Origin: Linanthus parryae | Taxonomy: Eukaryota; Streptophyta; Magnoliopsida; Ericales; Polemoniaceae | Length of the DNA: 64,000 bases | Reading direction: 5' to 3' | Assembly (NCBI GenBank): GCA_023055425.1 | Contig: JALGPY010000003.1 | Coordinates: 49,771,891-49,835,890, forward strand | Part shown: positions 1-64,000 of the stretch, one piece after another | Layout of the letters: every line of letters starts with the position of its first letter | Position numbering within the stretch: the first letter of the stretch is position 1 | Translations under genes and position numbers: made by a program | The notes under the pieces: model-generated | Seen by the model: the letters and a program-made list of their open reading frames with translations, nothing else | Database searches by the model: none | What the model was told of the DNA's origin: nothing

Positions 1-1679
1 TTGAGGCTTTATTTGCTCCCTTTGGTACTGCTTGATCCGGAACAAACCGCCTCTCGAGATAATCTTCTCTCACTGTGGAAGAAGTCAGTACACCGCTTAC
101 ACCCTACAAAGCGCAATGGCATGGCATCTCTCTTGAAGGAAGTGATTTGGAATATAGAAATTCGAAATTATGAAAGTTGTAGGTTCTACAAAGTTTATGA
201 CAACTTTGTAGAGAGGTAGGAGAGTAGGAGGAAATGTTGGAGTGAGTGAAATGGGTGGAGAAACCCTCTATTTATATTAGAGTGGGTGACTAGGGGTGCA
301 AATGAATAGTTATGTTTATTCGGAGGTTTAATCAAACAGTCACCTTTCAGGGTGTAACTACAAATAACTAACTTTTGTGAGGAAAGCTTATAAAACTTAT
401 TAGTAATTCCACAACAGCCCCTACTAGTTATATAATATTAGTTTGGTAGTTTGGAATTACAATATCGACCTAAAAGTTAAAACCGCGTCCAACAAAAGAC
501 GCATTATTACACCCATATTTAAGAACAATTTTCATTCACCCGTTACTCATTTTTGGACAAATCTCAATTGTTAAATTAACATCTCAGAATGAGAATTAAT
601 TGCTAAAATTAAATTAATCGTCCAAAAATCGAACTTTTTCAACACTGGTTTGCCCTCCTTAGCCTAGAGAGCATATTTGAAGAGTTAACTGATATCTGGA
701 TAAGATGATAGTTGTTCAGTTGCCAAGAACTGAGGTTATAGTTTTCGAAAAAATTATTTACCCTAACTTGTTTGCTTTTACTAAAAGTTTAAGAACTTGC
801 AACCAGTGCATAAAGTAGTTTTTGAGGGGCAGGAAAGGTGATATGCCTTAAGAAACAATGAAGCAGTTGTTGAGATGACGGCGTTCTCGATAATCTTTTT
901 TCTTTTGCTGGTCACTAAGCTCCTTAATCTGGTGACATAGTAAGAACAGCTCATTAGTCAAACTACAGAGTATTGACATAAATATTGGACAATACAGTGG
1001 CTAAATCATCTTGAGACAATGGTTTTGATAAGAATACATGGCCATGGCAGGAAGAGCTCACTTTCTGGATTGTGTCTGTAGAGGAGTAATAGATGCCAAC
1101 AAAGGAACTGCATTTTCTTTTGGTTACTTTAAAGGGTTACTTAGCTTCTCTGGTTTACGAGCCGGGTATTGATTGGTCTATTGAGTGAACCGATGAATTC
1201 CCGAAGTCCCTCAGTCTCTTTAGAAGAAACGTTGGATCTGCGGCTCTGTGCCCTAAAAGTTTTCTCTGGAAATTGCAATCCTTTTCTTTTATCTGAGAAG
1301 CCAATAGCTACCTCCAATTTAGCTCTTCAGTACATAACTGTTTACGGAATATTCATTATCACTGCCCCTCTCAGCTTTAGGTAAATCTTGAATATTAGGT
1401 GTGTGCTGTCATTTTGACTTAACATTCTTGAGGTTTGTAGACTTGTGCTCATGATATCTCATCTGACAACTCATTTGACATGTTATGTATTTGCAACAGC
1501 CGTTACTTATTTCTACAGTAACGTGACAGAAATCAAAGTAGAACCAGTAGTTGATAATAGAAACTTTCCAAGAACTTGCGCATCTTTGATATTTCCATTT
1601 CAAGACTTGTTCTATTTGCTACTGGATTATTTTGCCAGCAGCCTCTAGTAGACTAACATCTAACCATGTTCATCACATA
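1..1679. other. Non-coding or unassigned DNA left of the MAM33-like exon
   Basis: No convincing protein-coding exon is visible on either strand. Around 268-290, read on the minus strand, there is a TATA-like motif (ATAAATAGAGGG) followed by a C/T-rich stretch. It resembles a plant core promoter with a leader, as also found in many LTRs, but no recognisable protein follows it to the window edge. Some of 400-1679 may be intron of the gene whose last exon starts at 1680. I could not find its upstream exons. Confidence 0.4.
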
Positions 1680-1863
1680 CAGGAGTCTCAACTCACGGAT
1701 GAGAGACGCGCTGCATAGCTACATTGACGAGCGGGGCATAAACGACAGTCTTTTCCCGTTTCTTCAAGCTTGGCTTTACGTGAAGGATCACAGGAATCTC
1801 ACTCATTGGTTCAGGTCGCTTGGTGAATTGATCAACGAGGGTGAGCAAGCCTCAGTTGCTTAA
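1680..1863 (+). CDS. Terminal exon of a mitochondrial glycoprotein (MAM33/p32) family protein, partial
   Basis: The 60 or so residues encoded here closely follow the C-terminal end of plant mitochondrial glycoprotein (MAM33/p32) family proteins. Landmarks are an MRDALHSYI block, ERGIND, LFPFLQAWLYVKDHRNL and a final HWFRSLG block. The reading frame opens directly after a good acceptor (CACATACAG) and ends with TAA at 1861-1863, as expected for a last exon. p32 proteins are acidic, trimeric mitochondrial-matrix proteins. The family assignment is firm. Whether the gene is alive is not: I found no upstream exon with the family's mitochondrial transit peptide or central beta-sheet region in the 1.7 kb to the left. 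It is either the end of a gene with a long intron extending beyond the window, or a truncated copy. Confidence 0.75.
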
Positions 1864-2900
1864 TGCCTCTGTAGGTGATTCTATGAAACAGTTGTCTGAT
1901 TCTTTCCTTCGTCACACCAAAACCAAACACACTCTTCAAGGTTTACTATCACTGAGGTAGGAATTGCTGTGTTTTTACTAGGTTAGTGTATGGTACATTG
2001 ATTTTGCAATAGTCTATCAGCTACCGAACACGCTCTATAGGTTAGTGTATGCTTTATATCAGTGATAACTAGTTTGTGTTAGGTGAAGACATTGCTTCTT
2101 CTATATAGCTTGCAGTGCTTGTCTAGTGTTTTGTTTCTTTATAGAAGTTCGCGTGCTATGGAAATCAAATCTGAGCTGGGATTTATATTTTCCCTCAACG
2201 CAGTTATTATCTTTCTTAGAAGCCTGAATGAAATTCACCTTGTGCTTATACCAGTGACAAAATGTCAATCCTGCACTGTTTATGCGCGACTAGTCTGTTA
2301 CCTGATTTTGAGACTTATTTCTAACTGTTAATTGCATGCTACTTTCTCCACTTCTGTAATTTTGTTCCTTCTTTTTGAGAAAGTTTCATTTTGGTTTTAG
2401 ATCATGTCAATCTATATGGTCTCATGCAGCCCTCCTAAATATTCTCCTAACAAATCTTCTGTTGTGAAAGTCAAACTTATCTTCTGAGTTGAGTCCTATC
2501 AATCATGTTTCCAATTTGGTTCTGGTTTGCAACCCCCACTTTTTGATTGCATCGTCCATTTGCAAGATGGCCATTATCAGCTTTGGGGGGAAAGATTACA
2601 CCTATACTAACAAGTTACAAGAGGGTATAGTTTTCTGAAACCTAGCTATTGATCTCAAATTAGAAGTTTTAAAGAGGAGAACAACGAAAGCCCTGATAAG
2701 GAGACTAAATGGTTAAGAGAGAGAGCGTAACCTGCATGACTTGATTTGATTGGAAAAGGAGCTGTGAAACAAATTGGCACATGATGTCACATTAGGGTTT
2801 TCAAAGATCGTTGGATTCCACGATTGTCTATTTTTCAAGTGATCACTCAAAATCCAGGTTTACATTTAACAGTTGCAAATTTGATCAATCAAGACAAGCT
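1864..2900. other. Unassigned DNA after the MAM33-like exon
   Basis: Probably the 3' untranslated and flanking sequence of the MAM33-like exon. It is AT-rich, with only short chance reading frames. I see no repeat, RNA gene or conserved protein. Confidence 0.4.
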
Positions 2901-2924
2901 GGGATTCACCAAGATTACAGCAGT

Positions 2925-3480
2925 ACGCGTGGGAGGATGATGTAGCAGAGATAGTGAAAATGGAGATTCCAGCAGCATCGAGACCGGACATTGTCTATTG
3001 GTATCATTCTGACGGTGGAGAATACATTGTCTCATCGGAGTTTGAGATCATGTGTGCAGAAAATGATCTAATTCGACAGTTCTCAAGAGGCGAAACAAGG
3101 AAAAATTAGATGAAGAAATTTTGGAAGCTTATAGTGCCAAAGAAAACCTTGTATCTTGCTTGGAGGGGAGGGCGTTTTTCCTTACTTGCTACCACAAAAC
3201 TGCAGAAAAGAGGCGTTGATGTTCGAATCCAGTGTTAGATGTGCAAAAAACTGTCAGTATGATAAACCACATTTTTCTCCACTGCGGCAAGGCCAAAGAG
3301 ATCTGGTGTAAAGCTCAATTTCACTCTCACCTGAAGCACAGTTATTTTGTAGAATGGTTAGTGGAAATTCTTAAATGTGAGGCAACGGAGAGACAAGAAG
3401 AATGGGTCACCCAAATCCAAATATGGGCACTTAGACACAATCAAAACCTACTGGATTTGGTCAAAAATCTGCAGTATAAA
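2925..3480 (+). pseudogene. LINE ORF2 3' fragment (zf-RVT region), broken
   Basis: Reading from about 2931 gives an acidic stretch followed by RPDIVYWYHSDGGEYIVSS. This is the usual plant LINE sequence just before the reverse-transcriptase zinc-binding (zf-RVT) domain. After a stop at about 3108 the similarity resumes with FWKLIVPKKTLYLAWRG, and after a frameshift near 3240 with NHIFLHCGKAKEIW. That is the conserved Cys/His block of zf-RVT. At least two stops and one frameshift make it non-functional. It lies upstream of, and is separate from, the LINE that begins near 3480. Confidence 0.7.
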
Positions 3481-3704
3481 GAGAAGGGTAAGGGGTCAGT
3501 GTTAAGGGGGATGCTAACTTAAAGCGGACAACACCTAACCTCTTTACGCCAAAGAAGCCGCCCACTAAAAGAAAGTCGACCGAATCGGCTGTCAGCATAT
3601 CTCGAAGGAAGTCGGAACCTAAACTCCCAAGGCTACGAGGTAAAGAGGACAAGCATGTTACTCATAGAGTGGAAGGAGTTGTAGTACCAAACCGGTTTCT
3701 AATA
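3480..3704 (+). pseudogene. LINE, piece 1: probable ORF1 C-terminal tail
   Basis: A Lys/Arg/Pro-rich reading frame (PKKPPTKRKS, then RRKSEPKLPRLRGK) resembles the basic tail that ends the gag-like ORF1 of plant L1-type LINEs, just before ORF2. It runs into the 9-bp duplication TTTCTAATA (3696-3704) that flanks the Mutator-like element. The LINE resumes after the second copy (5427-5435) with the ORF2 endonuclease. The position just before ORF2 is the main argument, because the tail itself is low-complexity. Confidence 0.5.
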
Positions 3705-3805
3705 GGGTAATTTACAGTTTGCACCCTCGGGTTTATGTAAATAGGCAATTTCTACCCTTACAGTTCATCAATTGACAAAGGACACCCCTATTTTTGTACA
3801 ATAAT
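3705..3805 (+). repeat. MULE left terminal inverted repeat
   Basis: Pairs with 5325-5426 over about 95 bp with scattered mismatches. A related direct copy follows at about 3926-4010. Confidence 0.8.
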
Positions 3806-4889
3806 AATTACAAATTATACGTCTCCGTCTATTTCCGTTAGGGATATGTTAAGTGATAGTGGGGCTCACTTTTGGTGTATTTTTCATTCCCATTTTGCCC
3901 CCTAAATTTTGGTAATGTACATTTATTACCCCTCAAGTTTAGGTAAATATGCAATGCAAACCCTTACCGTTTATCAATTGACATGGAACACTCCTATTTT
4001 GTAAGTTGGCAGTGGGGTAAACCTTTGGGTGTTTGGTTCATGCCTATTATCCCCTCTAGTGATATATAATGTCATTTTTTAACATTTAGAAGTTTAGATA
4101 TTACTATTTATACCGTTAAATTGTATGACTCTTTTACCTCTCCATGAATGGTTATATATTACCATATAATATATTTTGTTGTTGTAAAAAAGTAAATTTG
4201 TCGAGAATGAAAATCAACACAGAGTGAATTTGAAGTTTTATTTAACAAAATTAATTCTGATAGTGTACTTGTCAAATACCAACATCAATATGTACTTTGT
4301 TAACTAGAATGATAATGAATTTTTTAAACTGAAACTAAATAATATCATTGACAATTATCTGAAGCTAAAATAAAGAGGATTATAGTTGTTGTTTTTTTGT
4401 CAAAGACTATAGTAGTTAATACAACCCAAAGTCTATTAAAATTTAAGCGTTGAATTAAAAAAAAAATCAAGCATTCAGCTTGCTGTAATATGCTAAAAAA
4501 GTGCTTGTGAATAGAAGAAATCAATAAGGTACAAAGAGATATATAGCAGACAGAAACAATTCTATTACTATCTAGCAACATCTTAAATAAATTACAAAAA
4601 GAATCAATTGAAACGACTTTTTTTTGCGTCTTTTCCTTTCACTATCTCTGTCAACTTAATTATGTGCCGTAATGAACCAACCTAAAACGTTTTTTTTTTT
4701 TTTTTCTATTGGATGACTCGGTTTTCTAGACTTGCAGAGATGAAGTTTTCAAAGATGCGATATTTTTTTCACCCGAGTTAAGTGCTTTCTATAAGTTGCA
4801 GTATATTGATTAACCCTCCATCTTCTTCATCCATAGGCATTGGAGAGTCACGGAGGGAATTTTTCGGTGGCAATAACAGAGAAATTTAT

Positions 4890-5014
4890 AGTGCTCCATT
4901 AAATCACCACGTGGTGCTCTACAATCAATGAAAATACAACACTTAAGCAAATTGACAGTGATTGGTAGACACTCATTAGTTGTAGAGCACCACGCAGTGC
5001 TCTTTTGGAGCACT
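4890..5014. mobile_element. Foldback MITE nested in the MULE
   Basis: The outer 40 bp form a near-palindrome. AGTGCTCC and CGTGGTGCTCTACAA on the left pair with TTGTAGAGCACCACG and GGAGCACT on the right. The 125-bp size and lack of coding potential fit a MITE. No convincing target duplication could be fixed, so the superfamily is left open. Confidence 0.6.
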
Positions 5015-5324
5015 AAAAAAATTACTCGCAATAACATTATTGAAGTCTTAAATGAACCAACAAACCCTGGGTAGATTGGTCTTTTTAAACTTTGTGTAAC
5101 TTGCAAATTAAACATTGTATAAATATTGAATGTAAAATATTACTTACCCATTTTCCAATGGAGTCTGTCTAAATTAAGGGTGTTCCCTTCCGATTGACAA
5201 TCAGTAGGGGTATGCAATGCCTATTTACCATAACCCGAGGGTGCTTTGTGTAAATTACCCTATAAATACTGAGTAAAGGTATATGGGAAAATCAGTACTT
5301 TCGCATTTTCCGTCCATGACCGTT

Positions 5325-5426
5325 ACAAATCATCCAAACTAAGGGTGTCCCTTGTCAATTGATGAACAGTAGGGGTAGGGATTGCCTATTTACATAAACC
5401 TTGGGACACAAACTGTAAATCACCCA
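5325..5426 (-). repeat. MULE right terminal inverted repeat
   Basis: Reverse-complement partner of 3705-3805. A second inverted copy lies just inside, at about 5165-5262. Confidence 0.8.
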
Positions 5427-5435
5427 TTTCTAATA

Positions 5436-6001
5436 TTCATATTCCAAACATAGAGGTAAGCGCCCAAAAGACTCAAGAAGCGTGATTTGCGTTGTCTGCA
5501 TTCCAGCATTGCCATGCACAATGAGTATTATTGGTTGGAACGTTCGGAGGCTTGGGAACACTCGAAACTTTCTATCTCTTCACGACCTTGTGAGGATACA
5601 TAAGCCCGTTGTGGTTTCCGTGATGGAGACCAGATTGTATGCAAGGGAGATGGAAAGAGTCAAGTACAAGTTGGGTTTCAAAAATGGCTTCTTTGTGAAC
5701 TTCGTTGAGTGCATAGGGGTTTGGGGCTGTTTTGGAGTGGGAATATACGTACTCACTGCAAAACTATTCGAGATTTCATATTAAGGGTTTTGTTACAAGT
5801 TTTTTTCTACAAATGTTTGGTGTTTTGCAAGTTTCTATGGAGACGCAGTCAGGAGAGAAATAATGCATTCATGGAAGCTGTTGGCACGTCTGTGTCTGGG
5901 AAATTTTGCTTGGCTCGTGGTGGGGAATTTAACGCTATTGCCTCTTGAAGATAAAGGAAATGGAGAGGGTGTGTTGTAGACTATCTTATAGTGTTCAGAT
6001 T
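5436..6001 (+). pseudogene. LINE, piece 2: ORF2 endonuclease N-terminal half
   Basis: From about 5521 the frame reads MSIIGWNVRRLGN, the start of the apurinic-endonuclease-like domain of plant LINE ORF2 (usual form WNVRGLG). It continues through METRL, the acidic catalytic block, and KLGFKNGF. After a frameshift near 5715 it reads further into the domain (WLVVGN, where LINEs usually have VVGDFN). Several frameshifts and stops are present. The open domain stops at about 6001, and its continuation (DLGYVGNQFTCVNNRADG) appears at 27246. The protein was the nickase and reverse transcriptase of a non-LTR retrotransposon. Confidence 0.8.
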
Positions 6002-6632
6002 ATAACAATCAAGGCTAAGAACCTTCTATCAAGAACTCGGATTGACCGGAGAGAAGGGAGAGATAGAGGAAAAGAGTGGAAAATAATCAGTATTGTACTG
6101 TGGAAGGGGAGAGACAGCTTGTCGGTAGCAATTCGGCTATTCAGTACAGAGCAATCCGTGTGTGGAATAATCAGAGTACCCACAGAGGACTATCAGTGTC
6201 ACACAAAAATTTCATACGTAATGGCATAAAGGACTGTCCTATTTATACTAGTCTGGCTAGGGCAACCAATGGGAGACACGTGAGTGTACGACGACCCACG
6301 ACCCACTATGATGGCGGTGTACCCTAAATCCATGTAGGATTGTCACGGATGACGTCAAACCTAATATAAAGAGGACAGCTGACAAGCCGCCTTCGTGACT
6401 ACAATATTGGTCGCATCCAGGGCGGAACCTACATGCAACGAGCTTTGTTCCACCCTCCAAGCCACTACAACCCCTGTTGAGAAGGAAAGGCGCGAGGGAT
6501 CCTGTCTCATGGTCCCCCTAAGGTGTGACAAGGAATGATCGGGTGCTTATGGAGCACGGATGTGCAGACACATGTAGGCTGCTGATGGGTCCACGTGGCA
6601 GTGGGCTGATAGTTCATTTTTTACTGTCTACA
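6002..6632 (-). repeat. LTR-like left end of the old Tat-like remnant
   Basis: The stretch ends CTACA followed by TGTAGCCCCCTCGCGCG. The LTR of the younger element ends CTACA followed by TTAGCCCCCTTTCTGCGCG (54136). Lengths also agree (about 631 and 626 bp). The left limit rests on the AGATT junction and the length match only. Confidence 0.5.
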
Positions 6633-7239
6633 TGTAGCCCCCTCGCGCGTGGGCTTAGTTTTGCGAGGTCTAGGCACATCTTGTAGCCCTCTGGTCGCGT
6701 CTTTTGAGCTTTTGTGGTGACTGGATGTGCTTCGCAACCCCTAGTGATGATGAGTCATCAAAAGTCATTGTCGCAGTTCTTTTGGTGGTTTGGAAATTGC
6801 GACGGTTGTCATAAGGAACACCGTAAAGGGCACATGTCCCTTCGCTTTGATTTGATGGCTGAGGACACTTGCTGGTCGTTACCTTCGACGGTTTAGATGA
6901 GCGTGTGGTGTCTCTTGAAACTGCTGTCATTTGACGGTTTGGAGGAAAATAGGGATTTTTGAAGTTAAAATCGTTCGAAATTCTCATCGAGATTCAGATT
7001 TTTTAGATTGGGCCTCTAGTATTCAAACCAGAGTTGGCCTGTTGTCAGAACTTTTACCATATTTGTGAGCCTTTGCTTATGAGAGAGACAGAGGATTGTG
7101 TTTACTTCGACAGAGTTGGAGCGAGGGGTTTGCATGTTCTTCGCTTTCCGTAAAAGCATATCGGTGTTCTAGACCCGTCAGAAAGAAACTAGGGTTTCGT
7201 ACTTTTTGGTTGCCATATTTGTTGGAATTTTGGCGGTGA

Positions 7240-8700
7240 TGTCGTCTCGGGTAGAAACTTCAGAGGCCATTTCGGCCGTGGAGGCCTTTTTATGGGGTAA
7301 GTCGCCGTTCTTGGCGGTCATAACTACTACCAGGCTATCACATACCTACCTCTGTCCTCGGCTGTTGTTGCAAAGGATGATTCTAACAAGCTTACCCTTT
7401 GTCCTGTGAACTACCATGAATGAGACTTGGACAAGGTTGAGAAGATTCACGGCCTTGCGCTTGAATCTAAGGCTGATCCTTTTTGCAAGGTGCGTTTCAA
7501 GTATGCTCCAAATAGTGATAGGTTATTGGATGAGTGGTTGGAGTGGATACTGGATGCTCACAAGTCGACTCTGGATCGTGCATGGATTCTTTATGCCAAT
7601 CGCGCCACCATGGGTTCGAATGTTCGCGTTGATTGGGACATGATCAAAGTCTTCCTGTCTTGATGGTCTAGACAAACTTATACTTTCCACTTTGCTCATC
7701 ATGAGGGTGTGCCCACGCTGGAGGATGTATCTGTTCTGTTTGAGTTGGACCCGACAGATGTGCAGGATCCTTTGGCACCGTGCATTTCCACTATGATCTA
7801 AATAGTGATAGGTTATTGGATGAGTGGTTGGAGTAGATATTGGGTGCTCACAAGTAGACTTTGGTTCCCGCATGGATTCTGTAAGCCATTCGTGCCGCCA
7901 TGGGTTCGAATGTTCGCGTTGATTGGGACATGATCAATGTCTTGCTTTCTCGATGGTCCCGACAGACTTATACTTTCCACTTTGGAGGAAGTATGTAATA
8001 TCCCGTCCAATGAGGTGGTGCCCACGTTGGAGGAAGTATGTAATATCCCGTCCCCTATCCATATATTCTGTATTAGATGTGTGGTATATAGTACACCATG
8101 CCGATTACTTATAGTACCTTCAAGGCTTAAGAATTTTTATTCCATGGTACGGGTAAAGAAGTTGTTGGGACAGTAATCCACGAGTGTTACAATGTATATG
8201 TTCTGTTTGAGTTGGATCCGACAGGTGTGCAGGATCCCTGGCATCGTTGAAGACTAAAGAGGAGTTGCATGTTTTCGACAAGATGTCACAGATGATAAAG
8301 ACGACGTGCAAATGTTGTACTCGTTGGGAAGGTAGCAAGGTTTGTGAGAGGCCACAATGAACTTCTGCGGGGTCCGCTTCTTCTTCATACTACTGAGGTA
8401 GAGATGTTCAAACGTATTGGTGGGGTCGCCAAATATGTGCCTATGTCGCAGGGGAAGGAGCATAGTTTTACGTTGCGCCTTTTTATGCATGTGGATTTCT
8501 CGTTTTCTCATTGGCGCTCCGAAGGGGGACTATTTTGCCGTGTGCTCGCAATTGCAGTGCGATTTTTTCTAGAACAGAATCTCTTCCTGGGGCCTCTTTT
8601 CTTGGGATCTTTGTACATCAGGTTGGATCGCGTGCTTTCTCCCTCTAACGCCTCACAAAAGCGATACGACGTAGCTTTGTTTGTGAATATGCGCTTCCTT
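7240..8700 (+). pseudogene. Decayed antisense plant-mobile-domain-like gene, part 1
   Basis: The frame starting near 7240 (MSSRVETSE) shares the FLWGKSPFL block with the ALWRKAPFLGG block of the intact gene at 54819. It continues with a WLEWILDAHKSTLDRAWILYAN block and TYTFHFAHHEGVPTLEDV, the counterpart of HTFHFAEFEAAPTLEDI. Later it reads HWRSEGGLFCRVLAIAVRF and LGPLFLGSLYIRLDRVL, both clear homologues of the intact protein. It is broken by stops, frameshifts, an internal duplication (7510-7690 and 7800-7985) and a small insertion near 8040-8190. It is cut at 8700 by a retrotransposon. Confidence 0.7.
7510..7985 (+). repeat. Direct duplication inside the decayed gene
   Basis: About 185 bp starting at AAATAGTGATAGGTTATTGG occurs at 7510 and again at about 7800, roughly 90% alike. 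A shorter repeat (GGAGGAAGTATGTAATATCC) lies at 7984 and 8029. This is local duplication in an already dead copy. Confidence 0.75.
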
Positions 8701-11700
8701 TGTAACACCCGCAAATTTTATAGGAGGTTTAAAATAATATATTAAATCCTTAAGGTTAAAATGTGTTTTTTTTTCAATTTTCAATACATTTCGGTATCTC
8801 ACAGAGAAGAGGTTGATGAATAAAGAGGGGTCAGTTGAAAATACTATAACCTATGGGTAGGCTTTGTATTTTTACAAAAGAAAAAGAAATTAAATCAAAA
8901 GATTCCCTTAAGATATCTAAAATTACATTTAAACCCCCTATGAATTGTCAAAATTTTAAACCATCTTGTGACACCTCACCATTGTGAGGTGGCACTCTTC
9001 AGACACTCTAGGCTGTATATTTGTATTGCCGTAATTTGGAATAAAAAAAGGGGGGTTTGCAGGGAGAAACACAACTAAGAACTCTTCCCCTTTCTTCTAG
9101 AACGCTCTCGGTTAGAAACCCTCATTTTATAGCTTCTGTGTTCCTGCTTTTGAAGGCAACAATAGAGGCAAAGCTTGGGAAAAAAATTCTCTTCTTCATC
9201 CCCTGAAATCTCCAACCGGTGTATGTCCATGTCAAAGAAACTCAGATCTCACATCTTTGCGACAAGAAACATCAAGAATTGCAGCTTCGAATTACCCTCT
9301 CCGAACTTCCCGAACTCTGCCCTTCAGCCGTTTCGGGTATCTGCAACCTCCATTGGGTATGCGTCTCACTCTCTCTCCGTCTCTCTCTGGAAACTCTGCA
9401 ATTTTGTGGCTGCAGCAACACAAATTCTAATGAAACTGGTGATTGAGTGGTTTTGTTTTGGTTTAATCTAGTACTGTTTTCTTGGAGAACACATGTTAGG
9501 GCTAGTTTTGCTTACTAGCTTCAGTAATTGTTGGTTACAAATGATTCTGCAAGTCCTCTTTTTGGAAGTGAAAGACCACATAAAGGAACTTCCATAAGCC
9601 TCTGCTCAAAGTTGCAAAGACTTCATATGGATATGTTGTGAAATTAATCATAAACATCAGCTGAAAATGTTAAATGTGAAAGTAATAGCCTAAACAAATT
9701 AAAGACTAGTTTCTTTCAAGGATGTGTTACTAGTGGTGGGTATTCTTGAGGCTGTGATAAAAGTTTTGGTAGAGCCAGTGATTCAACTACGACGGTGCTT
9801 CGATCTTGACGTGGCAACGCCTAGGGAGTCTTGTCTCCTTTGTTCAGTTGCTGCCATAGGGAGGTTACATATATGTGTGTGTGTGTGTATATATTTTTGG
9901 GTTCCTTCATAAATCTGAGCCTCCCCTACAAGCTCCAAGAACACTTAAAATCTCTCACTAATGGCATATACTCATGCACTTTGTTTGTCACATTCTGAGT
10001 TAGAATCATTAGGCTTGAATTAAAATGTATTTCATGTTCATGTAATTAGTTGTTTTCTCCTACATGAAATCCCCATGTGCCCAATTTCTGAAAACAGTAC
10101 TGAAGGATTATGAGGTTGGGGTTTGTAGTGATGAAAAATTATGTAGAATGTGTCAGGGGATTGGACTTGATTATTGGGTATAGTTATTGTACTAAGTTTG
10201 AAGATTGGGTAACGCTCTTCCAACCACAGAGAGTGAATCTCTTGAAAATATAAGTTCTAACCATAAGGTAAGTTGCTTGAAATGAAAACTAAATTAATCA
10301 GGTAATCTCCTTCTTGAACAAGGCCATTATTGATTATTTATGATGCTAATGGGTTAGCATAATCTTTAAGTATGGTGATAGTATATTCGGAAGTACTTTA
10401 CTTTCAAAAAATTATTAAAATTGAAAGCAGATAAAAATTGTTGTTAACGGACGTTTGTAATATATTTAATCTAGCTATAAAAGTAAGCTAGTAACACTCT
10501 GGCTTCCTAGAATGCTGTTAGAGGGTATTCTGATAGGTTCTATGATGAATAAAAAATCAATGGGAAACATTATTTGGATGGGTAGATATAAAATACATCT
10601 GGAAGGAACTATAAATTGGGTCTAGGGCATTGTTTGAACATGTCAAGTACAATATGCAGTGAAGATAGTTCAAGTTACCTAACAAATAACATAATATTTT
10701 ATAAGAAAGTCCCCTAGATAGATTTAGACATTTGGTGGATTAAAATTTAAAGATATTCCGACTGCGACCTTTTGAGCTGATCTGATGATGTGGGTAATAA
10801 AATTAGTGTCTCGGGGTTATATGCATGTCCTACACGGATATTTGGACTCTCTGTTAGGTTATCTTTAAGTTATAGTTGATTTAGTCAAATGTTTGGGGGT
10901 CACTCTGTAGTTTCAGCAAATTCAAGGGCTTATATGTACATAATTAAAATTTGGGAAATCAATTATTTTGGACTAATTTGTGACTCAATGGAATTAGAGA
11001 CCAATAAACTGAGTGTCTGCAAAAGTTTTATGCCATAATAGTCTTCTCGAACTACCCTGTTGGGACAATGAGCTCAACCAGGACTCTAATATTATGAACA
11101 AGGGTAAAACAGTAACTCTGTGACTTGAGAGTTCTTTGCGAAAGATTCTCATAATGACATTCCAGGACTAAGGGTCAAGTTACGCTAAATTTGATCTTCC
11201 CGGAACCCTTGTTTGCTTCACCAGTCTAAGAAGGGTAAATTAGCGAATTCACAATTCCCTCAATCATACACCCAAAACATGATGCATAACATGACTGCAT
11301 GTCTCTATAACACATTCGTAACATTTAGAGACGGTTTGGGTTGAAGTTAACTAAAAGTAAACCGTAGGGGCTTACCTGCAGGGTCTTAAGTGCAACTAAG
11401 TGGAAGTTCATTATTCCAAACCTGAGTAAGTCTAGGAAGTATAGAGATCATCTTAGTATATTGATAGACCCATGTGAGCGTAAGTGGAGGGTTCAGGCAC
11501 AGTCAGTGACTGTACTAAAGAGACACGGTTATCATGGCAAGAGAGTATATTGTAATAGGTACTCAGTGTCACATAAGCATAATGCATTCTTCCTCACTTA
11601 GATGAAAAGTGTTAATAGCATATATATTTAGATTATGTAGTGGTTGCTGGAATATGGAATTAGTTCCGCTGATCGGAGAACTAGGTTGTATATCAGGTGA

Positions 11701-11972
11701 GAACGTAAAAACCTGGGAATATAGTAAGCCACTTAGGAGTCTACGTCAAGACACTACAAATCATACAAATAATAGAAGAAAGTTTTAGTTAAATTTCAGT
11801 TTCTTTAGTTTTGTCTTGTAACATAACCAACAAGGTTTGACTCCTTGCTGGGGGGCAATTATGTTCCCTAGCGGAGGGCACTCCCGTGAGTCTGGGGATC
11901 TTATGGTAGATTTCCCAACTCTGAGGGGTGGGGTGTTACACATTTCCCTTGTTAAATAAGGGGAGTGTTAAA
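8701..11972 (+). repeat. Left LTR of the giant-LTR element
   Basis: 3,272 bp. It contains a TATA-like motif near 9126 (CATTTTATAGC), a C/T-rich leader-like stretch (9060-9410) and a short (TG)n run near 9872. The copy of this last feature recurs in the right LTR. Reading frames inside (for example 9175-9471) show no known protein family. Confidence 0.9.
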
Positions 11973-11974
11973 GA

Positions 11975-11986
11975 TGGTATCAGAGC
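11975..11986 (+). promoter_or_regulatory. tRNA primer binding site (initiator Met)
   Basis: TGGTATCAGAGC, two bases after the left LTR, is complementary to the 3' end of initiator methionine tRNA, the usual minus-strand primer of plant LTR retrotransposons. Confidence 0.9.
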
Positions 11987-12303
11987 ATTATAACTGTCTT
12001 CGGACGTCTGGGTCGTGGCTACAGACATGAGCATTATAAATGTCTTCGGACGTCTGGGCCGTGGCTACAGACATGGGCTTTATAACTGTCTTCGGACGTC
12101 TGGGCCGTGGCTACAGACATGAACATTATAACTATCTTCGGACGTCTGGGTCGTGGCTACAGACATGAACATTATAACTGTCTTCGGACGTCTGGGCCGT
12201 GGCTACAGACATGAGCATTATAACTGTCTTCGTACGTCTGGGCCGTGGCTACAGACATGACTACTATAATCCTCTTCGGACGTTTGGGTCGTGGCTACAG
12301 ACA
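11986..12303 (+). repeat. Tandem array, seven copies of a 45-bp unit
   Basis: Each unit carries TATAACTGTCTTCGGACGTC followed by a GGGYCGTGGCTACAGACATG block. Seven copies with a few substitutions occupy more than half of the internal region and begin directly at the primer site. Confidence 0.9.
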
Positions 12304-12559
12304 CATGTATGGTTAATGGCCATCCTAGATATGATATATATGAACTAATATCATGATTACGAACTAGAAGACTTGCTAAGAGGTGGACAGAGAACACCAA
12401 TGACATGAAGACTAAAGGGACATTCGAAAAATAGTAAATTGAGACTACGTCTGAAACTTAAGAGCAACTCACGGAAGTGAGGAAAACAAGTCGATGTTAG
12501 AAGAACTAAAGAATAGTACGAGATCTTCGGGGACGAAGATTCTTTTAAGGGTGGTAGAA

Positions 12560-15500
12560 TGTAACACCCGCAAATTTTATAGGAGGTTTAAAATAATATA
12601 TTAAATCCTTAAGGTTAAAATGTGTTTTTTTTTCAATTTTCAATACATTTCGGTATCTCACAGAGAAGAGGTTGATGAATAAAGAGGGTTCAGTTGAAAA
12701 TACTATAACCTATGGGTAGGCTTTGTATTTTTACAAAAGAAAAAGAAATTAAATCAAAAGATGCCCTTAAGATATCTAAAATTACATTTAAACCCCCTAT
12801 GAGTTGTCAAAATTTTAAACCATCTTGTGACACCTCACCATTGTGAGGTGGCACTCTTCAGACACTCTAGGCTGTATATTTGTATTGCCGTAATTTGGAA
12901 TAAAAAAAAGGGGGGTTTGCAGGGAGAAACACAACTAAGAACTCTTCCCCTTTCTTCTAGAACGCTCACGGTTAGAACCCCTCATTTTATAGCTTCTGTG
13001 TTCCTGCTTTTGAAGGCAACAATAGAGGCAAAGCTTGGGAAAAAAATTCTCTTCTTCATCCCCTGAAATCTCCAACCGGTGTATGTCCATGTCAAAGAAA
13101 CTCAGATCTCACATCTTTGCGACAAGAAACATCAAGAATTGCAGCTTCGAATTACCCTCTCCGAACTTCCCGAACTCTGCCCTTCAGCCGTTTCGGGTAG
13201 CTGCAACCTCCATTGGGTATGCGTCTCACTCTCTCTCCGTCTCTCTCTGGAAACTCTGCAATTTTGTGGCTGCAGCAACACAAATTCTAATGAAACTGGT
13301 GATTGAGTGGTTTTGTTTTGGTTTAATCTAGTACTGTTTTCTTGGAGAACACATGTTAGGGCTAGTTTTGCTTACTAGCTTCAGTAATTGTTGGTTACAA
13401 ATGATTCTGGAAGTCCTCTTTTTGGAAGTGAAAGACCACATAAAGGAACTTCCATAAGCCTCTGCTCAAAGTTGCAAAGACTTCATATGGGTATGTTGTG
13501 AAATTAATCATAAACATCAGCTGAAAATGTTAAATGTGAAAGTAATAGCCTAAACAAATTAAAGACTAGTTTCTTTCAAGGATGTGTTACTAGTGGTGGG
13601 TATTCTTGAGGCTGTGATAAAAGTTTTGGTAGAGCCAGTGATTCAACTACGACGGTGCTTCGATCTTGACGTGGCAACGCCTAGGGAGTCTTGTCTCCTT
13701 TGTTCAGTTGCTGCCATGGGGAGGTTACATATATGTGTGTGTGTGTGTATATATTTTTGGGTTCCTTCATAAATCTGAGCCTCCCCTACAAACTCCAAGA
13801 ACACTTAAAATCTCTCACTAATGGCATATACTCATGCACTTTGTTTGTCACATTCTGAGTTAGAATCATTAGGCTTGAATTAAAATGTATTTCATGTTCA
13901 TGTAATTAGTTGTTTTCTCCTACATGAAATCCCCATGTGCCCAATTTCTGAAAACAGTACTGAAGGATTATGAGGTTGGGGTTTGTAGTGATGAAAAATT
14001 ATGTAGAATGTGTCAGGGGATTGGACTTGATTATTGGGTATAGTTATTGTACTAAGTTTGAAGATTGGGTAACGCTTTTCCAACCACAGAGAGTGAATCT
14101 CTTGAAAATATAAGTTCTAACCATAAGGTAAGTTGCTTGAAATGAAAACTAAATTAATCAGGTAATCTCCTTCTTGAACAAGGCCATTATTGATTATTTA
14201 TGATGCTAATGGGTTAGCATAATCTTTAAGTATGGTGATAGTATATTCAGAAGTACTTTACTTTCAAAAAATTATTAAAGTTGAAAGCAGATAAAAATTG
14301 TTGTTAACGGACGTTTGTAATATATTTAATCTAGCTATAAAAGTAAGCTAGTAACACTCTGGCTTCCTAGAATGCTGTTAGAGGGTATTCTGATAGGTTC
14401 TATGATGAATAAAAAATCAATGGGAAACATTATTTGGATGGGTAGATATAAAATACATCTGGAAGGAACTATAAATTGGGTCTAGGGCATTGTTTGAACA
14501 TGTCAAGTACAATATGCAGTGAAGATAGTTCAAGTTACCTAACAAATAACATAATCTTTTATAAGAAAGTCCCCTAGATAGATTTAGACATTTGGTGGAT
14601 TAAAATTTAAAGATATTCCGACTGCGACCTTTTGGGCTGATCTGATGATGTGGGTAATAAAATTAGTGTCTCGGGGTTATATGCATGTCCTACACGGATA
14701 TTTGGACTCTCTGTTAGGTTATCTTTAAGTTATAGTTGATTTAGTCAAATGTTTGGGGGTCACTTTATTTTGGACTAATTTGTGACTCAATGGAATTAGA
14801 GACCAATAAACTGAGTGTCTGCAAAAGTTTTATGCCATAATAGTCTTCTCGAACTACCCTGTTGGGACAATGAGCTCAACCAGGACTCTAATATTATGAA
14901 CAAGGGTAAAACAGTAACTCTGTGACTTGAGAGTTCTTTGCGAAAGATTCTCATAATGACATTCCAGGACTAAGGGTCAAGTTACGCTAAATTTGATCTT
15001 CCCGGAACCCTTGTTTGCTTCACCAGTCTAAGAAGGGTAAATTAGCGAATTCACAATTCCCTCAATCATACACCCAAAACATGATGCATAACATGACTGC
15101 ATGTCTCTATAACACATTCGTAACATTTAGAGACGGTTTGGGTTGAAGTTAACTAAAAGTAAACCGTAGGGGCTTACCTGCAGGGTCTTAAGTGCAACTA
15201 AGTGGAAGTTCATTATTCCAAACCTGAGTAAGTCTAGGAAGTATAGAGATCATCTTAGTATATTGATAGACCCATGTGAGCGTAAGTGGAGGGTTCAGGC
15301 ACAGTCAGTGACTGTACTAAAGAGACACGGTTATCATGGCAAGAGAGTATATTGTAATAGGTACTCAGTGTCACATAAGCATAATGCATTCTTCCTCACT
15401 TAGATGAAAAGTGTTAATAGCATATATATTTAGATTATGTAGTGGTTGCTGGAATATGGAATTAGTTCCGCTGATCGGAGAACTAGGTTGTATATCAGGT

Positions 15501-15774
15501 GAGAACGTAAAAACCTGGGAATATAGTAAGCCACTTAGGAGTCTACGTCAAGACACTACAAATCATACAAATAATAGAAGAAAGTTTTAGTTAAATTTCA
15601 GTTTCTTTAGTTTTGTCTTGTAACATAACCAACAAGGTTTGACTCCTTGCTGGGGGGCAATTATGTTCCCTAGCGGAGGGCACTCCCGTGAGTCTGGGGA
15701 TCTTATGGTAGATTTCCCAACTCTGAGGGGTGGGGTGTTACACATTTTCCTTGTTAAATAAGGGGAGTGTTAAA
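12560..15774 (+). repeat. Right LTR of the giant-LTR element
   Basis: 3,215 bp. It matches the left LTR with about twenty substitutions found by eye. It lacks about 57 bp that are present in the left LTR at about 10905-10962 (gap near 14764). Confidence 0.9.
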
Positions 15775-16752
15775 TCCTTGCTTTGTGGGTACACAAGCGT
15801 TTTCTAAATTTCGCTCCTCCCCCCAAGTTGGAGCGATGAAAACGGTGTCCTCGACACGACGGTGGTATGATATAATGGTAGTGGAAATACATAAGGTCCT
15901 TTTGTGTTGTATGGCGACATGGAGTGTGAGTATGAATTTCGTCCTTATGCTACGAAGAGACGGACCTTCCGTTACCACTTCACGCATTACCTCATCTATA
16001 ATCATAAGGACACATGGGCCTTTATTAAGAAATATGGCGTGGATCCGTTCTTGTGTTGGTGCACGCGGGGGTTACTTCATGAGCTTACATATCTCGGAGA
16101 TCAGGTACACACTTATCATGTTCTAGAGGTACATTATGATCATTTTCGCATTCCCACCCAATTTGGCTTTGTTCAAACTGCTCCAAGGACTTGGACGGAG
16201 ACCGAGAAGTCAGGGTATTATGGGAGGCGTTCTCGTAGTGTTGCGTTAGTGAATATTTGGAGGTCTCACTATCCGTTTACTACGTCTGCTTGAACGCGGA
16301 GGAGAAAGGTTATCGCGAACTGGGTTTTCCTTCTGGAAGACGCAACTTTTGATGAATTCGGAGTTCTCTTCTTTGCTTTCCATGAGCATGGGCCCGAGTC
16401 TCCTCGATTCATTGGGCCTAGCTCTCTTGGTAAAGAGGATTAAGGCTTTTATTCCTTGCTCGAAAAGGAGCACATCTTGTGCGGCAACTTGCTTTTGGAC
16501 GAGGATGCTACAACGGTCAGGGGAGGGTTCGAGGAGATGTGCGAGCTGCCAAGATTGGTTAATGTATGCTGCGCTGGTTTGGTTATGGCGATCGAGGTCT
16601 TGAGATGCGGGATTGCCTTAGTCTCCCCTCTTTTGATGCGTCGCATTTGGCGCTTGTAAATCCTATGGATCACTCGGTGGTCGAGGTTGCAACACCACCC
16701 AAATCGCACGGCCGTCCGGGCCGCACGTTTGGAGAGATGTCTCCGCCCGAGG
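15775..16752 (+). pseudogene. Decayed antisense plant-mobile-domain-like gene, part 2
   Basis: Continues part 1 after the retrotransposon. ALWVHKRFLNFAPPP aligns with the TMWVFERWPSYAPTP block of the intact gene. EFRPYATKRRTFRYHFTHYL corresponds to EFTARPYATRVENVRWFPNL, and FLCWCTRGLLHEL corresponds to FFCWCLRGSLPAL. IPTQFGFVQTAPRTW matches VSPQFGFDAVAPSIW. Stops and frameshifts are frequent. It ends at SPPE, where a solo LTR interrupts it; the frame resumes with VIMCEMNKYH at 19744. Confidence 0.7.
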
Positions 16753-18982
16753 TGATGAACCTCATTGGGAACGGATAAGGATCGTCGGTTCACAGTCAGT
16801 ACAACCATCGAACGTCCAAATTTTAATTTATTATACAATCAAGATACACCAGTGACATTGTTTGAAAAGTACGAGTACATTAATTACAGTGAAAATTACT
16901 AGATGATGTACTAAACAGCCTGATACTCTAGCCATCCGTGTCGTGAACGTCCCCCACCTTGGCATATGACCTGCGGTTTTAAAATGGCAAAAGTCGACGC
17001 AGTTTTTTTTTTACAGAAAATGATCAGCAAACGGCTGAGTAAGTTAACACCCATAGCACGTAAACAGATTATGAGGCATGACAGGAATAACAAATTCGCT
17101 AATAAATATCAGAAATATAACATTCTTGTCGTTCGTTGTGTCAAACTTTGTATCGATTTCAGATTTCGTATATCCAACCTCAATGATGTGGACCATCTTG
17201 GGGAATCACAGTTAATAGTATTTCGCAATATCACTTTAAATATCAAGATGATTGTTTTCATTTTTCTCAATGATAAGATAATCGAGTCCAGGAGTTCATT
17301 TTACTAACTAGTTGATACGGGGCGTGACCATATCCAATCCACATCCACTATCTCAAAAGTGCAAGAGCACTGCCATAACCATAACTCAATCACAGGAGGT
17401 TCGCATCATAGCGCCTCATAACCATATCATAACCCATCTCAATCACAATCTCAATAAAAATCTGACAAGTATCGTATCAGGGATATGGCACAAACCCACG
17501 CACAACAGCTTTCACTTTACGTCATTACGACTTTTGCTTCGTACAATATTACAAGATGTAAATCGGGAGCTCCAAGTAAAACCGGTGTGGCACATTCATA
17601 ACATTTGATATATGAGAAATATTTGTAATTGAGCAATATGTGAGCGGTGTGCTCCTTTTGATAATCGTGGCCCGTGAACTAGATAATCACGGCCTAATTT
17701 TGGTAGTCGTAATTGGAACGGTACTTTCTCAATTTCACAATTGAATTTAGATGTTCTTCTTTCGGATTCTTATTTAGATTTGGATATCAATTTCATGCAA
17801 TATTTCCAAAGAAGAGTTTTTCAAAAGCAAGTAAACAACTCAAATAGAACATGTATAGTAGTAGTTGTCAAATAACACACGCGATACGCGAAAGAATGAA
17901 AGGCACACGAGGCTAGGCATATTAACTTACCTCTAATCGAAACGTCGAATAGCTCGAAAGAGTCCTCATGGATGTAGTCCTTGTTTATGAACTCTTTGCC
18001 TACAAGTTTATACTTCCTAATCAATATATGTCCAACCAAATTTCTTTTTCTTTAATATCTAAGCATTTATTTTTATTTATTTATTTATTTTGTAGAAAAA
18101 AATGTCAATTCTATTATGATTTAGCCCCCAATCATATAAATATTATATTACCATCCCTTTTTAAATAAAACAATCATTTTAAAAATTAGTTATTTTATTG
18201 CTTTCTCATAAATACCTAAACATACATCTTTTAATTATTTTGAAGAGAGAAAATATAATTATTTAAATCATAACCCAACCAATCTATAAATAAACCCTTT
18301 TAATTTATTAAGTCGTTATCTTTCCAAAAATCTCAACAAATGTATTTTAGCTCACAATCTTGTAATAAAGAGTCTACAATTATAATGTGATAACATAACT
18401 AAATTTTCATAAACACTCTCTTATCAAATTATTTAACAAGAGTATTATGAAATAGAAATTCTAGATAATCAATTTAGGTTATTTAATTAATATAAATAAA
18501 TTTCAGGTTGTTTATATAACCATGAGCTCCCCTAAGCTTTGTAGATACTTCAATTAGTTACCCCTCTTTGTCCATTAATAGTTTCTGAATTCTCCCTAAA
18601 TACCCCCATGTTCATTTTAAGTACAAAATCACCCCTTCATCATCTTCCTCAACTTTCTTCAATCTCAACCCATGAATCTTGTTATTAGTTGATACCCCTT
18701 CAATTTCAATGATATATAACTCAAATTCAAGTTAAAACATTCGGATTTGTGCCAAAAATTATTGTGATCGGTTACCGAATCACCAAGAACACAAGGGGCG
18801 GCTATGGGTCGTCGGAATCGGACCTCCATAGGTTCGGTCGGGCCCGTAGGAAGGCCGGGGAGTCGCCGGAAGAGGCGGAGGGGCACGGGGCGCTGAGCTC
18901 CCTTCGGGTCGGCCTTCGGGTCTGCTTCGGCGGTGGCCCTAGGCCGCCGCTGCTCCTGCTGCTGTCTTGGTCGCAGAGAACT

Positions 18983-19045
<63 letters not shown>

Positions 19046-19739
19046 AAGGCATAGGGAGAGAGATCAGGTGGCGACGGTGGTGTTCCCGTCGAATCTGGGT
19101 CGGCAATGGTGGTGGCCTTTGGCCGCTGCTGTTGCTGCTCCTGGTGTTGTTTCGCCGAACACAACAGAGAAGAGAGGGAGGGAGAGAGAGAGAGAGAGGG
19201 GCAGAGAGTGAGAGGGAGAGACGAGGGTGGTGCTGGTGGCGTTGATGGTGAGGGTGGCGATGGTGAGGGTGGTTCAGTACACTGGGAGGAAGAGGGAGGT
19301 TGGGTGAGATTAAATAATGGTAGAGAATTTAGGTGTCCACCTAGACTAGGTCAATTGGTCAAGTCAAATGGCCAATAGCTAGAAAGTCTTGGTCAATTGG
19401 CCAATAGGAAACTTAGGGAAACTTATATGGTGCTCCGGGAGTACACTTAGCTAGGTAGAAATTGTTAGATGTCTTGGGTAGTACCACAACTAGGTGAAAA
19501 ACTATAGTATACTTTTGTAGCATCAAAACTAAGGTTTTAAATCTTTTTATTTAATTATATTCTTTAGGATAGTTTTAAGAAATTATATTGTTACCTTTAC
19601 TAGATATAAAATTATATTATCACCAAAATATATCGGAGAAATATACTATCTCAAATCAACCTGACTATTTTAGAGACTCGTAATCGAACTTATGGGTCAA
19701 ATTACTATTTTACCCCTGTTACAAAAACAGGGTTTTACA
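16753..19739 (-). mobile_element. Solo LTR, about 3.0 kb, in the decayed gene
   Basis: On the minus strand it starts TGTAAAACCCTG (19739 downward) and ends ..GGTTCATCA at 16753. GAGG/GAGGT flanks both sides (16749-16753, 19740-19744), and removing it rejoins the surrounding reading frame. The start resembles Ty3/gypsy LTRs that open TGTAACACCC. No primer site, polypurine tract or coding region is seen, so a solo LTR left by recombination is the simplest reading. Confidence 0.7.
18981..19043 (+). repeat. (GA)n microsatellite
   Basis: About 60 bp of GA dinucleotides, with a second impure GA-rich run near 19165-19220, inside the solo LTR. The apparent poly-Ser/Leu reading frame here is a product of the repeat. 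Confidence 0.9.
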
Positions 19740-20340
19740 GAGGTAATCATGTGTGAGATGAATAAGTATCATTGCGCGCTTGTTGGTGATCCTTATGCTG
19801 TTGAGGAGACCACATTTGAAGAGGCCCCTGCGAGGGAGGCTCGATATGACGCCAAGCCGCGTCCAAACAGAAGAAAAATGTGTGCCGACGGGCCTTCATC
19901 AAGGATATACTCTTCAACGGAGGCTAATCGTTTACAAAGGAGAAGGATGCCATCACATTACCTTCCCAGAGCGCTGCCGAGGATGTCACCGAGGAAGTGA
20001 ATCGAGCTCTAGGTTCGCTTTTCTTTTCGTTTAGTTTTCTTCTTTTGCATTCTCTGTGCGGGTGTTTCTCTTTTCTCATGGTTGTGGTATTCCAGGGTTA
20101 TCTTATTTTTCATTGGACAAGGATTTGCAGGAGAAGCCTCTGGTTTTAAATGAGGAGGAACTTGCAGAGTGGGAACACCGCGCTTTTAAGGAGTCTGTCC
20201 AAGATGAGAAAGCACGAAAGAGGCGATTTGCAAAAGAGCATCGCGATACAGAGGAAGCCCTTTGTAGAAGTCTAGGCGGGAAATCAGGAAATCAAGTAGT
20301 TGATGATGATTTGGAGGAACAAATAGGAATAGCCAAACAC
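19740..20340 (+). pseudogene. Decayed antisense plant-mobile-domain-like gene, part 3
   Basis: The reading frame restored across the solo LTR gives VIMCEMNKYHCALVGDPYAV and an acidic/basic stretch. A candidate intron (about 20013-20094, ending TATTCCAG) follows. Next comes a Glu/Arg-rich stretch (ELAEWEHRAFKESVQDE, then RKRRFAKEHRDTEEA), similar in composition and position to exon 3 of the intact gene. It is interrupted at DLEEQ by a solo LTR. The match to the intact gene is by position and composition rather than by clear residue identity. Confidence 0.5.
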
Positions 20341-21754
20341 TGTTGGGTTATGTAACGGATTGCGCAACAGGATTTAAACAAATAAGATCCGCACAAGACC
20401 CACCAAAGATCACATGAAGAGAACTCATAATGATAGTGAAGGTTCAAGTAATGATTACCTTGTTTGTCTCCTATGATGATTTCAAACGCAAAATTGTGTT
20501 CGCGCCTCTATGGCTAGTCCACGCCTAGGATGAAGAAGTAGATTCCTTCACACCTTTGTGCTAGCAACCGATATAGGAAGGAATAATAAGATCACACAAC
20601 GGAGACCAAAAGAGGGGCTCGGTCACTCCTTTTGGCCGACGGGGTAGAGGGGGCGGACTGGGTCGGTTCGACCCTTGTCTTGCTCTCTCTCCTTACTTTT
20701 TCTCTCCTTCTCAATGTATGTTATGATCATTAGTTATAAGAAAGCTAGGAGTGTCCTTTATATAGTCCAACAACTCCTTGTTAACTGTATAAAGGCCCCT
20801 ATCCTAATCCTGTCCATACACGGATTAGTCCAACTTGCAAATTAGTCCTACTAAGTTTGCAAGTAGCTGCATATTGATCCTTCCATTAATTAATCATATT
20901 AATTAATTCCCAAGTCTAGTTATATCCTTACGACGTGTGAACCCAGGTTTCTACATAGTTGGTAATAACATGTATTAACGCGGAGCGGTGTCTAGCAACA
21001 CATCCATGCCACCCAACTAATAGAAATAGTCATTACTTTGACAAACCTTGTGCAAGTATTGTCTCATCCCTTTGTCTCTACATCCGGATTGGACATGAGA
21101 CATACAAGTCACACTCGTATATCCAATCCATAATTTCTCGATCCTAGGAATAGTCTTATTCATGCAGATAACATCAATATCCTATATTGATTTATGTGAG
21201 TCTGGTTAGACATTCTATAAGCACCATCCATCGAGTGGTCGTGGATCTTTGCTCCCATTATGTAGGAGGGACAAATTCTATCTACGTCACTACCATCTCT
21301 AAACTTGCTTTCTTATTGTATCCGACAAACGCCTTTAACTACCCAGTTACGGTGTAGTGTTTGACGATGACAAGACACAAAATTCCACAACTAGAGGATC
21401 TAGTGACTTGAAGTCTAAGGATGACAATACCGTTGTCACTACGAGAAGCACTTGTGACTTTATATAACTTGTATGTAGCCTTCTCGTTGTGGATCAATCC
21501 AGTATGCTATTACTCCTAATGCATACCCATGTGTTGGATCGTGATATCTCCATATCAATCCAACCCCATAATAGTCTATAGATGATCGTCATGTTAAAAA
21601 GTATAATTGACTAGGGATATTTAAGATAAACAAACACATTTGTAATCAAAGGACTTCATTATATTAAATATATCCATAAATAATACAATGAATGTTTCTA
21701 GCCAAAAACATTGTTCATACTAAAAAGATTGCATGTAGGGCATCTATTCCAACA
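20341..21754 (-). mobile_element. Solo LTR, Angela/Tork-like Copia, minus orientation
   Basis: 1,414 bp, read on minus as TGTTGGAATAGATGCCCTA to ..AACCCAACA, with 5-bp duplications AACAC (20336-20340, 21755-21759). A related copy in the opposite orientation lies at 25652-27037. The opening TGTTGGRAATAGATGCCCTA resembles LTRs of Angela-type Copia elements; that assignment is from memory of the family. Confidence 0.85.
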
Positions 21755-21759
21755 AACAC

Positions 21760-22960
21760 AAGATTTGGAGGAACAAGAGGAAGCGTGTATTTGGAAAATT
21801 TTGAGGGAGGTGTTAGGGGATCCGGACAAGGGCGAACCGTTTGATTTTGCTACGGAGTATTGATAAGTAATCTTGGATGCCCTTCAACGCCGAAGGTCAG
21901 CTCAGTCTCTTCTCTAGGGAATGGCTGACATTGTAGACGAGCGGTCGGCTGATGCGAGAATGGTCACACTAACTGTCTTTATGCGCGCTTATTCTGTAGC
22001 CCCATGAGGTAACAATATGCCGCGTGAAGGCCCATTGTATCCGCTGTTTGTTTATGTGTTTGAAGAAAGTGGGGATTCAGAAGATGATGATCCCCTCGTC
22101 CAGACTAGATTTCAAAAAAGGGCAACGCCGTAAGCTAGGCCTGACATGGGAGTGGGGAGTCCCGAAAAGATGCAACTTCCACCGTCGCTGACGAAGTATT
22201 AGAGAAAGGGGCGAGTCCTTCAGCTCCTCAAGAATATGCTAATATGCGTGAAGAGTCTCCTATCCATGGCACGCCTTCTCCTGATGCTGTAAATCAACAA
22301 GTTCCTTTGATTGAAATGTCCGGGAGCGATTTGGGGCGTCTACTAATGTCTCAGCAGAGTCCCTCTTCCCACCTCCCGATGCTCAATAGGAAGTTGGGAA
22401 TAAGAGTGCAAGTGGTATTTTTACTAGTGGTGATGGCGTTTCCTCGGAGCACGATGGTCGAGAAGCTGTTGTGGATGCTAAGCTTTCTCCGATCACGGTT
22501 CCGCATATGCAGGATATTTTGCAAGGAATTCTCTTTAAGCGGAAGAATTGCGCATGGCTACTGAGAGTTAGGCTCTCGCAACCTATAACGTTTTTGCGTA
22601 TCTTAGAGATTCCAGTCATCGCGAGGTCGTCAATTCTTCGCACGTTTGCTGACCTTCTGGAGCTACTTGTCGAGGTAACCCTTTGAGGATTATCTTTTGA
22701 AAAGACCGAGGCTTTTTGTTCTCAAGTAACGGAGAGTAGACGTGGCACGGGTGACGCTGTGGATCTCGGCTGATGCGCTCGATTGGAAGAGGCTTGTCAC
22801 TTTTTTCGGGTGAAACTGTTGATGAAGACTTTAGGCGCGACTGCTGCTCAGTTGCAACATATTAAGGCCAAGGTTGCGCTATTACATCAAGAGCTCGCAG
22901 TGCTGGAAGGGCAGCGCGCTGCTATGGCAAAGTGAATGGAGGCCCTTCAAAATGAGATAG
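21760..22960 (+). pseudogene. Decayed antisense plant-mobile-domain-like gene, part 4
   Basis: After the solo LTR the sequence continues with DLEEQEEA, then KILREVLGDPDKGEPFDFA, and a run of Ser/Pro/Glu-rich fragments split by many stops. At 22810-22935 there is a Gln/Lys/Ala-rich stretch resembling the C-terminal coiled coil of the intact gene (58930-59070). The frame is heavily eroded and individual exons cannot be set. Confidence 0.45.
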
Positions 22961-24222
22961 CGACAGCGGCAACGGTTGGATCAGGAGTCTCTAAATAAAT
23001 TCTTAATCCGTCAAAGCCTTTCCCCATGGGTTTGCTGATATATGTTTTTACAGAGTGCTTCGCACAGTTGAAGAGAATGCCTTTGAATTTTATTTTTCTC
23101 ATACTGCTTGTTTTTCTCCGAAGTGGACTAATAAATGCTCGGTAGTTGTTTGCTTTTCTTCGTAAAGTACGAGGAGTACCTGACTTGGACACGTGTCCTT
23201 TGGAGTTATTGTTTCGATCGATTGAGCTTCAGTCGATAACTGTGGCCCTTTTTAATGGCTGAATTAATTCGTCCGCCTTTATTGCCTCGCTTATCCCCTT
23301 AAATTCATGTGGTTCAAGCTAATTTTCCTTAATTGATGGGGTTGTTTGCTTCGAAGTCCGGCGATTGAGGTTCCCCATGCTTTGATGGTTTGGCTATAAA
23401 TTGGTGAGTTGGTAATTTCATTTTTCTCAATCCCTTGTACCACTTGAGTGCTTTCTTTATCTTTTTTCTTCCTTTAAACATTCATCTTTAGAGATGATTT
23501 TCCAGCATAGACGAGAGTTTGTGATGAGGGGCAACATTTTGTTGTTGCTTATTTCTTTGATGGATTCAAGAGAAGAAATATTAGTAGTTTTGTTTCTTGA
23601 ATCCTCCAACAATGTAGACGAAGCCGGACTGGACCTTCCGGCCACGATTTTCGATATTCTTCTCTGGGTGGGGGAGATTGGCGGAGGTGATGGTGCTGTT
23701 CGTGAATCCTTTTTTTTCATCTAATGAATCCACCAAATGCAGGTTGCTAGCGTGGTGTTGGATTTTCGGAATCCAACATCTCGTTGTACTCAGCCGGAGG
23801 AGCGACCACCTTTTGCAATTTTCTTTGGTTGCTAGTGTGGTGTTGGATGCTCGCAGAGACTTAGATCTGCAGCGAATGGAGGTACCAATTTCACAACCTG
23901 CAAAGGCTGCGAAGTCGGGCGCGACTATTGGAAGGAGGTAAGACGGATGCGCTTATCCATATGCTTCAAATCCATTGAATGTTGTGAGAACGATTATGAC
24001 AATAGACACATGTCTTACTGACTGCCAAGACTGTTAAGTCTGGTGCCACCTTCAAGGAAAGGAAGGAGCTCCGAGTGGTTCAAGGCCGTTTTCGTTGTTC
24101 AAGCCACTGGATGCGACTTTTCTTTGGAAACACGTTGTGGCGAATACTTTTCTTTACAGTTGACGCCCACTGGCTCCAAAACCCTGCAAGAAATTAATGA
24201 AAACCTTGTAGTTTGTTGTGAA
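22961..24222 (+). other. Spacer of the old Tat-like remnant, with possible small transcription unit
   Basis: A TATAAA at 23395-23400 lies about 430 bp beyond the decayed gene. The intact element also has a TATATAAA about 430 bp beyond its gene (59525). A reading frame at 23494-23724 and a stretch after a possible acceptor (ATGCAG, near 23742) may be remains of a second small gene. No protein family is recognised. Confidence 0.35.
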
Positions 24223-24816
24223 TGTAGGGAGATTAAGCAGAGCGATGGAGTAGCACCATAGCATGATTTGGGACACCACTTACCCAATAGGTCAACCTTA
24301 TGAGTTAGGGCCCAAATCATACTATATTAACCATGAACCTCATGTCCACCATCCCGAAGTGGGACAAACTGCTCCCACATGATAGCCAACAATCTCCCCC
24401 TTCATGTGTGAGCCCTTCAACATGCTCCCCCTCGCCCGGAAGCATTCGCCGAATTTCTAGGAATCGCCTTTGTGAGAGTGCATCGGACCACCATCTGCGA
24501 GACCACCTGCTGGAGCAACACAGGAATTTGACCGTCTGCAGGAAATCCTAGTCCACCATTCATGGAAGACCCATCCATGAGAACACCGCACATCTCACCC
24601 TTGATTCACCACGGCAGCGCGCACGAACCATCGGCTCTGATACCACTTGTAGGGAGATTAAGCACCGCGAGGGAGTAGCCCCATAAAATGATTTTGGACA
24701 CCCACTTACCCAAAAGGTCAACCTTATGAGTTAGGGCCCAAATCATACTATATTAACCATGAACATCATGTCCGCCATCCGATGTGGGTTAAACTGCTCC
24801 CACATGATAGCCAACA
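24223..24816 (-). mobile_element. TRIM (miniature LTR retrotransposon), 594 bp
   Basis: Two 169-bp LTRs (24223-24391, 24648-24816) begin TGTAGGGAGATTAAGC and end GCCAACA. GTGAA is duplicated on both sides (24218-24222, 24817-24821). On the minus strand a primer site TGGTATCAGAGCC (24633-24645) lies just inside one LTR. A purine tract (GAAGGGGGAGAT) abuts the other. The 256-bp internal region has no gene. All hallmarks of a TRIM are present. Confidence 0.92.
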
Positions 24817-24821
24817 GTGAA

Positions 24822-25651
24822 CCCTGAAGCGATTCTAGAAGAGGTTCAAGAAGCCTGGATCCCTTTCGTGTGATCGCTCATTCTTGCTCGTGCATCCTTC
24901 TCCGAAGATTTCTGTTGTTTTGTTGCCACTTGATTTTTGTAACCTCTATGGAGGCCTTTTGTACGCATTACCACTTATGAATGATAAGCTTTTATGATTC
25001 CTTCTAGACATTATCCCGAATATTTTTCTTTTTGTTACCATCCGCGAGAAGTGGGCTTACACTGTAGACTGCGAACGAGTTTCAACATACTATGTCTGCG
25101 ATAGGCTTTACAAATATTACAATTGTAATAGCCTTTAGTTTTTGTCATCTAACTGTGAATGGGATTTGGGTGACATTGTTGTGATGGTCTTTTTAGCTTT
25201 TACCATTACCTGTGAATGGATTTTGGGATCATGGGTGCGATTTTTTTTTTAGCTTTTACCATTAACTGTAAATGGGTTTTTGGACGCCATAGTTGTGATG
25301 AACTTTTTTAGCTCATACCATTAACTGTAAATGGGTTTTACCATTGCCATAGTTGGACTTTTAGCTTTGCCATTAAATTATGAATGGACTTTATTATTGC
25401 CACCTCGTCAGGTGGCCTTATTGTTGTCGCTTTAGTAGACAATCTTATTATTGACATTAATTATGAATCGACTTGGACCATTGCTCTTTACTATGAATAG
25501 TTTTAGCGTTGTAATTTATCACAATGGGCTTGATGCTATGCTCTACAACAGGTCTGATGCCATGCTATGATGGGTTTGGCGCCATGCACTACGATGGCTC
25601 AAGTGCCATATGATGTGATGGGCTTGGTACCATGTGCTGTGATGGGCTTAG
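24822..25651 (+). repeat. Degenerate short-repeat tract of the old Tat-like remnant
   Basis: From about 25080 the motif TTACCATTAACTGTAAATGG and variants recur about every 60 bp, then give way to GCCATGTGCTGTGATGGGCTTGGT repeats. The tract resumes at 27043 after a solo LTR. Its place, between the antisense gene and the expected pol, matches the hairpin repeat array at 60480-61790 in the younger element. Confidence 0.65.
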
Positions 25652-27037
25652 TGTTGGGATAGATGCCCTAGAGGAAATATTATTTAGTATGAACGTTAAT
25701 ATTCATTGTATTACTTATGGAGATATTTAATATAATGAAGTCCTTAGATTGCAAATGTGTTGTTTATCTTAAATATCCCTAGTCAATTATACTTATTAAC
25801 AGGACGATCAACTATAGACTAGTATGGGGTTGGATTGATACGGAGATATCGTGATCCAACACATGGGTATGCATTAAGGGTAATAGCATACTGGATTGAC
25901 CCGCAACGAGGAGGCTACATACATGTTTTGTAAAGTCACAAGTGCTTCTCGTAATGACAACAATACTGTCATTCTTAGACTTGAAGTCACTAGATCCTCT
26001 AGTTGTGGAATATTGTGTTTTGATATCGTTAAACGCTACACCGTGACTGGGTAGCAATAAAGGCGCTTATCGGACACAATAGGAAGCAAGCTTAGAGATG
26101 GTAGTGATGTAGATAGAATTTGTCCCTCCCACATAACAGGAGCAAATGTCCACGACCACTCGAGGGATTGTGCTTATAGAATGTCTGGCCAGACTCAGAT
26201 AAATCAGTATAGCATTTTGATGTTATCTGCATGGATAAGAGTATTCTCAGGATCGAGCAACTATGGATTGGATATACGAGTGTGACTTGTATGTCTCATG
26301 TAGAGACGAAGGTATGAGACAATACTTGCACAAATTTTGTCAAAGTAATGACTATTTCTATTTAGTTGGGTAGCATGGATGTGTTGCTAGACACCATATT
26401 AGTAATCGTTACTACCAACTAAGTTAAAACCTATGGGGTCACAAGCCATATTGATTAAACTATACTTGTGAATTAATTAATATGATTAATTAAATATAAG
26501 GATCAATACGCAATTACTTGCAAACTTAGTAGGACTAATTTGCAAGTTGGACTAATCCGTGTATGGACAGGATTAGGAGAGGGGCCTTTATGTAGTTAGC
26601 AAGGAGTTGTTAGACTATATAAAGGACACTCTATCTTATTTTCTCACTAATGCTCATAACATACATTGAGTGAGAGAGAACAAATCAAGGAGAGAGAGCA
26701 AGACAAGAGGCCGAACCCGACCCCTTGTCCCCCCTACCTGTCGGCCACCAAGAGAGGCCAAGCCTCTTCTTGGTTCGTTTGTTTGCGTGATTCTTCTTCC
26801 TTCTTTCACCGGTTGCTAGCACAAGACGTGGAGGAATCTAGATCTGGATCGTAGGCGTGGACTAGCTGTAGAGACGCAAACAACATTTTGCGTTTCAAGT
26901 CATCACAGGAGACAAACAAGGTAATTGCTACTAGAACATTCACTATCGTTATGATGTCTCATCCTGTGATCCTTGGAGGGTCTTGTGCGAATCTTAATTG
27001 TCGTTTTTCAGGTGCGTAATCCATTACAAAAACCTAA
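25652..27037 (+). mobile_element. Solo LTR, same family as 20341-21754, plus orientation
   Basis: 1,386 bp starting TGTTGGGATAGATGCCCTAG, flanked by CTTAG (25647-25651 and 27038-27042). Long stretches match the reverse complement of 20341-21754, with clear divergence. Its last bases (..AACCTAA) differ from the expected CCAACA. Confidence 0.85.
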
Positions 27038-27042
27038 CTTAG

Positions 27043-27240
27043 GCCATGTGTTGGGATGAGCTTAGTGCCATGTGCTGTGATGGGCTTGGTGTCATGTACC
27101 ACGATGGACTTTATTGCCAAAAATGCGAATGGATTTTCATTATTGTTTCCTTTTCAAAAGATTGCCTTACTTTTCGTCATAGAAGTCACCTTTAGACAAA
27201 TAGAAGATTTCTTTAATGTCTCCCAACAATTAGAGATTTG
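27043..27240 (+). other. End of the old Tat-like repeat tract
   Basis: Contains the last GCCATGTGCTGTGATGGGCT repeats, then about 130 bp of unassigned sequence up to the LINE junction. No LTR matching 6002-6632 is present here. Confidence 0.5.
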
Positions 27241-27245
27241 AGATT

Positions 27246-28798
27246 TGGGTTATGTGGGCAATCAATTACTTGCGTAAATAATAGAGCAGATGGAAGGAAT
27301 ATTACCAAGCGGATTGATTGAGCCCTCGCCACAGATAGTTTGGTTGAGCTTTTTAGTAGGGTGAGAGTGATCCATCTCGTTGCATACACGTCGGATCATG
27401 TTCTAATCGAAGTGATTGTAGGTACGAAGAATATGGGGAGCTGTAGAGTGAAAAGGAGATTTCAACTCCATGCTGTATGGATTTAAGACGAAGACTGCCA
27501 GAGAGTTGTTAACAGAAGTTGGGATCAGTCCGAGGTGAGAACAACATAGAAATCAGAAGCAGTTGCGGACAAGATGTCCGTGTGAAATGTCGAAGTTTTC
27601 AGTAGTATTCAACATCTGTCAGAGATTCGGGTGAGAGTTACAATACTTGGTTCAGGACGACAAACAGGGCCTGTGGTGGCCGAGACTAAAAGCTGCAAGA
27701 TGAGATAGCAAAACTACTAGAACAAGAGGATATTATGTGGCGAAAACGGTTGATGATGCTTTAATGAAAAAAATGGAGACAAGAAAACAAAGTTTTTCAA
27801 AGAAAATCTATATTCGTCACGCTCAGAATACCATTAATGGGATCGAAAATCAGGATGAGGTGCGGATGAGATGGTAATAGTCTTCGAGAACTATTTTGCG
27901 GATATATTTTGGTCAATAGAGCCCTCCCAAGAAGCCATGGTACCAATCATGGGACCGATTGAGGAGTTGCTTAGTCTTAAGAATAGAGTGATGCTATACA
28001 ACCTCTTCATGACCGAGTTAGTATGATTTGCTTTGAAGGGTATGGCGCCTGAAAAGGCTCCGTGGCCGGACGAATTTCCTCCACCGTGTTATCAGAAATT
28101 ATGGCCTAAAATAGGTCAATAAGTGACCGAGGTTTGCATCAGGGTGCTGAATGGAAATGGGGATGTTAGCGCTTTCAATCACACCCTCATAGCTTTGATA
28201 CCGAAGGTGAAGTGCGTAAAGGGAATAATTTCCTTCCTATTTTTCTTTTACTATCTATAAGATGATCACTAAAACATTGGAAAATAGGCTAAATACAATG
28301 TTATCTTAGTTGATTTCTGAGAACCAGAGCGCCTTCGTACCTGGGCGTCTGATTAGTGACAAGATCGTGGCTGCTTTTGTGCTTTTACACTCCATGAAGA
28401 AAGGAAGGGTCAGTTATTTGGCGCTAAAGCTTGATATGAGAAATGCGTACGACCGGGTTGAGTGGGGACTTCCATGAGCAGTTATGAATAGAATGAGGTT
28501 TGACGTTAAATGGATTAATGTGGTTACAAGCTACATCTCCTCAGCAACTTACAATATTTTCATTAACGACAAGGTGGAAGGGAAGGTTATACCTGAACGT
28601 GGCCTTTTCTAGAGGTGCCCTTTGTCACCGTATTTGTTTTTTGTTGGTGAGTGAGACTCTATACAGATGCCTTACCGTAGCTCTTCAGGAGGGCACTACC
28701 TCTCGCACGACAACATCTAGGAGTGGGCCGGTCGTGTCCCACTTGTTCTTTGTAGACGATAGCCTCATCTTCACAAGAGCTACTGTAAGTGAGGTTAC
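27246..28798 (+). pseudogene. LINE, piece 3: end of endonuclease and reverse transcriptase core
   Basis: Begins with DLGYVGNQ and NNRADGRN, then RIDRALATDSLVELF and SDHVLIEV, the C-terminal end of the LINE endonuclease. The reverse transcriptase follows: KAPWPDEFPP (usual KAPGPDGF), FNHTLIALIPK, and LSPYLFF before the catalytic FVDDSLIFTRAT at about 28750-28785. Many stops and frameshifts are present. The frame stops at EVT (28798) inside a 5-bp duplication and resumes at 40703 with NLLKLLQIYEISSGQS, the next block of the same domain. Confidence 0.85.
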
Positions 28799-29453
28799 TG
28801 ATAACCCCGTTTACGGTGTTATATTTACACTTGAAAGCTTACCATTTTGTGTGATTCCGGGCAAATACATGAGAAATAATGTATGATATTGAAGTGTTTG
28901 AGTAATTGAGCTTATTGTGCTTAAATTGATAATCCGGGCGGATCTCGCATTATTATATGTTATTTTGTCACGTTTGATCAAACGGGTGTGTTTCGTGTTG
29001 TTTTGACATGAAACGGAACTCGTGAGATTAAGCGGAAAGGGGAAACGAACTTCGGAAGTCGAGAATAAGCTTGAAAGATTGGCGAACAAAGTAGAGAAGG
29101 GTAGGTGGTTGCTATTTCAGTAAATTTGGGAAAAAACCACTTGGCTCCCCCTTTCACTAGCAACCATAACATTCACTTACACACTACCTACAAATACAAA
29201 CACCACAGCTACTCAAACTACCTACAACCTTCAATCATTTCACCCACAAACCAAACAGTTCAGCCTTTACCCAATTCATGAACAAACAAAACACAGTACG
29301 TAACCTCCCACACCATCAACTTCACCATTCCCCTCCATCACAACCACCATAACCATCTTCATAAACCAATCTTCACCTATTCAAACTTGTTAACTACCTA
29401 AACAAATCAGACCACAAACCCACGCAACACCTCTGCCAATTTAACAAACGAAC

Positions 29454-29908
29454 CAGGGGCGGAGCCATGTAGGGGCACGGGGGGGCACGTGCCCCCCTGA
29501 CTCCCCCGGAAACACTGGGATACCCCTATATTTTTAGTCTTTTTTAGTTGTTTCTGTATTGAATATATACGCGTGCCCCCCCATACACGACACTGTTAGT
29601 ACTTTGGTCCAGTGGTTAGGGGTTTTTCTTTTACACCATAGGTCCTGGGTTCAATTCTTGGCAAGAGCATATATATTTTTGGACAAAAAAGGAGTTCCAC
29701 TTCTTGGTAAAAGCATTTTTTTGCACAAAAAATGCATCACCTAATTAATATACACAATTAACCCTTTAATTTTTCATAAACACACAAAAAATCATAGTAT
29801 TTATTACACTAGCATAATTTTTTATTCATTCAAAATCTATACCCTCTCTTTCAAAAAAAAAAGAAAAAATTGTGCCCCCCCTTCACCAAAATCCTGGCTC
29901 CGCCACTG
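29454..29908. mobile_element. hAT-like MITE, 455 bp, with tRNA-like promoter boxes
   Basis: Inverted ends CAGGGGCGGAGCC and GGCTCCGCCACTG are flanked by an exact 8-bp duplication AAACGAAC (29446-29453, 29909-29916), the size produced by hAT transposases. No reading frame of note. Internally, TGGTCCAGTGG (29605-29615) and GGTTCAATTC (29648-29657) resemble the A and B boxes of RNA polymerase III promoters. Confidence 0.85.
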
Positions 29909-30827
29909 AAACGAACCCAGACCCATTCACCATAACACCGAAGCCACAACCACTGAACTTCAACCCAATCGCAACCGAAGAGAAAACCCACCTTAAACTC
30001 AGCCAATTCCTCCACCTCCACTGCCAATTACCAGCCTTCACAGTAACCAATCCAATCCACCTCTGACCTCCATGAAACACCGATACAAAACCCCCTGAAC
30101 CCAGCAGCCATGGCTGTCAAATTAACCCAATAAATCCACCACAAACAGAGACAATCTGAGCATCGATCAAAACCCAGAAGAAGCCAAGACCTGTAGCAAG
30201 TTCCAGGGCAGATCAGATCCAGAAGATCGGAGGAGAAGAGAGACCCAACAGCAGCGAACAAGAAGAAGCCAATCAAAGCTCAGGAGAAACTACAAGAAAC
30301 AAAGCACAAGGATGAACAGAGGAAGAAGAACAGAGCATCCATCTCCAGCTTCAGGGTCTGGATGTCGCACGAAATCCTCCGACACTTAGAGAAAATCTGA
30401 GCCTCTATTTCGGGCCGAAATAAAACCACCCGTCTGTTAGGGATTTTCGATTTGATTTCGTACGAAATCAAAATATTTCGTGCGAAATAGCAAGCAGGCG
30501 ACGATTTTGGTGGCTGGGGCAGAAGTGAAATAAAGAGAAGTTAATAAGAAGAAAAAGGAACCGGGGTTCTCTCTTTGTTATAAAAGCCCAAGGATTTGTT
30601 GATGAAAAAAGCCAAGGTTGGGGGGTCAAAGTGTAAAACTAATAAGTCTACACCAAGTGATGTACGGGACTTGTATTAGAAAAAAAGGGGTCTGATTGTT
30701 CGAGTATTCTACATCACACTGCAGAGAAGAGAGGACGAGGACGAAGATGAAGAAGACGGAGGCTTAGCTCCGGATTGCGAGTTTGATTTCTTTTTCTTCT
30801 CTTTTCATCAATTGTATGGAAGAACTT

Positions 30828-32125
30828 TGAAAGTGTGAGTGTGCAGATGGTAATGCAGCTAATATACTTTAGAAGGGGGAGGGGGTTGAATAGAGTATGC
30901 CAACTACTTGCAAAGATTGCTAGGATGAAAAGATCTTGTGAAAACTAGTGAAGTTCAAGGCCTTGAAAACAAGTTCAAGCCCTTGGAATGAAGTACAGTT
31001 TGGAAAGATCAGTCAAGTCCTTTTCAAGGTCTTGAAAAGAGTTTCAAACCCTTGAAAGCAAACAAGTTTGAATGCTGTGAAATGCTGAGTAAGTAAAGAA
31101 AATATAAGTGCAAGAGACGCAGGATTTATAGAGTTCAGTACACTTGGACCTACGTCTCTACCTCAGGGATCTTCTCCCTGCAGGATTTTCAACACAATTC
31201 TTATTAATCAAAAGCTAATCCCTAGATCTCAAGCACAGAGAGATGCCTTACTTTGTTACAGCTTGTGGTTCTTCCTAACCTATCTAGTACCTTCTCTAGC
31301 TAACTGATTAACTAAGAATTCTCTATTGTTCATCTTGAACAATCCTTGAGAAAAAATATAGAGATATTACATAAATGATCTACCAATAAAGCACAATACA
31401 GAAGAACACTTAGAGTGTAGAAACTGCAGTAAAGTATGCAGTGATCTTCTGTGAATGGATTGTGAGATTGATGAACTTCTTTGATGCTTGTCAATCCAGA
31501 ACTTTTTCTCTCTTTTTGTCCGTTGAGTGTTGTGTCATGTTGCTTCTGAAATGAGCTCTATTTAAACTTCAAACAGCTCTGCATATTTTCCCCGATTTTC
31601 AGCAACAGATCTCCTATTTTGTAGGCAACAAACTTTGACTCTTTGACAATCTTCTCCAATGGTTAAGTGATCACAATCTTCAGAGATAATGTCTTTATCT
31701 TGAATTTGAATATGTTGAGAAGTTTTCAAGCCATTTAGATCAAACACATAATCATCTTCTCAATTATTTCCTTTCTTGCACAAGTTAGATTAGGAAATAA
31801 TCTCTGCAAACTAGGAAATAAAATTCCCTGCAAAAACATAGTCAAACAGATGATATTCTATGTTCAAACAAGTTAGAATAATTTGTCTTTCATAATCAAA
31901 TAACAGTAACGCAATCATATATAGGAGATATATGGAATCAACTTAGAAGAGTTTACAGAAAACTCCCCCTGAGAATGTTCACACATGTTAAGCAGTTTCA
32001 AGGCTTTGAATCCAGTTTCAAGGCCTTGAAAATAGCCCTATGAGAACTGATTCAAGGATTTGAAAGCTGGTTCAAGGCCTTGAAATAGTTAGACTATTCC
32101 AAGCCTTGCACAACCTGATCTTACA
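30828..32125 (-). repeat. Copia 3' LTR (left)
   Basis: 1,298 bp, TGAAAGTGTGAG to ..GATCTTACA as read on plus. Contains several copies of the palindrome TTTCAAGGCCTTGAAA and variants. Confidence 0.92.
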
Positions 32126-32239
32126 ATTTCCCCTTGATGAAAGACAAAACCAAATTATGTTTGTTCCTTAGTCTCTGCAAAAAAAATACTGATTAGTTCA
32201 CAATTCATAATGACACAGTGATTCAAAAAAGATCCAACT

Positions 32240-33136
32240 TATTTAATTCACCACCAGAAAATAAAAAAATTTAGCAAATAGCAAATAACTCCTAAGAATA
32301 AAACCTAAAATCCTAGAATTTCTCCCCTTTCTGACTTTCATAAAAAAAGATAGAGATGATGTTGGATCAAGTGTCTGGAAAATTTGAAAAAGAAATCTTA
32401 ACAACTTACGAAAAAGAATGGGGAAGAAAGAACAGGTCAGATTAAGGGTCTTTATCTCCATCTTGATCTCCTTTTTCTTCCTCACTGTCTTCATTGTTGG
32501 CTTGAACTTCTTGGTGAAACCACATCGAGTTCCTCAATGAAGGAACTGATCTTCTCAATAACACTATTGAATAAGAATGTGAGTCCTTCCAAAGCTTTTC
32601 TTCCATGCCAGTTTCTTCTTTACAACCATCCTTCTCTGCTGACTAGAGGAAATTTTGTGATCCTTCTTTCCTGTTTTTGAAGCTTCTAAAGACTGGGACA
32701 GATCCTTCTCATGTCTCCACTTGTTGGATATGGAGTACACTCCATAGGATCCTGCAGTAGTGTCTTAGTCTGAGTCTTGAATGAGGATTTCTTTTCCTTT
32801 TCCTTTGACCTCTGTAACTGACTTTTTCTTGTCTCTCCTAGGGCTTCCAATATGGATTCCCTTCTGCTTTTATTGTGTAGATACCATAGCCTGTTTCTTC
32901 TTTGCTGGAAACTGGTACTTTTTCACCATCTTCTTGGGTGGTGAAGATTCTTGTTCTTCATCAGTAAAGCTCTTTGAATCAGAGTCTTCACTAATTGTTA
33001 GAACCTTTTCTTCAGCCATCTTTCTCTTCTTCTTAGAACTAGGTTTTGATCCTCGTGCTATCTTGATTATGTCTGAAGTTCTCCTTGTGCTCATTAGGGT
33101 TTCGAAGAAGAATAGAGAGAGGCAGGAATGATACAC
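32240..33136 (-). pseudogene. Extra 3' frame of the SIRE-type element (env-like position)
   Basis: Between RNase H and the 3' LTR, the minus strand starts near 33091 with MSTRRTSDIIKIARGSKPS and a Lys/Ser/Glu-rich stretch. Fragments continue to about 32243. SIRE-lineage Copia elements carry an additional gene here, usually called envelope-like. The position fits. The residues seen are low-complexity and I cannot assign a membrane segment, so homology is inferred from place only. Confidence 0.45.
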
Positions 33137-33677
33137 AAAGAAGAGAAGAGAAGAATATAAATGCTAAAAGAGTTTGAGTTTCAAAAGAAAACTAGAATAT
33201 ATCTCTGATCTGAAAAGATCTGTAATAATCAGAGAAAATTCAAATCTTTTAGGCCATTGGATATAAAGTGTTGTAATACTAGTTTTGGCCTAAAACGTGT
33301 TTTTGAAAAAGGTAGGGGCTATATTGAGCAAATATCTACAGAGAGATCACCCAATACAGAATTATCCAAGTTTATTGACTATTAGTATAGCAGACTTATT
33401 TTCAAGGCTTTGAAAAGGTTTTCAAGGTATTAAAATGCTGTAATACTGCAACAGATAAAATCAAAGCTTTGAGATGATTTTCAAGGCTTTGAAAATCAAT
33501 TCAAACCTTTGAAAACATATACAACTTACCTTTCTTACCTGGTGCTCCCCCTAAACCAATGCATCTTTATTTAGCATTCCCAATTCCAATCTTAGAGCTG
33601 AGAATCTTTCACCTGCTAATGGTTTAGTGAAGATATCTGCAATTTGCATGTTAGTGGCAACAAATTTAAGAACAATA

Positions 33678-34999
33678 TCACCTTTCCATTAGCTGTTGAG
33701 CAATCCATAGTACTTGTGAACAACATGCTCCTGCAGCTATATATTCAGCTTCAGCTGTTGATAGAGCGACTGAATTCTGTTTCTTGGAATGCCAACTGAT
33801 CAAGGATGATCCAATAAATTGGCAAGTTCCTGAAGTGCTTTTCCTATCAACTTTGTAACCTGAAAAGTCAGCATCTGAAAATCCATGCAATGAGAAGTTA
33901 GAATTTCTTGGATACCAAAGATATCTGAATATTCTCTTCACAGCAGTCAAGTGTGATTCTTTTGGATCAGCTTGAAATCTAGCACACATGCATACGCTAA
34001 ACATGATATCTGGTCTGCTTGCTGTGAGATAGAGTAATGATCTAATCATACCTCTATACTCTTTCTATCAACACTCTTACCATATTCATCCTTGTCTAAG
34101 GAAAGTGTAGAAGTCATAGGAGTCTTTGGCTTCCTTACATTGAGCCATGCTATATTTGCTTAACAAGTCCCTTGTGTATTTGCTTTGATGCAGAATATGC
34201 TCTTCTTCAATTGATGTATTTGAAGTCCTAGGAAGAAGTTCAGCTCTCCCATCATGCTCATTTCAAATTCCCTGCTCATAAGACTTGAGAATTTTCTGCA
34301 CAATTGATCATTAGTAGCTCCAAACAAGATATCATCAACATAGATCTGAACAACAAGCAAATCTTTCTCCTGAGTCTTTATGAAAAGAGTCTTGTCTACT
34401 AGTCCTCTTTTGAAATCATTTTCAAGCAAAATTTTGACAATCTTTCATACCAAGCTCTTGGAGCTTATTTTAAACCATAAAGAGCTTTGTCAAGTTTGTA
34501 AACATGATCTGGAAACTTGTCATTTTCAAAACCAGGAGGTTGTGCTACATAAACTTCTTCTTGTAAGTAGCCATTCAAGAAAGCACACTTCACATCCATT
34601 TGAAATAATTTCATGTTCTTGTGAGATGCAAAAGCAAGTAAAATTCTAATTGCTTCTAACATGGCAACTGGAGAAAAAAATTCCTCATAATCAATACCTT
34701 CTTATTGGTTGTAACCTTGAGTAACTAACCTTGATTTGTTTCTGATCACTTTGCCACTTTCATCCAACTTATTTATGAACACCCATCTGGTACCAATGAC
34801 AGACTAGCTTTTAGGTGGAGGAACCAGGTTCTAAACCTTATTCATTTCAAACTCATTGAGTTCAATTTGCATAGGAATGATCCAGTCTGTTTCTTGTAAT
34901 GCTTCTTTCACAGTTTTTGGTTCTACAAGAGAAATAAAAACATTAAAAGCACATAAGTTCTTCAACTGTGATCTAATTTGTGTACCAGTGGTTGGATCT
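33678..34999 (-). pseudogene. Copia reverse transcriptase and RNase H, broken
   Basis: Reverse transcriptase blocks include [37 protein letters not shown], and the catalytic QIYVDDILFGATN (YVDD) at about 34345. FEMSMMGELNFFLGLQI follows. RNase H contains SRPDIMFSVCMCARFQ, DADFSGYKVDRKSTSGTCQF and TAEAEYIAA, with acidic residues in place. The domains sit in several frames (34662-34465, 34429-34160, 34049-33678) with stops in between. Confidence 0.88.
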
Positions 35000-35025
35000 G
35001 AAATGATATTATCAACTGGATGATA

Positions 35026-36134
35026 TCAGAGATATTTGAATCTCTTTCTTGGAGACCAAGGTTCAGGTTTTCCATAGATCTTCTCTGGTCTTGAAGTAGT
35101 GGCTTTTGTCACTTGTATCCTTTTGATCATCTTTTTCAAAACTTTGAGGCTTATTTTCAAGGCTTTGAGCACCATTTTCAAGGTCTTGAAAATGTATTCT
35201 GTTTTCTTCTGAGCCTTTCTTGAATCCCAGTGGATTCTCAGTCTCTTCCTCTGATTCATGCTTGTTCAAATTCAAGTCTGCAAAACTTTCACTCAAAGAA
35301 CCATCATAACTTTCATCAAAATAACATGAATGCTTTCTTCAACCAGTTTGGTTCTTTTACTGTAAACTCTATAAGCTTTTCTATTCAGAGAGTAACCAAG
35401 AAAGATACCTTCATCACTTCTTGCATCAAACTTACCAACATTGTCTTTTCCAATGTTATGGACAAAGCATGTACAATTAAAGGGCATGAAGTATGAAATA
35501 TTTGGCTTCCTCCCTTTGAATAGTTCATAGGGGGTCTTCTTCAGAATAGGTCTGATCAAGCACCTGTTCAGTATATAGTTTGTTGTAATCACAACTTCTG
35601 TCCAATAATGTTTTGGCAACTTGTTTTCAAGAAGCATTGTTCTTGACATATCTTCAAGAGTCATGTTCTTTCTTTCAACAACACCATTCTGTTGAGGAGT
35701 TCTTGGAGAAGAAAAGTTGTTAGAGATACCATGTCTATCACAGAACAAATCAAATTCTAATTGATCAAATTCTCTACCATGATCACTTCTAATTGAAGCT
35801 ACATGTAGGTTTTTCATAGTTGAAGTTCTTTGGAAAGCTTTGAAAATTCAGAGAGGGCTCAAAATTTTTCTTTGAGAAACATAACCTAAGTATATTTAGA
35901 AAAATCATCTACAACAACTATCATATACCTTTTACCTTTTGGAGTAGGAGTTCTCATAGGACGACAGAGATCCATATGAAGCAGTTCAATGGGTCTAGTT
36001 TTACTTACAAACTTCTTTGGCTTAAAAGAGCTTCTGGTCTGCTTGTCCTGAGCACAAGCTTTGCACAATTCATCTTCTTTGAACTTGATGGATGGCAATC
36101 CTCTTACCAGGTTTTTGGAAATCAACTTGTTCAA
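35026..36134 (-). pseudogene. Copia integrase, broken
   Basis: The frame after the pre-integrase motif carries GLPSIKFKEDELCKACAQDK (the CxxC of the zinc-binding end) and PIELLHMDLCRPM with the first catalytic Asp. After a gap, SDHGREFDQ carries the second Asp and TPQQNGVVERKN the Glu. The C-terminal GKFDARSDEGIFLGYS block is typical of Copia integrase. At least two frameshifts occur (near 35885 and 35295). The linker before reverse transcriptase (35026-35296) is rewritten by palindromic repeats (FQDLENG, QSLEN, QSFEK). Confidence 0.85.
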
Positions 36135-36140
36135 AGTATG

Positions 36141-37238
36141 CTAACTAATATGACCAAGCTTCATGTGCCAAAGCTTTGAATCATCTTTCAAGGCCTTGAG
36201 ACACTTCAAACTTTTACCCGCAACTTTGTTAGTCTGAAAAGTATAAACATTGGTTGATCTAGAGGCTGTGAGAATGCAATCTCCTGATTTCTCATTGTGC
36301 ACCACACATTTCTCTTTATCAAAGATAACCTTATTGTCATTGTCACAAAGCTGAGATACACTAAGCAAGTTAATTTTCAAACCATCAACTAGATACACAT
36401 CAGAAATAGAGTTTTCAGAATTTGTACCAACTTTACCAATACCAAGAATATGGCATTTTCTTTTGTCACCAAGTGTAATTGAACCTTCCGATTGCTCCTT
36501 CAGTTTTGAGAATAGAGATCTCTTTCCATCATGGGTCTTCAGCAACCACTGTCCATAAACCATTTTTGTTCTTTGGTGACACCCTGCAAACACCAATGTG
36601 TAGTATTTGGATTCATATTCAGGATCAACCATGTTAGGTGGTCTAACCCCTTTAGGAACCCATATCTGTTTAACTTGTCCTTTGAGTTGAAATGGAAAAG
36701 TGTTCCTCCTTATGTGAGGGTCTCTTCTTCTGAAAGGACAAGTCATTTTAACATGACCAGTTTTACAGCAGTAATGACATTTAGAAGAAGTTTTGTTTCC
36801 AGCCTTCACAAATCTGGTATTGTTCTTTCTTGGAAAGTTTGGATTGAATCCAATACCAGCTTTGTGAACTGACTGTGAACTTGATCCAAGAATCAATTTC
36901 AACTTGTGTTCTGATCTAGCAAGCTTAACTTTGATCAATTCATATTCTTGAAGTTTCTCAGTAAGAGTAGTCTTTTGTTTTTCTAATTCATCAACTTGAT
37001 GTTTTAGATTAACAAGGTTGTCACTCATCAAAGAGTTCTCAGTGACTACTTCATTGACTTGTGTTTTCAAGGCTTTGAAACTGGTTTTCAAGGCCTTGAA
37101 ATCACTGTCAGTTTTCTTCTGAGAGATTTCAAGATTCTGATTTAGACAAACAAGTTGTAAGTTCTCTTTTGCTTGCTCATGAAATTTTTCTTTCAAAATT
37201 TTGATCTCTTTCAGATAATCTTCTTCATTTAAAAGCAT
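36141..37238 (-). pseudogene. Copia gag end, zinc knuckle and damaged protease
   Basis: An open frame of 365 codons. Residues 1-120 are a coiled coil rich in Leu/Lys/Glu, and part of it is written by the element's palindromic repeat (FKALKTSFKALKT). A CCHC zinc knuckle follows (CHYCCKTGHVKMTC). The protease region should carry an Asp-Ser-Gly active site in a WYLDSGCSRHMTG-like context. Here only WLLKTHDGKRSLF remains, so the catalytic Asp is gone. It ends with the pre-integrase motif LWHMKLGHIS. Confidence 0.85.
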
Positions 37239-37241
37239 TAT

Positions 37242-38431
37242 TCAAAGATAATATGAAAGAGCATCTTTTGGTTTATAAATCATACAGTTTACCATTACCT
37301 CAATGTTCTTCTCAGAACTTTCATCATGCTTCGCCATGAAGCATAGGTTGGCATGTTCTTCTTCAGATTCTGATTCACTTGAGCTATCTGAACCACTCCA
37401 TGAAGCTATCATAGCTTTCTTTCTTCTGTCATGGTCTTTCTTTTGAAAGCTCTTGCTTTTCTTGTGTGGACAATCTCTTATCAATGTTCTGCATCACCAC
37501 ATTCAAAGAAATTCATGATCTTTGATTTACTTTGTGAAGAAGACTTACCTTTGTAGTCATTGCTACTGGATGGTCTATGTCTTTATCTGTTGAAGTCTTT
37601 GTTTCCAAAGTTTTTCTTAATTTTGAGAATCCCTGTCAAGGCTTTGGAAATCAAAGAAAATGGATCTTCATCATCACTATCCTCAGTTTCAAGGCTTTGA
37701 GTTCTCTCATTTTCTTTGAATTTGAGAGCTAAGTTCTTGACACTTTCTGGGAGCTCTCCATCAGCTTCATTCATAGATATTTCATGTGTCAGAAGCTTCC
37801 CTTGTATATCATCAAGTTGTAGAGTTGAGAGATTCTGAGCTTCTTCAATTGCTGTGGTCTTTGGTTCCCACTTTGTCTTTGGAAGACTTCTTAGAATCTT
37901 CCACACCTTTTCTTCATTGGAAAAATGTTTTCCCAGTGAATCAAGGTTCTTAACAATGTATGTGAACCTCTTGAACATGTCTCTAATAGACTCATCCTCA
38001 TTCATCTTAAAAAACTCATATTTCCTGAGATAGATGTTGATCTTGGTTTGCTTCACTTGACTGGTTCCTTCAAAAGTTACCACAAGTTTATCCAAGATTT
38101 CTTTGGTAGTAGTACAGCTTGAAATCCTGTTTAATTCATCTGTACTCAAAGCACAATATAAGATGTTAATAGCTTTGTAGTTCTTAGAGAATTACTCTAA
38201 TTCAAAAGAGGAAAGTGAGTCTTCAGATTTGGGAGTTCTAATCCTATCTTTATCTGTGTAGAAAGTGTGAGGTCCATTCTGAATAATGGTCCAAAGTTCT
38301 ATGTCTTCATCAATGATGAACATTTTCATCAAGGCTTTCCAGTGAGCAAAATTTTCTCCACAAAATAGAGGAGGTCTGTTAGCAGCTCTTCCCTCTGAGA
38401 ACCCACCATCACCTGCAGTACTCATGATCAC
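37242..38431 (-). pseudogene. Copia gag (UBN2-type capsid), broken
   Basis: Begins with an MSTAGDGG-type N-terminus and RPPLFCGENFAHWKALMKMF, the conserved start of Copia gag. The UBN2 region follows (LVVTFEGTSQVKQTKI, KYEFFKMNEDESI, ILRSLPKTKWEPK). A Ser/Glu-rich segment and a degraded zinc knuckle (HKKSKSFQKKDHD) end it. It spans at least three frames: 38431-38192, 38149-37583 and 37484-37242. A stop follows position 38192. Gag would form the particle; this copy cannot make full-length protein. Confidence 0.85.
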
Positions 38432-38458
38432 CAGATGGTTAAATCTATACAGTGATAC

Positions 38459-38473
38459 AAACTCTGATACTAA
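38459..38473 (-). promoter_or_regulatory. Copia primer binding site
   Basis: On the minus strand TTAGTATCAGAGTTTG follows the LTR after one base. It is a slightly decayed form of the initiator-Met site TGGTATCAGAGC. Confidence 0.75.
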
Positions 38474-38474
38474 T

Positions 38475-39749
38475 TGAAAGTGTGAGTGTGCATGTGGTAA
38501 TGCAGCTAATATACTCTAGAAGGGAGGGGGGGTTGAATAGAGTATGCCAACTTTTTGCAAAGCTGGCTAGGATGAAAAGATCTGTGAAAACTAGTGAAGT
38601 TCAAGCCCTTGGAATGAAGTACAGTTTGGAAATATCAGTCAATTCAAGGCCTTGAAAAGAGTTTCAAACCCTTGAAAACAGACAAGTTTGAATGCTGTGA
38701 AATGCTGAGTAAGTAAGGAAAATATAAGTGCAAGAGACACAGGATTTATAGAGTTCAGTCCACTTGGACCTAAGTCTCTACCTCAGGGATCTTCTCCCTG
38801 CAGGATTTTCAACACAATTCTTATTAATCAAAATCTAAGCCTTAGATCTCAAGCACAGAGAGATGACTTACTCTGTTACAGCTTGTGGTTCTTCCTAACC
38901 TATGTAGTACCTGCTCTAGCTAACTGATTAACTAAGAATTATCTATTGTTCACCTTGAAAAATCCTTGATAATAAAGATAGAGATATTACATAAATGATC
39001 TACCAATAAAGCACAATACAGAAGAACACTTAGAGTGTAGAAACTGCAGTGAAGTATGCAGTCATCTTCTGTGAATGGATTGTGATATTGATGAACTTCT
39101 TTGATGCTTGTCAATCCAGAACTTTTTCTCTCTTTTTGTCCGTTGAGTGTTGTGTCCTGTTGCTTCAGAAATGAGCTCTATTTAAACTTCAAACAGCTCT
39201 ACATATCTTCCCAGATTTTTAGCAACAGATCTCCTATTTAGTAGGCAACAGACTTTGACTCTTTGACAATCTTCTCCAATGGTTAAGTGATCACAATATT
39301 CAGAGATAATGTCGTGATCTTGCATTTTAATAGGTTGAGAAGTTGTCAAGCCATTTAGATCAAACACAGAATCATCTTCTCAATTATATCCTTTCCTACA
39401 CAAGTTAGATTAGGAAATAATCTCTGCAAACTAGGAAATAAAATTCCCTGCTAAAACATAGTCAAGCAAATGATATTCTATGTTCAAACAAGTTACAATA
39501 ATTTGTCTTTCATCATCAAATAACAGTAAGACAATCATATAAAGGAGAGATATGAAATCAACTTAGAAGAGTTTACAGAAAACTGCCCCTGAGAATGTTC
39601 ACATAGGTTAAGCAGTTTAAAGGCTTTGAATCCAGTTTCAAGGCCTACACTATTTTCAAGCCTATGAGAACTGATTTAAGGCTTTGAAAGCTGGTTCAAG
39701 GCCTTGAAATAGTTAGACTATTCCAAGCCTTGCACAAACTGATCTTATA
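38475..39749 (-). repeat. Copia 5' LTR (right)
   Basis: 1,275 bp, homologous to 30828-32125 with many substitutions and small indels, including loss of one copy of the AAGGCCTTGAA-type repeat near 38600. Confidence 0.92.
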
Positions 39750-40702
39750 AACTTGTTTTGTTTACTGCGGATTTTATGAATAGCTAGATTTGTTATCTAG
39801 GTTCTATGGAGATGAACCTAGGGTTTATGCACTAGACAAAGTTTCCGGATTAAGTATTTGATTCATGTTTCGATCTTTTAATTGTATTGTTCTTCTTGTT
39901 TATCGTATATCTTGATCACTTAGGGCGATTGACACGTCTAGGGTGACAAGAACAACGTTGGGAAGATGAATCAATAGGTTATTTGAATCGTAGCTTAAAG
40001 ATTATTGTCTTGTTAGTTGGATTGATTGTTATGAACTAATTACATAGCCTAAAAGGACTCGCGAACCAGTTAGGCTAGCTTTCTAGGTGGGTGCTCGAGA
40101 GAGACTTTACTAGATACGAACGAGAACATGAAATTAACCCGAATCATTGAGACTGAGAGGTGAGATGATAGGACTAGTCGTGTGAGGGTAGATCCGATTG
40201 TGTAGCGTTGGGCATTGGTGGACCGATAGGACCCAATGATCAGCTTAACGTTAGGCGATTAGAACCATATCGGTGGACGATGGTGGACCGACAGGACCCG
40301 TAGTCGACTGATAGGTAGAACAACATGAGACCGAGAGGAGATTGTCAATGCTATTACCCGAAACAACTGATTAGATGATATCGTGTTTCAGTACTATACA
40401 CGGAACTGTCTAAAACCCTAGGAGATCCATAGATCGCCTAGTTATTCTCCATACCTATTTACTAATATAAAAAATTCAAAAATATTAGTTAGTTGTTTTT
40501 TTTTTTCATTTCAGTTACTTGTTTGAGGGTGAAGAATTCTTATAAATCAATTTCTTCCTCCTGTTACTGTATTCTGAATTAATAACTAATTAAATAATCT
40601 CAAGCTTGTCCTCGTGGGATCGATAACTCGGGGTTGAAATACCACCCTAAATTACTTGACCGTGCACTTGCGCATACGCGTTAGTAAATCCGCTTCGGTT
40701 AC

Positions 40703-42545
40703 TAATTTGCTTAAGTTGTTACAGATTTATGAAATTTCTTCTGGTCAATCTTTGAACTTCCAGAAATTGACTAGGATGTTCTCTAATAACGCCGAACATC
40801 TTGATAGCCAAATCTTGGGAAGCATGTGTGGTGTTCAGATTGTCAACAAGCATGATTGCTACTTGGGCCTACCCACCAACTTTGGTACACAAAAGGAAAC
40901 TTCTCAAAATGTTATTAAAGGAGTTAGTGTTAGCACAAAGGGTTGGATGGAAAAGTCACTCTCGGTGTCTGGTAAGGAAATTCTTACTAAAGCGGCTGCG
41001 CAAGTTATTCATAACTATGCAATGAGCTATTTTCTGCTGCCAAAGGGGATATACGATGGCATCGAGAAACTGATTCTAGAGTTATGGTAGGGGGATACTA
41101 AAGACAAGAGAGTGATGCACTGGATGAACTGGGACCGCCTAAAAGAATATAAGAGCAAAAGGGTTCGGGGTACATAGATTTCCGCAACTTCAATATTGCC
41201 CTTCTTGCCAAATAAGTCACGAGATTAATCCATAATCCTACTTCTCAACAGGATTTTGCAACATAAGTATTATAGAGATTCAAAGGTGCTTGAGGCGGAG
41301 TCGAAAGCTCAGATATCGTACGCCTTTAGGGGGATCTTAGCATGGCGGGACCGTAATAAGAGATGATCTTTTCGGCGTCTAGGTAACGGACGATGCATGA
41401 ACCCACTATACGACAAATGCATTCCAAGGCCAAATAACCATCGAGTGATCACTCCAGCCCCAAATATTGTTACGTGAGAGTTTCTGATTTTAAATGGAAG
41501 GTGGTAGGAGAAAATGTTGACCATGTACCTTTGGGAGCTGGACGTCGAAGAGATAATGAAGATCCCAATCTCAACTTGAATTGTTGAAGACACTAGATGC
41601 TGCTACATACTGAATTTGGCGTCGACACGGTTGCGTCGGGATAAAGAGTTCAATGCGAGGTTGCCTCCGAGCAAAGTGAGACATCCACATGTAATGATAG
41701 GAGATGGCTAACAAATCTGTGGTTGCTCAAATTCCCAAGAAGGTATTGTATCCTTCTTGATGCCTACAGAACTCGTCTCTGCCGGTTGGTAGGTAGCTTC
41801 AGCAACGAGGTATGGAAGTCCTGATTGAGTGTTGTTTTTTTCACTGGGCACCCCGAGTTTGAAAATCACGTATTCCTAGGTTGTCGCTTCTGGTTGAGCA
41901 AATTCCTAATAGCATAGAAGATATTGTTGGAAACTGGCTGGAGTTCATTTTCCTCAACGAATCTGTCAAAATAAGAGAAATATGGGCTACTGGAGTATGG
42001 GTCATTTGGTTTTGCTGGATCTCCACTCGGTTAAAGGAAAAAAGTTTTACAGCGGAAAGCATGGCAGAAAGAGTCGTCTACCATTTCAGTTCCTTCAAAC
42101 AAGCGGAGGGGTCACACGCTCTTGCTCGTTCGATGGAAGAGGTGGAGAAGAACACGCACTAGGCTCGCCCGCTTGATTCGTGGGTAAAGTTAAACTGCGA
42201 TGCATCTCGTCATCCCCACCAGTGGAGTGGCCGGAGTAGCTTCGCGATGCGGCTGGTGAATTTCCTCTATCAGTAGCATTTTAGGCGGAAGCTTGGTGAT
42301 GTGAGTACCGAGATTGATGAGCTCCTTAATGACTACTGTCGATTTCTTGGATAATTTGTGGAGTCCGAGATTGTACAACTGTCTCGTTCGGGAAACGGAA
42401 CCGCACACCTATTTACACACAGGTCCCTGCAGTTGCGTCTATATGCCACTTTTCTCAGAAGCCCCTATGGGCTAGTGATGTATATAGAGCCCTTTGGCTT
42501 CTAATGAATTTGTTTCCTAATTTTTTTGTTAAATTAAAATAAAAG
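40703..42545 (+). pseudogene. LINE, piece 4: reverse transcriptase thumb, zf-RVT and RNase H
   Basis: Directly continues piece 3. NLLKLLQIYEISSGQSLNFQ, then CYLGLPTNFGTQK, KGWMEKSLSVSGKEILTKA and SYFLLPKGIYDGIE are standard LINE blocks after the catalytic motif. Further on there are remnants of the zf-RVT region (41440-41900) and an RNase H-like start (WVKLNCDAS at about 42182; SGNGTAHLF near 42396). An A-rich tail near 42530-42545 marks the probable 3' end. Stops and frameshifts are frequent after 41088. Confidence 0.85.
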
Positions 42546-42962
42546 GCATGTGTTTTCCTTTGGTCTCTTTTTGGAAACTCTTCTTTCCTTTAATTTTCTT
42601 GGAAAATCGTTTGTCTTCCAATTTTTTTGGAAACTCCAAAACGTAGACGGACAAGAAGAGCAAAACATGTAGAGGAACAATCCCGTTTCAGCACTGGAAA
42701 CAATCTTCACCGTTCAAACCCACCCACCCCTTTCCCCTATAAATCACACATCTGATCTCGTTACCCAAACCCTCTCTCTTTCCCCTGTCAACTACGAACC
42801 CCGCAAACTCCTCTTCACCTCTCTCTCACCTAGGGTTTCCATCGTCTGTAAGTTCTCTCTCTCTTTAGTCTCTGTAGCTATCGAATTCCAAGGATCTCTA
42901 ATCGATTGCGTTTTTATAATCTTCCAATTCGTGTTTTTGTAGATCAATTTGATCATTGAAAG
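42546..42962 (+). promoter_or_regulatory. Promoter and 5' leader of the DnaJ gene
   Basis: TATAAA at 42738-42743 stands about 220 bp before the start codon. It is followed by a C/T-rich leader (ACCCTCTCTCTTTCCCC, then TCACCTCTCTCTCACCTAGG), as in many plant housekeeping genes. A 5' UTR intron is possible between a GTAAG at about 42848 and TTTTTGTAG at about 42943. Confidence 0.65.
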
Positions 42963-45900
42963 ATGTTTGGAAGGCCGCCGAAGAAGAGCGACAACACCAA
43001 GTACTATGAAATCCTGGGCGTCCCCAAGAGTGCTTCGCAGGATGATCTGAAGAAGGCTTACCGGAAGGCCGCTATCAAGAACCATCCTGACAAGGGTGGG
43101 GATCCCGAGAAGGTAACCTACCCAAATTAGCCCTCTTTCTGATAATTTTTACCAGATTAGCCCAGTTGATCTATTTGCGTGCCTTTCTAGATCCGTGTTT
43201 GTGTGTATGAGCTGAAGCAATCTTTTTGGTATTTAGCCTGTTTTGGTTGTGATTTGATTGATTTGATTAAGTTGTTCCAGCTGAATTATGTTTGTATAAG
43301 ATGGGTCTTAGCTATCTGTTGTGTGCCTGTTTTGATTTTTTGGTCTTCTGTACTGAGTGTTTGGGTGAGTTGACTTGACTTGGAGGAACTAAGTGAAAGT
43401 TATGGACTTGAGAAAGAATTCGAAGATCGCCCTTTTATGCTCTTACTATGATTCAGAACACAATCTATGTTTGCCTAATTTGCTAGGTTATGCTATTGCT
43501 GACACTAGAGCATGTAAAGCATATATGGATTGTTAACTAGGTCATTAGTCATAACCCCCAAAAAGATGTGATCTTAGAGAATTTGGCTCCAAAATCAAAT
43601 TAAATTAGAAAATATTTTGCTAACTTGTTCAATCCGAGATAGGCAGTTTGACGGTAGGAGGAGTGATATACATTGGTTGAGATTGAAACAATCCAATAGG
43701 TTAAAATTGAACAAAACCGCACCTTGCATAGTAAATACTCCTTATTCCAAAGTATATAGATAGTTCCCCTACTGATACTAAGTAGCTTACCCTTTGATCA
43801 ATCAAACAATTGTGATTTCGAAGCTAAATTAGATTTTGATTGCGCTTTCTCTTTTATAGTTTAAGGAGCTTGCTCAAGCTTATGAGGTTCTAAGCGACCC
43901 AGAGAAGCGAGAAATCTATGATCAGTATGGTGAGGATGCTCTTAAGGAAGGGATGGGAGGCGGTGGAGGTGGACACGATCCATTTGACATCTTCCAATCC
44001 TTCTTTGGTGGTAGCCCATTTGGTGGTAAGGATACATCTCTGTACGTTATTTGGAAGTTGAACTGTCTTCAGTAGTAGTCATATATAGTGTGGTGCATTG
44101 ACTTTCACATAAAATTCCAGGTGGTGGTGGAAGCAGTAGAGGCCGTAGGCAAAGAAGAGGAGAGGATGTCGTTCATCCTCTCAAGGTCTCATTGGAGGAT
44201 CTTTACAATGGAACATCCAAGAAGCTATCCCTCTCGCGCAATGTACTGTGCTCAAAGTGCAAGGGGTGGGTACCTTGATGGGCTTTAGTTCTATACATTA
44301 TTAACTACAAGTCATTCCTCTAACATGTAGCTACGTTGATTTTCTGCAGTAAGGGATCCAAGTCAGGTGCTTCTATGAAATGTGCTGGTTGTCAAGGATC
44401 TGGAATGAAAGTCTCTATTAGACATCTAGGACCATCTATGATCCAGCAGATGCAACATCCTTGCAATGAGTGCAAGGGTACTGGTGAAACAATCAGTGAT
44501 AAGGATCGCTGCCAGCAGTGCAAGGGTGACAAGGTTGTTGGCGAAAAGAAAGTTTTGGAAGTTGCTGTGGAGAAGGGAATGCAGAATGGACAGAAAATCA
44601 CATTCCCTGGAGAGGCCGATGAAGCTGTAAGATCAAAATTTATCTTCTATTTTGTTGTCTCCATTGACATAACGTGTGTTTTACTCAGTGTTCTTACATC
44701 AATCTATCTATTTTGCAGCCTGACACTGTTACTGGGGATATAGTCTTCGTTTTACAGCAGAAGGAGCACCCTAAGTTTAAGAGAAAGGGCGATGATCTTT
44801 TTGTGGAGCACACTTTGTCTCTTACGGAGGCGCTCTGTGGTTTCCAGTTTATTCTGACCCATCTTGATAGCAGGCAGCTGCTCATCAAATCACAGCCCGG
44901 AGAAGTTGTCAAGCCGGGTAAGTTCATATAGTTTGTAGCTTATTCCTCGCTAGGTTCTCCAACAGAAATTCGCTTTATTTGATTGTTAGTCAATACCTAG
45001 TGCGGAATCATTTATATGTTATTTCACAATTACATTGAATCTCTTGGAATACGAATGGGTAGGTAGACATAGTGACCGATACTTTTTAGGCTTGTGGTTT
45101 TGCATTCAACTCAACCTGTTGTTCTCAGCTGTGCCGTGTAGCTTTTGCATGGCACCTGGCTTTGCAGTACAGTAGTGTAGGATATGTTATTCACTGGTCC
45201 CACTTTTCTTTTTACCTCCGGGATCTCTCACTTCCATCTCTTAATCAGAGGAGTATGTTCTAGCTTTGGGCGTGTCAAGCAGTTTTTTCGTATTCTAGAG
45301 TAATTCAATGTGGGAAAAGCTTCAAATGATTCCCTCAAATTTAGGTCCATTTTCGATATTGGAGTTTTTTGATTTGTCTCGAGGAAGGAAACAACAAATA
45401 GCAAGAAATGTAACACAGGTTGTTTTGGAACTCAGATAAAAGGTTCTGTGGGATGGGAAGTGAGAGAAGCAAGATGGTTAGTTACTTAGTCGGTAGATCA
45501 TTTATCCCTCAGATACCAAGGTCCGAGGTTTGAGGCTCACACACCTCTTTATGTAACGGTTATAGCTTGCTAATATGAATAGTTGGGTAAGAAAGAATCC
45601 TATTCTCGAGCGATCAGAAGTACTCGATGTGAGAAGGTATTATTGCCAGTTTGCCATAATGGTGCCTCCATTATCTAATCCACCTCAAATGTTTCATTTA
45701 AGTCTTGTTTGTGTTTAGTACCCCTCAGAATTTGAATCAGATACAGAATCAAATGTTAGTGTAGATATGAGAGTCGGTGAGGAGCTTATATTTGGGATTG
45801 AGGTCAACCTTAAGCAGTACGACTTAATTGTTTCTGATTTAGGTACTGGAATCTTACCCCATTGAAATGTGAAGTTGACCACTTGACCAGTAGATGTAGA

Positions 45901-46550
45901 GCTAGTTTGGTATAAAGATTTGGACTATCGACCCCTGGCCTTTTAGTTGGCAAAGAAAGTTGGTGAACACAAATCTCTGAAATGTTGACTTTGGAGCGCG
46001 GGTTAAAAAAGCTGTAACGAATTTGAATACAGTTGTATTTATTTTTTATTACTGATATGCCCTCTGCGTGTTAGAAATACAGAACATGCTCATTTGTTTA
46101 TAAACCATGATAACAGACTTGTATGAAAAAATTACCCTTAAATAAGGGTGACGAATTGGAAGTGTTTCCCCTAAACCTTGTCAAATTAAACCTAAGAATC
46201 AAATAGTAGCCTGCACAAATAAACAACCTCTATTCTCTAAGATAGAACAGAAGCGCCATAAGATTGAAGCAAATCGTCAAGTAAAAGCTACAGATAAGCA
46301 TTGCATGGTCATGAATATGTCTTGTGTAGTTAGGCTAACTTATTTTTTTACGGTGGACTGATGTGCTAACAGATTGTGTAAGAGAGATCGAGGGGAGAGG
46401 TGCCTTAAGATAACACGTCGGTCAAAAATTCAAAAAGTTTTTCACCCCTTTTTTCTTGCCCTCCATCGTTTTACACTACGAAGTTTCTTGTTTATGGAGT
46501 TTAAAGTCAGGAAAGTCTACAGTCCACACCAAACAACCTATAGTCTTGCT

Positions 46551-46598
<48 letters not shown>

Positions 46599-47394
46599 CT
46601 TGTTTATGGACCAATGTCACGGAAGTAATGTTGATGATAGCTTAGTTAGACTTTCAAGTCTCCAGATTTAACACTTCAAACACATCTAGAGGAATAAGAA
46701 AGTTGGGATTTAAATCCAGAACAGGATGCCCCCACAATCCGCATAGACCACAATGAATGGAGCACAATCCTTCTCTTGTTAATGAGTTGGCTTATTACCC
46801 CTCTTCTGTCCATTCATTGTGTCTACCTGCCATATTCTGTTCTTAGTCCACGACTTCCTCTTGGTATCTATGGTGTTAAAGTTAATGTTGTTGGGAACAA
46901 TGGCCATCTAATTCCTCTTGGATTCAACACCCTTAAGGCCTTCCCATTTAGGAGTTTTGATTCCTTGTTAGAGCTTTAGGTTATGCGAGGTGTTTTCTGA
47001 GACTTGTTACAGTGCGGGTTTTCTCCTAGTAAACAGTGCACTGACCATTGCTGGTTTGATACTTGCAGATTCATTCAAGGCAATAAATGACGAGGGAATG
47101 CCCATGTACCAGAGGCCTTTCATGAGAGGAAAACTGTACATTCACTTCACAGTTGATTTCCCCGAGTCTCTTGCACCAGAGCAATGCAAATCTCTTGAAG
47201 CTGTTCTGCCGCCTAAGCCTTCGATGCAGCTGAGCGATATGGAGTTGGACGAGTGTGAGGAGACTACCCTCCATGATGTTAACATTGAGGAGGAGATGAG
47301 GCGTAAGCAGCAGCAGCAGGCCCAGGAGGCATATGATGAAGACGAAGATATGCATGGAGGTGGTGCCCAGAGAGTGCAATGCGCTCAGCAATAA
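42963..47394 (+). CDS. Type-I (class A) DnaJ/Hsp40 co-chaperone, ANJ1/AtJ2-AtJ3-like
   Basis: DnaJ co-chaperones deliver unfolded clients to Hsp70 and stimulate its ATPase. Six coding exons join in frame: 42963-43112, 43860-44025, 44121-44265, 44350-44626, 44719-44917 and 47069-47394, giving 420 residues, the usual length for plant cytosolic type-I DnaJ. The J domain occupies residues 12-75, with HPD at 41-43. A Gly/Phe-rich linker follows. Four zinc-finger repeats lie at 149-215 ([32 protein letters not shown]). The C-terminal client-binding region comes next, then an acidic Gln/Glu tail. The protein ends CAQQ, a CaaX box for farnesylation, so membrane association is likely. All introns are GT..AG. 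Intron 5 is 2,151 bp and carries a small T-tailed insertion. No stop or frameshift is seen; this is the one clearly intact host gene. Confidence 0.96.
46499..46595 (+). mobile_element. Small T-tailed retroposon-like insertion in DnaJ intron 5
   Basis: A 15-bp direct repeat TTTCTTGTTTATGGA (46484-46498 and 46596-46610) flanks about 50 bp of unique sequence followed by T47 (46552-46598, partly in the repeat). A long target duplication plus a homopolymer tail is the mark of target-primed retroposition. T-tailed SINEs exist in plants, but the body is too short to name. Confidence 0.5.
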
Positions 47395-48400
47395 CAAGCC
47401 TTGAGTGGAAGTGTCTATTCTGGGTTTGGTCTGTTTCGTAGGTTTCAACAAGACTAAGTGACATTTTTGTTTTTGTTTTGTTGTTTCCAGTATGATTCTG
47501 ATTATAATAGGCTCTCTTATTATATGCTTAAATTGTTTGTTTTTCTCTTTATATGAGCAAACTGATGATGAGTGCAAGGGTTGGTCCTTGATCAGTTGCT
47601 GCTGGACACATTTAAGAAATTATATTGCTGTTGTGCTTCGCCTACGTCGCCTATGTTGTTACTCTATCCAAGTCTCATCTGCCAACCCAGTTTATGGTCT
47701 TTCACTCAATGCAAGTGTCTTTTATGTTATTTTGTTATGAAAATCAGGTTTATGCTAGGATTGCCGCATTGGGTGCTGAAGATGAACTTTTATCTGTTCT
47801 GTAAACCCTGTCATTCTGACTGTCTATGCTTAGGTTTCTTCTTCCAGTTCTGTCTTGATCAGTATCTCTGATAAGCAAGAGAAGTGCTCACTCTCACCCT
47901 AAAAAAACTACTCAATAATCTCGGATGAGGAGTTCTGGGTTTTAACTTTCTCTTTGGAAATCAGTACTTCGCTTTCCAATACTAAAAATGTGACAATAAA
48001 AGTTGCAAAACGGTATGGTAAATGGCTGCATTTGTTCGCATAGAGTGACAGGCAGGCGCGGAGGTGGCAACTGAGCTGTGACTTCATATAGAATTGTGCG
48101 CTGCAGTTCTTATTTCTTGGCTCTACCATTGAAGGTGCCGTGGTGGAAGGGACAGTGTTAAATGCGCGACTAGAGAAATCCTAAATTTCTCCAATATCTT
48201 GTACATCCCTCGAAATGAATCAACCATAACGAAGGTACATGTGTGTTAATGTGCAACACAATTTCATACTAGTTGGTGCTCAAACATTTTCTAGAAATCA
48301 AGCAAAACTAGACTAGCAAAAACAATAAATCGTAGTAACTTGTACTAAGCATGCTGAACTATCTGATTATTTCGATAAAAAACCGACTAGAAACCCTAGA
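47395..48400 (+). other. DnaJ 3' UTR and intergenic DNA
   Basis: The 3' UTR probably extends several hundred bases past the stop codon. T-rich stretches near 47460-47560 are typical, but no polyadenylation site can be fixed. From about 47900 to 48400 I see no gene, repeat or element. Confidence 0.4.
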
Positions 48401-48434
48401 GAGCTCTCTCTAGCAGCAGGAAACCTAGGTAGCC

Positions 48435-48793
48435 ATGGAGGCTACAGTAGAAGACGGTCATCGGAGACCGCAATTGACCGAGGAAAGAGGATGAAGTGTG
48501 TTCAAGAAGGGGTTCGCTTAAGAATCTTCGAAGAAGTTCGAATACTGTCTCGCTGGAGCTTTTTGGCGGCTGACAGTATAAATGTATGGGTCATGAAGAA
48601 CCTATTTAAACAAATCTGGACTGGAGCATCTTAGGTACATATTCATGAGAATGATCTCAATATTGATTTCAAGTTTCAAAACCTTGAAAGTAAAGAAACA
48701 ATTGATGGAGGAGAACCTTAGATTTTTTTATGGCAAGATTATCATGCTGAAACCTTGGTATGTGGGTACAAAAAAGATGAGATTAGTAACACA
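48435..48793 (+). pseudogene. Second LINE, ORF1 N-terminal fragment (DUF4283-like)
   Basis: After a leader ending GGTAGCC, an ATG at 48435 starts MEATVEDGHRRPQLTEERG. Broken frames then give MKNLFKQIW, a HENDLNIDFKFQNLE stretch, and KPWYVGTK. This order (N-terminus, LFKxIW, KFxxxxE, xPW) matches the DUF4283 domain of plant LINE ORF1. Stops break it. An hAT-like element is inserted at 48794, and sequence on the far side (50103 on) may continue it. Confidence 0.55.
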
Positions 48794-50094
48794 TAGTGGT
48801 GCGAATTCGGGTCGGTTGACCCGAGAACCGACCCGAACCGATAAGAAATTCAACCGAATGCAATAGACCCGTAACCGAACCGAGAACCGACTACCCGGAC
48901 CGAACCGAATCCGTGGGTAGTTCGGTTCCGGTTCGGTTTTGTGTTATTCGCGAACCGGGAACCGACCCGGAACCGGAACCGGAACCGGGCCAGAACCGAC
49001 CCGGTAACCGTTCAAACGGTCGGAAAATTGAAAAAACTATCCGTTGGTTTGCCAACGGTTGTCATGACCGTTGTGATTTTTTTTTTTTTTTCACTTCCCC
49101 TCTTCTTCCTTCTACACCTATAAATACCCAACCCACACTACCATTTTTTTCACACTTCATCAACAAACTCTCTCAACACTTCTCACAATTCTTCACTCAA
49201 AAATCATCCTACACTCTCCAAAATTCATTCTCCAATCTCCATATTCCTCAATCCTCAATTCCAAGTTCCACACACACACACTCTCAAAAATCAAAATCAC
49301 TCAAAAATCGTCATACGCTCTCGTCTTCAAAATTCGACAAGCAAGAGCAACGCATCTTCCATATTCGGCAACGCATCTTCAATCTTCGACGTTTCGCTTC
49401 ACCTCCAAGAATTATTCTTGGAGTTTGTAAGTTTTATTTTTTGTTGTTTTTAATTTGATTGTGTTATTATTTGCGCTTTAGTTGTAAAACTTAATTTTTT
49501 TTAATCACATTATTTGCGCATTAGTTGTAAAACTTAGTTAAGTAGGTGCCAACCTAGTTGGGATGTACTTAAACTATAGTGATGCAATTTTTTCTAACAT
49601 TTGATGTTTTTACTTTTAATCAATAATAAAAGTTTACTTTGTTTTTTCCACTTATTTGTCAAGTTTTGATATTTTTTTTAAATATTTGTGAAAACATTCC
49701 CTAAATACATTAATATTAAAAAAGACTAGTATTAATTAATAACAATTCCTAAACCCTAACCCTAATTTAATTAATGAACCCTACCTAACCCTAACTATTG
49801 TTAATTAATACCTAACACTTATTAATTAAAACTACAACACATTATTCAAATATCAACACAAAAAAAAAAAAAAAATTGCCGACCGGTTCTGGAACCGAAC
49901 CGAACCGAAAACCGAACCGGTGAAGGATCCGATTCCGGTTAACGGGTCGGATTCGGTTCTAGCATAGCTATTTAATCGGTTCCGGTTCAACCGAACCGAA
50001 CTCCGGCTTTGAACCGCCGAACCGAACCGAAACCGACCGGTTCCGGCTTCGGTCGGTTCGGTTCCGGTTCGGTTGAACCGAAATCGCACCCCTA
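48794..50094. mobile_element. Non-autonomous hAT-like element, 1.3 kb
   Basis: Inverted ends TAGTGGTGCGA and (reverse complement of right) TAGGGGTGCGA are flanked by an 8-bp duplication with one mismatch (GTAACACA 48786-48793, GTAACATA 50095-50102). Both ends are packed with ACCGAACCGG-type motifs in opposite orientation, likely transposase binding sites. Internally a TATAAATA at about 49120, a C/T-rich leader and a donor-like GTAAG at about 49427 look like the 5' end of a transposase gene. The coding part is missing. Confidence 0.85.
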
Positions 50095-50102
50095 GTAACA
50101 TA

Positions 50103-50938
50103 CTGGATGTATGAGTTTAAATTTGGAATCTCTCCGTGTTCCTTCTTAACGATTAAGCTGAAAATAAAGCACTAACTGAATCGGTGAAATCCTAGATTCT
50201 AACCCATGAAGGTGGTGAGTACACGACGGTTCGATTTAGAATTTTGATCAATAAGGAAGAGGGGGAGATATCTCGATACTGGGGGAGAAAACATGACTGG
50301 ATTATAAGTAAGAACATACACCCCAAGTGTGTGAATGGTGTGGGTGCTTCACGCACACAGGAGATGAATTTCTGAACAAGAAAATATTAGAAAAAGTGCT
50401 GCTGGAGCCCGGGTACGTGGAGTGGCGGCTGTACACATATAGAGGCATGTGGTCGATATAGCTCACACGCGTACGAGTGTGTCCACTTATTTATACCAAT
50501 AAATCGCTCCATAGAATACTACTAACACGTAGAGCTACCATATCGGTCTTCCTTCTTTAACAGAATACATAATTAACAAGATAATAAGATCTAACATATT
50601 TAAGCAAGAGCTAGCTTAAAGATAACTTGTAGATGCTGTCAATATAACTGTTAAGTAAAGCTGTAAACAGAAGCGTAAACAACACTAAACAGTTAAATGA
50701 AATAAGACACAACACCCCAAATTTTTATCATGGGGAAAGTTTCTGCTAACGGATCAGATCAATGTGAAACACAATGAAGGATGAAAGCCCCAGCTGCTAG
50801 CACCAACTAGCGCTAGACAAAGATATTTCTAGAAACTGTATGGTAAAATGAATACAACGGCTATCACGCATACACATACGCACACTATATCCTCGCCTGC
50901 CTAGTTCCTTAATACATGTGTAGTACCCTAATGTGGTA
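50103..50938. other. Unassigned DNA, possibly decayed LINE sequence
   Basis: Directly after the hAT-like element the plus strand may continue the LINE ORF1 fragment (short frames only). Beyond about 50400 I recognise nothing on either strand. Confidence 0.35.
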
Positions 50939-53510
50939 TGTTGAGAATTATTCGTCGACCCGAATTCCCGTCGCAACGGAAGAAAAAACACGCCACACGA
51001 TCACACACTCAACGCACACAATTTAGGAGAACAAAAACGACACACAAGAATTTAATGTGGTTCGGCAAAACTGCCTACATCCACGGGAGGAGGATAATTT
51101 CACTATATCAATGAGGGAATACATCGTAAGGGCGAGACAACTCAATTCGTGGACCACGTCAACACGGTACTCTCATTATCATGGCCTACAACCATGAAAC
51201 CCTAAACCTCCCACATCCGCTCAAAGATATCTCTCACCACTCCTCTCCTCAATTAGGACTATTGTAGAGCCGTCTATAAATAGGCCACATAACTTGCTCT
51301 CCAAGTAATTCCAATTGAAACAATATTAGGATATAAATCAATAAGGAATACTAGTAGATTCCGGATTCTACTAGTTTCCAAATATGATAAATACCCAATA
51401 TTACCAAAAAGCATAATCAAGATAAAAACCCAACAAACTCCACCCTGGCTGGAATTCTGCAACCACCCGGCAAATCCCTTAGCCATGCGGGAGCTCTCCG
51501 CATTGATGTCAATTTCGCTGCATCCGTCATACTCCACCTGCATGGAACGCCATTGCATCAACACATAGATTCTCTGCACCCCTCCTAGGGCGCTGCCTCG
51601 CACCCCCGACACGGGTGCGTCCCAAAGCATGCCACTTTGGGGAGTAGTGTGGCTCCAGCTCTCCACCAGCTAGCTCATCACTCGATAATTCACCACCAGC
51701 CACGTCAAGTGCAAACGAGACTCGCTTCCTCTCCACAACTGCAGTAGTTTTCTTCATCATCGTTCTTGTCACTTGAGCACCATCTCGAACAACCTGCAAC
51801 TGCTGCACAAAAACTTCACTATCTCCATGCTTCAGCGCCCTCACACGTCAACCACGTGTTTCTCCACGCCAGCCCTTAGTGCTTCTCCTTGTGTTGTTTC
51901 TTATAATGTTCGATTACACGCACCAAGACGTCTTGCAAAGCCACCGCTTTGCGAACCCGCCCCGACTTACTCTCTTCTTGCCTCGAGTTGCTCAAGAGTT
52001 ATCGTCGCGAACCACACACATAGAGATATTAGGACGCCACATCTGCCATGGCCTTGTCAACTGCTGTGTCCACCTCCTCGATCTCTGCCCTGGAGCTTCT
52101 TGTGAATTTCCTTCCAATAGTTGCCCACGTTTCTGACCAGACTCTTCTACAACTGTTGCGTCTCGTGCTCACAATCACACAAAGCCTATGCTTGTTGCCA
52201 ATGTTGAACATCAGCTCTACCTGTCAACACACTCCCAAGCTTGCATAGGTTGCCAATCGAACGTTTCAATTAGGAAAAACGCCTCTAATTGACACCACCT
52301 GATTGGACTTAAACTTGATTGACCCTGATCGCACCCCGGCGTCTTCGATCTCCCTAACGATATCGATTGATGCCGATATTCTCAATCCGCTCAAAATCTC
52401 AAAATTTTGACCATACCGATGAATCTGCAACGTCCAAAAGCATGGGGTTAGACTCCTGGCTCATCCCAATCAGATCTACATGCACGTCGTAACCACTCGA
52501 ACAAATTTGGACCGTTGATTCACGTCGATCCGCTGTCCAGTCAGCAATCTACAAAACCCCGCCACAATTTGTAGAATCTGACCCTGCAACCGCGTCCGGA
52601 GCGTCCAAAAACTTCGGGTTTGACTCCTGTTCGAGCCCATTCAGACTTACAGGAACCTCTCATCAACCCAAACAAATCTGAACCACTCGATCGCCTCTCG
52701 GAGCATTGCAGTACCGTGGACCAGCTACATCAGATAATCCCTCTGCTGTATTCCCACTACAGCAGCAACACAACATGTGCACTCATTATCTCCTCCCTTT
52801 TGTCCATGCCACTTCACCATTAGCCCCACGTGCCTTCCAAATTGATGTCTCCATGTCACATGAAGTATCAACAATCGGCTGCACCAAATAACTTCTCTTG
52901 CTGGTCCAATTCCTTACCACGGAACCACCTACCAGCCCCTTTTATCACTTATAGCCACGAACAAAATAAAAAAGGAACGATCAGACCCTTTTTCTTACCT
53001 CTTTTTTTCAATTTTTTTCCACGCTCTTTCAATTCTTTTCGCGTGCTCCACCCGGATCGTGAACCTGACTATGATACCACTTGTTATGAATTATTCGTCA
53101 ACCCGAATTCCCGTCGCAACGGAAGCAAAAACACGCCACACAATCACACACTCAACACACACAATTTAGGAGAAGAAAAACGACACACAAGAATTTAGCG
53201 TGGTTCGGCAAAACTTCCTACATCCACGGGAGGAGGAGAATTTCACTATATCAACGAGAGAATACATCGTAGGGGAGAGACAGCTCAATCTGTGGACCAC
53301 GTCAACATGGTACTCTCATTCTCATGGCCTACAATCATGAAACCCTAACCTCTCACATCCGCTCAAAGATATCTCTCACCAATTCTCTCGCACCACTCCT
53401 CTCCTCAATCAGAACTATTGTAGAGCCGCCTATAAATAGGCCACATAACTTGCTCTCCAAGTAATTCCAATTGAAACAATATCAGGAAATAAATCAATAA
53501 GGAATACTAG
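50939..53510 (-). mobile_element. Non-autonomous Copia-like LTR element, right LTR interrupted
   Basis: The left LTR (50939-51435) begins TGTTGAGAATTATTCG and ends AAACCCAACA. A second copy starts at 53082 (TGTTATGAATTATTCG) and is about 90% alike. On the minus strand a primer site TGGTATCATAGTCAGG lies just inside the right copy. A purine tract (GGGTGGAGTT) abuts the left LTR. The 1.65-kb internal region shows no gag or pol. The right copy stops at ..GAATACTAG (53510), where the Tat-like gypsy element begins. The missing ~70 bp should lie beyond the window. Confidence 0.8.
51436..53081 (-). other. Internal region of the non-autonomous Copia-like element
   Basis: Reading frames on the minus strand (for example 51844-51527) show no known domain. 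An imperfect direct duplication of roughly 170 bp (about 52430 and 52595, sharing CGTCCAAAA and TGACTCCTG blocks) is visible. Non-coding filler or a captured fragment are both possible. Confidence 0.5.
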
Positions 53511-54136
53511 TGTGCACAAGAGATTCCGGCGGGGAGACCTCCGTGTACACCGTACGTAGTGGATCAGGGATCGCACAGGAAGAATAGGGGTGTGTGTAGG
53601 GAGAGAGTAAGTCAATAGCAATGTCTGAGAGAGAGACAGAGGTTTGGCAGAGCTTCCGCGTATGGCAGTGTGTCCTCCTTTGTATGGAAAGGTTAACGAT
53701 GTATATATACTGGAGAACGTGACCGTTGTAGTGTGGTTAATGCGCCCATTAATGGCGGCTTAATTAGCTTAACCATAACGGCACGTTCGTCCGAGTATAT
53801 AGGAACCGTTAGAGCACGTGGTGCGCGAGTACCGGAACCGTTACGAGGTTGACCGGGTTTGACCGGATTGACCGGGTTTATGGAGCTCGTGCCATAAATC
53901 TCTCAAAACAGTTACTAAAGGTCGCGCGCGGGCTTGGCTCGCACGCGACAGGGCTTACTCTAGCCTCCAGACCACAAAGTCCCTACAAGTCCCGTGCAGT
54001 GGTATGCGAGGGCTCTGTCTCGCAGCCCCCACATGGATCAGCTCGGCTGGTGATCCCGTGTGTGTGGAGCACAATATGGTGTGCTGGATGGTTGCCACGT
54101 GGCCTAGATCTGCCATGTCATAAAGCAGTATCTACA
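53511..54136 (-). repeat. 3' LTR of the Tat-like element
   Basis: On plus it runs TGTGCACAAG to ..GTATCTACA, 626 bp. A TATATATAC motif (minus, about 53700-53710) is placed to drive pol-sense transcription. The outer limit is inferred from the break in the neighbouring Copia-like LTR, the inner from the adjoining purine tract. Confidence 0.7.
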
Positions 54137-54151
54137 TTAGCCCCCTTTCTG
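54137..54151 (-). promoter_or_regulatory. Polypurine tract of the Tat-like element
   Basis: On the minus strand CAGAAAGGGGGCTAA ends directly against TGTAGATACTGC, the LTR start. It would prime plus-strand DNA synthesis. Confidence 0.75.
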
Positions 54152-54398
54152 CGCGTGAAGGCTCATAGCTGTATAGGCTTCCATGCGCGGAAACCAACAT
54201 GCGCGTCGTCGCCACGCACCAATTCAAATACGGGTAGGTTCAGCCCCCGTGCGTGTCATTATGACCTAAAACCCCTAGAGTCGTGCCGTCTGACCTTTAG
54301 GGTTTTAGGCGTGACGTCAGCCCGTCCTGTGATTGCGCGACACGACGGTGACGGTTGCGATTCGACTACTGAAGGGACGCAACCCTTCATTCTTCTGG

Positions 54399-54405
54399 AT
54401 AAATA
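54399..54405 (+). promoter_or_regulatory. TATA-like box of the antisense gene
   Basis: ATAAATA, about 420 bp before the start codon. A polypyrimidine stretch ending TTTCGCAG (54816) four bases before ATG looks like the acceptor of a 5' UTR intron. Confidence 0.5.
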
Positions 54406-54818
54406 CCTTGTATCCCATCATTGCAAAGCATTACTTCTTTCTCTTAAAGTGAATGGTACCCGGAGATCTTCGAGAGCAGATCCAGATAATCAATCACCAG
54501 TTCAGAACTGCAAATCGTATTCTCCAATTGTGCATATCCAGGCAAGCTTCAAGGAAACAAGGTCTTCTTCGTTTACTTTTGATTTAAACTACCAGTGTTT
54601 GCCTTGAATCGCATTGAATCTGTAAATCCATGAAATTTGTGAAGAGGCTTTTGATCTTTGAACCCGCTTCGTTTTAATCTTTCAACGATATCAACTCCCC
54701 AATTTCTGAAATCGGCACCGAAACTGTTTGCTTTGGTTTGCATAGATCTCAAATCCCAAAATTCAAACTGAAGTGTGGTGTGGTATTTCTCCCCCCTTTT
54801 TCTTGCCCTTTCGCAGGA

Positions 54819-57800
54819 ATGGCCAAGACAAGAGTAACCAGACCCGTGAAGGAAGACGAAGAGATGCCGGAGCTTCCGCAGGCTCTGTGGCGTAAAGCCC
54901 CCTTTCTGGGTGGGAAGGATTTTTATCATGCGAGGGTGAAGGCGAAGAGGATGCCTGATCCTGTTCCTGCTGAGCAATTGCTGACGTTGACTCGCCCAGT
55001 TAACTCAGCCCTGCTCGAGTGGGTTGGTTCCGAGGATGTAGTCCGATTGGGGATCGAGAACGGGCACTTCCCGTATACTGCGATTTCTACTCAAGCGTTC
55101 GTCCAGAAATTGGACTACATGGATGAGTGGATTGACCACGTATTGGATCATCATGCCGAGACTCTTGATAAAGCCGGCATTTTCTTTGCTATCCGTGCTA
55201 TGAAGGGTGCTGCCGTGAAGTTGGATCAGTCCATGCTTCTAGACCTTCTGTCCCGTTATTCGCCCGCGACTCACACGTTTCATTTTGCTGAGTTCGAGGC
55301 TGCCCCCACGCTCGAGGACATTCAAATGCTGTATGAGCTTTCCCCCATGGGCGAGGTGGACCCCTTGAGCCACTTGAGGACATCTGCTGAAATGGCCTTG
55401 TACGCGCAGATGGAGGAGTGCCTAGCAGAGGTAAAGAAAATCTCTACTCGGTGGACCACTACGAAGCCTCTTCCGAACTGGCAGCTAGTGGATACGTCTG
55501 CGAAGAATACCTGGAACAAGTGGTTGCAGTACTTCTTCCGAGACTATGCGAACAGCAGCATCACTAAGAAGCTCTTGAGCGAGAACCCGGAGGCCGAGAA
55601 TTATGTAGAGGGCAAGGGCTATCATTTAACCCTTTGCGCCTTTCTCTGTGCTTGGCTGTCGAGGTATCTGATTGATGGTCATCCCCATGACGGGGTCTTC
55701 TACCATGTGCTACCACTTGCTGTGAGGCTCGCTCTTGGCCAGAGAGTCGCACTCGGACCCTTGGTCCTGGGGACGCTATATTACAGGCTGGATCAGCTGG
55801 TTCTGGCGATGAGGGAATCGCGTGGCCGCCTCGATGTCCTGACCTTTGTCAATATCAGCTTTTTGACAATGTGGGTTTTCGAGCGCTGGCCGTCTTATGC
55901 TCCAACTCCCCTCCCACTTGAGAAGTGGTGTCCCCCAGGCGAGACGGAGGCACGCAACAGCGGAAGGGCTGCGAGATGGTTTGGAGCAAGCAACACCAAG
56001 TGTACTTGGAGTTTGATATGCGACAAACGAAAGGAGTTTACTGCCAGGCCCTATGCTACACGTGTCGAGAATGTGCGGTGGTTTCCCAACCTATACCCTT
56101 CCAGAGGTATGGTCTTGTCAGAAGACCTTCTCTTTGAAAAGGGGCCGCATTTCCACGAACGCTATCGTGACTTCTTCTGTTGGTGTCTGCGGGGTTCTCT
56201 TCCTGCCCTTGCAGAGCATATTCGTGAGCTCGCGCCACGGTATGAAAGACTTACGGTGGATGTTGACCCTACTCGGGTCTCTCCTCAGTTTGGTTTTGAT
56301 GCGGTGGCCCCATCGATCTGGCCCCAGTCTATTATCAGAGGGTGCTACAAGCGCTTGCTGACAAAGGAGTGCAAGACAGTCCTCATGAGCAATCTTCCCT
56401 TTGAGCAGCCTGCGGGAACTCGCAAGGGTGGTTGTTCCCAGAACTGGATCGCATACTGGGTTGCCCAGCAAACGAGGATTGAGACGGAGGCGGCGGCGCA
56501 GCCAGGAAAGGCCCCCTTGATCAAGAGAAACTCTTTTCCCTTTCGCCCCAATTGCAGTTTGAGCGAGTCTGAGTATGGTTGCTACTCGCTGTGGGACCGT
56601 GAGAATCATCTGTGCCCCGATTTCATTCTGAAGGAGCAAGTCGACGCAATCAAGAAGGGTGACACGCAGGTCGTCAAATATAGCAAGGCGTTTGCTGAGG
56701 TAAGCAATTTCCTTGTGTGCTTTGAGCCTTTTGATTTCCTCGCGCTGATGCTTTTCGTTCTGTATTGTTTAGTGTCATGTGCGGAGGTTCGCAGCTGGTG
56801 ATCGCTCCAAATCGCTGGTGGACACCATTGTTGCCACCAGAAGGAGGGGGGAGTCGTACCGGCTAGCATGGAGGATGGATGCCGAGGTCGAAACAAAAGT
56901 TCGCGGGGTCATGAACACTTTTGCTGACTCGCTGATAGACAACCCTCCGGCTCCGTCTCCTCCTAGAGATGACCCGTCCCCTCCAGCGACTGCGGCGCCG
57001 AGAGCGAAGAGACCTAGGCAAAAGGGGATTACGATTTCTTCCCCTAGGAGCGCTCCAGCTTCTCCCCCAGTGAGGTCCCTTTCCATCAAGGACAAAGGCA
57101 AGGGTCGTATGCCCAGCAAAGTGCGAAAAGATCTCGCAGTTGAGACTTTCGTTCCATTCAACCAAGAGGAGGAAGAGAGACAGGAGCCCCAGGCAAGTGA
57201 TGAAGAAGAAGCAACAGTTGTGATGTGCGAGGAAGAGTCAGGAGGTACTTCCGTCGCATCTCCTTGCCTTTTATCTAGACTTCTTTGTAGTTCTTTTCTT
57301 TGAACCAAATATGTATTTGCAGATGATGATGACGAGGCCGTCGGTGGCCTTGTGGCCAAGAGGCAAAAGAAAGATGCCCATTCTGGCATTTCAGATGATC
57401 CTATAAGCGAGGATGTTCTTGCTGAATCCCGGAAGACAGCCGCGGAGGCTGCTGAAAGAAGAAGGCAGCGAGAGGAAGAGGAGCTCGAGCTTGTGAAACA
57501 GCGGAGCCTCGAGGAGCTGCATGTTGACGACTTAGTGCGTCCAGCTGGCGAGGAAGACGAGCTTCCCGAAGAAGTGGCTCCTCATGTGGAGGAGGAAGAT
57601 GAGGTTCCTGGAGAGGACGCAGCAGAGCTAGAGCAAGTCCAAGCGGACTTCGCAGAGATCGCAGGTGGCGATAAAGGTGAGATCTTCAATCTCGCAGTTA
57701 CTTATAGAGATGTAATTGTGGGTGCGTTAAAGCACGGTGTGTCAAAGCCTGACATTCGCCGTTGGTTGGTAAGCAAATGCGGAGAACCCTCAGGTAATTA

Positions 57801-59098
57801 TTTTGAGTGATATGCGCATACTAGGCCGTAGCCACTTGAGGCAAAATCATGACTGGTTTACTCGCGTCCCAGGTCACGCTTCTCTTAAAGATTTGCTTAG
57901 TGAGGATACACTGATAGGGCACGGTTCCACGTCCCTAGTGTACGATGAGGATACCTCAATCCCACCTTCGCGTGGAGGTGCTTATTCTTAGCTTTAGTAA
58001 AGATAGCGAAATAACTTATAACACAAGTTACCTCATATTATCGCATTTGGTATCGCAGGTCATGCTGAGGAACCTGAGCTGGAGCAGAGGAGTCAGCCTT
58101 CTGCATCCCATGTTCCAATTTCGAGCTCCCATACCGAGAAGCCCGTCGCAGCTGCTGGACACGCACGTGAGCATCTCGAGGATGTCATCGAACTCTCCGA
58201 TGATGTCGAAGCTGATGCTGTGCCGATGGACGAAGGTGTCCGTACTGGTGGTGAGGAAGAAAGGACAGGTGATGCTAACATTTTCGCATCTGGGAGTGTC
58301 CGTCCAGCGACTTCGGCTGTCCCTTCGCCTCCGGCGATGACTGAACCAGAAGCACCCATTCCTGCGTGGAGCATTTGGGGCTCGCAGGTTGGGAATGTAG
58401 TCGCAGCTGGTGCGGCCTACATTCTTCCTCCTGACTATGAGAGGTTGGAGCTTGCAGCTGATAGGAGAGCCATGGAGCGAGGGCAGTCTTCGAACAACCC
58501 AGTGGCCCGCATCCCTTCTCTTCATGAAATTCTGGAAGGCACTGGTAAGTAAAGATTTACCGTTCGCACGTCGCATTATTTGCTTGCGAGTTCTGGCATT
58601 ATAACCATTTTTGATGTCTCAGGTTTGAAGCAAACCGATGTAGACTGGGTGGTTCGAATGCGTCTCAGATACCCCCGATCGTTTGTGAGATCTCTGGAGA
58701 TTGGACCTTTTGACAGGAGGCTATTCCTTACTGAAGCCATCTGGATACTGGAGCAGCTGTCTGCGGCTACACCTGCGACCATTTCGGCCCAGAGTGCTGA
58801 ATTGCTGTGTGGCATGTGCCAAAATCTCTTGTTCAAAGTCCAAGGCAGACTTGGTTTCAAATTCCTCAAGGACAGAGTTACACTAATTCGCGCAGCTGTA
58901 ACTTTGAATCTCGGTCACCAGAATCTCGCAGCTGAGATGCAGAAGGTGGAGCAGCAAAAGCAAAGGGTTGATGAAGCTGTCAAGCTGTATCAGGAAATGA
59001 ATGCCAAGTGCGAGCAACTGAAGCAAGAAGTGAAACAAGTGGAGAAGCTGAGCGAGCAGTTCGAGCCCCATGATTCTTTAATCAAGAATTTGTTTTGA
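54819..59098 (+). CDS. Antisense gene of the Tat-like element: plant-mobile-domain-like protein, five exons
   Basis: Five exons join in frame: 54819-56699, 56773-57244, 57323-57793, 58059-58544 and 58623-59098, giving 1,261 residues and TGA. All introns are GT..AG. Exon 1 resembles the plant mobile domain (PMD, aminotransferase-like; found in transposon-derived proteins and in MAIL1/MAIN). Landmarks are a WIDHVLDHHAETLDKAGIFFAI block (residues about 107-128), HTFHFAEFEAAPTLEDI (about 150), ALGPLVLGTLYYRLDQL (about 312), MWVFERWPSYAP (about 350) and ARPYATRV (about 408). Exons 2-4 are disordered, rich in Pro/Ser and Glu. The C-terminus (about 58930-59070) is a coiled coil. The start is the ATG just after a probable 5' UTR acceptor. 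It lies antisense to pol. A decayed homologue is at 7240-22960. Molecular function is unknown; silencing or host-factor interaction is only a guess. Confidence 0.75.
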
Positions 59099-59524
59099 CT
59101 TTTCGAATTTTGAAAAGAAAACAGGAAAATGGCTGAGACATTAATGTAATGTTTTGAAACATTAATGTAATATTGCTAGGGTTTCTCCCCCTTTTTTTTT
59201 TAACAACAAACAATGAGTTTGCCCGTTTTGCCCCTTTTTTTTTGGGATTTGATTGGACATTTCTGTGCATATCCAATTATGACATCAGCAATTGATTCTC
59301 TGCTTGATTTTCGCGCTAATTTCTCGGCAGATAAGCACGCTTCCGTTGGGAAGTCCATCCGAATCATGACTATCCGTCATTTATTAGGATACGCAACTGA
59401 ATCGTCGTAGCCTTTAGTAGGGTAATTGATTGTTACCGCTTTTCAAGGCGTAAGTGATTGAACTTACCCTCTTTTTTGAATTTTGCTGACTCATCTTAGG
59501 CAACCGAAGAGTCTCCACAGGGTC

Positions 59525-60285
59525 TATATAAACCCTGTCTTTGCCATTTGGGTTCTTCATCCCAAACATGTGCTTTGCCGTGAGTCCTTATGACTGCTGG
59601 CTTCAACGCTTGTTTTTCGTTGATTCATGGCAACTTCAAGTTTTGAATCCTGAGTTTGCGCTTTGTGCCATAGAAATAGTTTCCAAGATCCACTTTATGA
59701 GGCTTATTGCTGTTTATAACCGTCATAAAGAGGATGCAGATAATACCTCATGTGTGTTCGAAGAAATTTCTTCGTGTATTATGTGTGCAGGTCATGTTTC
59801 CGGCCGCCTCGTGGCGAGGTGCAGCGCCGAAGTGACCGTGCTACCGTCTCGTAATGAACGGCGGAATTCTCCTCCAGCATCTCCGGGGAAGAATCCGTTG
59901 CCCTCACATTTGTGAGGTCGGGGTGCTCGTCAATGCCCTTGTCCAACATGACAAGGAATCCATCACCAGAGGAATGACTGCTTCGCCTGTTGTGCGGAGT
60001 ATCCTCTGTCGGCACAGGAAGCTCCTCCGGCGCCTATCTTGGTCAGACAGAGGCTTTTGTCATTCCTTGGGGGCTTGGGCGCATCGTATCCCTGACCTTG
60101 CTGCTAGGGATGTGGCGAATGACGAGTTGATCTCTTCGCGGCAGCATCCCTTTTGCTATAGATTTTTGGCCGCGGATCTGCGTACTGTGCTGCCGGTATC
60201 AGGACCGGTGGATTCTCTCTTTTCTTATTCGAGAGTTCCCTTGGCGCATCTCTGGCTTACCAGCCATTTTTCGAATGTATTGTGA
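59525..60285 (+). CDS. Possible second antisense unit, unknown function
   Basis: TATATAAA (59525-59532) is followed at about 35 bp by a plausible transcription start and an ATG at 59570. A possible intron ends TGTGCAG (59790). Beyond it, a 143-codon frame at 59854-60285 is open to TGA. No family is recognised and codon-level evidence is weak. The matching location of a TATAAA in the older remnant (23395) is the main reason to list it. It could equally be non-coding. Confidence 0.3.
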
Positions 60286-60479
60286 GCCATGTTGGCTGTG
60301 TAGTTAGATGCGAGCTTTTCGCTTGTAAGCTGCTATCTAGATAGATAAATTGTAAGTCATTTGACTCATAATGATATATAGCTTTTGTATCATTTGCTTT
60401 TTTTTGCAACAAAATACGATTTCGCATGCGTTTCGGCTTGTTTCGCCTTGCATAATGCCATGTAATGATTTCTCATGCG

Positions 60480-61790
60480 CAGATGTTTAGCTAGATCATT
60501 CGAGATCGTAATTTCGCAGATGTGCCATTTTGACGAATGGGCTTGCAGGTGTTCGTTGTAAATCGTATGAGATCACGTTCACAACTTTGCTATCATAACA
60601 GATAGTTTTTTTTTTTTACAGATCAATTGAGATCATTGAGCGGTGCGAATTGCTATCATAGAAGATAGGCTTTATTGGAGGATTGCTTGAGATAGTTTCT
60701 CGCATGAATTGCTATCGCAGCAGACAGACCTTTAGAAGGTCTAGCAAGATTGTTCTGCAGTTACGTCATCATTGTAACATACGGACTTGGGTGATCAACT
60801 AAAATCACTTTGCGTACAAATTGCTACCGTAACAGATAGGCTTGAGAAGATCATATAAGATCGCATTTGAGTAAACCGCTATCGTGAGAGATAGGATTTT
60901 GATAATCGATTGAGATCGTTTTTGTATTTTTGCCGCCATCGTAGGAGATAGGCTTTGGATGATCACTTGAGATCGCATTTGCATCGGCTGCCATCATAAG
61001 GGATGGGCTTTAGATGATCAGTTAAAATCGCGTTTATGCTGACCGCTATCGTGAGAGATAGGCTTTGGATGATCATTTAAGATCGCATTTGCATTGGTTA
61101 CCATCGTAAGAGATGGGCTTGTAGATGATCAGTTAAGATCACGTTTATGTTGACTGCTATCGTAAAAGATAGGCTTCGGATGATCACTTAAGATCGCATT
61201 TGTATTGGCTGCCATCGTAAGAGATGGGCTTTTAGATGATCAATTAAGATCACGTTTATGTTGACTGCTATCGTAAAAGATAGGCTTCGGATGATCACTT
61301 AAGATCGCATTTGTATTGGCTGCCATCGTAAGAGATGGGCTTTTAGATGATCAATTAAGATCACGTTTATGTTGACTGCTATCGTAAAAGATAGGCTTCG
61401 GATGATCACTTAAGATCGCATTTGTATTGGCTGCCATCGTAAGAGATGGGCTTTAGATGATCGATTGAGATCGCGTTTGCTATCATATGAGATAGGCTTT
61501 GATGATCAATTAAGATCGCATTTGCGTTTGGCTGCTATCGTAAGAGATAGGCTTTGGTGATCATTTAAGATCGCGTTTGCGTTTGGCTGCTATCGTAAAA
61601 GATAGGCTTTAGATGATCGATCGAGATCGCGTTTGCTATCGTATGAGATAGGCTTTGATGATCAATTAAGATCGCGTTCGCTATCGTAAGAGATAGGCTT
61701 TGATGATCAATCAAGATCGCGTTTGCTATCGTAAGAGATAGGCTTTGATGATCACTTAAGATCGTGTTTGTATTTGTTACTATTGCAGCG
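60480..61790 (+). repeat. Hairpin-rich tandem array between pol and the antisense gene
   Basis: Units of about 45-60 bp combine a CTATCGTAAGAGATAG inverted repeat and a GATCACTTAAGATC palindrome, separated by CGCATTTG-type spacers. A 111-bp higher-order unit is repeated almost exactly three times (about 61122-61455). The array is less regular at its left end. Tat elements are known for fast-changing repeats in this position. Confidence 0.9.
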
Positions 61791-62003
61791 AATAAATCAT
61801 TGGTAACAGTTGTAACAAATTAGATAAAGCGATATAAACAGCTAAAAATATGAACTTCTCATTTGGGAGAATTCTTTTATTATGACATTCTCATATGGGA
61901 GAGATAGGATTACAATCCTCTCATATGGGAGAGGAGATTGCGTTAATCATAGCCACATGAGTCATTAAGCAACGTTATCATAAAACGTATGAAATAAGAG
62001 AAG

Positions 62004-64000
62004 TCAAGGATAGTACTTCTTGATCCAGCGCATGTTGACTGAGCTTGGAGCTGAGGTTGTGCCGTGCAACCTTCGTATGCTGCAGTAGCCGCTATCGAAG
62101 ACTTCTGTGACTTCGAAGGGTCCTTCCCAATTAGCTGCGAACTTTGGGTGAGTCGCTTCTCGCATGCACTGATCAGATGCGCGCAAGACCAGGTCGCCAA
62201 CTGCGAAATCCCTTCGCTGGACTGTCTTGTTATAGGCGCGAGCGATTCTTTCTTGGTACCGCTTGTTAGTCCTTTTGGCTTGTTCTCGCTTTTCTTCCAG
62301 CAAGACTAAATCATGATCGCGTTGATTTTCATAGAGTGCATGGAAGGCCAGCCTTGCCGAATTGACTCTGACCTCCGCAGGTACTACAGCTTCGGCCCCA
62401 TAACATAGTAGAAATGGCGAGGCCCCTGTAGGTGTCCTTGGAGAAGTTCTGTAGGCCCATAGAGCTATGTTAAGGGAGTCGGCCCACTTCTTGTGGTCAT
62501 CTGCGACCATCTTGCTCAGAATTCTCAACAGCGTTTTGTTAGTCGCTTCGGCTTGTCCGTTTCCCTTTGGATAATAGGGGGTAGAGCATATCTGCCTGAT
62601 ATTGTACTCCGCGAGTTTCGTAGCTACCTGACGATTAACAAAAGGAGTACCGTTATCTGAAAGGATAGTGTTTGGGATTCCAAACCTGCATACGATGTTT
62701 TCCTGGATGAAGTTAACCACAGCCAGCGCGTTCGCCGTCTTTAGTGGTATTGCTTCCACCCATTTGGTGAACAGCTCGGTTGCAGTGAGAATGAAGTGGT
62801 TCCCATGTGACGTTGGTCGGATGGGGCCAATGAAGTCCAGAGCCCATGTATGAAATGGCCATGGCGTCCCTAATGCATGTAGATCCACGGCAGGAGCGTG
62901 CACTAGGTTCCCTTTGAATTGGCATTCTTGGCAGCGTCGCACCTTGGTGCGGCAATCGACTTCCATCGTGGGCCAGAAGTATCCGATTGAGAGGAGTTGT
63001 CTGCATAATTTCGCACCTCCCTGGTGTTCCACTTGATGGGAAAGGTCCATGACTTCTTGTGCTTCCCTGCCGTCTAGGCATCGCAGCAAGTTGCCCTCGT
63101 GACCTCTTCGCCAGAGCAGGTTTTCCTGGACCACATATCGAGACGCTTTCCTTTTCAATTTGTCAGCTTCTTTTCTCGATTCTGGTACGGTGCCCTTGGT
63201 GAGGAACTCAAACAATGGCTTCCTCCAATCTGCGTCGTCATCGGTTAGAGCGACGAGTAGAGAGTCTTTGATTAGTGCGCAACTTTCGCACTTCCCTTGT
63301 ATCAGGGCTGCAGCTGTTGACATGCCTGGCCAATGAATGCCATATCTCTGAGCTTTCCTGTAGATTGACACCTCGCTTTCTCCACAAGCGTGTTGGTGAA
63401 TCTTTTCTAACAGCTGTTGTCCCTCTTGCTCGGAGACACATCGCATGAGTATTCCTCCAGGACCCTTGTAGTAAAGGGTGTTGTCGTGGATGCAGTATCC
63501 TTTCGTGAGTACCCAGCTTTCGCTACTGGTGCCTTTCGCAATAGCTTGCAGGATTGCTTTTCGCCAGTCTGCGTCATCCATGTGTTCATCGTCGCACGCA
63601 TCTTCTGTTAATGCCGACGATGTTCGCACTTCGATGGAAATCCTTGCGGGGCACTTGTCTATGCTGACCTTAGATCCCAGAGTTGCTAAGGCGTCTGCAT
63701 GCCTGTTGTCCGCTCGGGGTTTGTGCTCGTATTTCACGTCGCAGAATTGCTGCATCAGCTTTTGCACTAGGGTACGGTATGGCAGGAGGTTGATCTCCTT
63801 TAAACCATATTCGCCCGAGGCCTGCTTAACAATCAGCTTGGAATCTCCCATGACTGTTAAGTTGCTCACTTCCAAAGCTTTCGCCGCACGGAGCCCCGCG
63901 ATCAGAGCCTCGTATTCCGCCTCGTTGTTCGTGACTGCGAAGTTGAGTTTTGCGGACATCTGTATGACTTCCCCGTCCGGCTTTGTCAAGACTATCCCAA
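62004..64000 (-). CDS. Tat-like pol, 3' part: RNase H, doubled zinc-binding region, integrase
   Basis: Open from the window edge to TAA at 62004, about 664 codons. The numbering below counts from a Met codon at 63989. An archaeal-type RNase H comes first (NNEAEYEAL at 21-29, D49 in GDSKL, D99 in ADALA). A zinc-binding region follows twice: the first copy has H198/H200, C234 and C237, the second H318/H322, C353 and C356. Each copy is introduced by DADWRK. The integrase core has D385 (WALDFIG), D445 (SDNGTPF) and E481 (NGQAEATN), a DD35E spacing. The C-terminal domain ends in the WEGPFEV block with no chromodomain. The frame is uninterrupted. The enzyme would process and insert element cDNA in the nucleus. 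Reverse transcriptase and gag lie beyond the window. Confidence 0.92.
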   Translation of the reverse strand, partial: GIVLTKPDGEVIQMSAKLNFAVTNNEAEYEALIAGLRAAKALEVSNLTVMGDSKLIVKQASGEYGLKEINLLPYRTLVQKLMQQFCDVKYEHKPRADNRHADALATLGSKVSIDKCPARISIEVRTSSALTEDACDDEHMDDADWRKAILQAIAKGTSSESWVLTKGYCIHDNTLYYKGPGGILMRCVSEQEGQQLLEKIHQHACGESEVSIYRKAQRYGIHWPGMSTAAALIQGKCESCALIKDSLLVALTDDDADWRKPLFEFLTKGTVPESRKEADKLKRKASRYVVQENLLWRRGHEGNLLRCLDGREAQEVMDLSHQVEHQGGAKLCRQLLSIGYFWPTMEVDCRTKVRRCQECQFKGNLVHAPAVDLHALGTPWPFHTWALDFIGPIRPTSHGNHFILTATELFTKWVEAIPLKTANALAVVNFIQENIVCRFGIPNTILSDNGTPFVNRQVATKLAEYNIRQICSTPYYPKGNGQAEATNKTLLRILSKMVADDHKKWADSLNIALWAYRTSPRTPTGASPFLLCYGAEAVVPAEVRVNSARLAFHALYENQRDHDLVLLEEKREQAKRTNKRYQERIARAYNKTVQRRDFAVGDLVLRASDQCMREATHPKFAANWEGPFEVTEVFDSGYCSIRRLHGTTSAPSSVNMRWIKKYYP

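Follow-up and report, generated by a model that had tools for sequence, protein, structure and literature searches.

A complete Tat-clade Ty3/Gypsy retrotransposon of Linanthus parryae carries, on the strand opposite pol, an intact gene with several introns whose product contains a plant mobile domain (PMD). The analysis concerns a stretch of 64,000 nucleotides, hereafter the window, and all positions refer to it unless another sequence is named. We regard it as nearly certain that the antisense frame is an element gene coding for a protein, and as highly probable, judging from its sequence, that this gene is spliced as modelled below. That countering host silencing is the protein's main role is a more tentative proposal, somewhat short of even odds. 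To the whole statement, that a recently active Tat-clade element carries this spliced accessory gene and that its product acts against silencing, we assign a probability of roughly 0.4.

The initial annotation, made from the sequence alone, placed a five-exon gene antisense to pol, and its strand and coordinates were correct: the gene lies on the + strand, with the ATG at 54819 and the stop codon at 59096-59098, and pol lies on the - strand. Removal of GT..AG introns leaves a single open frame, and the five-exon form has exactly the 1,261 codons plus stop that had been claimed. The exon count itself probably has to be raised to six, as a 105-nt exon was overlooked inside what had been read as the third intron. 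On the + strand, exon 1 (54819-56699, 627 codons), exon 2 (56773-57244), exon 3 (57323-57793, acidic), exon 4 (57873-57977), exon 5 (58059-58544) and exon 6 (58623-59098, with the stop) are thus separated by intron 1 (56700-56772, 73 nt), intron 2 (57245-57322, 78 nt), intron 3 (57794-57872, 79 nt), intron 4 (57978-58058, 81 nt) and intron 5 (58545-58622, 78 nt). The newly added exon 4 is in phase 1 on both sides, and the frame stays open with it (1,296 aa) or without it (1,261 aa); it may therefore be a cassette exon that is sometimes skipped, and the gene probably has six exons, or five and an optional one. Among the 35 copies described below, exon 4 has 10 variable sites. Five of these are third positions of codons, and the only two that vary in more than one copy are among the five, which weakly suggests that the exon codes for protein.

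Upstream of the gene, a TATA-like site, GGATAAATACC, is found at 54397-54407 on the + strand and is identical in all eight aligned copies. The gene had been credited with its own TATA box; the site deviates from a perfect one, and its function as a promoter is putative. A possible leader (5' UTR) intron, read from the sequence, extends over about 54562-54816 on the + strand and ends in CGCAG, 2 nt before the ATG.

The suggestion that the N-terminal half of the protein has PMD features was confirmed by a profile search, which places the protein inside the PMD family: PF10536 matches exon 1 with 93.4 bits against a curated cut-off of 34.9 (E 2e-26), over about residues 122-498 (121-497 of the piece scanned, which begins at 54822). 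A search of a protein database with exon 1 gave no match at E 0.001 among 7,996 scored candidates, a result that says little because the database presumably contains few plant proteins. Three PDB sequence matches to chitin synthase (E about 0.7) were dismissed as chance, and a single-sequence AlphaFold model of the PMD region (pLDDT 37) gave no usable fold and was discarded. For the possible C-terminal coiled coil in exon 6, all Pfam families of coiled-coil type scored below their cut-offs, the best being BORCS6 with 22.5 bits against 35.

The host element is complete, young and recently active. Its LTRs of 626 bp differ at a single position (625/626 identical); the 3' LTR lies at 53511-54136 on the - strand, with a left boundary that fits the loss of alignment at 53511 among eight copies, and the 5' LTR lies outside the window (L036:4396-5021, equivalent to window positions 68396-69021). 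The insertion is flanked by the target site duplication CTAGT; a polypurine tract, read from the sequence at 54141-54150 on the - strand, adjoins the 3' LTR, and a primer binding site starting TGGTGAACCC, which we take to match tRNA-Trp, begins 3 nt past the LTR. The 3' part of pol (62004-63998, - strand) contains a second RNase H (RVT_3), presumably of the archaeal type, together with an H2C2 motif and the integrase core; pol and gag extend beyond the window, with reverse transcriptase and RNase H at L036:2-1741 and gag and protease at L036:1742-4375. The resulting domain order, RVT_1, RT_RNaseH, RVT_3, rve, has the second RNase H between RNase H and integrase and upholds the assignment of the element as Tat-like. 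This clade is defined by a second, archaeal-type RNase H in pol, which in angiosperm members occupies that same position (PMC6317226).

Within the clade, the element combines features of Ogre and Retand that conflict with each other. As in Retand, where antisense frames are typical (Vicient 2025, PMC11963269; Grande gene23, RIRE2 and Retand ORF4 are examples), the antisense gene sits between pol and the 3' LTR, tandem repeats occur there and the internal region is large; the LTR length also falls within the Retand range (PMC11963269). Outside that range are the distance from pol to the 3' LTR, about 7,867 bp compared with 2,933-6,566 bp, and the internal region, about 14,259 bp compared with 7,380-12,869 bp (PMC11963269). 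Retand frames, moreover, encode Transposase_28 (TRP28, PF04195) in 97% of clusters (PMC11963269), and the present gene has a PMD in its place: a scan of exons 1, 2, 3, 5 and 6 gave no hit to PF04195 at E 1 or better. In a genome-wide search none of 31 candidates matched PF04195, and the controls gave no match either, so that this count does not establish its absence from the genome. Like Ogre, the element belongs to the non-chromovirus Ty3/Gypsy group, its pol has a second RNase H, and an additional frame carries PF10536 (Neumann 2019, PMC6317226; PMD-A1/A2, Ikeda 2017, PMC5418596). However, the Ogre ORFs for gag-protease and reverse transcriptase are described as parted by a gap averaging 274 bp, with an intron in two species (PMC6317226), whereas here they form one frame split by a single TGA, across which an intron is possible. 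The Ogre primer binding site is reported to match tRNA-Arg (PMC9289625). The likeness to the PMD frames of PMC6317226 and PMC5418596 is one of domain; the present gene is antisense, located between pol and the 3' LTR, and has five introns. Compared with the PMD-bearing elements described there, the present one has no space for an ORF upstream of gag, because its gag frame starts directly after the 5' LTR.

Selection on the gene was measured in 35 gapless copies, which were the best-scoring among 8,504 first-look candidates; across the entire family, the proportion of intact copies is therefore probably lower. Among these 35, no internal stop is present in 33, and all ten splice dinucleotides (five GT..AG pairs) are kept in every one, in line with the description of the gene as intact and multi-intron. 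The 20 splice-dinucleotide sites contain no variants, where the variation in the remaining intron sequence predicts 3.8 (P 0.022). Donor positions +3 to +6 and acceptor position -3, 25 sites in all, show no conservation beyond that of the intron remainder, with 4 variants observed and about 4.8 expected. The dN/dS comparison across copies that had been suggested as a check gave a pN/pS far below 1, namely 0.162 for the whole gene (95% CI 0.129-0.203), 0.089 for exon 1 (0.063-0.124) and 0.266 for exons 2-6 (0.194-0.357; individually 0.23, 0.31, 0.20 from few changes, 0.38 and 0.20). In one and the same set of 16 copies, pN/pS is 0.086 for exon 1, 0.158 for the whole gene and 0.092 for the RNase H-integrase region of pol; the PMD-bearing exon is constrained about as strongly as that region, and constraint on exons 2-6 is weaker than on pol. 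Variants present in at least two copies comprise 121 synonymous and 45 other changes, and singletons 160 and 176, two of the latter being stops (Fisher P 7e-8), a skew that selection operating from one round of transposition to the next would produce. The low pN/pS, together with the kept frames and splice pairs, therefore indicates an element-encoded protein gene that is maintained by selection.

These data bear directly on what the frame could otherwise be. Long frames can occur opposite coding strands, but a chance frame opposite an ordinary 3' region is refuted by the PF10536 match and by constraint that is specific to the annotated frame, where pN/pS is 0.16, while four of the five alternative frames give 1.35-1.64; the fifth, an antisense frame, gives 0.235 and is not an independent control, because its third positions are common with those of the gene frame. 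In addition, no known sense domain was found in the region. It is also hardly credible that the gene is a recently captured host PMD gene carried as a passenger. Its nearest relative found in the same genome, L041, exists as one full-length copy, and the 9 kb downstream of it contain nothing that matches pol significantly; it is thus plausible that host and element exchanged such a gene at some point. A recent passenger, however, would still closely match its source, nearly letter for letter, and would be drifting, whereas identity to L041 is 31% (tblastn) to 37% at best (tree comparison), and the gene is present in at least 35 copies with purifying selection among them. Recent capture is contradicted by this distance to the PMDs compared, which are the 16 in our tree, drawn from this genome alone and comprising a part of its PMDs. 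A decidedly improbable reading, finally, makes the antisense transcript itself the product, which would pair with sense RNA and limit copy number through dsRNA, the protein being secondary. The gene does run opposite to the genomic RNA for 4.3 kb, and a dsRNA role of antisense transcripts has been discussed in print (PMC7264820), yet pairing requires no reading frame, and the frame is strongly conserved, with 121 of 166 shared variants synonymous; as the sole product, the RNA is disfavoured by pN/pS.

The kind of gene described here is already known, and the measured constraint is a useful addition. The initial annotation had considered a PMD-like extra gene unusual, which is not supported, as PMD frames have been reported widely in LTR retrotransposons: a survey of plant elements that recorded 15 atypical domains found PMD to be the commonest (PMC9289625), 57% of Ogre elements are described as having PMD in their extra frames (PMC6317226), and two clades of PMDs are said to be exclusively Gypsy-encoded (PMC5418596). 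Host PMD proteins function in transposon silencing (PMC5418596, PMC7156037), counter-silencing by TE-encoded PMDs has already been proposed (PMC8616336), and the role of retrotransposon-carried PMDs is treated in print as an open question (PMC5418596, PMC8616336). To this question the present family contributes a clean case, with at least 35 near-intact gene copies, a young insertion and a PMD exon constrained like the integrase region, a constraint which implies that the extra gene matters for the element's spread. Because the protein is intact and the genome is defined, the family also lends itself to tests of where the protein resides, whether it binds the repeats and how it affects silencing.

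In the mechanism that we propose, RNA polymerase II would transcribe the antisense gene, starting at a promoter in the interval that separates the 3' LTR from the ATG, and splicing would remove the five introns from this transcript. The genomic RNA would retain the same sequences, because they are not introns on the sense strand, so that every new copy would inherit the full gene. The family itself shows that a five-intron antisense gene can persist through many rounds of retrotransposition. The PMD protein would then enter the nucleus, mimic or engage host machinery of the MAIN-MAIL1-PP7L type, and loosen the silencing of family copies in trans. Being under selection, a trans-acting product must benefit the producing copy or its close relatives before silencing. 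The antisense protein of Grande is reported to be nuclear, and its gene to have an upstream promoter of its own (PMC7264820), and HTLV-1 HBZ is likewise an antisense gene of a retroelement, with a nuclear product (PMC11963269); the present element differs from HTLV-1 in coming from a plant and in a promoter that is apparently internal rather than in the LTR, and homology is not expected.

One could also speculate that the protein acts not on silencing but in integration, or in bringing the pre-integration complex into the nucleus, as some retroviral accessory proteins do. Antisense proteins at the same position have been suggested to resemble such accessory proteins in action, that of Grande is reported as nuclear (PMC7264820), and the constraint on exon 1 resembles that of the integrase region. 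We nevertheless consider this rather unlikely: the host relatives whose functions are known take part in silencing and gene expression rather than integration (PMC5418596, PMC7156037), and the product of an antisense promoter, made after integration, would better fit regulation of the integrated copy.

A narrower form of the counter-silencing proposal, which we regard as a long shot, is that the PMD protein counters silencing in a sequence-specific manner, binding the fast-changing tandem repeats and the hypervariable stretch of its own family (59.8-61.8 kb) and lifting the silencing of that family only. This would parallel VANC of the VANDAL DNA transposons, a TE-encoded factor associated with fast-diverging non-coding tandem repeats in the published account (PMC10398659); VANC is encoded by a DNA transposon, and the likeness would be a functional one. 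The element's PMD protein would here stand in for host PMD proteins, and the host PMD silencing genes and the element PMDs would be two sides of one arms race. Between the gene and pol, the hypervariable stretch (59819-60318) shows 7-23% differences per 100-bp step in an alignment of eight copies, with about 20% in the middle three of its five steps, compared with 0-3.5% per step in the gene region of the same copies, and it is followed by tandem repeats at 60822-61774 with unit lengths of 55 and 45 bp.

The plant mobile domain (PMD, PF10536) gene antisense to pol lies at 54819-59098 on the + strand, where the initial annotation had placed it. The five exons proposed there do join through GT..AG introns into a frame that stays open for 1,261 codons, but a further probable exon of 105 nt (57873-57977, + strand, phase 1 on both sides) is found inside what had been taken as the third intron. 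Its inclusion gives a frame of 1,296 codons, and both forms are open. The gene's five introns measure 73-81 nt and contain more A+T than the exons (GC 33-46% vs 48-56%).

We searched the 1.51 Gb genome (121 contigs) for the gene, obtaining 35 scored matches from 8,504 first-look candidates. All 35, the window copy among them, span the gene's 4,280 bases at a listed identity of 98-100% and, being equal in length, were compared position by position. An internal stop is absent in 33 (L003 and L014, two other copies, have one each), and the start, the stop and all ten splice dinucleotides are kept in every one; these are the best-scoring copies and give no estimate of the family's intact fraction. 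Over the 595 pairs of these copies, pS is 0.039 and pN 0.0063, a ratio of 0.161; by bootstrap over codons, pN/pS is 0.162 (0.129-0.203) for the gene, 0.089 (0.063-0.124) for exon 1 and 0.266 (0.194-0.357) for exons 2-6, the individual values for exons 1 to 6 being 0.089, 0.231, 0.307, 0.202, 0.383 and 0.201. The same letters read in four other frames give 1.39, 1.37, 1.64 and 1.35, and a fifth, the one antisense frame in which third positions fall on those of the gene, gives 0.235. Variants present in at least two of the 35 best-scoring copies comprise 121 synonymous, 45 nonsynonymous and no stop changes, where the mutation spectrum predicts 54 of 166 to be synonymous. Among singletons we counted 160 synonymous, 174 nonsynonymous and 2 stop changes (expected 103, 220 and 12); their higher nonsynonymous share is what decay after insertion gives, though it too falls short of the neutral expectation.

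As a yardstick, pol was fetched from 15 of the remaining 34 copies and yielded a gapless stretch in all 15 (13 full, 2 partial), making 16 with the window copy. Across these same 16 copies pN/pS is 0.092 for pol, 0.158 for the gene and 0.086 for exon 1; the PMD-bearing exon 1 is thus constrained like pol, whereas the whole gene is not. A stop is present in one pol stretch among the 16. Intron divergence (0.0186 per pair; 289 sites, splice edges excluded) lies under the gene-wide pS and is similar to the pS of the neighbouring exons 3 and 4 (0.019), with exons 2, 5 and 6 higher (0.029-0.047). The splice dinucleotides show no variants at 20 sites, against 3.8 expected (P 0.022), while the 25 adjoining splice positions hold four, about what the intron average predicts. 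Dinucleotide conservation alone thus argues modestly for splicing; a stronger argument comes from the constrained frame, which runs on across all five introns.

Genes of this kind are already known, and the present one adds another member. Published accounts report that 57% of Ogre elements carry a PMD and 23% of Retand elements carry Transposase_28 (PMC6317226), that PMD ranks first in frequency among 15 atypical domains when consensus sequences of plant LTR retrotransposons are surveyed (PMC9289625), and that clades PMD-A1 and A2 are exclusively Gypsy-encoded (PMC5418596). Antisense frames are described in Retand, with TRP28 in 97% of clusters and tandem repeats in about half (PMC11963269), and the Grande antisense protein is described as nuclear, with its own promoter (PMC7264820). 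Host MAIN and MAIL1 are reported to function in silencing (PMC5418596), and counter-silencing has been proposed for TE PMDs (PMC8616336) and for those of MULE elements (PMC5418596). In the mechanism we propose, whose measured step is the constraint on the PMD half and whose remaining steps we infer, the gene would survive retrotransposition because the sense genomic RNA holds the complement of its introns, which would go unrecognised as introns on that strand, and the protein would be produced after integration, from antisense mRNA. Being most tightly constrained, the PMD half would be the working part, and the faster-evolving acidic middle and C terminus may confer partner or target specificity. 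Given the known roles of host PMDs, our best-supported guess is that the protein interferes with host silencing in the nucleus.

Searched with PF10536, the genome gave 127 matches (117 of 11,793 candidates scored). In a tree of 16 PMDs from this genome, the window PMD groups neither with a dispersed set (L037-L040, L050, L051) nor with the clustered genes (L042-L049), and joins L041, a low-copy locus at G000:C57:122935500-122940200, with support of 100/99, a join that may be false, as the program flags meeting long branches. The first exon of L041 has one full-length genome copy, its five other matches being partial and 65-85% alike, and the 9 kb downstream of it held no significant pol match (best E 0.22). 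L041 may be a host gene, possibly a domesticated or donor gene, so that the proteins encoded by the element and by the host may be sisters in their PMDs. The C terminus of the window protein showed no significant similarity to L041 (E 4.5). L038 and L039 are long single frames (978 and 990 aa), and introns are thus not universal among PMD genes. PMD matches are densely clustered at G000:C57:126.33-127.70 Mb, C46:154.9-155.9 Mb and C2:29.2-29.9 Mb; many of them lie in frames of up to 772 aa that contain no stop and others are interrupted by stops, a pattern that suggests extensive expansion in place.

The element itself measures about 15.5 kb, with an internal region of 14.3 kb. Its 3' LTR (53511-54136, 626 bp) and its 5' LTR, which lies beyond the window in the continuing sequence L036 (L036:4396-5021, window-equivalent 68396-69021, 626 bp), differ by one mismatch; CTAGT flanks the element at either side, a PPT precedes the 3' LTR, and the PBS begins 3 nt past the 5' LTR. 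The - strand encodes gag (PF03732, above cut-off) and an aspartic protease-like part (under cut-off), then, past one TGA in the same frame (L036:1742-1744, window-equivalent 65742-65744, - strand), RT, RNase H, a second RNase H (RVT_3) and integrase, the two RNase H domains preceding integrase as described for Ogre and Retand in Neumann 2019 (PMC6317226). The window copy has an in-frame stop at this boundary, as do 12 of the 13 others examined (the 13th gave no alignment), which suggests regulated pol expression, by readthrough or splicing, rather than decay. Between gene and pol lie 45- and 55-bp tandem repeats and a hypervariable stretch (59819-60318) with 7-23% differences per 100-bp step among 8 copies, in which the neighbouring gene differs by about 1%; the gene-to-pol distance differs by several hundred bases between copies. 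Just past the 3' end of the gene, a TATATAAA core within a near-palindrome (59524-59534), facing both directions and kept in 8 of 8 aligned copies, is a possible second promoter.

Two direct repeats, 92-95% alike and 2.1 kb apart, lie at 50939-51355 and 53082-53511. Since the second stops exactly at the start of the LTR, the element was probably inserted into another repeat. When 8 copies were aligned with 1.5-kb flanks, the letters diverged beyond 53511, as expected of separate insertions, with the exception of L003, whose flank is PBS-like sequence bordering its LTR; this suggests that L003 and L002, another copy 15.1 kb away (G000:C1:184.45-184.47 Mb), form a tandem unit sharing an LTR. Elsewhere in the window, at 30827-39750, repeats about 7.6 kb apart and 92-96% alike flank - strand frames that by eye resemble Copia gag and integrase, probably an older Copia element.
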